Positions 1 through 44,376 of a DNA stretch of 44,376 bases are shown here, one piece after another. Source of the DNA: Rhodobacterales bacterium 32-67-9 (lineage in GTDB: Bacteria > Pseudomonadota > Alphaproteobacteria > Rhodobacterales > Rhodobacteraceae); assembly GCA_002280515.1 (NCBI GenBank), contig NCEA01000044.1, positions 1 to 44,376 of the forward strand. The letters are read 5' to 3'. The position numbers and the translations under genes were made by a program. Within the stretch, counting starts at the first letter, position 1; each line of letters opens with the position of its first letter. The notes under the pieces were generated by a model. That model was given only the letters and a program-made list of their open reading frames with translations. It ran no database searches and was not told the DNA's origin.

Positions 1-13
1 GTCGTCTTGCCAT
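1..13 (-). CDS. Start of an unidentified gene leaving the left edge (partial)
   Basis: Only four codons (Met-Ala-Arg-Arg) and one further base are in the window. The call rests on an ATG at 13 preceded on the minus strand by a good ribosome site (GAGGAGAAG, about 4-6 nt before the ATG). The basic start is common to many small nucleic-acid-binding proteins but cannot identify a family. It would be transcribed in the same direction as thyX, about 140 nt downstream of it, with a perfect short palindrome between the two. Confidence 0.45.
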
Positions 14-29
14 GGTCTTCTCCTCGCTC

Positions 30-44
30 GCAGCATCATGCTGC
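30..44. repeat. 15-bp perfect inverted repeat in a 5' leader
   Basis: GCAGCAT-C-ATGCTGC has 7-bp arms with a 1-nt spacer. It lies 17-31 nt upstream of the start codon of the gene leaving the left edge, next to its ribosome site. It could be an operator or a small leader hairpin; the sequence alone cannot distinguish these. Confidence 0.35.
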
Positions 45-154
45 TGTTACGCGGAAAATCCACTTATCCCGGCTGTTCAGATTTCCGCAGCCGCCTCTGT
101 CTTATGTCAGTCATAAAGCCTCCGCGCCCTTACCCGTGAATGGCATGCGCTAGC

Positions 155-1060
155 TCACCCCCAAACCCCCTCAAACTCCCGCCACTCGCCCTTGCTCATG
201 CCCGACGTCTCCTGCGTCACCGCCTCCCCCGCCAGCCGACGCTTCAACACCTCGATGGCCTTGCCCGAGAGCGTCGCCCCACCCAGCCGGTAATCCTCGA
301 AGGCCCCGTAGGCCAAGGGCACCCAGTCCCGCACAATCGAACACATCGTCTCGGCATAGACCCGGATCTCGTATTGCGCGTGGGTATCGGCCCTGAGCCG
401 CAGGAAGTGGAAGAGGTTGTGCAAATCCACCTTCCAGTACCATTGCGTATAGACATTGGCGGGCAGGTTCATCCGCGCCAGTTCGCGGGCGAGGCCCTTC
501 TGGCCCTCGGTGCTCAGCATGTCCTCGTAGTGGTCGTAGCTGCGCATCGCGTCGTCACGGAGCGTGTCGAGGACGCGCTGCGCCTCCTCGCCTTCCAGCA
601 ACTCGCCCCGGCCCTGGTTGTTCACCGTCGACTGGGCGGCGAGGTTTTCCGGCGCGGGGATGTAGAATTCGCGGTCGAGGATCGAGTAGCGGGCGGAATA
701 TTCGTTCACGTTGGCGGTGCGGTGGCGGATCCACTGGCGGGCGACGAAGACCGGCAGCTTGACGTGGAACTTGACCTCGCACATCTCGAAGGGCGTCGAG
801 TGCCAGTGCCGCATCAGGTAGCGGATCAGCCCCTCGTCGTTCGAGACCGCCTTGGTGCCGCGCCCGTAGCTGACGCGGGCGGCCTGGGTGATGGCGGCGT
901 CGTCGCCCATGTAGTCGATGACGCGGACAAGCCCGTGATCGAGCACCTCGTGCGCGACATAGAGGTGCTTTTCCATGCCGTCGGCTGTGGCGCGGAGGGT
1001 CTGGTGCGCGTGGCTGCGGGCCTCGGCGATCTCGGCCTTTTGCTCAGGGGTCAGGGTCAT
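155..1060 (-). CDS. thyX: FAD-dependent thymidylate synthase ThyX
   Basis: Converts dUMP to dTMP using methylenetetrahydrofolate, NADPH and FAD, replacing ThyA in the cytoplasmic DNA precursor pathway. The 301-residue protein carries the ThyX signature [14 protein letters not shown] at residues 112-125, matching the family pattern RHRxxSxNExSxRY except for Ala at the first Ser position. Further conserved segments are the flavin-contact region near residues 78-95 ([13 protein letters not shown]) and NLFHFLRLR around 215-223, which is typical of the dUMP site. The start ATG follows GAGGAGAG at proper spacing. Divergent from gloA across a 183-bp gap that holds two weak NrdR-like dyads. Family assignment is secure. 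Confidence 0.97.
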
Positions 1061-1243
1061 GGCGCTCTCTCCTCGGTCACGAATCGCGCCTACTATATCT
1101 ATGGGCGGCGGGCCGGGACACTACGATAGACGGTGTGACGGCGGAAATTTAAGCGCGACGACCGGAATTCGGCGGAGACGGCGCTTGGCGGCGGTGGCGG
1201 CGGGCTGGTAGTCTTTCCCGGAACGGCCGGCAGGAGGATGAGG

Positions 1244-1672
1244 ATGGCGCTGAAATATCTGCACACAATGGTGCGCGTGAAGGATCTGGAGGCCTCTATG
1301 GCGTTCTACCGGCTCCTCGGGCTCGAGGAGACGCGGCGCTACGACAACGAGGGCGGTCGCTTCACGCTGATCTTCATGGCGCCGCCGGGGCAGCCCGAAT
1401 GCCCGGTGGAACTGACCTGGAACTGGGATGGGGACGATGGCCTGCCATCCGACAGCCGGCATTTCGGCCATCTCGCCTACGAGGTCGACGACATCTATGC
1501 GACCTGCGCCCATCTTCGGGCGAACGGCGTGGTGATCAACCGGCCGCCACGCGACGGGCACATGGCCTTCGTGCGCTCGCCCGACAACATCTCGGTCGAA
1601 CTGTTGCAGAAGGGGCAGGCCAAGGCGCCGGAGGAGCCGTGGGCGAGCATGGGCAATACCGGGCACTGGTAG
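1244..1672 (+). CDS. gloA: Lactoylglutathione lyase (glyoxalase I)
   Basis: Isomerises the hemithioacetal of methylglyoxal and glutathione to S-lactoylglutathione, a cytoplasmic detoxification step. The 142-residue single-domain protein follows the VOC fold layout. The four metal ligands of the GloA family are visible as His7 (LHTMVRV), Glu57 (ELTWNW), His76 (FGHLAYEV) and Glu119 (ISVELLQ). An ATG at 1238 directly abuts AGGAGG and is too close to be used; the ATG at 1244 has about 6 nt spacing, so it is preferred. The 3' end overlaps the presumed GTG start of the first DUF1194 gene by 34 nt, suggesting co-transcription. Confidence 0.93.
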   Translation: MALKYLHTMVRVKDLEASMAFYRLLGLEETRRYDNEGGRFTLIFMAPPGQPECPVELTWNWDGDDGLPSDSRHFGHLAYEVDDIYATCAHLRANGVVINRPPRDGHMAFVRSPDNISVELLQKGQAKAPEEPWASMGNTGHW

Positions 1673-2346
1673 GCCTGATCGCGGCTCTCGCCGCGGGGCC
1701 GGCGACGGCGGATTGCCGTCTGGCGCTGTTGCTGGCGCTCGACGTATCGGCCTCGGTCGATCAGCGCGAGGATGCGTTGCAGCGCGGCGGGCTGGCGCGG
1801 GCGCTCGTGGCGCCGGCGGTGGTCGATGCCTTCCTCGCCGATCCGGGGAACCCGGTCTGGCTTTCGGTCTACGAGTGGAGCGGGCGCTACGCGCAGGCGG
1901 AAATGATCGGCTGGGTGGAGATCGCGTCGGAGGGCGACCTGGCGCTGGTGGCCGGGACCCTTGCAGAGAGCAAGCGCAGCCGGGACGACCAGCCGACCGC
2001 GCTCGGCAATGCGCTTGGCCATGCGGCAGGGCTGTTCCGCCACGGCCCGGACTGCGCGGCGCGCACGCTCGACGTGTCAGGTGACGGGCGCAATAACGAC
2101 GGCTTTCCACCCGCCTCGGCCTACCGCGCCTTTCCCCTCGACGGGGTGACGGTGAACGGCCTCGCCATCGTCGGGGGCGAGGCGGGCGTGGCCGAGTATT
2201 ACCGGACCGAGTTGATCCGTGGGCCGGGCGCCTTCGTGATCGAGGCGGAAGGGTTTCGCGATTACGAGCGGGCGATGCGGGTGAAACTGCTGCGCGAGTT
2301 GCAGGGGCCGGTGATCGGAATGCTGGCGCCGGGTCCGGGCGGATGA
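1639..2346 (+). CDS. DUF1194 VWA-like exported protein, copy 1 of 3
   Basis: Function unknown; exported VWA-like family. The likely start is GTG at 1639 behind GGAGGAG, inside the end of gloA, giving 235 residues with a signal peptide to about residue 24 (hydrophobic LVGLIAALAAG, then ATA-DC). MIDAS-type metal-site residues are complete: Asp35-x-Ser37-x-Ser39, Thr120 and Asp145/Asp149 (LDVSGDG). The mature part has exactly two cysteines (26 and 139), placed so that they could form a disulfide joining the N-terminus to the strand before the second Asp motif. The stop overlaps the next start (ATGA). The start is less certain than the family. Confidence 0.85.
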   Translation: MGEHGQYRALVGLIAALAAGPATADCRLALLLALDVSASVDQREDALQRGGLARALVAPAVVDAFLADPGNPVWLSVYEWSGRYAQAEMIGWVEIASEGDLALVAGTLAESKRSRDDQPTALGNALGHAAGLFRHGPDCAARTLDVSGDGRNNDGFPPASAYRAFPLDGVTVNGLAIVGGEAGVAEYYRTELIRGPGAFVIEAEGFRDYERAMRVKLLRELQGPVIGMLAPGPGG

Positions 2347-3032
2347 TCCGGCTGGCGCTGATCCTCGGGATGCTGGCGGCTCCGGCGGGGGCGGCCTGCC
2401 GGCTGGCGCTGGCGCTCGGCATCGACGTCTCCCGCTCGGTCGATGCGCGGGATTACGCGATCCAGCGTGACGGGCTGCTGGCGGCACTGGCCGACCCGGT
2501 GATCGTGGCGGCGTTCCTGAAGCCCGATGACCACGTCGCCTTCGCGGTCTACGAATGGTCCGGGCAGGCCTATCAGGAGGTGATCGTCGACTGGGTTCAG
2601 GTCGAGAGCGCGGCCGATCTGACCGGTATCCTCGAGCGGATCGCCAGCCATGCGCGCGGCGCCGACCATCTGCCGACCGGACTTGGCGCCGCGCTCGATT
2701 TCGGGCGCGAACTGATCGCCCGGGCGCCGGTCTGCACGGCCCGGACCCTCGATATCTCGGGCGACGGGCGGTCAAATGACGGGCGGGCGCCGGAAGAGGT
2801 CTATGCCCGCGAGGATTTCGGCGACCTTCTCGTCAACGGGCTGCCGATCGGCGGGCACGAGGCCGATATCGCCTTTTACTACCGCGCACGGGTCATTCGC
2901 GGGCCGGGCGCCTTTGTCGAGGTAGCTCGGACCGAGGACGACTTTCCCCGCGCGATCCGGCGCAAGCTGGAGCGCGAACTGACCGAGCAACTTCTGGGCC
3001 GTGCCGCGACGGCAAGGCGCGGTGCGGGATGA
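2343..3032 (+). CDS. DUF1194 VWA-like exported protein, copy 2 of 3
   Basis: A 229-residue paralogue of its two neighbours. The signal peptide is residues 1 to about 17 (MIRLALILGMLAAPAGA), followed by the conserved Ala-Cys-Arg at the mature N-terminus. MIDAS-like residues are Asp28, Ser30, Ser32, Thr112 and Asp137/Asp141 (LDISGDG). The only two cysteines are 19 and 131, equivalent to those of copies 1 and 3. The starting ATG overlaps the previous stop and the stop overlaps the next ATG, so all three should be translated in a coupled way from one message. VWA domains of this kind usually bind protein partners through a bound divalent metal; the partner here is unknown. Confidence 0.9.
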   Translation: MIRLALILGMLAAPAGAACRLALALGIDVSRSVDARDYAIQRDGLLAALADPVIVAAFLKPDDHVAFAVYEWSGQAYQEVIVDWVQVESAADLTGILERIASHARGADHLPTGLGAALDFGRELIARAPVCTARTLDISGDGRSNDGRAPEEVYAREDFGDLLVNGLPIGGHEADIAFYYRARVIRGPGAFVEVARTEDDFPRAIRRKLERELTEQLLGRAATARRGAG

Positions 3033-3826
3033 GGGCGCTGTTGCTGGCGCTTCTCTTTGCCGCCGGTCCCGGGCCGGGACTGGCCGCCTGCCGTCAGGCG
3101 CTGGTGATCGGGCTCGACGTGTCGGGATCGGTCGATGCCAGGGAGTTCCTTTTCCAGGTGCGGGGGCTGGCGCAGGCGCTCCGCTCCGACAGGATCCGCC
3201 CGCTGCTTCTGGAACGGCCGGAGGTGCCGGTCATGCTTGCGGTCTTCGACTGGTCAGGCGAGGCCGATCAGCGGCTGATCCTGCCCTGGACGGCAATCGG
3301 CGATGCGGCCACGCTCGACCGCGCGGCGGCGACCATCGCAGCGACGATCCGGATCCCGCGCTCGCCGGCGACCGGGGTCGGCGCGGCGTTGCTGTTCGGC
3401 GACGGGCTCCTGACCGCGCAGGAGGCATGCTGGCGGCTGGTGCTGGACCTCGCCGGAGACGGGCTCAACAATTCCGGGCCGCAGCCCCGGGATGTCACGC
3501 TCGCGCCCCGCGCGCGGCCGGTAACGGTGAACGCCCTCGTCGTCGGCGTCAACCGCGATGCCGGCTGGGACGGGGGCGATCCCGGGATCGCGGAGTTGAC
3601 CGCATGGTTCGCGGACGAGGTGATCCGCGGCCCCGATGCGTTCGTGGAGGCCGCCCTCGGCTACCAGGATTTCGCGGCAGCAATGGAACGCAAGCTCCTG
3701 AAGGAGCTGTCGGGCATCGAGGTGAGCAGCTTGAGCGCGCCGGAGAGAAGCCGAGCCGGGGCTGGGGCTGGGGCTGCCGCAATGCCCAATGCGCGGGCGG
3801 GCCCGGAACCGGTCGCCCGGCAATAG
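3029..3826 (+). CDS. DUF1194 VWA-like exported protein, copy 3 of 3
   Basis: A 265-residue paralogue, the longest of the triplet. The signal peptide covers residues 1 to about 19. MIDAS-like residues are Asp30, Ser32, Ser34, Thr115 and Asp140/Asp144, although the second motif reads LDLAGDG instead of LD(V/I)SGDG, so this copy is the most divergent. Cysteines 21 and 134 match the pair in the other copies. The C-terminal 25 residues are low-complexity (Ala, Gly, Arg, Pro), encoded partly by a GGGGCT repeat near 3757-3775. It converges with the MarR-type gene with only 13 nt between stops. Function unknown. Confidence 0.9.
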   Translation: MRALLLALLFAAGPGPGLAACRQALVIGLDVSGSVDAREFLFQVRGLAQALRSDRIRPLLLERPEVPVMLAVFDWSGEADQRLILPWTAIGDAATLDRAAATIAATIRIPRSPATGVGAALLFGDGLLTAQEACWRLVLDLAGDGLNNSGPQPRDVTLAPRARPVTVNALVVGVNRDAGWDGGDPGIAELTAWFADEVIRGPDAFVEAALGYQDFAAAMERKLLKELSGIEVSSLSAPERSRAGAGAGAAAMPNARAGPEPVARQ

Positions 3827-3839
3827 ATGCGGTCGTCGA

Positions 3840-4337
3840 TCAGTATATGTAGCGGATCTGGTCGGTCCAGAACCGCTCCATCCGTTTCAGCGCGACATTG
3901 ACATCGTCGGGGCCGGAAAAACCGATGACGCCGCGCGTCTTCAAGACCTCGGCATGGCGGCGGAAGAGGGTGGAGACGGCGTCGCGCACAGCCCTGCCCT
4001 TCGCGGTCAGCCGCACCCGGACCGAACGCCGGTCGACCTCGCAGCGTTCGTGGTGCATGTAGCCCGCCTCCACCAGCTTCTTGAGGTTGTAGCTGACGTT
4101 GGAACCCTGGTAGTAGCCCCGGCTTTTCAATTCGCCTGCCGTCACCTCGTGTTCGCCGATGTTGAAGAGCAAAAGCGCCTGAACCGCGTTGATCTCGATC
4201 TGGCCGAGCCGCTCGAATTCGTCCTTGATCACGTCGAGAAGCAGCCGGTGAAGCCGTTCGACCAGACCGAGCGTCTCCAGATACTGGACCATGACCCCGT
4301 CGCGGGTCTGGTCCTCGACCGTCGTATGAAGGCTCAT
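3840..4337 (-). CDS. MarR-family winged-helix transcriptional regulator
   Basis: A 165-residue cytoplasmic DNA-binding protein. An N-terminal helical dimerisation part (residues about 15-45) is followed by a winged helix-turn-helix (residues about 50-115), with recognition-helix sequence around GYYQGSNVSYNLKKLVEAGY and the wing at RSVRVRLTAKG, the usual MarR RxxxxxLTxxG pattern. The layout resembles the alphaproteobacterial LdtR-type subgroup linked in other species to cell-envelope genes; I make that link only by resemblance. The start ATG follows GGAGAGAGAG. It lies 83 nt downstream of sdhE on the same strand, so it may be read from the same message or its own promoter. Confidence 0.88.
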   Translation of the reverse strand: MSLHTTVEDQTRDGVMVQYLETLGLVERLHRLLLDVIKDEFERLGQIEINAVQALLLFNIGEHEVTAGELKSRGYYQGSNVSYNLKKLVEAGYMHHERCEVDRRSVRVRLTAKGRAVRDAVSTLFRRHAEVLKTRGVIGFSGPDDVNVALKRMERFWTDQIRYIY

Positions 4338-4420
4338 CTCTCTCTCCGCCTGCTCAACTGCCCGGGCGGCAGATTGGGCGGAAAGGGCAAAATTTCGGTT
4401 AAAGGCTCAGAAATCGCTGA

Positions 4421-4696
4421 TCAGGGCGCATTCCGGCGCCCAGAGCGGGCGAAGGTACCGATTTCGGCGACGAGACCGGCGAAGCGCGCCGGCGGCTCGG
4501 CGGCGCCGGTGATCCAGGGGTAGAGGTCCTGATCGTTCTCGGCCAGAAGCGCGTCGTAGAGGTCGAGCGCGGCGGGGGACATTGCCGCCATATGCGCCTC
4601 GGCGAAGGGGCCGAGGATCAGGTCCATCTCCTTCATGCCTCGCCGCCACGACCGCATCGTCATCCGCTTGAGCCGGTTCAGCGCCGCCTCGGTCAT
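4421..4696 (-). CDS. sdhE: FAD assembly factor SdhE
   Basis: A 91-residue helical protein that helps attach FAD covalently to the flavoprotein subunit of succinate dehydrogenase. The hallmark RGxxE motif is present as Arg19-Gly20-Met-Lys-Glu23 in the segment SWRRGMKEMDLILG, and the later DLYPWITG segment is also typical of the family (DUF339/YgfY). Its ATG overlaps the stop of the XRE regulator gene (4693-4696), so translation is probably coupled to it. The sdh operon is not in this window. No homologue of the antitoxin-like neighbour sometimes found beside ygfY is visible. Confidence 0.92.
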   Translation of the reverse strand: MTEAALNRLKRMTMRSWRRGMKEMDLILGPFAEAHMAAMSPAALDLYDALLAENDQDLYPWITGAAEPPARFAGLVAEIGTFARSGRRNAP

Positions 4697-5115
4697 GCGG
4701 CCTCGCTCGCCAGCGCCAGCCGGAGCCGGGATTCGAGCCGGCCGAGGCGGTCGGCCAGGTCGCTCATCTCGGTCCGGATCTGGCGAACCTCGGGCAGGAG
4801 CGCGGCGCTCTCGGCCGACATCGTCGGCCGCGCGTCAGGCGCGTCGATGCCGTCGCCCTCGCCGGTCAGGAGCCACATGAGCGAGACGTTGAGCATCCCG
4901 GCGAGCATCTGCAACCGGTTGGCGCGCGGCTCCTTCAGGTCTTCCTCCCAACCCTGGATGACCTTGGTGCGGACGCCGAGCCGCTGGGCCAGTTCCTTCT
5001 GGCCGAGGCCCATCGCCTCGCGCGCCCCGGCAAGCCGGTCTCCAAAGGTCGCGGTTTCCTCGCTGTACCAGTTGTCGGTCTCTCCGGCGGTGTCGTGCGT
5101 TGCATGCTTTGTCAT
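4693..5115 (-). CDS. XRE-family helix-turn-helix regulator
   Basis: A 140-residue protein. The HTH domain (residues about 24-80) contains FGDRLAGAREAMGLGQKELA and the recognition segment RLGVRTKVIQGWEEDLKEP, followed by RLQMLAGMLNVSLMWLLTGEGDG, a typical XRE ending. Residues 100-135 (EVRQIRTEMSDLADRLGRLESRL) look like a short coiled coil for oligomerisation. An in-frame ATG exists at 5154, but the ATG at 5115 has AGGAAAGGA about 8 nt before it and is chosen. It overlaps sdhE and is divergent from the aminotransferase gene, so it may control the shared upstream region. No ligand or target is identifiable. Confidence 0.88.
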   Translation of the reverse strand: MTKHATHDTAGETDNWYSEETATFGDRLAGAREAMGLGQKELAQRLGVRTKVIQGWEEDLKEPRANRLQMLAGMLNVSLMWLLTGEGDGIDAPDARPTMSAESAALLPEVRQIRTEMSDLADRLGRLESRLRLALASEAA

Positions 5116-5167
5116 CTGGCGAATCCTTTCCTGTGTCTCGGGCCATATGGTCACGACCCGAAGTCGC

Positions 5168-6434
<1,267 letters not shown>

Positions 6435-6444
6435 GGGGAGAGGC

Positions 6445-6873
6445 ATGGCGGGCGATCTGCCGGACTATTATTTCCGTGTTCGCGAAAACGGCGCGGCCGT
6501 GTTCCGGGTGGATACGGAAAACCGCCAGCGTCGGATCGAGATGGACCAGATTGCCCTCGTCAACGTCAAGAACGGCGAAATCCGGCCGCATGGTGACCGG
6601 ACGCTGTCGGATCAAGACATTCAGGCGATCCGCGACTGGATGGCGGACCGGCAGGCGCTGCTCGCGCGGCGCGACATCGACGATATCCACCGTGCGGTCG
6701 ACCATCTCAACCTGACCACGCAATGGGCGCAGTCGAAGGCGTCGGACACGCAGCTCGACGAGGTGACGGACGCGCTCCTCATGGCGATGCACGATCTGCG
6801 CACGGTTCTGGTGCGCAAGAAGTCCGAACGGCTGATGCGGGCTGAAACCGGCGCCGGAGCGGACCAAGGCTGA
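6445..6873 (+). CDS. Conserved hypothetical protein
   Basis: A 142-residue soluble protein without signal peptide or membrane segment; I do not recognise a named family. The first half is a compact strand-rich region (YYFRVRENGAAVFRVD, then IALVNVKNGEIRPHG) and the second half, residues about 60-130, is predicted helical and charged, ending with RTVLVRKKSERLMRAE. The ATG follows GGGGAGAGG at good spacing, 10 nt after the aminotransferase stop, so it is likely the second gene of that operon. The stop is followed closely by a run of ten C (6889-6898) and a cluster of palindromes that may end the transcript. Confidence 0.8.
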   Translation: MAGDLPDYYFRVRENGAAVFRVDTENRQRRIEMDQIALVNVKNGEIRPHGDRTLSDQDIQAIRDWMADRQALLARRDIDDIHRAVDHLNLTTQWAQSKASDTQLDEVTDALLMAMHDLRTVLVRKKSERLMRAETGAGADQG

Positions 6874-6910
6874 CGGCGCCCCCCCCCCGGACGGGCGGCT
6901 TTCCGAATGC

Positions 6911-6960
6911 GGCGCCCATCCGGGCGCCACGAGATATCTCGCCCCGCCTTCGGCCGGGGC
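6911..6960. repeat. Three adjacent palindromes between convergent genes
   Basis: In 50 bp there are GGCGCCC-atcc-GGGCGCC (6911-6928), the perfect 12-bp palindrome CGAGATATCTCG (6930-6941) and GCCCCG-8 nt-CGGGGC (6941-6960). They sit between the stop codons of the small conserved gene (+) and the MATE gene (-), directly before a dispersed repeat unit. A role as bidirectional transcript end or mRNA protection is plausible; there is no T-tract. Confidence 0.55.
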
Positions 6961-6963
6961 TCG

Positions 6964-6999
6964 GGTTGCCTCCGGCGGGGATATTTGACCCAAGTGGAA
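6964..6999 (+). repeat. Dispersed repeat, copy 1
   Basis: The 19-bp core GCCTCCGGCGGGGATATTT lies at 6968-6986, preceded by GGTT and followed after 4 nt by CAAGTGGAA. It is preceded by a GC-rich stem (6941-6960), the same layout as copy 3. It faces copy 2 in inverted orientation, so the two cores could form a 19-bp stem with a 45-nt loop. Confidence 0.7.
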
Positions 7000-7017
7000 A
7001 CAGCGGCTCAGCTTCCC

Positions 7018-7050
7018 TTTCATCTTGCCGGAAATATCCCCGCCGGAGGC
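7018..7050 (-). repeat. Dispersed repeat, copy 2 (inverted)
   Basis: The same 19-bp core lies on the minus strand (7032-7050), followed by CCGG then CAAGATGAAA. Upstream on that strand is a GC stem with CCGCC/GGCGG arms. It sits just beyond the 3' end of the MATE gene. Confidence 0.7.
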
Positions 7051-7094
7051 ATCCGCCGCGCGGCCTGGCGGCACGGATGGAAGCGGGGGCGCCT

Positions 7095-8450
7095 TCACCC
7101 GGCGCGTGCCGCTTCCCTGCCCCAGCGCCCCCAGAACCGCGCCATCAGCGCCGCCGCCGCCACCGCGAGCCCGACGACAAGGCCAAGCCAGAGGCCGGTG
7201 CCGCCTAGGCTGAGCGGGAAGGCCAGCACATAGCTCGCCGGGATGCCGATCAGCCAGTAGCTGACCGAGGCGATGACCATCGGCACGCGGGTGTCCTGCA
7301 CCCCGCGCAAAAGCCCGAGCGCCATGACCTGGGTGCTGTCGGCAAGCTGGAACAGCGCCGCGACCGCGAGCAGTGTCGACGCATAGGCGGTGATCGCCGG
7401 CGCCTGCGGGTTGGCGCGGTCGATAAAAAGCCGGACCAGCGATTCGGGCACGGCGAGGAAGACCGCCACCACCATAGCGGCGACGGCCAGCGACAGGCCG
7501 ATCGCCGTCACCGCCCCGCCCTTCAGCGCGGCGAAGTCGCCCGCGCCCTGCGCCCGGCCCGCGCGCACCGTGGCGGCGTTCGAAAGCCCGAGATGGGCCA
7601 TGAAGGTGATCGCCACCAGCTCAAGCGCGATGCCGTGCGCGGCGAGTTCCATCGTGCCGATCCAGCCCATCATCACCGCCGCTGCCGAGAAGAGTCCGCC
7701 CTCGAAAAGGCCGGTCAGGCCGATCGGCCAGCCGAGCCGGTAGACCTGGTGCAGGGCCGGCCAGTCCGGCCGCCAGAACCGCTGGAAGAGGTGGAAGCGG
7801 CGCAACGCGGGATGAAACTCGGCGTAGACCGCCATGACTGCGAGGGTCAGGATCTGGGTGGCGACCGAGGCGATGGCGGCCCCCTTCACCCCAAGTTCGG
7901 GCGCGCCCCAGTGGCCGAAGATCAGTGCCCAGTTGAGCCCGGTGTTGAGAACCACCCCCGCCAGCGTCGCCCAGAGCACGACGCCCGCCCGCTCCAGCGC
8001 CGAAAGGTAGCTTTTCAGCGCCATGATCAAAAGCGCCGGCACCATCCCCGCCCCGGCGACGCGCAGATAGTCCTGCGCCAGCGCCGCCACTTGCTCTTCC
8101 TGCCCGAGGGAGCGCAGGATCGGCCCGGACCAGAACATGGCCGGATAGATCGCGACCCCGTAGAGGATCGAGAGCCAGAGCCCCATCCGCGTGTCGCGAC
8201 GCACCTGCGTCTCGTCTCCGCGCCCGAGGGCGGTGGCGACCATCGGCATCACCGCCTGGGCAAAGCCGGAACCGAGGATGAAGAGGACAAAGAAGGTCGA
8301 GGCCCCGAGCACCACGGCGGCAAGTTCGGTGATGCCGTACCAGCCGACCATCACCGTATCGGTGACATGCAGCGCCATCTGCGCGAGGTTCGAGCCGATC
8401 AGCGGCAGGCCCAGCGCCAGGAGCGCCCGCCCGTGGGCGGCATATGTCAT
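7095..8450 (-). CDS. MATE-family multidrug/sodium efflux transporter
   Basis: An inner-membrane exporter of the NorM/DinF type, about 451 residues, using a sodium or proton gradient to expel organic cations. Twelve hydrophobic segments can be traced from LALGLPLIGSNLAQMALHVTDTVMVGWYG at the N-terminus, with the family's Asp in the TDTVMVGWYG segment and an internal repeat beginning near residue 240 (LGWPIGLTGLFEGGLFSAAAVMMGWIG). ATG at 8450 follows GGAGAGG closely; an upstream ATG at 8462 and GTG at 8465 lack a good ribosome site, so the N-terminus may be up to five residues longer. The substrate is unknown. Confidence 0.9.
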   Translation of the reverse strand: MTYAAHGRALLALGLPLIGSNLAQMALHVTDTVMVGWYGITELAAVVLGASTFFVLFILGSGFAQAVMPMVATALGRGDETQVRRDTRMGLWLSILYGVAIYPAMFWSGPILRSLGQEEQVAALAQDYLRVAGAGMVPALLIMALKSYLSALERAGVVLWATLAGVVLNTGLNWALIFGHWGAPELGVKGAAIASVATQILTLAVMAVYAEFHPALRRFHLFQRFWRPDWPALHQVYRLGWPIGLTGLFEGGLFSAAAVMMGWIGTMELAAHGIALELVAITFMAHLGLSNAATVRAGRAQGAGDFAALKGGAVTAIGLSLAVAAMVVAVFLAVPESLVRLFIDRANPQAPAITAYASTLLAVAALFQLADSTQVMALGLLRGVQDTRVPMVIASVSYWLIGIPASYVLAFPLSLGGTGLWLGLVVGLAVAAAALMARFWGRWGREAARAG

Positions 8451-8524
8451 CCTCTCCGTCATCACCGACGCTTACGCCGGGGACCGGCCAAGGTCCAGAC
8501 CGGCCAAATCAACACAGGTCTCGG

Positions 8525-9100
8525 TCAGCCCGGCAGATTCGCTGGCGGCCCCTTGACCGGCACCGGCAAGGGGGCGGTGTTCCACGCCGCCGCCTCGTCT
8601 TCAGCAAGGGACCGGCCGAGATGGGCGCTGACCATCGCCGGGTCGGCATCCTCGATCCGGGTGAACCCGGCGCGTTCGGAGATCTTGCGGATCGCCAGGT
8701 TGGACTTGAGGTAGAAGACCCAGATCTCCCTCACATCGCGGGTCCGGGCGGCGCGCACGGCGCTGGCGAAGAGCGCGGCACCGATGCCGCGCCGATGCCA
8801 GGCGTCTTCGACCGACAGCGCGATCTCGGCCACCGGCCACGGGCCGGGACGGACGTGAAGCTCGGCCATGCCGCAGAGATGATCCCCCACCCGCGCCTCG
8901 ATGAGCGCCACCGGCGCCGTCCGCGCGGCGTATTTCGCGATCGCCGCGTCAGAGGTCCAGCCGAGGAAACGGTTCAACCGGGTGTCGGGGCCAAGCCGCA
9001 GGAGGTGATCGCGAAGCCGGTCGCGCCAGTCGGCCCGCTCCGGGCAGGAGCTGGTCGGCAGCGTCGAGAGCGTGAGGTCCGGTAGGGTCTGGGCCGGCAT
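8525..9100 (-). CDS. GNAT-family N-acetyltransferase
   Basis: A 191-residue protein with the GNAT acetyl-CoA-binding segment around residues 105-125 (ALSVEDAWHRRGIGAALFASAV), in which RRGIGAAL is the expected Q/RxxGxG/A motif. It is followed by VFYLKSNLAIRKISERAGFTR, the usual C-terminal part of the fold. The substrate is unknown. The ATG at 9100 starts a protein that aligns well with the fold; in-frame ATGs upstream would run through a palindrome at 9121-9137 and are less likely. It lies 59 nt upstream of the MATE gene on the same strand, so the two may be co-transcribed. Confidence 0.85.
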   Translation of the reverse strand: MPAQTLPDLTLSTLPTSSCPERADWRDRLRDHLLRLGPDTRLNRFLGWTSDAAIAKYAARTAPVALIEARVGDHLCGMAELHVRPGPWPVAEIALSVEDAWHRRGIGAALFASAVRAARTRDVREIWVFYLKSNLAIRKISERAGFTRIEDADPAMVSAHLGRSLAEDEAAAWNTAPLPVPVKGPPANLPG

Positions 9101-9120
9101 GGGAGCCCCGCTTCTGCGCA

Positions 9121-9137
9121 TGCAATGCTGCATTGCA
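9121..9137. repeat. 17-bp perfect inverted repeat upstream of the acetyltransferase gene
   Basis: TGCAATGC-T-GCATTGCA has 8-bp perfect arms and a single-base centre, lying 21-37 nt upstream of the chosen ATG on the minus strand. Size, symmetry and position suit an operator for a dimeric regulator, but no regulator gene is adjacent. Confidence 0.45.
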
Positions 9138-9220
9138 GAAACAAGATGGGACCGGCGCTGCTGGAATGGAATACCCAATACCCGCAGGCGGCGCAGTCCC
9201 GCCATGCGCTGCGCGACACC

Positions 9221-9255
9221 CCGCCGCCCTGCCCGGTTTTCAGGCAGGGCGGCGG
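9221..9255 (-). terminator. Strong hairpin downstream of ppk2
   Basis: CCGCCGCCCTGCC (9221-9233) and GGCAGGGCGGCGG (9243-9255) form a perfect 13-bp stem with a 9-nt loop, about 45 nt past the ppk2 stop. There is no T-run on the minus strand, so it is either a Rho-assisted end or a 3' mRNA-protecting hairpin. The neighbouring gene on that side also reads on the minus strand. Confidence 0.55.
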
Positions 9256-9300
9256 TGAATTTAAAGGCGCAGGGGCCGGCCCGGCCGACCTTGGCGCGTT

Positions 9301-10407
9301 TCAGCCGGGGATCTTGTCCTCGGCCGGCGCTGCCTTAGACGCAGATTTCGACCGGCGCGGACTGGACGGCGCGGCCGCATCGACCGGCGCCTCCTCGGCG
9401 CGGGCCCGCCGCATGTCGGGATGCAGGGAGGCGCCGAGGATATGTTCGGCGCCGTGAACGACGTGGCTGGCGCGGCCGACGATCAGCGGATCGGGCGACT
9501 GCACCACCTCCTGATCCTTGCCGGGATAGTCGAGCGAGGCGAGGAAGTGGCGCATGCAGTTGAGCCGCGCGCGCTTCTTGTCGTTCGACTTGACGATGGT
9601 CCAGGGCGCGTCGGCGGTGTCGGTGTAGAAGAACATCGCCTCCTTCGCTTCGGTGTATTCATCCCACTTGTCGAGGCTGGCCTTGTCGATGGGTGAGAGT
9701 TTCCAGCGTTTAAGAGGGTCGGTTTCCCGGCTTGCAAACCGCTGGCGCTGTTCTTCCTGCGTCACCGAGAACCAGTATTTGTAAAGCCGGATGCCCGACC
9801 GGACGAGCATCCGCTCCAGTTCCGGCACCTGGCGCATGAATTCGAGGTAGTCGGTCGGCGAGCAGAAGCCCATGACCCGTTCCACTCCGGCGCGGTTGTA
9901 CCAGGACCTGTCGTAGAAGACCATTTCGCCGGCGGTCGGCAGATGCTCGATATAACGCTGGAAGAACCATTGGCCGCGTTCCTGGTCCGACGGCTTGTTG
10001 AGCGCGACGACGCGGGCGAACCGCGGGTTGAGATGCTCCATGAAGCGCTTGATCGTGCCGCCCTTGCCGGCGGCGTCGCGACCCTCGAAGAGGATGACGA
10101 ACTTCTGCCCCGTCTCCTGTGCCCAGAGCTGGACCTTCAGAAGCTCGGCCTGAAGACGCGCCTTTTCGGCCTCGTAGGCAGCCCGCGCCATCCTGCGCGC
10201 ATAAGGATAGTTACCGCTTTCGAAGGCGTGGCGGATGTCGTCGGCGTTGACGACCGGAAAGGTCTTCGGCCCCTTTGCTGCCGCGCCATTGGCCGATTTT
10301 CGGCCCTTTACAGGTGGTGCGGACCCGTCTGTCGGGCCGGACGATGCGACCGGTTCCGAAATCGCCTCCACCACGTCACTCGGCATTTGAGTCACCTCTA
10401 CTGTCAT
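9301..10407 (-). CDS. ppk2: Polyphosphate kinase 2
   Basis: Transfers phosphate between polyphosphate and nucleotides (GDP or ADP to the triphosphate). The 368-residue protein has one PPK2 domain (residues about 52-300). Walker A is EGRDAAGKGGT at 108-118, and the Walker B/lid segment is YDRSWYNRAGVERV at 165-178, both perfect family motifs. The N-terminal 50 residues and the C-terminal 40 (Ala/Arg/Ser/Pro rich) are low-complexity tails. The ATG follows AAGGAGAAG. Upstream lies an FNR-type box at the exact class II position, implying induction at low oxygen. A strong 13-bp hairpin follows the gene. It stands alone as a transcription unit. Confidence 0.95.
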   Translation of the reverse strand: MTVEVTQMPSDVVEAISEPVASSGPTDGSAPPVKGRKSANGAAAKGPKTFPVVNADDIRHAFESGNYPYARRMARAAYEAEKARLQAELLKVQLWAQETGQKFVILFEGRDAAGKGGTIKRFMEHLNPRFARVVALNKPSDQERGQWFFQRYIEHLPTAGEMVFYDRSWYNRAGVERVMGFCSPTDYLEFMRQVPELERMLVRSGIRLYKYWFSVTQEEQRQRFASRETDPLKRWKLSPIDKASLDKWDEYTEAKEAMFFYTDTADAPWTIVKSNDKKRARLNCMRHFLASLDYPGKDQEVVQSPDPLIVGRASHVVHGAEHILGASLHPDMRRARAEEAPVDAAAPSSPRRSKSASKAAPAEDKIPG

Positions 10408-10438
10408 CGCGCTTCTCCTTTCCTGTGCGAACCGGTGG

Positions 10439-10480
10439 ATTATGTCACATTCCGGCGCGAACGGCCTTGATACGGGTCAA
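10439..10480 (-). promoter_or_regulatory. FNR/FnrL-type promoter of ppk2
   Basis: On the minus strand TTGACCCGTATCAA (10480-10467) matches the FNR consensus TTGAT-N4-ATCAA with one substitution. A -10 element CATAAT (10444-10439, 5 of 6 consensus) follows. The inferred transcript start near 10432 places the box centre at -41.5, the standard class II activator position, with a 25-nt leader to the ppk2 ATG. FNR-family proteins activate low-oxygen genes in Rhodobacteraceae. Confidence 0.7.
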
Positions 10481-10589
10481 ATTGCGGGCACGATGGGCCG
10501 GGTTTGGCCGATCGTCGCGGGCGCCTTGGGGGCTACCGTTTCACGCGGCTTCGCGCTACCGATTGGGCAGTCAAGACCGGGAGAAGACC

Positions 10590-11249
10590 ATGCTGACCAT
10601 CTACGGCGTCTACCGCAGCCGCGCCTCGCGCAATTTCTGGCTTCTGAACGAGATCGACATGCCCTTCGACCATGTCCCGGTGATCCAGGGCTACCGCCTG
10701 CCCGATCCCGAGGCCGAGAATGCGCCGTTCAACACGCTCTCGCCCGGTTTCCTGTCGATCAGCCCGGCCGGCGCGGTGCCGGTCCTGAAGGACGGCGATT
10801 TCGTCCTGTCTGAATCGCTGGCGATGAACCTCTACGTCGCGCGGAAAGCGGGCGGGCCGCTGGCCCCCGCCGACGCCCGGGAGAACGCGCTAATGGAACA
10901 GTGGGCGCTTTACGGCGTGACGGCGATCGAGGCGCATGCCCTCGCCATCATGTATGCCCATGCCGAGGGCCGCGCCAAAAGCCCCGAGGGCGAGGCCGAG
11001 ATCGCCGCCGAGGTGGCGCGCCTGCGCCGGCCGCTCGGTGTCCTCAACTCGCATCTGCGCGAACACGGGCACATGGTCGGCGGCCGCTTCACCGTGGCCG
11101 ACATCAACATGGCCGAGATCCTGCGCTATGCCCAGGCCGAGCCGGGGCTGCTCTCGGGTTATCCCGAGATCGAAAGCTGGCTCGCCGCCTGCCACGCCCG
11201 ACCCGCGTTCAAGGCGATGTGGGAACGGCGGCTGGCGGAGCCGGCATAG
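10590..11249 (+). CDS. Glutathione S-transferase family protein
   Basis: A 219-residue soluble protein with the thioredoxin-like N-terminal domain (MLTIYGVYRSRASRNFWLLNEI, with catalytic-type Ser/Tyr near residues 8-12, and the cis-Pro segment SPAGAVPVL followed by LSESLAMNLYVA, the glutathione-binding E-S pair). An all-helical C-terminal domain contains VGGRFTVADINMAEIL, the N-capping box typical of GSTs. The ATG follows GGGAGAAG. It is divergent from ppk2. The closest likeness is to bacterial GSTs of unknown substrate. It converges on the methyltransferase gene with a repeat-containing 279-bp gap. Confidence 0.92.
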   Translation: MLTIYGVYRSRASRNFWLLNEIDMPFDHVPVIQGYRLPDPEAENAPFNTLSPGFLSISPAGAVPVLKDGDFVLSESLAMNLYVARKAGGPLAPADARENALMEQWALYGVTAIEAHALAIMYAHAEGRAKSPEGEAEIAAEVARLRRPLGVLNSHLREHGHMVGGRFTVADINMAEILRYAQAEPGLLSGYPEIESWLAACHARPAFKAMWERRLAEPA

Positions 11250-11342
11250 GGCGGAGGTCGGGGCAGACCGGTCAGGGGCGGGTTTGAGCTTGTAGCGGGT
11301 GAGGCGCGCCCTTTCCAAATGCCAAGCCCGGGCGACCAGCCC

Positions 11343-11474
11343 GGGCCGCGCCCGACCCTCCCCCCGGGAGGGCGCATTGCAACGTCTGACATATGAAATC
11401 CGTCGGAGGCATATGGCGCCATAAAGCGCCCCGCTCTCGGTAGCAAAGCGCCCACCCAGGGTCGGGCGCGGCCC
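11343..11474. repeat. 132-bp element with 17-bp perfect inverted ends
   Basis: GGGCCGCGCCCGACCCT (11343-11359) and its exact reverse complement (11458-11474) bound 98 bp. Inside are a second stem competing with the left arm (CCCTCC/GGAGGG), two copies of CATATG flanking 14 bp, and GGCGC/GCGCC. It lies between the convergent GST and methyltransferase genes. It looks like a small non-coding dispersed repeat; no transposase and no clear target duplication are visible. Confidence 0.55.
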
Positions 11475-11528
11475 TCCGCACGTCGGCTAGGTCGGCCCAC
11501 TCCGCCCCGCTCCGCGACCTCGCCCCCC

Positions 11529-12122
11529 TCATCCCGGTTTCCGCGCGACGAAGTCGATCAGCGCCGAGCGCCCCGAGTGGCCGCGACCTTCATCGACCTC
11601 GGCATCGAAATCCTCGGCCCTCAGCACCTCGTAGCCGGCGAACGCCCCGCGCAGGAGGTCGAGAGTGTACATGTTCGCCGGATCGGGCGGCCCGCCCGTC
11701 GCGTAGCCCACCTGCCTCGGCGCGTATCCGTGCAGGAGGAGAAGCCCGCCGGGCCTGAGCGCGGCGTCGATCCGTTCGAAAAGCGCGGCCCGGTCGGCCG
11801 GGCCGACGAACTGGATGAAGATACCCGCCACGACATCGAATTTTCGCGACCAGTCCCAGCCGTCGAGGTCGCTCAGGTGGAACGCCACCTCCACGCCGCG
11901 CTCCGCCGCGAGCTTGCGCGCCTTCGCGATGGCATTCGGGGCCGAATCGAAGGCGGTGACCCGCAGCCCCTCTGCCGCGAGCCAGACCGAATTCCGCCCC
12001 TCGCCATCGGCGATCGCCAGAACCGTCGCGTCCGGCGTCAGCCATTCCGCAACCCTGGGCAGGAAATCGGCGGGCTCGGTGCCGAAAAGATAGTCGTCTC
12101 CCGCGTAGCGCTCATTCCACAT
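11529..12122 (-). CDS. SAM-dependent methyltransferase, class I
   Basis: A 197-residue cytoplasmic protein. The start MWNERYAGDDYLFGTEP is typical of TehB-like or thiopurine-methyltransferase-like proteins. Motif I is ATVLAIADGEGRNSVWLA (residues about 30-47), which contains DGEGRNS in place of the usual GxGxG but is common in this subgroup. The acidic motif II follows at VTAFDSAPNAIAKARKLA and the motif IV region is FDVVAGIFIQF. ATG at 12122 has AAGGGAGAG upstream and is preferred to an in-frame ATG 13 codons earlier. The substrate is unknown; tellurite or thiol methylation is possible but unproven. Confidence 0.87.
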   Translation of the reverse strand: MWNERYAGDDYLFGTEPADFLPRVAEWLTPDATVLAIADGEGRNSVWLAAEGLRVTAFDSAPNAIAKARKLAAERGVEVAFHLSDLDGWDWSRKFDVVAGIFIQFVGPADRAALFERIDAALRPGGLLLLHGYAPRQVGYATGGPPDPANMYTLDLLRGAFAGYEVLRAEDFDAEVDEGRGHSGRSALIDFVARKPG

Positions 12123-12260
12123 TGCGACTCTCCCTTGTGGCGCGAACCGCGCCGGGCCCAATATTTCGCGGGTCTACGGGCCGGTTCGCCCGCTCACCGC
12201 TTGCCCCTCCGGCCCCCGCATGGTCTAATCTCGCCTCAATCATAAAGACGAGCAGAGCGC

Positions 12261-14216
12261 ATGGCGAACGACTTCTTTTCCGGCCAGCCGGACGACTACA
12301 ACGCCTCCTCCATCGAGGTTCTGGAGGGGCTGGAGCCTGTCCGCAAGCGCCCCGGCATGTATATCGGCGGCACCGACGAACGCGCGCTCCACCACCTCGT
12401 GGCCGAGATTCTCGACAACTCGATGGACGAGGCTGTGGCCGGCCACGCGACCCGCATCGAGGTCGAGCTGAACGCCGACTTCTCGGTCACCATCCGCGAC
12501 AACGGCCGCGGGATGCCCGTGGACGAGCATCCGAAATTCCCCGGCAAGTCGGCACTCGAGGTGATCCTCTGCACCCTCCACGCGGGGGGCAAGTTTTCCG
12601 GCAAGGCCTACGAGACCTCCGGCGGCCTCCACGGTGTCGGCGCCTCCGTCGTCAATGCGCTCTCGGACTCGATGGTGGTCGAGGTCGCCCGCAACAAGGA
12701 GCTTCACGAACAGCGCTTCTCGCGCGGCATCCCCCTGGGTCCGGTGCGGAAAGTCGGCGCCGCCCCGAACCGGCGTGGCACCTCCGTCACCTTCCACGCC
12801 GACGAGGAGATCTTCGGCCACCACCGTTTCAAGCCGGCGCGGCTTCTGAAGATGGTGCGCTCCAAGGCCTATCTCTTCTCCGGGGTGGAGATCCGCTGGA
12901 AATCCGCCATCGACGACGGCGAGACGCCGTCTGAGGCGGTCTTCCACTTCCCCGGCGGGCTATCCGACTACCTCGCCGAGAACCTCGAAGGTTCCTCGAC
13001 CTATGCCGACCGGCCCTTCGCCGGCAAGGTCAGCTTCGCCGACAAGTTCGGCGAGCCGGGCAGCGTCGAATGGGCGATCAACTGGACGCCGTCGCGCGAC
13101 GGCTTCATCCAGTCCTACTGCAACACCGTGCCGACGCCCGAGGGTGGCACCCACGAGGCCGGCTTCTGGGCCGCGATCCTCAAGGGCATCCGCGCCTACG
13201 GCGACCTCGTGAAGAACCGCAAGGCCGAGCAGATCACCCGCGACGACCTGATGACCGGCGGCTGCGCGCTCGTCTCGTGCTTCATCCGGGAGCCGCAATT
13301 CGTCGGCCAGACCAAGGACCGGCTCGCCACCGAGGCCGCAGCAAGGATGACCGAAGGCGCGGTCAGGGACCATTTCGACAACTGGCTCGCCGCCGACACC
13401 AGGTCCGCCGGTGCGATCCTCGATTTCCTGGTGCTCCGCGCGGAGGAGCGCCTGCGCCGCCGGCAGGAGAAGGAGACGGCGCGCAAGACCGCGACCAAGA
13501 AGCTGCGCCTGCCCGGCAAGCTCGTCGACTGTTCCGCCACCAGCCGCGAGGGGACGGAGCTTTTCATCGTCGAAGGCGACAGCGCCGGCGGCAGCGCCAA
13601 GATGGCGCGCGACCGCAAGACCCAAGCGCTGCTGCCTCTCCGCGGCAAGATCCTCAACGTCCTTGGCGCCGCCTCGTCGAAGCTCGGTAGCAACCAGGAA
13701 ATCTCCGATCTCTCCCAGGCCCTCGGCTGCGGCATGGGCACCCGCTTCAACATCGACGACCTGCGCTACGACAAGGTCATCATCATGACCGATGCCGACG
13801 TCGACGGGGCGCATATCGCGTCGCTCCTGATGACGTTCTTCTTCACCCAGATGCGGCCGATGATCGACAAGGGGCATTTGTATCTCGCCTGCCCGCCGCT
13901 TTACCGGCTGACGCAGGGGTCCAAACGCATCTACGTCGCCGACGATGCGGAGAAGGAGCGGATGCTGGCCAAGGGCCTCGGCGGCAAGGGCAAGATCGAC
14001 GTCCAGCGCTTCAAGGGCCTCGGCGAGATGGACGCCAAGGACCTGAAGGACACCACCATGAACCCCTTGACCCGGAAACTGATCCGGGTCAGCATCGACG
14101 ACGAGTTTCCCGGAGAGACCGGCGATCTGGTCGAGCGGCTGATGGGCAAGAAACCCGAGCTGCGGTTCCAGTATATCAGCGAGAACGCGCGGTTCGTGGA
14201 GGAGCTGGATGTGTAG
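12261..14216 (+). CDS. parE: DNA topoisomerase IV subunit B
   Basis: The ATPase subunit of topoisomerase IV, which with ParC decatenates chromosomes before segregation. The 651-residue protein is full length. The GHKL ATPase domain is at residues about 20-220 with EILDNSMDEA, DNGRGMPVD and GGLHGVGASVVNAL. The transducer follows, then the TOPRIM domain with EGDSAGG near 437-443 and DADVDGAHI near 513-521, and the C-terminal block QRFKGLGEMDAKDL. The absence of the extra GyrB insertion supports ParE over GyrB. The ribosome site (GAGCAGAG) is modest. parC is not in the window. Confidence 0.95.
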   Translation: MANDFFSGQPDDYNASSIEVLEGLEPVRKRPGMYIGGTDERALHHLVAEILDNSMDEAVAGHATRIEVELNADFSVTIRDNGRGMPVDEHPKFPGKSALEVILCTLHAGGKFSGKAYETSGGLHGVGASVVNALSDSMVVEVARNKELHEQRFSRGIPLGPVRKVGAAPNRRGTSVTFHADEEIFGHHRFKPARLLKMVRSKAYLFSGVEIRWKSAIDDGETPSEAVFHFPGGLSDYLAENLEGSSTYADRPFAGKVSFADKFGEPGSVEWAINWTPSRDGFIQSYCNTVPTPEGGTHEAGFWAAILKGIRAYGDLVKNRKAEQITRDDLMTGGCALVSCFIREPQFVGQTKDRLATEAAARMTEGAVRDHFDNWLAADTRSAGAILDFLVLRAEERLRRRQEKETARKTATKKLRLPGKLVDCSATSREGTELFIVEGDSAGGSAKMARDRKTQALLPLRGKILNVLGAASSKLGSNQEISDLSQALGCGMGTRFNIDDLRYDKVIIMTDADVDGAHIASLLMTFFFTQMRPMIDKGHLYLACPPLYRLTQGSKRIYVADDAEKERMLAKGLGGKGKIDVQRFKGLGEMDAKDLKDTTMNPLTRKLIRVSIDDEFPGETGDLVERLMGKKPELRFQYISENARFVEELDV

Positions 14217-14303
14217 CAAAACCGCAACACCGATTGACTCCGCCATCGGCACCCCCTAGATCTTGTGGCACCTCCTATGTGGGGGCAGAAAGGAGCGATC
14301 CAC

Positions 14304-14384
14304 ATGGACGCTTTTATATCTGCTCTTAACTCGAGGCGGTGGAGACAACGCTTCGCCGGAGCGCCGATAAGGTGTTTTGGGTAA
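14304..14384 (+). CDS. Possible 26-residue small protein or leader peptide
   Basis: An ATG with AAAGGAG about 7 nt upstream opens a 26-codon frame (begins MDAFISALNSRRW, ends APIRCFG, stop TAA). The peptide is basic with an amphipathic start. It lies upstream of the structured region 14399-14711, so it could be a leader peptide, a small membrane-active protein or a chance frame. I do not recognise a family. Confidence 0.25.
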   Translation: MDAFISALNSRRWRQRFAGAPIRCFG

Positions 14385-14398
14385 GGAACAAATCGTTG

Positions 14399-14420
14399 CC
14401 TTGCAGCGTTATCTGCAAGG
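14399..14420. repeat. Hairpin with 8-bp perfect stem
   Basis: CCTTGCAG-cgttat-CTGCAAGG, followed on the plus strand by TCCAGAAAAA. It lies 15 nt after the stop of the 26-codon ORF. On the minus strand the A-run would precede the stem, so it is not a classic terminator in either direction. Confidence 0.45.
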
Positions 14421-14518
14421 TCCAGAAAAACGGGCGATAGCTGCCACGACGGCGCCGGCAAATAGCCGGAAAACCCGTCGAGGCGGTTGGTGCCGCCGGC
14501 CCGCTGGATAAGTTTCGA

Positions 14519-14612
14519 GGCGTCTCGTCTTGGCGCTCTCGGGTTAACGCGAAGCACTCGGCCTCTGGCCGAACAAGTGGAGCAGGAACCCGACTTAGAG
14601 AGGCGAGACGCC
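14519..14612 (+). ncRNA. Candidate structured RNA, three nested helices
   Basis: Outer helix GGCGTCTCG (14519-14527) pairs with CGAGACGCC (14604-14612). The middle helix TCGGGTT (14539-14545) pairs with AACCCGA (14587-14593) and can be extended by three pairs across a bulge. The inner hairpin is TCGGCC-tct-GGCCGA (14558-14572). All three are perfect and correctly nested in 94 nt, which is more than expected by chance. The strand is not determined by sequence; plus is given only because both flanking genes read that way. Confidence 0.35.
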
Positions 14613-14671
14613 ACCCCACCTTCCGAACTTAAGATGACCCCTTGCCGTCCGGCTTGCGCCTCCCGGCAATC

Positions 14672-14711
14672 GGACCGGGGAAAGGTCCACTGGACCTTTC
14701 CCTTTCGGTCC
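14672..14711. repeat. Long hairpin with 12-bp perfect inner stem
   Basis: GGGAAAGGTCCA (14678-14689), one base, then TGGACCTTTCCC (14691-14702) form a 25-nt perfect palindrome. GGACCG (14672-14677) and CGGTCC (14706-14711) extend it by six pairs around a TTT bulge. It lies 70 nt upstream of the GFA gene start. It could terminate or attenuate a plus-strand transcript, or be a dispersed palindrome. Confidence 0.55.
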
Positions 14712-14780
14712 TCGGTCCCAGTTGAAACCCTTGCCCCCCTCCCCCACACTCGCGCCCGAACGGACTCGGGGGAGGCCCAC

Positions 14781-15173
14781 ATGACCGAAGTCACCGGCGG
14801 ATGCCTTTGCGGGGCGGTGCGGATCACGGCGGTGGGGGAGCCTTATCGCGTCGGACTCTGCCATTGCCTCGACTGCCGCAAGCATCACGGCGCCTTGTTC
14901 CATGCCTCGGCGATCTTCCCCGAGGGTGCCGTGACCGTCACCGGGACGACGCGGGCCTACAGGGGCCGCCATTTCTGCCCCGAATGCGGCTCCCCGGTCT
15001 TCGGGCGATCCGGCGACGAGGTCGAGGTCAACCTCGGCGCCCTCGACGCACCCGACATGTTCCGCCCCACCTATGAGCTCTGGACCGTCCGCCGCGAAGG
15101 CTGGCTGCCGCCCTTCCCGCTCCGCCACCATTACGAGCGGAACCGCGACAGCGGGGGCCGGACGGAGGACTAG
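14781..15173 (+). CDS. GFA-family zinc protein (CENP-V/GFA domain)
   Basis: A 130-residue protein of the glutathione-dependent formaldehyde-activating (GFA-like) family, whose members bind two zinc ions; most have no proven enzymatic role. The zinc ligands are visible: CLCGAVR (Cys8 and Cys10), CHCLDCRKHHG (Cys33, Cys35, Cys38) and CPECGSP near residues 75-81. The ATG follows GGGGGAGG. An in-frame upstream region is open but includes the palindromes, so the ATG at 14781 is chosen. A second, divergent GFA gene lies at 37144-37608. Confidence 0.88.
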   Translation: MTEVTGGCLCGAVRITAVGEPYRVGLCHCLDCRKHHGALFHASAIFPEGAVTVTGTTRAYRGRHFCPECGSPVFGRSGDEVEVNLGALDAPDMFRPTYELWTVRREGWLPPFPLRHHYERNRDSGGRTED

Positions 15174-15393
15174 GAGCGGGCCCGGGGGCGGCAGCCCTTC
15201 GACACCCATTGCGGCCCCCGCGCCGCAAGCATAGATTCGCGCCTGCAGGCCGGCGGATACAGGTCCGGCCGCCTGCTGCCCATCGGGATCATCGTCCTGC
15301 CCCCGGCCCCGGGGCGCAGGCTCCCCTGACACCCCCCTGAGCATCGGACCGGACGGCATGGGCCGCCCGGAACTCACGCCAAAGGGAAGCCAA

Positions 15394-15525
15394 ATGTCGA
15401 AGGAAAAGAGTCGCGGCAACAAGGAAGCCAAGAAGCCGAAGAAGGAAAAACCCAAGGTCTCCGCCACCGCCCATTCCGGCGCCGCCAAGGCCGATACGGT
15501 GATCGCCGGCAAGAAGATCAAGTAA
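15394..15525 (+). CDS. Small lysine-rich conserved protein
   Basis: A 43-residue ORF beginning MSKEKSRGNKEAKKPKKEK and ending TVIAGKKIK. It is extremely basic (Lys about one third of residues), with no hydrophobic segment, and is probably disordered. AAGGGAAG lies about 5 nt before the ATG. Similar tiny Lys/Ala-rich proteins ending in KKIK occur in many alphaproteobacteria to my recollection, always as hypothetical proteins. It lies alone between two plus-strand genes. A nucleic-acid-binding role is only a guess from charge. Confidence 0.6.
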   Translation: MSKEKSRGNKEAKKPKKEKPKVSATAHSGAAKADTVIAGKKIK

Positions 15526-15698
15526 CGCGGCATGGGCGCGGACCCGCGCCCTGCCCCGGCTCCTGGGAGCGGCCCGCCCGGCCCGCCACAAGTGCGCAAC
15601 GCCCATCACGCCGATCTGATCCGGCGTGCGTGCGGCCCGGGCTTGCCATCGCCCCGCGCCGCCGTCACGGTATGGCCCAGTCAGGCATCCCGGGACCG

Positions 15699-16457
15699 AT
15701 GGACCTCGTCAACGACAACCAGCTGCCACTCATCCTCGCCTGCTTCCTTCTCGGCAGTCTTGGCGCGGCGCTTCTCTTCCGGCGCGGAATCGCCAGCCGG
15801 GCCTGGAAGATCGCCGACCTGGTATGGATCTGCCTTGGCGGCATCGGGGCGCTGACCGCCGTCGTCGCCGGGGTCTATACCACCGACCGCTCGCAGCTCG
15901 ACCGGCAGATCGACCTCGCCTATGCGGCGACCGGGGCGTTCGACCGCGATGCCGCGCGTTTCCGCCTCGCCCATTGCGAGACCGACCACCCGAGCCCGAC
16001 CTTCCGCACCGCGATCCGCGACCTCTGCGAGAAGGTGGAGTTCCTCTCGGCCTCCACCGCCGAAAACAGCGATCTGCCGCTTTTCATCGCCGTCACCGAA
16101 CGGGCGGCGCCGATGAGCGGGCTGCGCCTCTTCGGCTCGGGCGGCAAGGAGCGGAAGGCAGCGGAGGCGGCGGCATTCGAACCGGCGAGCTTTCTCGCCT
16201 TCGCGGCCGAGGACGAGGTGACCCGTGCCGCCGTGGCGCTGCTGCGCGCCGCCCCCTCGACGGCCGGGATCGCCGGCGAATACCAGGTGATTGCCCGCTC
16301 CTACGAGGAATTGATCGAAGAGGTCATGCGCCTGGGCGACGCATGGGACTTCCTCCAGTCGCGCTCCGGCATCCTGACGCTTCAGATCCTTGCCGTCTGC
16401 CTCGTCGCCTTCGCCGCGCCGTTCAGGCTCGGCAAGTCGATCGTCGACCTTATGTGA
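15699..16457 (+). CDS. Hypothetical membrane protein with three transmembrane segments
   Basis: About 252 residues. Two hydrophobic helices near the N-terminus (LPLILACFLLGSLGAALLF, then ADLVWICLGGIGALTAVVAGVY) are followed by a roughly 160-residue soluble, helix-rich domain containing two cysteines (CETDHPSP and LCEKVEF), and a final helix LTLQILAVCLVAFAAPF. With the usual charge rule the domain would lie in the periplasm. ATG at 15699 is preferred because the hydrophobic core follows at once; ATG 15672 and GTG 15630 are alternatives and none has a good ribosome site. No family is recognised. It converges on the cytochrome pair with 31 nt between stops. Confidence 0.75.
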   Translation: MDLVNDNQLPLILACFLLGSLGAALLFRRGIASRAWKIADLVWICLGGIGALTAVVAGVYTTDRSQLDRQIDLAYAATGAFDRDAARFRLAHCETDHPSPTFRTAIRDLCEKVEFLSASTAENSDLPLFIAVTERAAPMSGLRLFGSGGKERKAAEAAAFEPASFLAFAAEDEVTRAAVALLRAAPSTAGIAGEYQVIARSYEELIEEVMRLGDAWDFLQSRSGILTLQILAVCLVAFAAPFRLGKSIVDLM

Positions 16458-16488
16458 GGGTTAGGGCGCAGGTTTCGACCGGTCGGAC

Positions 16489-16890
16489 CTAGCGCTGCAG
16501 GCCCTTCAGATACTCCGCGAGCGCCACGAGGTTGACCGGCGTCGGCGTGACCACCCCGTCGCCGGTGTCGACCATCACCAGCGGGCCTTCCTGCAATGCG
16601 ATGCCAAGCTCCGGCATCACCGAGGCGCGGTCGCCGCGCCGGGTGTAGCCGTCGATCGTCGACATGACCTTCACCATCGGGAAGCTGCCGCCATTGCGGG
16701 CCGCGATCGTGGTGAGGTCCGCCGGCGCCTTGCCGAGCCCCGCCGCCGCCGGCCCGTCGCCGGTGCCGCCAACGCCGTGGCAGGATGCGCAGTAATCGGA
16801 GTAAAGCGCGCGGCCCGAGACCTGCCGTTCCGGCGCGCAGGCCACCAGCACGGCAGCCGCCGCGAGACTCGTTGCGAAAATCCGGATCAT
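16489..16890 (-). CDS. Cytochrome c lipoprotein
   Basis: A 133-residue exported c-type cytochrome. The N-terminus ends with a lipobox LVAC at residues 15-18, so Cys18 should be lipidated and the heme domain tethered to a membrane. The heme site CASCH is at 34-38, and the likely distal Met is in SVMPELG. It shares the sequence pattern ARNGG-FP-x-x-K-x-x-x-x-IDG with the upstream cytochrome, so the two are paralogues. GGAGGT lies 5 nt before the ATG. It is the second gene of the pair, 58 nt after the first. Probably a small electron carrier feeding a terminal oxidase or reductase; the partner is unknown. Confidence 0.9.
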   Translation of the reverse strand: MIRIFATSLAAAAVLVACAPERQVSGRALYSDYCASCHGVGGTGDGPAAAGLGKAPADLTTIAARNGGSFPMVKVMSTIDGYTRRGDRASVMPELGIALQEGPLVMVDTGDGVVTPTPVNLVALAEYLKGLQR

Positions 16891-16948
16891 CTCGACCTCC
16901 AGCCGGTTTTTGCCACTCTGCCCCGGCCGGGCCACGGCCGCAACCGGC

Positions 16949-17347
16949 TCACTCCGCCACCTGGATCGAGGCAAGGTAGTCGGTGACCGCCAGAACCCGC
17001 GCCGAGGTGATGACCGGGCTGCCGTCGGGCGCGTCGGCCGCCTTGGTGTCACCGGCGAAGAGCGCGCCGAAAAGCGGCATCGGGCCGCCGTGGCCGCGAA
17101 GGCCGGTGCGGCCGTCGATGATGTGGACGATCTTGAGCCAGGGAAACTCGCCGCCATTGCGCGCGGCGATGCGGGTCAGGTCGGGCACCGGCAGGCTGAT
17201 CAGGCTGCTCATCGGGCCGTCGCCTTTCGCCTCCGCCCCGTGACAGGCGGCGCAGCCGCCGTGATAGGTGTCCCGGCCGAGGACGAGATCGTCGGCGGCA
17301 GAGGCCGGGCCGGTGGCAAGCAGCATCAGAAGAACGGGTTTCAGCAT
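16949..17347 (-). CDS. Periplasmic cytochrome c
   Basis: A 132-residue class I c-type cytochrome with a cleavable signal peptide (about residues 1-17, MLKPVLLMLLATGPASA) and heme site CAACH at 32-36. The distal Met is probably in GGPMPLFG. It has no lipobox, unlike its paralogue downstream, so one form is soluble and the other tethered. GGAGGT lies just before the ATG. An FNR-type site upstream (17402-17415) suggests the pair is induced at low oxygen. An electron-shuttle role in microaerobic or anaerobic respiration is inferred. Confidence 0.92.
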   Translation of the reverse strand: MLKPVLLMLLATGPASAADDLVLGRDTYHGGCAACHGAEAKGDGPMSSLISLPVPDLTRIAARNGGEFPWLKIVHIIDGRTGLRGHGGPMPLFGALFAGDTKAADAPDGSPVITSARVLAVTDYLASIQVAE

Positions 17348-17372
17348 CGGGACCTCCGGTTCGCGTCACTGC

Positions 17373-17415
17373 ATCCTGCGCACCGATGCCGGGGCCGCGC
17401 CTTGATCCGGATCAG
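17373..17415 (-). promoter_or_regulatory. FNR/FnrL-type site upstream of the cytochrome pair
   Basis: TTGATCCGGATCAG (17402-17415) matches TTGAT-N4-ATCAA in 9 of 10 fixed bases. With the box centre at 17408.5, a class II transcript start would be near 17367; at the expected -10 place lies only CAGGAT (17378-17373, 3 of 6). The spacing agrees with activation of the minus-strand cytochrome genes, but the -10 is weak. Confidence 0.6.
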
Positions 17416-17601
17416 ATGGCGCCGCCAGGGGCAAGGGCTCTCTGCCAGAGCCGCCGGGCCACCACGGATAAAGAGCCGGCCGAGATCGCGCGGCGGCCCC
17501 TCGGGCGCTGTCAGGGCATCATCTCGAGCGCGGGCGCGCCGGGCTCGGGCTTCCCTGCCGCCCCCAGCCGCATCGAAGCCGCATCGGCGCGGCCTTTCGC
17601 T

Positions 17602-18279
17602 TCAGTGAAGCACCCCGTTGTCGAGGTGCACGACGCGGTCCATCCGCGCGGCCAGTTCGAGGTTGTGGGTCGCGATGAGCGCCGAAAGCCCGGTGTCGCG
17701 GACCAGCTCCATCAGCGCTGCGAAGACCTGATCGGCGGTCGCGGGATCGAGGTTTCCGGTCGGCTCGTCGGCGAGCAGCAACTTGGGGCCGTTGGCGAGC
17801 GCCCGGCAGAAGGCGACGCGCTGCTGTTCGCCTCCCGACAGTTCCGCCGGCCGGTGATCGGCGCGGGGCGCGATGCCGACGCGGGCCAGAAGCTCCCGCG
17901 CCCGCGCCTCGGCCCTGGATTTCGGCACGGCATTTGCGAGCTGCGGCAGCACGATGTTTTCCAGCGCCGAGAACTCCGGCAAGAGGTGATGGAACTGGTA
18001 GACGAACCCGACCTCGCCGCGCCGAACGTCAGTGCGGGCGCGGTCCGACAGGCCGGCCATCGCGCGCCCCGAAATCGTCACGGTGCCGGCATCGGCGGTA
18101 TCGAGAAGCCCGGCGATGTGGAGAAGCGTCGACTTGCCCGCGCCCGAAGGTGCCACCAGCGCCACGACCTCGCCGCGCCTGACCGACAGGTCGAGGCCGG
18201 ACAGCACCCGTACTTCGCCGGGCGTGCCCTTCAGGTAGGATTTCGCGATGCCCTTGAGGTCGAGCACGATGTCACTCAT
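17602..18279 (-). CDS. lolD: Lipoprotein-releasing ABC transporter ATP-binding protein
   Basis: A 225-residue ATPase of the Lol system, which extracts outer-membrane lipoproteins from the inner membrane. Walker A is APSGAGKST (43-51), the Q-loop lies in [16 protein letters not shown], the signature is [11 protein letters not shown], Walker B is [12 protein letters not shown], and the switch His is in [10 protein letters not shown]. The [19 protein letters not shown] and [11 protein letters not shown] stretches are typical of LolD rather than FtsE or MacB. The start overlaps the end of the permease gene by 8 nt, so they form an operon. Confidence 0.94.
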
Positions 18280-19558
18280 AGCGCAGCGCCTCCACCGGGT
18301 TCATCCGCGCCGCACGGCGGGCGGGAAAGATGGTGACGACGAAGGAGAGGATGAGCGAGAGCCCGACCGCGCGGCCAACATCCCAAAGCCGCAACTCCGC
18401 CGGAAGTCGGTAGATGCCACGGATTGACGGATCCCAGGCGCCGCCGCCGCTAAGGTAGTTCACCGCCGACATGATGCCGTCGATGTTCCAGGCGACGAGG
18501 CAGCCGAGGATCACGCCGGCCACGGTACCGATCACCCCGGTGAAGGCACCGCAAAGGAAGAAGACCCGCAGGACCGAACCTTCGGTCAAGCCCATCGTGC
18601 GCAAGATACCGATATCGCGGCCCTTGTTCTTGACCAGCATCACCAGACCGCTCGTGATGTTCATCGCCGCGATCAGCACGAGGATCGCGAGGATGACAAA
18701 CATGACGTCGTCCTCGATGGCAAGCGCGTTCAGAAAAGCGCCTGACGCATCCCGCCAGGTCCAGAGAAGCGTGCCCTCGCCCGCCGCACTGAGAAGCGGC
18801 ACTGTGTAATCGTCGACCGCCTCGGGGTCGGCGACATAGACCTCGATCTCGTCGGCGCCCGCCTCGCGGTTGAAGAAGGCCTGCGCCTCCTCGTAGGGCA
18901 TGTAGATGCGGGTGCGGTCGATATCCCAGCGCCCGGCGGAAAAGATGTAGACCACCTCGTAGGCATTGACCCTCGGCGAGGTGCCGAAGGCTGTCTTGAC
19001 CCCGTTCGGTTGAAGAAGCTTTACCTTGTCGCCGATGCCGATGCCGAGATCGCGGGCGATGCCGGAGCCGACGGCGATGCCCTCCTCGAACCGGCCGATA
19101 TCGCCCAGCGCATCGTCGGAGCCGCCGACCCTCGGAATGGTCTTCAGGTCGGCGAGCGAAATGCCGTAGACTTCGGCGACGTTGGAGCGGTCGTTGGCGG
19201 TGGCCATCGCCTGACCCCGGATGATCGGCGCGGCGCGCGTCACGCCGGGAATTGCACGGATCTTGGCGGCGACACCCTCGGGGTTGACGATCGCACTTGT
19301 CGAGACACCATTCTCATCGACATAGGTCGCGCGGCTGACCGAGACATGGGCATTGGCGCCAAGGATCGTGTCGACGAACTCGGCCCGGAAGCCCGCGCGC
19401 ACCGCCATCGTCGCCACCAGCGCCATGACGCCGAGCGCGATGCCGATGAGACTGATCCAGGTCATCACGCTGACCCCGCCCTCGGCGCGACGGGCGCGCA
19501 GGTAGCGCCAGGCGATCATGAATTCGAACGGGGAAAACGGCGCGGTGCGGCTGGCCAT
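18272..19558 (-). CDS. lolC: Lipoprotein-releasing ABC transporter permease, LolC/LolE type
   Basis: A 428-residue inner-membrane permease with a first transmembrane helix at [22 protein letters not shown], a large periplasmic domain (about residues 55-270), and three helices in a C-terminal FtsX domain ([59 protein letters not shown]). The ending [17 protein letters not shown] is the family's C-terminal signature. Only one permease gene accompanies lolD, consistent with a homodimeric LolDF-type system as described for other bacteria; this is an inference. It is expected to serve BamD and other lipoproteins such as the one encoded at 23242-24081. Confidence 0.93.
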
Positions 19559-19627
19559 GCTGGCTCCGGTCGGAAGGGCGCACGCACGGTGGCGGCGCGG
19601 CGGCGAAAGGTCAAGGGCGGCAGACCC

Positions 19628-20119
19628 TCAGCGCGGGGCGCGGCGCCGGAACGGCGTGGCGATCAGGGTAAGAAGCCCCATCACCGCCGCCCAGCCACCG
19701 AGAAAACCGATCCCGGAGGTGGTCAGCCCGGTCAGCGTCACCGGCACCGCCGGCTTGAATTCGGCGAGCGTCGCCTTGAAGAGATCGGTGTCGGCGAAGC
19801 GTTGCGGCATGAAGACCCGCTCCACCGGCCCGGCCGCGCGCAGGAGTGTGAGGTCGGCGGAGAGCCGGTCGAAGCGCGTGAAGGCATTGCGCATGTCGTC
19901 CTGCCGGAAGCCGAGAAACTCGGTCCCGGTCATCGAGTCGAGCGCCTTTTCGCGGTCCATCCCGGCCTTCGCCGCCGAGGCGTCGAAATCGGCGGTGACG
20001 GCGGCCAGCGCATCGACCTGCCCGCCGAGACGCTGGAGGTATTGCTGCGAGAATTCGGGGAACTGCGACAGCGTCCCCGCCCCGGCCAATCCCCCGACGA
20101 AGGCGAGCAGCCTCAGCAT
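19628..20119 (-). CDS. DUF2937 family membrane protein
   Basis: A 163-residue protein of unknown function. It begins with a hydrophobic segment LLAFVGGLAGAGTLSQFPEF, typical of DUF2937, followed by a helical, coiled-coil-like region (YLQRLGGQVDALAAVTADFDASA, residues about 28-110). A C-terminal membrane helix IGFLGGWAAVMGLLTLIATPF ends in basic FRRRAPR. The start codon shares one base with the proS stop (TGATG), so it is translationally coupled to the broken proS and lies between proS and lolC. Confidence 0.82.
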   Translation of the reverse strand: MLRLLAFVGGLAGAGTLSQFPEFSQQYLQRLGGQVDALAAVTADFDASAAKAGMDREKALDSMTGTEFLGFRQDDMRNAFTRFDRLSADLTLLRAAGPVERVFMPQRFADTDLFKATLAEFKPAVPVTLTGLTTSGIGFLGGWAAVMGLLTLIATPFRRRAPR

Positions 20120-21344
20120 CAGCGGCCCTCTGAGATCTGGGCGTAGATCTGGGCCACGCGGTCGATCGCGGCCTCGGGCGACATCTCCTCGCTTGTCCCG
20201 CTGCGGCGCGAGGTCAGCTCGACCTTGCCGGCGGCAAGGCCGCGCGGGCCGACGGTGATCCGCCACGGCAGGCCGATGAGGTCCATCGTGGCGAACTTGG
20301 CGCCGGCGCGTTCGTCGCGGTCGTCGTAAAGCGGCTCGAGCCCCTTGGCGCGCAGCCCGGCATAGAGCGCGGCGCAGGCGGCGTCGGTGCCGGCATCGCC
20401 CTGCTTGAGGTTGACGATCCCGACCGGGAAGGGGGTCACGCCCTCGGGCCAGATGATGCCCTTCTCGTCATGGCTCGCCTCGATGATCGCGCCGAGCAGG
20501 CGGGAAACACCGATCCCGTGCGAGCCCATGTGGACCGGCACCCGGGTGCCTTCGGGGGCGACCACGGTCGCGCCCATCGGTTCGGAATACTTGGTGCCGA
20601 AGTAGAAGATCTGCCCGACCTCGATGCCGCGCCCGACCTTGCGGTGCGCCTCCGGCACCCCGGCGAAGACCGCCTCGTCATGGGTCTCGTCGGTGCGGGC
20701 GTAAAGCGTGGTGAACTCGGCGCAGACCTTCGCGACCTGGTCCTTGTCGTCATAGTCGATGATGCGGGCGCCGAGCTTCAGCGCGGTGACGCGGTCGTCG
20801 TAGAAGACCTCGCTCTCGCCGGTTTGCGCCAGGACGAGGAATTCGTGGGTGTTGTCGCCGCCGATCGGCCCCGAGGCCGCGCGCATCGGGATCGCGGTCA
20901 GGCCCATCCGCTCGTAGGTCCTGAGGTAGCTGACCATGTGGCGGTTGTAGGCGTGAAGCGCGTCTTCCTTCGACACGTCGAAATTGTAGCCGTCCTTCAT
21001 CAGGAATTCGCGGCCGCGCATGACGCCGAAGCGCGGGCGGATCTCGTCGCGGAACTTCCACTGGACGTGGTAGAGTGTCAGTGGCAGGTCCTTGTAGCTG
21101 CTGACATGGCTGCGGAAGATGTCGGTGATCATCTCCTCGTTCGTCGGCCCGTGGCGCGGATCTGTTCCTGGTGCACGATCTCCTCGATCCGGCGCAGGAC
21201 CCGGAAGCCGAGCGGCAGCCAGGAATAGATGCCGGCGGCCTGCTGCTTGATCATGCCGGCGCGCAGCATGTAGCGGTGGCTGACGATCTGCGCCTCGGAG
21301 GGGTTTTCCTTTAGGACGGGCAGGAAATAGCGGGAAAGGCGCAT
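20119..21344 (-). pseudogene. proS: Prolyl-tRNA synthetase, interrupted by an internal deletion and frameshift
   Basis: Normally charges tRNA-Pro in the cytoplasm. The first 60 or so codons ([19 protein letters not shown] to HQEQIRA) are intact. At about 21150 the sequence jumps from QIRA straight into [12 protein letters not shown] of the normal protein in another frame, and the first frame stops soon after. The family has about 42 residues here, including the class II motif 1 region (GHIPMLMPTLQP), so about 124 nt are missing. Everything downstream (motif 2 in [17 protein letters not shown], motif 3 in [12 protein letters not shown], the anticodon domain) is undamaged to the stop. ATG 21344 is the family start. 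Either an assembly defect or a real loss with proS elsewhere. Confidence 0.88.
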
Positions 21345-21478
21345 CGGGGTCACGGTCCTTGGACTTCGGGTTGCCCCGGCTTATGCGAAAGACCGGCGTC
21401 AGGCAAGCGGGCGTCGGGCGGGAGGGCGGGCGTCGCGTGATCCGACGGCGGCCCGTTCCGGGCCGTTCCTTTTGTCGC

Positions 21479-21532
21479 GCCGCCTTGTGGCGGCCCGGTT
21501 GCCTCCGGCGGGGATATTTCGGGCAAGATGAA
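21479..21532 (+). repeat. Dispersed repeat, copy 3
   Basis: GC stem GCCGCC-ttgt-GGCGGC (21479-21494), then GGTT, the 19-bp core GCCTCCGGCGGGGATATTT (21501-21519), and after 4 nt CAAGATGAA. This is the same layout as copy 1 near 6941-6999. It lies 24 nt beyond the recN stop, on the opposite strand to recN and proS. Confidence 0.7.
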
Positions 21533-21555
21533 CCGGCACCGGGCTGGCGTGGCGG

Positions 21556-23199
21556 TCAGCCGGCAAGGAGCGCGCGGGCAGCGTCGCGGGCGGCGTCGGT
21601 GACGTTCTCGCCCGAGAGCATGCGCGCAAGCTCGCCGATCCGTTCCTCGGGCGCGAGAGCCGTGACGGTCGAGGTCGTGGCGCCCTTTGCCACCCGCTTT
21701 TCCACCCGCCAGTGATGGGCGCCGCGCGCCGCGACCTGGGGGGAATGGGTGACGACGAGGATCTGCGCGCCTTCGGCCAGCCGTTCGAGCCGGCGGCCGA
21801 CGGCGTCCGCCGTGGCGCCGCCGACGCCGCGGTCGATCTCGTCGAATATCATCGTCAGCGTCTCGCCCCCCCTTGCGAGGCAGACCTTGAGCGCGAGGAG
21901 GAAGCGCGAGAGCTCGCCCCCCGAGGCGATGCGGTTCAAGGGGCCGGAGGGCGCGCCGGGATTGGTGGCCACGGTGAAGGCGACCTGGTCGCGGCCTTCG
22001 GGGCCGGGGTCGCCGGGCTCGATCTCCGTCGCAAAATGGGCGCGCTCCATCTTGAGGGGCGCGAGCTCCCCGGCGATGGCCTTGTCGAGCCGCTCTGCCG
22101 CCTTGCGCCGCAGGTCGGTCAGCGCCGACGCTGCCGTGTCATAGGCGGCATCGGACGCGGCAACCCGGTCGCGCAGGCCGCGGATATTCGCCGCGCCACC
22201 ATCGAGCGCCCCGAGACGCGCGCGAAGGTCCGCCGCGAAGCCGCCGAGGTCGTCGGCGAGGACCCCGTGCTTGCGCGCCAACGCCCGGATCGCGAAAAGA
22301 CGTTCCTCGACCCGCTCCATCTCCTGCGGGTCGAAACTCAGCCGGTCGAGCGCGGTCTCGACCCCCTGCGCCGCCTCGCCAAGCTCGGTCAGCGCCCGGC
22401 CGAGCGCCGCGACGGGTTCGTCGATCAGCCCCTCGGCCCTGTCGGCGGCGCCTTCGAGCCAGCGCACCGCGTCGCCCATCAGCCCCTCGGCGCCGTCCGG
22501 CCCGAGCGCCTGCAAAGCCTTCGCCACGTCCTCGCGGATGCGGGCGGCGCCCTGCATCATCCGCCGCGTCGCGTCAAGCTCCGCCTCCTCGCCCGGCTCG
22601 GGGTCGAGCGTGTCGAGTTCCGCCACGGCATGGCGGAGGTAGTCCTCCTCGGCCCGCATCGCCGCCAGCTCCGCCTCGGCACCGGCGAGCGCCTTCGCGG
22701 CGGCGGCACGGTCCGTCCAGGCGCGGCGCACCGGGGCAAGGTCTGCGCCGGCGAAGGCGTCGAGCAATTGCCGGTGGCCGCGCGGATTGAGCAGGCCCCG
22801 GTCGTCCTGCTGGCCATGCAGTTCGACGAGCGTGTCGGAGAGCGCGCGCAAGACCTCGCCGCTGGCGCGGCGGTCGTTGACGAAGGCGGTCTTGCGGCCA
22901 TCGGCGGCGTTGACGCGGCGCAGGATCAACTCGTCGGCATCCGGCAGGCCAGCCTCCGCCAGCACGGCACGGGCGGCGTGACCTTCAGGCAGGTCGAAGA
23001 CCGCCATGACTTCGCCCTGCGCCGCCCCCGCCCGCACCAGTTCCGCCCGACCACGCCAGCCGAGGACGAAGCCGAGGCAGTCGAGAAGGATCGACTTGCC
23101 GGCGCCGGTTTCCCCGGTCAGCACATTGAGGCCGGGCCGGAAGTCGAGGTCCAGCCGGTCGATGATCAGCATGTCGCGTATTTCAAGCGAGCGCAGCAT
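21556..23199 (-). CDS. recN: DNA repair protein RecN
   Basis: An SMC-like ATPase acting early in double-strand break repair. The 547-residue protein is full length. The N-terminal head contains Walker A GETGAGKS at 29-36, a central coiled-coil region covers residues about 150-370 with many Ala/Glu/Arg heptads, and the C-terminal head has the signature IASGGELSRFLLALK and Walker B TLTMIFDEIDRGVGGATADAVG. The closing segment ILVVTHSPQVAARGAHHWRVEK is typical of RecN. It is separated by 42 nt from the bamD stop and may be in the same transcript. No SOS box was recognised upstream. Confidence 0.95.
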   Translation of the reverse strand: MLRSLEIRDMLIIDRLDLDFRPGLNVLTGETGAGKSILLDCLGFVLGWRGRAELVRAGAAQGEVMAVFDLPEGHAARAVLAEAGLPDADELILRRVNAADGRKTAFVNDRRASGEVLRALSDTLVELHGQQDDRGLLNPRGHRQLLDAFAGADLAPVRRAWTDRAAAAKALAGAEAELAAMRAEEDYLRHAVAELDTLDPEPGEEAELDATRRMMQGAARIREDVAKALQALGPDGAEGLMGDAVRWLEGAADRAEGLIDEPVAALGRALTELGEAAQGVETALDRLSFDPQEMERVEERLFAIRALARKHGVLADDLGGFAADLRARLGALDGGAANIRGLRDRVAASDAAYDTAASALTDLRRKAAERLDKAIAGELAPLKMERAHFATEIEPGDPGPEGRDQVAFTVATNPGAPSGPLNRIASGGELSRFLLALKVCLARGGETLTMIFDEIDRGVGGATADAVGRRLERLAEGAQILVVTHSPQVAARGAHHWRVEKRVAKGATTSTVTALAPEERIGELARMLSGENVTDAARDAARALLAG

Positions 23200-23241
23200 G
23201 TCCGCCCCGTAGGGTGCGTGCTTGCACGCACCATCCGTCCG

Positions 23242-24081
23242 TCACAGCCATTCGCCCCGGATCACCTGCCGGTAGACCTTGGCGAGCCAGCTGTCGCCCT
23301 TCGCCTCTGGCTTGAGGCCCTTGCTGGTCAGAAGACCGTAGCTGTCCTGATACCACACGGTCGACTGGAAGTTGTAGCCGAGGATCGCGCCCGCCGTCTG
23401 CGCCTCGTCGGTGAGGCCGAGCGAGAGGTAGCTTTCGACAAGCCGGTGCAGCGCCTCGGGCACATGGGTCGTGGTCTGGAAATTCTCCACCACCACGCGG
23501 AAGCGGTTGATCGCGGCGCTGTAGTGCCCGCGCTTGAGGTAGTAGCGGCCGATCTCCATCTCCTTCGCCGCGAGATGGTCGAAGGCGAGGTCGAACTTCA
23601 GGATCGCCGAACGGGCATATTCGCTGTCGGGATATTCCTCGATCACCGCGCGCAAGGCCTGCAACGCCTGGAAGGTCAGGCCCTGGTCGCGGCCGACCTC
23701 GTCGATCTGGTCGTAATAGGAAAGCGCCAGCAGGTACTTGGCATAGGCCGCGTCTTCCTCGGCCGGATAGGTGTCGATATAGCGCTGCGCGGTGGCGCGG
23801 CTGTTCTCATAGTCGCGGTCCTTGTGATAGGCGAAGGCCTGCATGATCAGCGCACGTTTGGCCCATTCGGAATAGGGGTAAAGCCGCTCCACCTCGGAGA
23901 AATACTTGACTGCGTCCTCGCCCTTGCGGCTCGTCTCCAACTGGAACTCGCCAAGCTTGTAGATCGATTCCGCGTCGAGCGTTTCAAGCGCGGGTTCGCC
24001 GCCGCCGCCGCCACAGGCCGCAAGCAGGGCGACAAGCGCGAGGCTGCCGACAAGATGCGCCGCTTTTCCGCCCCGACCCAT
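23242..24081 (-). CDS. bamD: Outer membrane assembly lipoprotein BamD
   Basis: A 279-residue lipoprotein of the BAM complex that inserts beta-barrel proteins in the outer membrane. The signal ends with a lipobox LLAAC at about residues 18-22, followed by a poly-Gly stretch. Five tetratricopeptide-like repeats follow, starting with ESIYKLGEFQLETSRKGEDAVKYFSEVERLYPYSEWA, with AQRYIDTYPAEEDAAYAKYLLALSYYDQI typical of BamD/ComL. The ATG at 24081 is chosen because the signal peptide begins there; an upstream in-frame extension has no signal character. It lies between lpxC and recN, the usual alphaproteobacterial arrangement. Confidence 0.95.
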   Translation of the reverse strand: MGRGGKAAHLVGSLALVALLAACGGGGGEPALETLDAESIYKLGEFQLETSRKGEDAVKYFSEVERLYPYSEWAKRALIMQAFAYHKDRDYENSRATAQRYIDTYPAEEDAAYAKYLLALSYYDQIDEVGRDQGLTFQALQALRAVIEEYPDSEYARSAILKFDLAFDHLAAKEMEIGRYYLKRGHYSAAINRFRVVVENFQTTTHVPEALHRLVESYLSLGLTDEAQTAGAILGYNFQSTVWYQDSYGLLTSKGLKPEAKGDSWLAKVYRQVIRGEWL

Positions 24082-24204
24082 TGCCCGCCTACCCCGTTCC
24101 TGCTTCACGTTTTTCCGCTGCCGGGGGCCTCCAGGGCCGCCGGTTCGCCTCGTCCTAGCACAGAAAAATCCGGGGCGCAAAACGCCTTTCGCACCGCCCG
24201 GCGA

Positions 24205-25128
24205 TCAGGCGACGGCGGGTATATCGGAGCGGTTGATCCCGGTCCCGGGGAGCCGCCGGCGGCGCGCGTCGTCGCATTCGACAATGCGGTAGGCAGCGGG
24301 ATTGGCAAAGAGCGCGCGCAGGAGCCGGTTGGTCATCGCGTGACCCGCCCGGTTGCCGGTATAGCGGCCGAGGATCGGCGCGCCGGCCAGCGCGAGGTCG
24401 CCCAGAGCATCGAGCATCTTGTGGCGCACCGGTTCGTCGGCGCGGCGCAGGCCACCGGGGCTCAGCACCTTGTCGCCGTCGAAGACGACCGCGTTCTCGC
24501 CCGGATTGCCGCCGAGCGCGAGGCCATTGGCCCGCATCGCCTCCACATCCGCCTGACGGCAGAAGGTGCGGCAGTCCGATAGTTCGCGCAGGAAGGCGCC
24601 GTTCGCCATGCTGAGGCGTTTGTGCTGGTGGCCGATCGCGGCATCGACGAAGTCGATCTCGAAGTCGATCTCCAGCGTGTCGGCCGGTTCCAGCCGCACG
24701 ACAGCCGCGCCGTCGCGGATCTCGACCGTCTCGAGGATCTCGAAGCAGCGGAGCGGCGCGTCAAGTTCGCGCACGCCGCGCGCGAGGAAGGCCGCGGCAA
24801 AGGGCGCGGCGGAGCCATCGAGGATCGGCACTTCCGGTCCGTCGATCTCGATCAGCGCGTTGTGGATGCCGCAACCGGCAAGTGCTGCCATCACATGCTC
24901 GATGGTCGAAACGCTGGTGCCGGCGGCGTTGGAAATCTCGGTGCAGAGCTTCGCGTTCGAGACCGACGACCAGTGCGCCTGCACCATCGCATCGCGGCCA
25001 ATCACGTCGGTGCGGCGGAACCAGATGCCGTATTCGGCCGACGCCGGGTGCACGGACATCCGCGCGCGAAGGCCGGAATGCAGCCCCCTGCCCGTGAATG
25101 TCACTGCCGATCTGAGTGTCGTCTGCAC
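24205..25128 (-). CDS. lpxC: UDP-3-O-acyl-N-acetylglucosamine deacetylase
   Basis: The committed, zinc-dependent step of lipid A synthesis. The 307-residue protein is full length. Zinc ligands are His78 (TIEHVMAAL), His236 and Asp240 (HKMLDALGD); the general base is Glu77 and the catalytic His is 263 (GHAMTNRLL). It begins MQTTLRSAVTFTGRGLHSG, the family N-terminus. It lies downstream of ftsZ behind a rho-independent terminator and a 217-bp gap, so it has its own promoter there; a small hairpin sits 19 nt before the start. This location after ftsZ is standard. Confidence 0.97.
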   Translation of the reverse strand: MQTTLRSAVTFTGRGLHSGLRARMSVHPASAEYGIWFRRTDVIGRDAMVQAHWSSVSNAKLCTEISNAAGTSVSTIEHVMAALAGCGIHNALIEIDGPEVPILDGSAAPFAAAFLARGVRELDAPLRCFEILETVEIRDGAAVVRLEPADTLEIDFEIDFVDAAIGHQHKRLSMANGAFLRELSDCRTFCRQADVEAMRANGLALGGNPGENAVVFDGDKVLSPGGLRRADEPVRHKMLDALGDLALAGAPILGRYTGNRAGHAMTNRLLRALFANPAAYRIVECDDARRRRLPGTGINRSDIPAVA

Positions 25129-25146
25129 GTCTCAACCTCGAGTTAA

Positions 25147-25163
25147 CGAAGGTTACGCCTTCG
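25147..25163. repeat. Hairpin in the lpxC leader
   Basis: CGAAGG-ttacg-CCTTCG has a 6-bp perfect stem and 5-nt loop, 19-35 nt upstream of the lpxC ATG. Because lpxC is dosage-sensitive, a translational control hairpin or an operator is possible, but nothing else supports it. Confidence 0.3.
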
Positions 25164-25289
25164 GTAGCGTTGAGGTAATGGGCGGGCGGGGGAAGCTCAA
25201 CTCACTCTTTGCGACGGAATGTAACATTCAACGCAAAGTTAAGCGAAGCTCTGCCAACAACACAAAGTCCGCAATGCAAACCATTGTGA

Positions 25290-25323
25290 CACAAAAGAAA
25301 AGGACCGGATTTCTCCGGCCCTT
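25290..25323 (-). terminator. ftsZ: Rho-independent terminator of ftsZ
   Basis: On the minus strand AAGGGCCGGA-GAAA-TCCGGTCCTT (25323-25300) forms a 10-bp stem with one G-U pair and a GNRA-type GAAA tetraloop, followed by TTCTTTTGTGT. It starts 22 nt past the ftsZ stop. This is the clearest intrinsic terminator in the window. Confidence 0.85.
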
Positions 25324-25345
25324 CAAGGTAAATCGTGACCGTGCG

Positions 25346-26971
25346 TCAGTTCGCCTGACGACGCAGGAAGGCGGGAATTTCGATCCGTTCCTGGTCCGGG
25401 TCGATCTCCGGTTCGTCGTCATAGGCGGCCGAGGCCTGCGGCTGCTGGCGCATCGGCGGGGCGGTGCGCTCGACCCGCTCTGTCGTCTCGGCGGGATGGC
25501 CGGCCATGCGGTTCAGGAGCGTATTGATCCCGAAACGCGGCTTGTCGGCCATGCGCGACTGCGGCTGCGCAGCCGTGGCCTGTGTCCGGGTCGCCGGCTG
25601 GGCGGCGCGCTGCTGCATGCCGGGCGCGCGGTTGACCGCGGCCTGGAGCCGGGCCATCGCCTCGGGCGTCGGGGTGCCGGGCGCGCGCGGACGCGGGGCG
25701 ACGAAGGCCTGGGCCTCGTCCTCGACATGGACCGCAGCGGGCTGCGGTGCGGGGGCCGGGCGATAGGCCGGCGGCGGCAGGTCGTCGCCGGCGCTCTGCG
25801 CGTCGAACAGCGACCGTTCGTCCTCGCGCTCGGCCCGGGCCGGTTGGCGGGCCTCCTCGCGCGCGGCTGTGGCGGCCGAAGCGGCGGCCTGAACCGGGGC
25901 CGGCTCGGGCGCCCGTTCGTCGGCGCGCTGGTCGAGCACCATCGCCGGCTGTTGCAGCGGTTCGGACAGCCGGCGGCGCGGCGTCGGGATCTCGGCGTGC
26001 GACAACGTGGCGTCGATGCCGGTCGCAACGACGGAGACACGCATCATGCCTTCCATCGCGTCGTCAAGCGTCGAACCGACGATGATGTTGGCGTCGGGGT
26101 CGACCTCTTCGCGGATCCGGTTCGCGGCCTCGTCGAGTTCGAAGAGCGTGAGGTCGGAGCCGCCGGTGATGTTGATCAGGACACCCTTCGCGCCCTTGAG
26201 GCTGATCTCGTCGAGCAGCGGATTGGCGATGGCCTTCTCAGCCGCCTGCACTGCGCGATCCTCGCCGGTGGCCTCGCCGGTGCCCATCATCGCCTTGCCC
26301 ATCTCGTCCATCACTGCGCGGACGTCGGCGAAGTCGAGGTTGATGAGGCCCGGACGCACCATGAGGTCGGTGACCCCCTTGACGCCTTGATAAAGCACGT
26401 CGTCGGCAAGGGCGAACGCCTCGGTGAAGGTGGTCTTTTCGTTGGCGAGGCGGAAGAGGTTCTGGTTCGGGATGATGATCAGTGTGTCGACGACCTTCTG
26501 CAGGGCCTCGATACCGTCATCGGCCTGGCGCATCCGCTTGGCGCCCTCGAACTGGAACGGCTTGGTGACGACGCCAACGGTCAGCACGCCAAGTTCGCGC
26601 GCCGCCTGGGCGATGATCGGCGCCGCGCCGGTTCCGGTGCCGCCCCCCATGCCGGCGGTGATGAAGCACATGTGGGCGCCGGCGAGGTGATCGACGATCT
26701 CCTCGATCGTCTCCTCGGCGGCGGCGGCGCCAACCGAGGGGCGCGCACCGGCGCCGAGCCCTTCGGTGACCCGGACACCCATCTGGATGCGGGCCGTCGA
26801 ATGGCTTTGCTGCAGCGCCTGGGCATCGGTGTTCGCCACAACGAATTCGACGCCTTCGAGCCGCTTTTCAATCATATTGTTCACGGCGTTTCCGCCGGCA
26901 CCGCCTACCCCGAACACCGTGATCCGCGGCTTCAGGTCCTCCTGCTCGTTCAACGTCAAATTCAATGCCAT
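25346..26971 (-). CDS. ftsZ: Cell division protein FtsZ
   Basis: The tubulin-like GTPase that forms the Z ring. The 541-residue protein has the GTPase domain at residues about 15-325 with tubulin signature GMGGGTGTG at 107-115, the N-terminal [10 protein letters not shown] and the synergy loop [12 protein letters not shown] long disordered linker of about 200 residues rich in Ala, Pro, Gln and Arg follows, as in other Rhodobacteraceae. The conserved C-terminal peptide [12 protein letters not shown] is the docking site for FtsA and others. AGGCGG precedes the ATG. A GANTC (CcrM-type) site lies at 27041-27045 in the 170-bp ftsA-ftsZ gap. A terminator follows the gene. Confidence 0.97.
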
Positions 26972-27141
26972 TTTATCCGCCTGTCATGTCCCCGGCCTGA
27001 CTTGGGCCGCCTTTTCCGCATTAGCGCGATTTTAGTGAGAGATTCCCGTCAGGTCACGCAAAAAACACCCCTGCACCACAAAATCTGGGGTCTTCGCCAT
27101 TTGGTTAAGCGGCATTTCGCCTACCTCTCAAGATCGTGCGG

Positions 27142-28473
27142 TTACCAGTTGTCTTTAAACCATTTAACGGCCCTGCGCAGCGAGCGGGCCGGGTAGCGTT
27201 CGGCCGGAATCTCGAAATCCCACCACTCGTCCTGCGGGTTCGCCGCAAAGAGACACATGCCTACGGTTGAGGAAAACGCGGCACCCGTCGCCGCCTGCGG
27301 CAATCCCTGGACGCGAAGCGGCCGGCCGAGTCGCACGTTCTGGCCGAGGATTCGCGCGGCCAGCATGTCGAGGCCGGGGATCTGGCTCGCCCCGCCGGTC
27401 AGCACGATCTGCTGCGACGGCAACTGGTCGAAGCCGGCGGCGTCAAGGATCGTGCGGACCTCTTCGAGGATCTCCTCGACCCGCGGCCGCATGATACCGA
27501 TCAGCTCGGTCCGGCTGACCTTGCGGCGATCCTTCTCCCAGTCGCCGCAATCGGCGCCGATCTCGATCATCTCGCGGTCGTCCATCCCGGTCGCCTGCAC
27601 CCCGCCGTGGATCGTCTTGATCCGCTCGGCAGTGGAAAGCGGCACCTGAAGGCCCTTGGAAATGTCAGAGGTGACGTGATCGCCGCCCATCCGCACGCTT
27701 TCGGCAAAGATCATGTGCTTCTTGATGAAGATCGACAGGCCCGTGGCGCCGCCGCCCATGTCGATACAGGCGGCCCCCAGTTCCTGCTCGTCCTCGACGA
27801 GGCTGGCAAGGCCCGAGACATAGGACGAAGAGGCGAGCCCCGCGATCTCCAGATCGCAGCGGCGGATGCAGTAAAGCAGGTTCTGCACCGCGCCGGTGTC
27901 GATCGTCAGCAGGTGCATGTCGGCCGCAAGCCGGTTGCCGACATGGCCGCGCGGATCGCCGAAGCCCGACCGGTGGTCGATGGCGAAGTTGACCGGATGG
28001 GCATGCAGCACGTCGCGCCCCTGCCCGAAATCGGGAACGTCACAGGCGGCCAGCACCCGGGCCACGTCCTGCTCGCTCACCTGCCCGTCGTGCAGCTCGA
28101 TCTCTCCGGCCAGGCCATAGCTCCTCGGATGGGCGCCGGCGAAGCAGGCGATGACATGATCGACCCGCGTCTGCGCCATCTTCTGAGCCGCCTGCACGGC
28201 GGTGCGGATCGCGCGCTCGGTCTCCTGCATCGCGTCGACCTCGCCGAAGCGGACCCCGCGCGACCGCGTCGTCGCTGCCCCGATCACCCGGAACTGCGAC
28301 TGCCCGGAGAGTGGGCCAAGCCCGTCCTCGCGCGCCTCGTCGGCGTTGTCGAACCTGAGGACGAGACAGGCGATCTTCGATGTGCCCACATCGAGCACCG
28401 CCACCACACCGCGCTGCAAAGCTGCGCGCCGCATGTTCCGCATCGCCCGTTGCGCCTGATAGAGATCGGTCAT
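27142..28473 (-). CDS. ftsA: Cell division protein FtsA
   Basis: An actin-like ATPase that anchors FtsZ to the membrane. The 443-residue protein has phosphate loop 1 in VAVLDVGTSKIACLV (residues about 24-38), phosphate loop 2 in AACIDMGGGATGLSIF and the adenosine motif in IVLTGGASQIPGLDMLA. The C-terminus RSLRRAVKWFKDNW is the amphipathic membrane-targeting helix. The ATG overlaps the ftsQ stop (ATGA at 28470-28473). A poorly conserved N-terminal extension of about 20 basic residues (QRAMRNMRRAALQRG) precedes the fold, as in related species. Confidence 0.96.
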   Translation of the reverse strand: MTDLYQAQRAMRNMRRAALQRGVVAVLDVGTSKIACLVLRFDNADEAREDGLGPLSGQSQFRVIGAATTRSRGVRFGEVDAMQETERAIRTAVQAAQKMAQTRVDHVIACFAGAHPRSYGLAGEIELHDGQVSEQDVARVLAACDVPDFGQGRDVLHAHPVNFAIDHRSGFGDPRGHVGNRLAADMHLLTIDTGAVQNLLYCIRRCDLEIAGLASSSYVSGLASLVEDEQELGAACIDMGGGATGLSIFIKKHMIFAESVRMGGDHVTSDISKGLQVPLSTAERIKTIHGGVQATGMDDREMIEIGADCGDWEKDRRKVSRTELIGIMRPRVEEILEEVRTILDAAGFDQLPSQQIVLTGGASQIPGLDMLAARILGQNVRLGRPLRVQGLPQAATGAAFSSTVGMCLFAANPQDEWWDFEIPAERYPARSLRRAVKWFKDNW

Positions 28474-29357
28474 TGCCCTGCCACCTTGGTTTCAAGTTCA
28501 TCTAGACCGCCCGGAGCCGCGAGGCGGATCGTCGGTCGGTTGGTATTGCGCATGTCAACGTCGGTGATGGCGCGCCCCAACATGTCTTCGGCCTGATCGA
28601 GCGCGATCACCCGCCGCACCGCCTCCACCGGCCCCGTCTCGGGCAGGAGGATGCGCTGGTCACGGTCGAGGATGATGTCCCAGCGCCGCTCGCCGACGCG
28701 GACAAGGCCGCGGATGCGGGCGTGGATCGGGCGCGCGGCATCGAGGATCTCCTGCGCCTCGGCCACGCGGGCATCCGCACCCTCGCCGGCGATGACCGGC
28801 AGGTCGGGCCGCGCGGTCCGGTCGAGCAGCGTCGCCACCCGGCGCCCTGTCGCATCGAGCATCTCGAGCCCCGTCCCGGTGCGCCAGAGAACCGCCGGCT
28901 GGCGTTCGGTCACCGTTACCTGAAGGATGCCGCCCTTGCGGATATACAGGTCCGCCGAGGCCACCGCGTCGATCTGCGCGATCGTCGCGCGCAGGGCAGC
29001 AAGGTCGAGCCGGAAGGACGAGGCGGGAAGAGTCACCGGCAGCATCGATCGGATCGCGTTCGCGACCGGCTCCGACGCGCCGTCGATCGCCATCAGGCTG
29101 ACCCGGAATTCCGGCCGGTTCTCGACACTTTCCCTCAGATCGGCGAGCATCGTCTGCAACGCCCCGCGCCGGTCGGCGTCGGCAAGATAGCCGACGACGG
29201 TCGCGACGATCAGGAAGGACGGCAGGCCGACCCGCACCACCTTGCGGAACGCCGGCGTCAGCCAGAGCCGTTCCACCCGGTAGGAAAGGCGCGACGGCGC
29301 CGGATCGCGGCGCGGCGGTTCGGCATGGCGGCGTTCGGGTCCTCTCAGCGGTTGCAT
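28470..29357 (-). CDS. ftsQ: Cell division protein FtsQ
   Basis: A bitopic divisome protein, 295 residues. The N-terminal cytoplasmic tail is basic, rich in Arg and Pro, and one transmembrane helix lies at about 49-65 ([17 protein letters not shown]). A periplasmic POTRA domain follows ([24 protein letters not shown], residues about 90-160), then the FtsQ domain with [15 protein letters not shown]. The ATG at 29357 lies 13 nt inside the ddl reading frame, so translation would normally be coupled to ddl. The stop overlaps the ftsA start. Confidence 0.93.
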
Positions 29358-30126
29358 GAGGCATCCTCCACGATCCAGGCGCAGAGATCGGCAAAGCTCA
29401 TCCCCTCGGCCGCCGCCTGTTCGGGGCTGAGCGATGTCGGCGTCATCCCCGGCTGGGTATTGGTCTCGAGAATGAAAAGGCCGGCGAGGCCGCGCGCCTC
29501 GTCCCAGCGGAAATCGCTGCGGCTGAGCCCGCGACAGCCAAGCGCCCGGTGCGCGCGCAGGGCGTAATCGCGGCAGGCCTCTGAAATCTCTTGCGGCAGG
29601 TCGGCCGGGCAGACATGCGACGACCCGCCGGGCGCGTATTTGGCATGGTAGTCGTACCACCCCGCCGTCACGATCTCGGTCACGCAGGTCGCGCGGTCGC
29701 CGAGGACAGAACAGGTCAGTTCGCGCCCCGGCACATAGGCCTCGACCATCGCGATGTCCGGCATCTCGGCACCGAGATGGGGCGGTGAATTGGCGTCCCG
29801 GTCGACGATATAGACCCCGACCGAGGAGCCTTCGGCATTCGGCTTCACGACGTAAGGCGGCGCCATCACGTGGCGGGCCATGACCTCGACCTTCGGGGCG
29901 AGAAGGCTCTCGACCACTGGCAGCCCGGCGGCGCGGAAGATGTCCTTGGCGCGGGTCTTGTCCATCGCCAGCGCCGAGCGGCATCGAGCTCGACCACCTG
30001 ATATCCCGCCTCCCGCAGGGCGTTGACGCACTCGCGTCCGCTTGACAGAGACACCTCCCGCTCTGCGGAAGGGCCGCCCATCAGTACCGCCACCTTGGGG
30101 GCTGTCCTGCTCGACCTGCCCGCCAA
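29345..30126 (-). pseudogene. ddl: D-alanine--D-alanine ligase, interrupted by an internal deletion and frameshift
   Basis: Normally makes the D-Ala-D-Ala dipeptide of peptidoglycan. It starts at TTG 30126 behind GAGG; the first 50 codons ([20 protein letters not shown] to VVELDA) are normal. Near 29977-29984 the sequence jumps to [21 protein letters not shown] in a different frame. The family has about 48 residues between these points, including the catalytic/ATP-site block NALHGRWGEDGCVQG, so about 142 nt are missing and the frame is lost. The remainder ([33 protein letters not shown], to the stop) is intact. Flanked by murB and ftsQ as usual. See the proS entry for a second case. Confidence 0.9.
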
Positions 30127-30139
30127 CTATGCCTCGTCC

Positions 30140-30157
30140 CGGTCCTTTTGCGGACCG
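30140..30157. repeat. Hairpin between murB and ddl
   Basis: CGGTCC-ttttgc-GGACCG, followed on the plus strand by CTGTTTTT. The T-run would make it a terminator only for antisense (plus-strand) transcription; on the minus strand it lies between the murB stop and the ddl TTG start and may slow or separate their translation. Confidence 0.4.
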
Positions 30158-30172
30158 CTGTTTTTCACGTTT

Positions 30173-31111
30173 CTACGCGTCTGCCTCGGGCGTCTTTTCG
30201 CCCACGCGCATGATTTCCCACTCTAGCGTCAAACCGCTGATTTGGAAAACCCTTTTTCTGACATCCTCGCCCAAACCTTCCAGATCGGCGGCGGTGGCGG
30301 TACCGGTGTTGATCAGGAAATTCGGATGCTTCTCGCTCATCTGCGCGCCGCCCCGCCGCGCGCCCCTGAGACCGGCGGCATCGATCAGCGACCAGGCCTT
30401 GAGATCGTGGACATCGTCCGCCCGTCCGGTCGAGGAAAATCCCGCAGGATTGCGGAAGGTGGACCCCGCCGAACGGTCCTTCACCGGCTGCGTCGCGTCG
30501 CGTTTGGCGATCTGCTCGGCCATCCTGGCCTCCAGCGCCGTGGGGTCGCCCTTGGGCCCCTCGAACACCGCCTCGACGATCACCGCGCCCTCGGGCAGCG
30601 CCGAGGAGCGGTAGCCAAAGCCCATCCCGGCAGCGCCGATGGTCCGGAGCGTGCCGTCCCGCATAACGACCGTTGCCTGAACCAGATGATCGGCCGTGTA
30701 GCTGCCATAGCAGCCCGCGTTCATCCGGACAGCACCGCCGATGGCGCCGGGAATGGTGCGCAGGAAAGTGAGGTCCACCCCCGCCTCTGCCGCCTTCCGC
30801 GCCACATGCGCGTCAAGCGCCGCCGCCCCCGCAGTCACCCGGGTGCCCGCGACCGAGATCCCGTTGAACCCGCGCCCGAGCCGGATCACCACGCCCCGTA
30901 TGCCGCCGTCCCGCACGATGAGGTTGGAGCCGACGCCCATCGGAAAGACCGGCACATCACCGGGCAGCGCCGCAAGGAAGGCCGCGAGGTCATCGGCATC
31001 GGACGGCTGGAACAGCACCTCCGCCGGCCCGCCGACACGCAGCCAGGTCAGATCGGCGAGCGGCCGGTTCGGGGTCAGCGTGCCCCGGACGGAAGGAAGC
31101 GTCAGCGTCAT
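30173..31111 (-). CDS. murB: UDP-N-acetylenolpyruvoylglucosamine reductase
   Basis: An FAD enzyme that completes UDP-MurNAc in the cytoplasm. The 312-residue protein has FAD-binding segments [34 protein letters not shown] and [22 protein letters not shown]. The catalytic serine is in [14 protein letters not shown], and the proton-transfer Arg is in FGYRSSAL. The ending EVR-K-RVF-x-x-SG-x-x-LE-EI-x-x-VG is typical of type II MurB. No strong ribosome site precedes the ATG. The gene ends 47 nt before ddl with a hairpin between. Confidence 0.95.
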
Positions 31112-31285
31112 GACCCGAGGAGTTAGAGCGCCGGCAAGGAAGCCGCAAGCCCCGGGGTCGGCCGGGTGCCATCAGCCTGACGCAAAAGTATCGCGAAAAG
31201 ACACCCTCCCGGGCACAAAACCGCCCGCGGACCGCCCGATTTTGGCGCGAGCATCATCCCAGGGCACACTATTGGGAGAATGGTG

Positions 31286-31468
31286 ATGAGAGTTGTCCAA
31301 CACACACCGCACCCGCCGGCAGGCATCCGGTCCTATACCCCCCCGTCCCACGTCATCGCGGAACGGGCACGACGCCTCGCGCTCGCGCAGGACGCGGAAC
31401 TGGATACCGTCGACCTCGCGAAAGACCCGGGCCTGATCTACCGGCTCTACGCGATCCTCTACGGCTGA
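31286..31468 (+). CDS. Small hypothetical protein (60 residues)
   Basis: A plus-strand ORF inside the minus-strand dcw cluster, starting MRVVQHTPHPPAGIRSYTPP and ending LIYRLYAILYG. ATG 31286 is preferred to 31280 because GGGAGA then lies about 8 nt upstream. The C-terminal half (HVIAERARRLALAQDAE) is predicted helical; there is no signal or membrane segment. A GGGCGC/GCGCCC stem lies about 15 nt past the stop. No family is recognised; it may be a real small gene or a chance frame. Confidence 0.4.
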   Translation: MRVVQHTPHPPAGIRSYTPPSHVIAERARRLALAQDAELDTVDLAKDPGLIYRLYAILYG

Positions 31469-31644
31469 GACGGCGGACAGGGCGCGTTCGCCGGGCGCCC
31501 AAGTGCGGCGCCCTGAGCCGGTCTTTTGCAAGGGTTAGTGCGGGCCGGACAGCACCGGAACTCCGGGCGGGATGGTCACTCGCCGGCTCTGGCACAATAC
31601 GGACATTGCAAAAGCGCGCGCCCTGAGGCGGTTGGTCATTGCCC

Positions 31645-31893
31645 TCAGCGCGCCGCTTTCCGCCGCAGCCAGCGCCAGAGGTAGATCAGCGGCCAGCGCA
31701 GGATCGAGGCTCCGGCGGCGAGCACGATGAGGCCGATCCAGGGGCCGTTCTCGTAGGTCACCCAGCCGAGGATCGGGATGCCGGCGGCGATGAGGAGGTA
31801 GGCCGCGCGCCAGTGGTGGTCGCGCGACGGCAGCATCGCCGTGGCGGTCGCGATGATTGCCCAGAGGCAGGCAAGGATGATCGAGAGGTTCAT
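31645..31893 (-). CDS. DUF2484 family small membrane protein, copy 2
   Basis: An 82-residue protein with three hydrophobic segments (MNLSIILACLWAIIATATAM; AAYLLIAAGIPILGWVTY; WIGLIVLAAGASILRW) and a basic tail WLRRKAAR. The LPSRDHHWRAAYLLI and YENGPWIGL stretches are characteristic of DUF2484, a Rhodobacterales family normally located between murC and murB. Its ATG overlaps the stop of the first DUF2484 gene (ATGA). Function unknown; its constant place in the dcw cluster suggests a role in envelope growth, which is inference. Confidence 0.85.
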   Translation of the reverse strand: MNLSIILACLWAIIATATAMLPSRDHHWRAAYLLIAAGIPILGWVTYENGPWIGLIVLAAGASILRWPLIYLWRWLRRKAAR

Positions 31894-32156
31894 TCGCCAC
31901 CCTCACTATCGTTCCGCCCAGCCTTTCCAATCGCCTTTTTCACCAGATACCGCAAGGGGTTGCGGAACATCGACACGAACCCGGCGAAGGCGGCGAGGCC
32001 GATCCAGACGTTGGTTTCGACCGCCAGCCAGACGATCAGCACCGGCGCGGCGATCAGGAGGGCGAGGCCGGGCACGAACTGGCGCCGCATCGGCAGGAAG
32101 GCGATGATCGTCGCCGCCAGCACCCAGAGGCAGGCGAGGACGATCGGCAGCGTCAT
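31890..32156 (-). CDS. DUF2484 family small membrane protein, copy 1
   Basis: An 88-residue paralogue of its neighbour, starting MTLPIVLACLWVLAATIIAFLP, with a second helix FVPGLALLIAAPVLIVWLAV and a third VWIGLAAFAGFVSMFRNPL, then a charged tail ending KAGRNDSEGGE. It overlaps both the APC permease stop (32153-32156) and the next DUF2484 start (31890-31893) by ATGA, so the three genes form a tightly coupled block. Both copies keep the segment ACLW near residue 10. Confidence 0.85.
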   Translation of the reverse strand: MTLPIVLACLWVLAATIIAFLPMRRQFVPGLALLIAAPVLIVWLAVETNVWIGLAAFAGFVSMFRNPLRYLVKKAIGKAGRNDSEGGE

Positions 32157-33346
32157 CCGAGCCGCCCCCAGATCGCCGCCGCGAAGGCAAGAATGCACCC
32201 TGCCATGCCAAGCCAGGGCACAACCGGCGCCACGGTAAAGGGCGCCTCCGACCGTTTGCGCTTGGCCCCGATGAGCGCCGCGTTGACGATGGTGAAGACG
32301 ATGAGAAGCGCCAGCGTGGTGACTTCGGCCAGCACCGCCACCGGCAGCGCCAGCGCCGCGACGATCACCGCCACCCCGACGAAGAGCGTGGCCCTGACCG
32401 GGGTGCCGAAGGTCGGATGCGCGCGGCGGAAGGTCATCAGCGCCGGCGACCACTTGCCAAGGCCGAAGAGGACGCGCGCGGCCATGACGATCTGCGCGAG
32501 AATGCCGTTCAGCGCCGCCGCGACGGCGATGGCGGCGAGGAAGGAGGCGCTGGTGCCGGTCCCGGCCTCCCACACCAGGGCGAGCGGCCGCTCGGAGGCG
32601 CCGAGCACATCCTGCGGCACCGCACGGACGGCAGCGAGCGAGACCAGCGCGTAAAGCGTCGCAGTGATCGCCAGCGACCAGAGGATCGCGCGCGGCAGGT
32701 TGCGTTCCGGCGCGTGTGCCTCCTCGGCCATGTTGACGAGGTCGTCGAAGCCGATGAAGGCGAAGAAGGCGAAGGTTGTCGCCCCGGCGATGCCGGCCCA
32801 GTCCGGCGACGGCAGAGGCAGGTGCCAGTCGGCCACCGGCTCGGCACTGAAGCCGGCGCCGATGACGAGGAGGAGGCCCGCGACCTCGATCGCGGTCAGC
32901 ACGGCGGCGAAGGTCAGGCTTTCGAGGACGCCGATGATGGCAATGCCGGTCAGGGCCAGCCCGAGCCCGATCACCGCCCAGTCGAACGGCACCGGCACGA
33001 TTGCCGTGAGGTAGCCGACCCCGCCGCGCAGCACGGCGGCGGCCGCGACGGTGCCGGCAAGGACGTTGATCGCGCCCACCAGCATGGCGAGCCCGTGCCG
33101 GTTCAGCCCGACCTCGACATAGGAGCTGTCACCGGCGGCTTCGGGAATCCGCGAGGCAAGCTCGGAGAAGGAGAGCGCCGAGGGCACCGCGACGAGCCCG
33201 GCGAGAAGGAAGGCCAGGGGCGCCCAGAGGCCGGCGGCCCCGGCGGCGGCGCCGGTCAGGACGTAGATCCCCGCCCCTACCATCACGCCCACGCCGTAGG
33301 CAATGAGGAGCCCGAGCCCGAGGCGGCGTTTCAGCGCCCCGGCCAC
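32153..33346 (-). CDS. APC-superfamily amino acid permease
   Basis: A 397-residue inner-membrane transporter with about 12 hydrophobic segments. The first one, GLLIAYGVGVMVGAGIYVLTG, holds the GxGIY substrate motif of the amino acid-polyamine-cation superfamily. The segment TFAFFAFIGFDDLVNMAEEAHAPERNLPRAI is the conserved FxGFD...E...P-RN-PRAI region of the cationic or neutral amino acid permeases. The start is GTG at 33346, 4 nt after the murC stop, so it is translated from the murC message. An amino acid permease here is unusual. The substrate is unknown; supply or recycling of a wall amino acid is a guess. Confidence 0.88.
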   Translation of the reverse strand: MAGALKRRLGLGLLIAYGVGVMVGAGIYVLTGAAAGAAGLWAPLAFLLAGLVAVPSALSFSELASRIPEAAGDSSYVEVGLNRHGLAMLVGAINVLAGTVAAAAVLRGGVGYLTAIVPVPFDWAVIGLGLALTGIAIIGVLESLTFAAVLTAIEVAGLLLVIGAGFSAEPVADWHLPLPSPDWAGIAGATTFAFFAFIGFDDLVNMAEEAHAPERNLPRAILWSLAITATLYALVSLAAVRAVPQDVLGASERPLALVWEAGTGTSASFLAAIAVAAALNGILAQIVMAARVLFGLGKWSPALMTFRRAHPTFGTPVRATLFVGVAVIVAALALPVAVLAEVTTLALLIVFTIVNAALIGAKRKRSEAPFTVAPVVPWLGMAGCILAFAAAIWGRLG

Positions 33347-33350
33347 CGGA

Positions 33351-34757
33351 TCAGCCTTTCAGGCGTTGCGGCAGGGCGTTGGCCCAGGCCGAAATCGTGC
33401 CGGCGCCGAGGCAGACGACCATGTCGCCGGGCCGCGCCTGTTCGCGCACCAGCCGCACCAGATCGTCCTCGTCGAGGATCGCTCGGGCGTGGCGGTGGCC
33501 GTGGGCGACAAGGCCTGCGACCAGATCGTCGCGGCTGGCGCCTTCGATCGGGTCCTCGCCGGCCGCGTAGACCTCGGCGATGGCGACGACATCCGCCTCG
33601 TTGAAGCAGGTGCAGAAGTCTTCGAAGAGGCTCGACAGCCGGGTGTAGCGGTGCGGCTGGTGGACCGCGATCACGCGGCCCTTCGTCGCTTGCCGCGCCG
33701 CCTTCAGAACCGCCGCGATCTCGACCGGGTGGTGGCCGTAATCGTCGATGACCGTGACCCCGCCCAGCACCTCGCCGACCTTGGTGAAGCGCCGGTTGAC
33801 GCCGCCGAAATTGGCCAGCGCCTCGCGGATTTCATCCTTCTTCATGCCGAGGTGGCGCGCGACCGCAACGGCGGCGAGCGCGTTCGACACGTTGTGGTCG
33901 CCCGGCATCGGCAGGGTGCAGCCCTCGATCACCATCCCCTCGCCCTCGCCCTGAAGAGCGATGTCGAAATGCGCCACGCCGGCCTCGTAGCTCAGGTTCA
34001 TCGCGCGCACGTCGGCCTGGGTGTTGAAGCCGAAGGTGATGATCCGCCGGTCGGTGACGCGGCCGACAAGGGTCTGGACCTCGGGATGGTCGGTGCAGCA
34101 GACGGCGACCCCATAGAACGGGATGTTCGACACGAAGTCATAAAACCCCTGCCGGAGCGCATCGAAAGAGCCCCAGTGCTCCATATGCTCGGGGTCGATG
34201 TTGGTGACGATGGCGATGGTGGCGGGAAGGCGGTTGAAGCTGCCATCGGACTCATCCGCCTCGACCACCATCCATTCGCCGGCCCCGGCCCGCGCGTTGG
34301 AGCCGTAGGCGTGGATGATGCCGCCGTTGATCACCGTGGGATCGAACCCGCCCTTGTCGAGAAGCGTCGCCACCATCGTCGTCGTCGTGGTCTTGCCATG
34401 CGTGCCGGCCACCGCGACGTTGGAGCGCAGGCGCATCAGTTCGGCCAGCATCTCGGCGCGGCGCACGACGGGAAGGCCGCGCTTGCGGGCCTCTTCCAGT
34501 TCCGGGTTGCCCTTCTTGATCGCCGAGGAGATGACCACCACCGCCGCATCGCCGATATTCCCGGCGCGCTGGCCCTCGAAGAAGGTGGCACCGAGCTTCA
34601 CCAGCCGGTCGGTGATCTTCGACGCCTTGGCGTCCGAGCCCTGCACCCGGTAGCCGAGCGTCATCAGCACTTCGGCAATGCCGGACATGCCGATGCCGCC
34701 GATGCCGACGAAATGGATGGGGCCAAGTTCTCCGGGCAGTTTCGTCGCGGCGTTCAT
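33351..34757 (-). CDS. murC: UDP-N-acetylmuramate--L-alanine ligase
   Basis: Adds L-Ala to UDP-MurNAc using ATP. The 468-residue protein has the N-terminal UDP-binding loop [15 protein letters not shown] (residues about 15-29), the ATP loop [15 protein letters not shown] near 115-129, the Mg-site Glu and His in [11 protein letters not shown] and [10 protein letters not shown], and the C-terminal domain with [10 protein letters not shown], diagnostic of MurC. It lies 3 nt after the murG stop and is intact. Confidence 0.96.
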
Positions 34758-34760
34758 CGT

Positions 34761-35858
34761 CTACTCTTTCACTCTCAGGGCTTCGACCATCGCGACCAGC
34801 CGGTCGGTGGCGTCGGGGATGCCGTAGGCGAGGGCCGCATGGGCCATCCGCGTCGCGGCATCCGGGTGTTCAAGGATCGCGGCGACATGCCCCGCCAGCG
34901 TCGCCGCGTCAAGCCGCGATTCCGGGATCAGGATTGCCGCCTCGGCCTCGACGAGGCCGCGGGCATTGGCGGTCTGGTGGTCGCCGGCCGCGGCGGCGAA
35001 GGGGATCAGGATCGACGGTCGGCCAATCACCGAGATGTCGGCGACCGAGGAGGCGCCGGAGCGGGAGATCACCAGTTGTGCTTCCGAAAGGCGGGCCGGC
35101 ACGTCGTCGAAGAAGGGCTTCACCTCGGCGCGGATACCGGCACCGGCATAGCCGGCGGCGACCCGGTCGAGATCCTCGGGCCGCGCCTGATGCGCGACGC
35201 GAAGGCGGTCCCTGAGAGCGTCCGGCAGGGCGGCAAGCGCGTCCGGCACCACGTCCGACAGGATCCGCGCGCCCTGGCTGCCGCCGATCACCAGCAGGCT
35301 CATCGGGTAGTCCCCCGGCGGGATATAGGGCGCACCGGCGCGCTCCGACACGGCGGCGCGGACGGGATTGCCGGTGTGGATCACCTCGGCACCACCCGGC
35401 ACCTCGGTGGGCCAGATGCCGCAGGCGACCGCGTGGATACGGGACCCACGGGCGAAGAACGCGTTGACCCGGCCGAGAATACCGTTCTGTTCGTGCACCA
35501 TCCGCGGCAGTTTCAGGAGATAGGCCGCCGCCAGCGCCGGGATCGAGGGGTAGCCGCCGAAACCGACGACGACCGCTGGCTGGTCACGCCGCATCCCCGC
35601 CCAGGCCCCCGCCACCCCGGCGAAAATGCGGAACGGCGCGACGAGCTTCGCCAGCACCCCGCCCCGCGCGAAGGTGGCCGAGGCGACCTCCTCGATCGCG
35701 ACCTCCTTCGGGTAGCCGCCGGCATAGCGCGCCCCGCGCGCGTCGGTGGAAAGCTTCACCCGCCAACCGCGCTTCACCATCGCCTCGGCCAGGGCCTGGG
35801 CGGGAAACATGTGCCCGCCGGTCCCCCCGGCCGCGATGAGAAGAAGGGGGGCGGCCAT
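34761..35858 (-). CDS. murG: Lipid II synthase MurG
   Basis: A GT-B glycosyltransferase transferring GlcNAc to lipid I on the cytoplasmic face of the membrane. The 365-residue protein has the first G-loop [20 protein letters not shown] (residues about 7-26), the second in [18 protein letters not shown], and the UDP-GlcNAc-binding region [37 protein letters not shown]. The ATG shares one base with the ftsW stop (TGATG). Intact and full length. Confidence 0.96.
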
Positions 35859-37024
35859 CAGCGGCCCCGCTTGATCAGGAAATCCTCAATCCGGCCCTGC
35901 GGGCGGGCGCGGGTGAAGGCCAGAAGCATTCCAAGCGCGATTCCCGACGCGATGACCGAAGATCCGCCGTAGCTGACAAACGGCAGCGTCATGCCCTTGG
36001 CCGGCAGAAGCCGGACCGCGACGCCTATGTTGATCATCGCCTGCACGCCGAAGGCGCAGGCAAGTCCGGTGCCAGCGAGCCGGGTGAAGGGATCACGTTC
36101 CCGCATCAGCCGGAAGAGCGAGCGCGCGGTGATCGAGGCGTAGAGCGCGATGATCAGGAGAACGAGGATCAGCCCGTATTCCTCCGCCGCGACGGCGATG
36201 ATGAAGTCGGTATGGGCATCCGGGAGCGACCATTTCACCGTCCCCTCGCCGACCCCGACGCCGAAGAATCCGCCCTCCTGGATGGCGTTCGTCGCATAGC
36301 CGATCTGGGTTCGCGGATCGACATCGGCCGAAAGGAACCCGTCGATGCGGCGGGCGAAATGTTCGGACGCGTCATAGGCGAAGATGCCGCCGGCGACAAC
36401 GAGGCCGCCGACACCCGTCAGCAGCATGATCGGCGCGCCGGCGACGAAATACATCACGCCCCAGGCGAAGAGGATCAGGCAGGCCTGGCCGAAATCGGGC
36501 TGGAGGGCGAGGAAGACCACGATGACCAGTGTGAGGACGAAGCTGTAGAGCCGCCCCGGCGGGCCATTGATCTCCTGCGCGGCGGCCATCAGCCAGGCCA
36601 CCATGATGACGAAGCCCGGCTTGAGGAATTCCGATGGCTGGAAGCTCGCGAAGCCGAGCGAGTACCAGCGCACCGCGCCCTTGCCGAAATCGGTGCCGAA
36701 GACCGGCAGCAGCAGCAGGGCGACAAAGGCACCGAGAAACCCCACAACGCCGAGCCGGCGCACGAGATCGGGCGACATCATCGAGGTGACGAGCATCGCG
36801 AGAATGGCCATGCCGCCGAAGAACGCCTGCCGCGTCACGTAATAGAAGGGATCGAGCCCGTTCTTCTCGGCGAGCGGCACCGAGGCCGCGAGACCGAGGA
36901 GAAGCCCTATTCCGAAGAGCACCAGAACCCCGCTCAGCGACCATTTGTCGATGGTGCGCCACCAGCGGGGCAGAACCGGCTCGCCCGCCCTTACGGGCAC
37001 GGTGCCGTAGACCATTTCCGTCAT
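35858..37024 (-). CDS. ftsW: Septal peptidoglycan polymerase FtsW
   Basis: A SEDS-family glycosyltransferase that polymerises lipid II with its partner PBP (FtsI) at the septum. The 388-residue protein has about ten transmembrane helices. The family's late signature is [27 protein letters not shown] near the C-terminus, and earlier conserved segments are [24 protein letters not shown] and DFGQACLI. The N-terminal 25 residues are cytoplasmic. It is separated from the next dcw gene upstream (murD) by a GFA gene and an RTX gene, so it probably needs its own promoter in 37025-37143. Confidence 0.96.
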
Positions 37025-37143
37025 GGATTACCGCTTTCACTGCCTCAACGTCGCCCGTTTGCCGGGTCTGGCACCAAGTGTAACGCGAAACGCGCGGCGG
37101 CGCTAGGGAAAGATCGGCCCGCAGGCGATCCGGCGCCGTCCCC

Positions 37144-37608
37144 TCAGCGCGCCAGAAGGGCGTCCCGGCGGGCCAGCGCCGCTTGGGGCCAGTACCGCGT
37201 CCGGTCGTAGTATTCCGGCACGGCAGGCACCCCCTCAGGGATCACATACCAGGGCAGTTTCGTCGAGGTGAAGATATGGATGTCGGGTGGACAGGCGGCG
37301 GGATCGACAAGCGTGCCGACCCGGACGAAGGCGACCTTGCGCCCGGCGCCCGCGTAATGCGACCAGAGTGCCGTGTGACAGTCCGGGCAGCGGAGGATGA
37401 TCTGGCCCTTGCCGGAGGCCGAGAGGGTCGCGACCTCGACCGGCGCGCCGCGGACAAGCTCCAGCCGGTCGCTCTCGATCATCGCGTTCAGCACGTGGGC
37501 GGAGCCGGTTTCGCGCTGGCACCAGGTGCAGTGGCAGGCATGGGTGAACAGCGGGCGGTCGGTCATCCGGTAGCGGACACTCCCGCAGGTGCAATGGCCT
37601 TCAAGCAT
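37144..37608 (-). CDS. GFA-family zinc protein
   Basis: A 154-residue member of the glutathione-dependent formaldehyde-activating-like family. Zinc ligands are CTCGSVRY (Cys6, Cys8), ACHCTWCQRETG (Cys25, Cys27, Cys30) and CPDCHTALWSHY near 92-95. It has a C-terminal extension WYVIPEGVPAVPEYYDRTRYWP, common in one subgroup (proteins ending in a YY-D-x-x-x-YW-P pattern). ATG 37608 is chosen over 37626 because GGGAGA sits 7 nt before it. It lies in the dcw cluster between ftsW and an RTX protein gene. Enzymatic activity in this subgroup is not established. Confidence 0.88.
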   Translation of the reverse strand: MLEGHCTCGSVRYRMTDRPLFTHACHCTWCQRETGSAHVLNAMIESDRLELVRGAPVEVATLSASGKGQIILRCPDCHTALWSHYAGAGRKVAFVRVGTLVDPAACPPDIHIFTSTKLPWYVIPEGVPAVPEYYDRTRYWPQAALARRDALLAR

Positions 37609-37680
37609 GGCGGATCTCCCTGTCATGGGACCAGCCTAGCAGGTCAAGCCCGGACCAGACGAGACAGAAGATCGCGCCGC

Positions 37681-39093
37681 TCAGGCCAGGATGATGTCGT
37701 CCACGTAGAACTCGTCGCCCGCCCCGGCGATCACGTTGAACTGTATGACATCCGTGGCATTGGCGAAGCGCAAGACCCCGTCGGGATCGACATCGGCCGA
37801 GGTCACCGTCACCTGTCCGATCGCGTTGCCGGCGGCGTCGGAGAAGACGATCTCGGCGGTCTCGCCCGCGTCGAAGCCGATCATCGCGAATCCGCCGAGG
37901 TCGAAGGGTGCGTTGTCCTTGTGCTTGACGTTCATCTCGTGGGTCGTCCCATTCGGGTCGGTCCAGATCCGGAACTCGTCGTCGCCGTCGCCATCGTAGT
38001 CGAAGCTCGAAGCGCCCTCGTCGCGCTTTTCGAAATAATTGGTGGCGGAACTCAGCTGGCTGATCCAGTAGCTGCCGTTCGGGCCGTCCTGATAGATCCA
38101 GATCCCCATCAGCTCGGCGGTGATGTCGTCATAGACGCCGACCATGTCCTCGAACTGGATGTCGCCGGTCTGTGCGGGATAGGTGACCTGGAAGGTGACG
38201 TCGCCGTATTGCACGTTGCCGGCCCCGTCGCTCGCCTCGTACCAGAACTGCACGACCGGCGGCGCCTCGCCCGCGCCGGGTTCGGTGTTGTAGACGCCGT
38301 TCGGGTCCCAGGTCAGCGTGCCGTCGGGATTGAGCGTCAGGAGCGAGCCGTCGTTCAGAAGCCCGCCGCCCGTGTAGTAGCTGAGCGGCTGACCGTCCGG
38401 AATGAGGTCGAGATCGTTGACGCCGTCCTGATCGAGGTCGATCTGCACGTCGAGAATGGCGGTCAGCGTCAGCCCGACGCCGGGTTGTCCGCCTTCGAGG
38501 TAGTCATTGGCCAGAACGTCCACGGTGGCGGTGCCGTCGAAGGGCGCGTAGTCGAAGTCACCCTGGGTGATGATGTCGCCGGCCGCCGGCAACTGGACGA
38601 AAAGGAGCTCGTCGACATTGGTGATGATGTCCACGTCCCCCGACCCGTCGAGCGCCGTGACGGTGAAGCCCGTGACCACGGTCTGCTGGTTCTTGCCCTT
38701 GCCGACGGTCGTCGTCTGGATCGTGTAGTCGTAATCCACCCCGGCCTCGCCGTAATAGATCACCGTGTCGATCCCGCCATCGGTGCCGCCGTCGATCGTG
38801 TCGCTGCCGGTCCCGGCGATGATCACGTCACTGCCGTCGCCGCCGTTGATGACGTCGTTGCCCGCGCCGCCATAGATCGTGTCGTCCCCTGCCCCGGCCT
38901 CGATCACGTCATTGCCGTCACCGCCGTCGATCTCATCGTCACCGCCGAGTCCCCAGATCACGTCGTCGCCGGGCGTCGCGAAAATACCGGAAGAGAGCGG
39001 CGTGATGAGGTCGGCGCTGTCGGTGCCGACGATGGCGCCGGCGGGCGGCGTCGGCGCGGTCTTTCCACCACCAGAGCTGGACGGTTTCGGCAT
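37681..39093 (-). CDS. RTX calcium-binding protein with cadherin-like domain
   Basis: A 470-residue acidic protein, probably secreted by a type I system because it has RTX repeats and no N-terminal signal. Residues about 40-105 hold seven GGxGxDxxx-type nonapeptides ([20 protein letters not shown] and so on). Residues about 175-320 resemble a bacterial cadherin/VCBS-like domain ([16 protein letters not shown], later [15 protein letters not shown]). Residues about 325-470 form an unrecognised beta-rich domain ending [10 protein letters not shown], as in many carbohydrate-binding-like modules. GAAGGAGG precedes the ATG. No exporter gene is nearby. An adhesin or surface role is inferred; its place between ftsW and murD is unusual. 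Confidence 0.87.
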
Positions 39094-39118
39094 TTGGGGC
39101 CTCCTTCACATCTGGGTG

Positions 39119-39133
39119 CCGCTACGTAAGCGG
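39119..39133. repeat. 15-bp inverted repeat upstream of the RTX gene
   Basis: CCGCT-ACGTA-AGCGG lies 26-40 nt upstream of the RTX start codon, between the putative promoter region and the ribosome site. Suitable as an operator for a dimeric regulator; no candidate regulator is adjacent. Confidence 0.35.
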
Positions 39134-39266
39134 ATCATACGGTCCTAGCCCGCTCATTCCGACTATTTCCTGTCGAAACTGCGGCCATTCCTGGCCATTG
39201 GCCGCGCTGGGGCTGCAATCCCGCAAGTCCGGCCGGGACTGTCCCCCGCCGCCGGACGAACCGGGG

Positions 39267-40673
39267 CTAGGCCCGCGCCAACCAGTCCGCCACACGCGCC
39301 GCGAAATCCTCGCCGCGCTTCTCGAAGTTGGGATACTGGTCGAAGGACGCCGCCGCCGGGGCGAGAAGCACGGTTTCCCCCGCTTCGGCCTCGGCCGCCG
39401 CCCTTTCGACGGCACGCTCCATCGTCTCGCAGATCTCATGCGCGGTGTCGCCGAGTTCCAGCGCGAAGTCGCGCGCGGAATGGCCGATGAGATAGGCCTT
39501 CACGACCGAACCAAGATGCGGCTTCAGCGCCGCGATGCCACCGTCCTTGCCGAGGCCCCCGGCGATCCAGCGGATCTTCGGGAAGGCCTGAAGCGCCTTG
39601 GCGGCACTGTCGACATTCGTCGCCTTCGAGTCGTTGACGAAGCGCACGCCACCCCTCTCGCCGACAAGCTGGCTGCGGTGCGGCAACCCGGCGAAGGAGT
39701 GCAGCGCGCCTTCGATCAGCTTCGGGGCAAGGCCGAGGCTGCGGACGGCGGCATAGGCCGCACAGGCGTTCTGGTGGTTGTGGGCGCCGGGAAGGCCCCC
39801 GACCTCGCGCAGGTCGATCGCGGCGACCTGCCGGCCCTTGCGCCATTCGGCGAGGAATCCCTTGCGGGCGAAGACGGTCCAGCCCGCGCCGTCGAGCTTC
39901 TGGCCCGAGGAAATCCGGATCACCCGGTCGTCCGCCGGCCCCTGCGCCATCTGGTTGGCCAGGAACTCTCCTTCGACCTCGTCCACCCCGATCACCGCCC
40001 GGTCCGGCCCGCCTTCGGCAAAGAGCCGCCGCTTGGCGGCGAAATAGCCACCCTTGCCGCCGTGCCGGTCGAGGTGATCGGGCGAAAGGTTGGTGAAGAC
40101 CGCGATGTCGGGGGTCAGCGCGCGGGCAAGCTCGGTCTGGTAGGAGCTCAGCTCGAGCACCACCACCTCGCCCTCCTCGGCGGGATCGAGGTCGAGAACG
40201 CCGCGCCCGATATTGCCGGCCATCTGGGTGGGGCGCCCGGCTACCTTGAGAATGTGATGGATAAGCGCGGTTGTCGTCGACTTGCCGTTCGACCCGGTCA
40301 CCGCGACGACTTTCGGCACCTGGTCCATCTCGTCCCAGTCCGGTGCGGACCAGGACCGGAAGAAGAGGCCGATATCGTTGTCGACCGGCACGCCGGCCGC
40401 CATCGCGCGGGCGATGAGGCGGTTCGGCTCGGGGTAAAGGTGCGGAATGCCGGGCGAGACGATCAGCGCCGCGACCCCGTCCCAGGCCGTGGCGCGCGTC
40501 AGGTCGGTCAGCCCGAAGCCCGCGGCCTCGGCCGCCGCGCGCGCCTCGGGCGCGTCGTCCCAGAGGCAGGGCTCCGCCCCGCCCGCGACCAGCGCCCGCG
40601 CCGTCGCCAGACCCGACCGGCCAAGCCCAAGCACGGCGACCTTGCGGCCCTCGAATCCCTGCACTGGAATCAT
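39267..40673 (-). CDS. murD: UDP-N-acetylmuramoylalanine--D-glutamate ligase
   Basis: Adds D-Glu to UDP-MurNAc-L-Ala. The 468-residue protein has an N-terminal nucleotide-sugar domain ([17 protein letters not shown]), the ATP loop [21 protein letters not shown] near 123-143, the family motif [11 protein letters not shown] and the C-terminal domain with [20 protein letters not shown] 40673 follows GAGGAGAAGGG; in-frame codons upstream are not needed. Intact. Followed by a 173-bp gap and the RTX gene. Confidence 0.96.
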
Positions 40674-40841
40674 GACACGACCCTTCTCCTCATGCCCGCG
40701 GACAATGCCGCGCGCCTCTGCCGCCTGCAAGTCGGTGGCGGCCCCGTGGGTATCCCGCCCCCCGGGGTCGGCCACAATCATGCTCGGATTTGGTCGCCTT
40801 CGCGCTTCATTCAGATGTCAGACCGATCCTCGGGGAAAGTC

Positions 40842-41276
40842 ATGGGGGCATCGATGGTCGGACTTGTCGCAAAAAGGCTTCGCGCAGCGCGCCACCTGAT
40901 CCTGTTCGCAACGCTCATGGCGTTCGCGGCCGGTGTCATCGGCTTCCTGCGCCACGACATGACCGTTCACGGTGTGCCGCTGCCGCTTTTCACCGGCCTG
41001 ATCACCGCCCTCATCGTCGGCACCGCCGCCACGGCGATCAGCGTTTTTCTGCCCGCGCACGCGGCGTTCGTCGAGGCAACCGCTATCGCCCGGCTCGGCG
41101 CAGCCGTCGCAGCCTTCGGCTACCCGGAGTTCGGAACGGCTTTGCAGCAGTCGCCTCTCCTGTCCGCGACGGTGGTCGTGGGTGGCGCGATCGCGCTCCG
41201 CCGCCTTGCCAGCCTTCCCGCCGCACGGCGCTCGCCGGTGCTTGCGGCGCTGCCGTCCCGCCGCCTCGCCGCCTGA
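40842..41276 (+). CDS. Hypothetical membrane protein inserted in the dcw cluster
   Basis: A 144-residue plus-strand gene between murD and mraY (both minus). Three or four hydrophobic segments are visible: HLILFATLMAFAAGVIGFL, LPLFTGLITALIVGTAATAISVFL, AAFVEATAIARLGAAVAAFGY and SATVVVGGAIALRRLA, with a basic C-terminus ending PSRRLAA. ATG 40842 has GGGGAAAG nearby; ATG 40815 is an in-frame alternative. No family is recognised. It is transcribed against the cluster and ends 46 nt from the mraY stop, so it splits the dcw operon at this point. Confidence 0.65.
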   Translation: MGASMVGLVAKRLRAARHLILFATLMAFAAGVIGFLRHDMTVHGVPLPLFTGLITALIVGTAATAISVFLPAHAAFVEATAIARLGAAVAAFGYPEFGTALQQSPLLSATVVVGGAIALRRLASLPAARRSPVLAALPSRRLAA

Positions 41277-41322
41277 CCCTCCGCGGTCCGGTCGCCCAGC
41301 CGCGCACCGTCCGCCGCGCGCA

Positions 41323-42405
41323 TCAGCGCACCTTCAGCGTCGCGAGCCCGATCAGCGCGAGGATCAGCGAGATGATCCAGAAGCGGATGACGATCTGCGG
41401 CTCGGCCCAGCCCTTCTTCTCGAAGTGATGGTGGATCGGCGCCATCAGGAACACCCGTTTGCCGGTGCGCTTGAAATAGGCGACCTGGATGATCACCGAC
41501 AGCGCCTCGACCACGAAGAGGCCGCCGACGATGGCCAGCACGATCTCATGTTTGGTCACCACGGCAATGGCGCCGAGCGCGCCGCCGAGCGCCAATGACC
41601 CGGTGTCGCCCATGAACACGGCGGCCGGCGGCGCGTTGTACCAGAGGAACCCCAGCCCGCCACCGATCAGCGCGGCGGTGAAGATCAGGATCTCGCCGGT
41701 GCCCGGCACATAGTAGACGCCGAGATATTCGGTGAAGTCGGTCCGGCCGACGGCATAGGCAATGACCCCGAGCGTCGCGGCGGCGATCATCACCGGCATC
41801 ACCGCCAGCCCGTCGAGCCCGTCGGTCAGGTTCACCGCGTTCGCCGCCCCGACGATCACCACCGTCGCGAACGGGACGAAGAACCAGCCGAGATAGAGGA
41901 GGGCGTTCTTGAAGACCGGGAAGGCGAGCTGGTTGGTGAGGTCGGCGGGGTGGACATAGGCCGCCATGCCGCCCGCGACGGCGGCGATCAGCAGGCCGAG
42001 AAGGAACCTGACCCGGGATGACACGCCCTTGGTGTTCTGCTTCGTCACCTTCGCGTAGTCGTCGGCGAAGCCGATCAGGCCGAAGCCATAGGTCACGAAG
42101 AGGACGATCCAGATATAGGGGTTGTCGAGCCGCGCCCAGAGCAGGGTCGCGACGAGGATCGCCGACAGGATCAGGAGGCCCCCCATCGTCGGCGTGCCGG
42201 CCTTGGCGAAATGCGTCTGCGGGCCGTCATCGCGGATCGGCTGGCCCTTCTTCTGCTTGCGGCGCAGGAGGTTGATCAGCGGCTGGCCGAAGAGGAACCC
42301 GAAGACCAAGGCCGTGAAGAACGCGGCCCCGGCGCGGAAGGTGATGTAGCGGAAGAGGTTGAAGACATCGCCCCCCTCGGCCAGACCGGACAACCAATAC
42401 AGCAT
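41323..42405 (-). CDS. mraY: Phospho-N-acetylmuramoyl-pentapeptide transferase MraY
   Basis: Makes lipid I by transferring phospho-MurNAc-pentapeptide to undecaprenyl phosphate in the inner membrane. The 360-residue protein has about ten transmembrane helices. The catalytic/Mg residues lie in [30 protein letters not shown] and [12 protein letters not shown], and [23 protein letters not shown] is the cytoplasmic HHH loop. The ATG directly follows the murF stop codon. Intact and of standard length. Confidence 0.97.
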
Positions 42406-43851
42406 CTACTCCGTCCCCCGCGCTTCGCCCGCGCCCGGTTGCCCGAGTTTGCGGAGTGCGTCAACCACAAGGCTGACCTTCGATCCCTTGGAGCCCTTGA
42501 CCAGCAGAACATCGCCGGCGTCGGCCAGATGATGGGCGCGGGCGGCAAGGTCCGGGGCGGTTTCGTGCCATTCCCCGCGCTTCGGCGCCGGCAGCACCTC
42601 CCAGAGGTCGCGCATCCGCGTGCCGACACAATGGACGAGGTGAACCCGACCGAGGGTCGGAAGCGCCGCGATGGCCCGGTGCATCGCGGCCTCATCCGGG
42701 CCAAGCTCCAGCATGTCGCCAAGGATCGCGATGCGGCGGCCTTCGAGGATGCGGCCGATGCCGTCGCGCGGCGTCGCCGCCGCAAGCACGTCGAGCGCGG
42801 CCTCCATCGAGGCCGGATTGGCGTTGAAGGCATCGTCTATGAGGTCGAAGGACAGGTTCTCGTCGACGATGTCGAGGTAGATCCGCTCGCGCTGGCCGCG
42901 CCCCGGCGGCGGGCTCCAGCGGCCGATGTCGCAGGCGGCGACGGCCGGGTCGGCGCCGGTCGCCTCGGCCACGGCGAGGACGCCGAGCGCGTTGGCGGCG
43001 AAGTGGCGGCCTGCGGTCTGGACCTTGAAGAGGATCGGCGCGCCGAGGCGGGTCGCGGTCACGATGGTCGTGTCGTCGGCCAGCCGGACGCCGGTCAGGC
43101 GGTAGTCGTCGTCCGCCTCGGAGCCGAAGCGGATGACGCGGGCGGCGCGCGCCGCGCCGGCGGCGAGGATCGGCGTGACCGTGAGGCCCGACGGGATCAC
43201 CGCGATCCCGTCCGGTTCCAGCCCGTCGAAGATCGCGGCCTTTTCACGGGCGATCCCGTCGAGCCCGTCGAAAGCTTCGAGATGGGCGGGGGCGATGGTG
43301 GTGATCATCGCCACATGCGGCCGGGTCAGGTGCGCGAGGGGCGCGATCTCTCCGGGGTGGTTCATGCCGATCTCGATCACCGCGAAATCGGCGTCGACCG
43401 GCAGCCGCGCCAGCGTGATCGGCACGCCCCAATGGTTGTTGAAGCTCGCCTCGGCGGCATGGACACGGCCCTGCCCGGCAAGGACCGCGCGCAGCATCTC
43501 CTTGGTCGAGGTCTTGCCGACCGAGCCGGTCACCGCGATCACCCGGGCCTTGGTGCGTGCCCGTCCTGCAGCGCCGAGGGCGGTCAGCCCGGCCAGGACA
43601 TCCGGCACGATCAGGAGCGGATCGGCCTCCGAGCAGCCTTCCGGGATGCGCGAGACCAGCGCCGCCGCCGCGCCCTTGTCGAGCGCCTGGCGGACGAAGT
43701 CGTGGCCGTCGCGCACATCCTTCAGCGCGACGAAGAGATCGCCGGCCTCAAGGCTGCGGGTGTCGATGGAAATTCCCATCGCGTCAAAGGGTTGCGTTGC
43801 CCGCCCGCCCGTAGCGGCGGTGGCTTCTGCCGAAGTCCAGAGCGCCGCCAT
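42406..43851 (-). CDS. murF: UDP-MurNAc-tripeptide--D-alanyl-D-alanine ligase
   Basis: Adds the D-Ala-D-Ala dipeptide (the product of Ddl) to the UDP-MurNAc tripeptide. The 481-residue protein has an N-terminal domain with GISIDTRSLEAGDLFVALKDVRDGHDFV, the ATP loop VIAVTGSVGKTSTKEMLRAVL near 110-130, the motif FAVIEIGMNHPGEIAPL and a C-terminal ligase domain with DDAFNANPASMEAAL. It shares one base with the murE stop (TGATG) and abuts mraY. It depends functionally on ddl, which appears broken here. Confidence 0.96.
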   Translation of the reverse strand: MAALWTSAEATAATGGRATQPFDAMGISIDTRSLEAGDLFVALKDVRDGHDFVRQALDKGAAAALVSRIPEGCSEADPLLIVPDVLAGLTALGAAGRARTKARVIAVTGSVGKTSTKEMLRAVLAGQGRVHAAEASFNNHWGVPITLARLPVDADFAVIEIGMNHPGEIAPLAHLTRPHVAMITTIAPAHLEAFDGLDGIAREKAAIFDGLEPDGIAVIPSGLTVTPILAAGAARAARVIRFGSEADDDYRLTGVRLADDTTIVTATRLGAPILFKVQTAGRHFAANALGVLAVAEATGADPAVAACDIGRWSPPPGRGQRERIYLDIVDENLSFDLIDDAFNANPASMEAALDVLAAATPRDGIGRILEGRRIAILGDMLELGPDEAAMHRAIAALPTLGRVHLVHCVGTRMRDLWEVLPAPKRGEWHETAPDLAARAHHLADAGDVLLVKGSKGSKVSLVVDALRKLGQPGAGEARGTE

Positions 43852-44376
43852 CAGATCCGCCCTTCGAGGGCTGCGACAGCGACGCTGGCCTGTTCGGCAT
43901 CGTCGAAGGGATAGACATCGGTGCCGACGATCTGCCCCGTCTCGTGCCCCTTGCCGGCGATGAGCAAGGCATCGCCGGGTTGCAGCGCATCGACGCCGCG
44001 CAATATCGCCTCGGCGCGGTCGCCGACCTCGGTCGCCTCGGGGCAGCCGGCCATCACCTCGGCGCGGATCGCGGCGGGGTCTTCGCTGCGCGGGTTGTCG
44101 TCGGTGACGATCACCACGTCGGCATGGGCCGCCGCCGCCTCGCCCATCAGCGGCCGTTTCAGCCGGTCGCGGTCGCCGCCGGCACCGAAGACGACGACGA
44201 TGCGGCCCATCACATGCGGGCGCAGCGATTGCAGCGCCGAAGCAAGCGCGCCGGGCTTGTGGGAATAGTCGACGAAGACCGTCGCGCCATTGTCGCGCTT
44301 GGCGGCAAGCTCCATCCGCCCCCGCACTGTCACGAGACCGGGCAGGGTGTCGATGACCGCTAGCGGTTCAGCGTCC
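43851..44376 (-). CDS. murE: UDP-MurNAc-tripeptide synthetase MurE (C-terminal part)
   Basis: The reading frame is open to the right edge, so the N-terminal two thirds lie outside the window. The visible 174 residues include the start of the C-terminal domain (RGRMELAAKRDNGATVFVDYSHKPGAL), IVVVFGAGGDRDRLKRPLMGEAA and VIVTDDNPRSEDP. The DNPR motif is the known determinant for meso-diaminopimelate, so this MurE adds meso-DAP to UDP-MurNAc-L-Ala-D-Glu. GKGHETGQ near the end is also a family signature. The stop overlaps the murF start. Confidence 0.95.
   Translation of the reverse strand, partial: DAEPLAVIDTLPGLVTVRGRMELAAKRDNGATVFVDYSHKPGALASALQSLRPHVMGRIVVVFGAGGDRDRLKRPLMGEAAAAHADVVIVTDDNPRSEDPAAIRAEVMAGCPEATEVGDRAEAILRGVDALQPGDALLIAGKGHETGQIVGTDVYPFDDAEQASVAVAALEGRI

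What the first reader, a model, noticed from the sequence alone, without database searches (positions are those of the whole stretch)
29940..30030. ddl lacks about 142 nt, including the HGxxGEDG block, and is out of frame
The normal N-terminus (to VVELDA) is joined near 29980 to [11 protein letters not shown], skipping about 48 family residues with the conserved NALHGRWGEDGCVQG segment. The flanks are intact. As ddl makes the substrate of MurF, encoded in the same cluster, a true loss would be lethal without a second ddl or vancomycin-type ligase elsewhere.
Basis: partly seen in the sequence, partly recalled or inferred. Interest (0 to 1): 0.75.

Follow-up and report, generated by a model that had tools for sequence, protein, structure and literature searches.

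The report
Assembly error breaks a ligase gene
A draft bacterial genome seems to lack a piece of an essential cell-wall gene, but other genes in the same draft, one of them also essential, lack pieces in the same blunt way, so this is almost certainly an assembly mistake and not biology.

Summary
On the minus strand, ddl (30126..29345) lacks 142 nt at 29979|29978 against 23 of 24 relative loci (the 24th could not be scored); the loss holds the HGxxGEDG block and shifts the frame. No second D-Ala-D-Ala ligase was found in the draft; the other ATP-grasp hits run are carboxylases, CarB and PurD. The cause is almost surely technical. The same contig has a second blunt, out-of-frame loss of 124 nt at 21153|21152, in the only copy found of proS, against 15 of 15 scorable relatives. 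Over 331 kb aligned to the relative G013, this draft lacks eight stretches of 70-505 nt at abrupt joints; under the same rule G013 lacks none. The draft is scaffolded, with four N runs in the 1.12 Mb read, and the two runs tested have wrong sizes: 46 N for 55 nt and 108 N for 5 nt, each in 11 of 11 relatives computed. The remaining ddl and proS parts show purifying selection and no stops. I read the break as a scaffold join written without Ns. Reads were not available, so this is inference, but a living cell without Ddl and ProRS is not credible.

The parts
29979..30126 (-). ddl, N-terminal part (probable TTG start at 30126, by comparison with relatives; the ATG at 30081 lies inside the conserved first strand)
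   Evidence: NF002378 profile 4-45
29978..29979 (-). blunt joint; 142 nt present in relatives are absent here (the HGxxGEDG block lies in them)
29345..29978 (-). ddl, C-terminal part (ATP-grasp domain), in another frame
   Evidence: NF002378 profile 95-304
21153..21344 (-). proS (prolyl-tRNA synthetase), N-terminal part
   Evidence: NF008979 profile 1-62
21152..21153 (-). second blunt joint; 124 nt present in relatives are absent here, frame shifted
20119..21152 (-). proS, C-terminal part, in another frame
   Evidence: NF008979 profile 107-436
42406..43851 (-). murF, intact frame; uses the product of Ddl
30173..31111 (-). murB, intact frame, upstream neighbour of ddl

Best explanation
The break is an error of the genome assembly. 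Two contigs of a scaffolded draft (probably short-read and metagenome-derived) were laid end to end inside ddl, with the unsequenced 142 nt between them dropped and no Ns written, most likely because the estimated gap size was about zero or negative. The organism itself most likely carries an ordinary intact ddl. Shown: the exact length, the bluntness, the lack of another ddl in the draft, the same lesion in the only proS found, the one-sided excess of such lesions in this draft, and wrong N-run sizes. Inferred: that the joint is a scaffold join, what kind of data the draft came from, and that the living organism's gene is intact.
For: (1) ddl and proS, two genes cells are expected to need and for which no other copy was found, are both broken by blunt 1-mod-3 losses 8.8 kb apart on one contig. 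(2) Over 331,269 nt aligned to G013, eight stretches (70, 96, 99, 109, 124, 142, 146, 505 nt) are missing from this draft at abrupt joints and none from G013 under the same rule. Against G010, contig C52 shows the same two losses and G010 none over 27,806 nt. At gene level, 4 of 263 G013 ORFs have at least 30 residues skipped with a frame change and no spacer in this draft, against 0 of 262 in the reverse test (one of the four is doubtful). (3) Besides ddl, two joints were checked against many relatives: 124 nt at proS in 15 of 15 scorable, and 99 nt at C49:102977 in 15 of 16 (the 16th, a distant one, gives 102), each out of 24 relatives searched. (4) Four N runs (50, 38, 108, 46) lie in the 1.12 Mb read; two were tested and both sizes are wrong, by 9 and by 103 nt. 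(5) dN/dS of the remaining parts is low (ddl_C 0.07-0.12, ddl_N 0.19-0.34, proS_N 0.04-0.11, proS_C 0.14-0.26), with no stops. (6) No bases are shared across the ddl joint, so it does not look like a slip between direct repeats.
Against: No reads or coverage could be inspected, so the joint itself is untested. Of the eight missing stretches only four are shown or likely to break a frame (ddl, proS, C49:79837, C4:58957); one is in frame, and for three the coding status was not settled, so some may be real differences. Shorter gaps lean the other way: of gaps of 20-49 nt inside matches, 2 are missing from this draft and 8 from G013. A 130-nt stretch present in G010 is absent from G013 in a control comparison of about 17 kb, so one-sided differences of this size do occur between other genomes. 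The short ddl_N piece (48 codons) has dN/dS partly above that of murB (0.145-0.20). Neither tested N run underestimates its gap by as much as 142 nt (46 for 55, 108 for 5). A blunt join needs a scaffolder or a chimeric read behind it, and the assembler used is unknown.
Confidence: 0.95

Rival explanations
1. A real deletion inactivated ddl in this population, and the ligase is supplied by a second ddl or a Van-type ligase lying in the unassembled part of the genome.
For: The draft is 93.6% complete, so a second gene could be missing. The ddl joint is clean.
Against: No second ddl-type ligase was found by three family searches; six other ATP-grasp places were looked at and match carboxylases, CarB and PurD. 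proS is broken in the same way and no other copy was found, so two such rescues would be needed. The remaining parts show purifying selection and no stops.
Confidence: 0.02
2. The assembler followed a minority of real or chimeric molecules carrying the deletion, in a population whose majority has intact ddl.
For: A blunt joint can come from a chimeric read; drafts from mixed samples can do this (general knowledge).
Against: The same pattern at proS and at other places, together with N runs of wrong length, is better explained by one systematic scaffolding cause.
Confidence: 0.025
3. A functional split or recoded ddl (frameshifting across the joint, or two subunits).
For: Both flanking frames are open.
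Against: About 47 residues with the HGxxGEDG block are absent, so a change of frame would not supply them; 104 of 104 other loci have the block. proS would need the same device.
Confidence: 0.005

Closest known systems
Local assembly errors and faulty scaffold gaps in metagenome-assembled genomes (Genome Res 2020;30:315, PMC7111523; passages seen)
   Same: The passages describe local assembly errors without read support, N gaps put in wrongly at scaffold joins, and incomplete or incorrect protein-coding sequences reaching public databases.
   Different: The passages seen describe Ns inserted despite overlap, and unsupported consensus; they do not describe sequence dropped at a join without Ns, which is my inference here.
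DdlB-type D-alanine--D-alanine ligase of the dcw cluster (NF002378, TIGR01205, PF01820 + PF07478)
   Same: Both remaining parts match NF002378 in order (profile 4-45 and 95-304) and sit between murB and the ftsA/ftsZ region, as in the dcw cluster (the cluster order and the name DdlB are recalled).
   Different: Profile positions 46-94, with HGxxGEDG, are missing and the frame changes.

Membership tests
D-alanine--D-alanine ligase (NF002378 / TIGR01205) | N-terminal domain (PF01820) complete | tested here: not met
   Only PF01820 positions 1-50 of 121 matched, though over the cut-off at 39.4 bits
D-alanine--D-alanine ligase (NF002378 / TIGR01205) | ATP-grasp C-terminal domain (PF07478) | tested here: met
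   128.1 bits, positions 34-203 of 204, over the cut-off
D-alanine--D-alanine ligase (NF002378 / TIGR01205) | HGxxGEDG block | tested here: not met
   Lies in the missing 142 nt; present in 104 of 104 other loci
D-alanine--D-alanine ligase (NF002378 / TIGR01205) | one reading frame over the curated score | tested here: not met
   Pieces score 52.3 and 237 bits on NF002378 against a cut-off of 243; the G013 protein scores 386
Assembly artefact (scaffold joint without Ns) | same kind of lesion elsewhere in the same draft, not in relatives | tested here: met
   Eight against zero over 331 kb against G013; proS and C49:102977 specific to this draft against 15 of 15 and 15 of 16 scorable relatives
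Assembly artefact (scaffold joint without Ns) | draft is scaffolded, with unreliable gap sizes | tested here: met
   Four N runs in 1.12 Mb; 46 N for 55 nt and 108 N for 5 nt
Assembly artefact (scaffold joint without Ns) | no read support across the joint | not testable with these tools
   No reads are held
Pseudogene by decay | further stops or frameshifts and relaxed selection in the remaining parts | tested here: not met
   No stops in the pieces; dN/dS 0.07-0.34 for the ddl parts

The most novel reading that the evidence does not exclude
A living population of this Rhodobacteraceae species truly lacks functional ddl and proS at these places and makes its D-Ala-D-Ala and Pro-tRNA by genes in the roughly 6% of the genome that is not in the draft.
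Probability: 0.015. Interest if true: 0.55.

Novelty: not a real feature. Interest (0 to 1): 0.05.

Why it matters
As biology it probably does not matter. As a warning it does: conserved essential genes in a draft with good completeness figures can carry clean out-of-frame losses with no Ns to mark them, so gene-loss claims from such drafts need a search for sister lesions and a look at the reads.

Tried and rejected
A second ddl or Van-type ligase: PF07478, PF01820 and TIGR01205 searches of the own draft gave the two ddl pieces plus other ATP-grasp places. Four of those pass the low PF07478 cut-off (26.6-39.1 bits), but none has a PF01820 match and none reaches the TIGR01205 cut-off. The matched pieces of six places score best as biotin carboxylase (three), pyruvate carboxylase, CarB and PurD; the second C25 place was not run.

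The missing piece elsewhere in the own draft: the matching stretch of G019 (L007) found nothing; no positive control was run, and the tool says that such an empty answer shows nothing by itself.

A base-composition or hairpin cause: the six missing stretches looked at in G013 are ordinary in GC, and the five compared with random stretches are not unusually foldable; the two on C4 were not looked at. Rejected.

Slippage between direct repeats: no shared bases at the ddl joint. Rejected.

Decay: no stops and low dN/dS. Rejected.

G010 as a second reference: little synteny with the G013 blocks (about 17 kb), so it served only near the window.

Finding the organism's own record: the genome-contig scan gave 80 loci of named relatives, and its note says that the own record may be left out. 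That the draft is metagenome-derived is inferred.

In one search one of the four large gene-level breaks (a small protein at C4:66355) is not a blunt joint at DNA level and may be a chance case. Eight further rows in the own direction and eight rows in the reverse direction show smaller skips; one of the own rows is the LysR-like lesion at C49:79837 already counted at DNA level. Genes are ORFs of 150 codons or more picked by a GC rule, not curated genes.

Full report
What was checked. The window is the whole contig C52 of a 3.72 Mb draft in 60 contigs, 93.6% complete and 2.0% contaminated. Its nearest named relatives are Defluviimonas, Frigidibacter and unnamed Rhodobacteraceae drafts. The minus strand carries a cell-division and cell-wall cluster: murF, murD, ftsW, murG (just under its curated score), murC, murB, ddl, an ORF at the place of ftsQ (no NCBIfam match), ftsA, ftsZ, lpxC, recN, proS and a lolCE-type gene.

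Matches to relatives break at this base, and the relatives hold 142 nt there in 23 of 24 aligned loci (the 24th lacked an aligned N-side). The ends of the missing stretch share no bases with the flanks. The missing part holds the HGxxGEDG block.

No replacement was found. PF07478, PF01820 and TIGR01205 in the own draft find the two pieces and other ATP-grasp places; six of these, run as matched pieces, score best as biotin carboxylase (three), pyruvate carboxylase, CarB and PurD. A true loss should therefore be lethal (general knowledge of Ddl and MurF), unless a gene lies in the unassembled part.

The same lesion sits in proS. At 21153|21152 the contig lacks 124 nt, again blunt and 1 mod 3. 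The same 124 nt are implied in 15 of 15 relatives that could be scored, out of 24 searched: 14 of 15 of the same genus, and one of nine of the same class. The two pieces match proline--tRNA ligase NF008979 at profile 1-62 and 107-436. No other proS was found in the own draft: the only further TIGR00409 hit is a 41.5-bit match, under the cut-off, in a 998-residue frame. One contig thus lacks parts of two genes that cells cannot be expected to do without.

The class is assembly-wide and one-sided. I read about 1.12 Mb of the own draft and compared it with 580 kb of G013, a relative whose main contig is 4.17 Mb. 331,269 nt aligned, in six contigs (C52, C49, C56, C25, C10, C4); eight of the 14 contigs read (C39, C1, C2, C3, C20, C31, C60, C11) had less than 5 kb aligned to a block and were dropped. 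Rule: one side has -3 to 8 nt between neighbouring matches, the other at least 50. Missing in own: C52:21152 (124), C52:29978 (142), C49:79837 (70, LysR-like gene, frame changes), C49:102977 (99, GMC-oxidoreductase-like gene, in frame), C49:173040 (146, coding status not settled), C49:214725 (505, no frame open across it in G013), C4:58957 (109, VWA-like gene, frame changes), C4:96397 (96, frame not assigned). Missing in G013: none. The gene likenesses on C49 and C4 are recalled from the protein sequence, not from a family search. C49:102977 is specific to this draft against 15 of 16 scorable relatives, the 16th giving 102 in place of 99; the other C49 and C4 joints were seen against G013 only. 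At gene level 263 G013 ORFs could be scored in the own draft and 262 own ORFs in G013; at least 30 residues skipped with a frame change and no spacer occurred in 4 against 0 (one of the four is doubtful).

Results that lean the other way. Gaps of 20-49 nt inside matches are 2 in own against 8 in G013, so this draft is not short of sequence in general; the excess lies in longer, abrupt losses. In a 17-kb control between G010 and G013, one 130-nt stretch is missing from G013, so such differences are not unknown between genomes.

The draft is scaffolded and its gap sizes are poor. Four N runs (50, 38, 108, 46) were seen in the stretches read. At C11:141431-141476, 46 Ns stand where 11 of 11 relatives computed have 55 nt; at C2:15507-15614, 108 Ns stand where 11 of 11 have 5 nt (20 relatives searched each time), and two distant relatives added later also give 5. 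The other two runs were not tested. Errors of about 100 nt in gap size are thus present, and a true gap of 70-142 nt could be taken as zero or negative. That a scaffolder then abuts the contigs without Ns is my inference. The published account of such drafts that I looked at (passages of PMC7111523) describes local assembly errors, N gaps put in wrongly at scaffold joins, and incorrect protein-coding genes reaching databases; it does not name this exact form in the passages I saw. Two paper searches were run; of the other papers only the listings with abstract starts were seen.

Nothing looks like decay. The pieces hold no stops, and dN/dS is 0.07-0.12 for the C-part of ddl, 0.19-0.34 for its short N-part (48 codons) and 0.04-0.26 for the proS parts, against 0.145-0.20 for intact murB and 0.01-0.16 for ftsZ. 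The N-part of ddl thus lies mostly above murB but far below 1.

Verdict. A correct and careful observation of an assembly artefact. The living organism most likely has an ordinary ddl. The remaining doubt is that reads could not be seen.

Noticed in passing
window 21152-21153: proS (prolyl-tRNA synthetase) lacks 124 nt at a blunt joint and changes frame, like ddl.
   Followed up: yes
L132:19837 and L134:2977 (C49:79837 and C49:102977), L235:18957 (C4:58957), L237:16397 (C4:96397): Further stretches of 70-109 nt missing from this draft at abrupt joints, two of them with a change of frame in apparent genes.
   Followed up: partly
L249:1431-1476 and L159:15507-15614: N runs whose length is wrong against relatives: 46 for 55 nt and 108 for 5 nt.
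   Followed up: yes
window 21496-21532, also 7019-7055 and 6939-6986: An element of about 40 nt between recN and proS recurs at 12 further listed places in the own draft (81-95% identity) and many in relatives: looks like a short dispersed repeat of the genus.
   Followed up: no
   Followed up: no
window 1-14600: This part has no match in the G013 blocks fetched, so synteny with G013 ends there or the contig is joined there.
   Followed up: no
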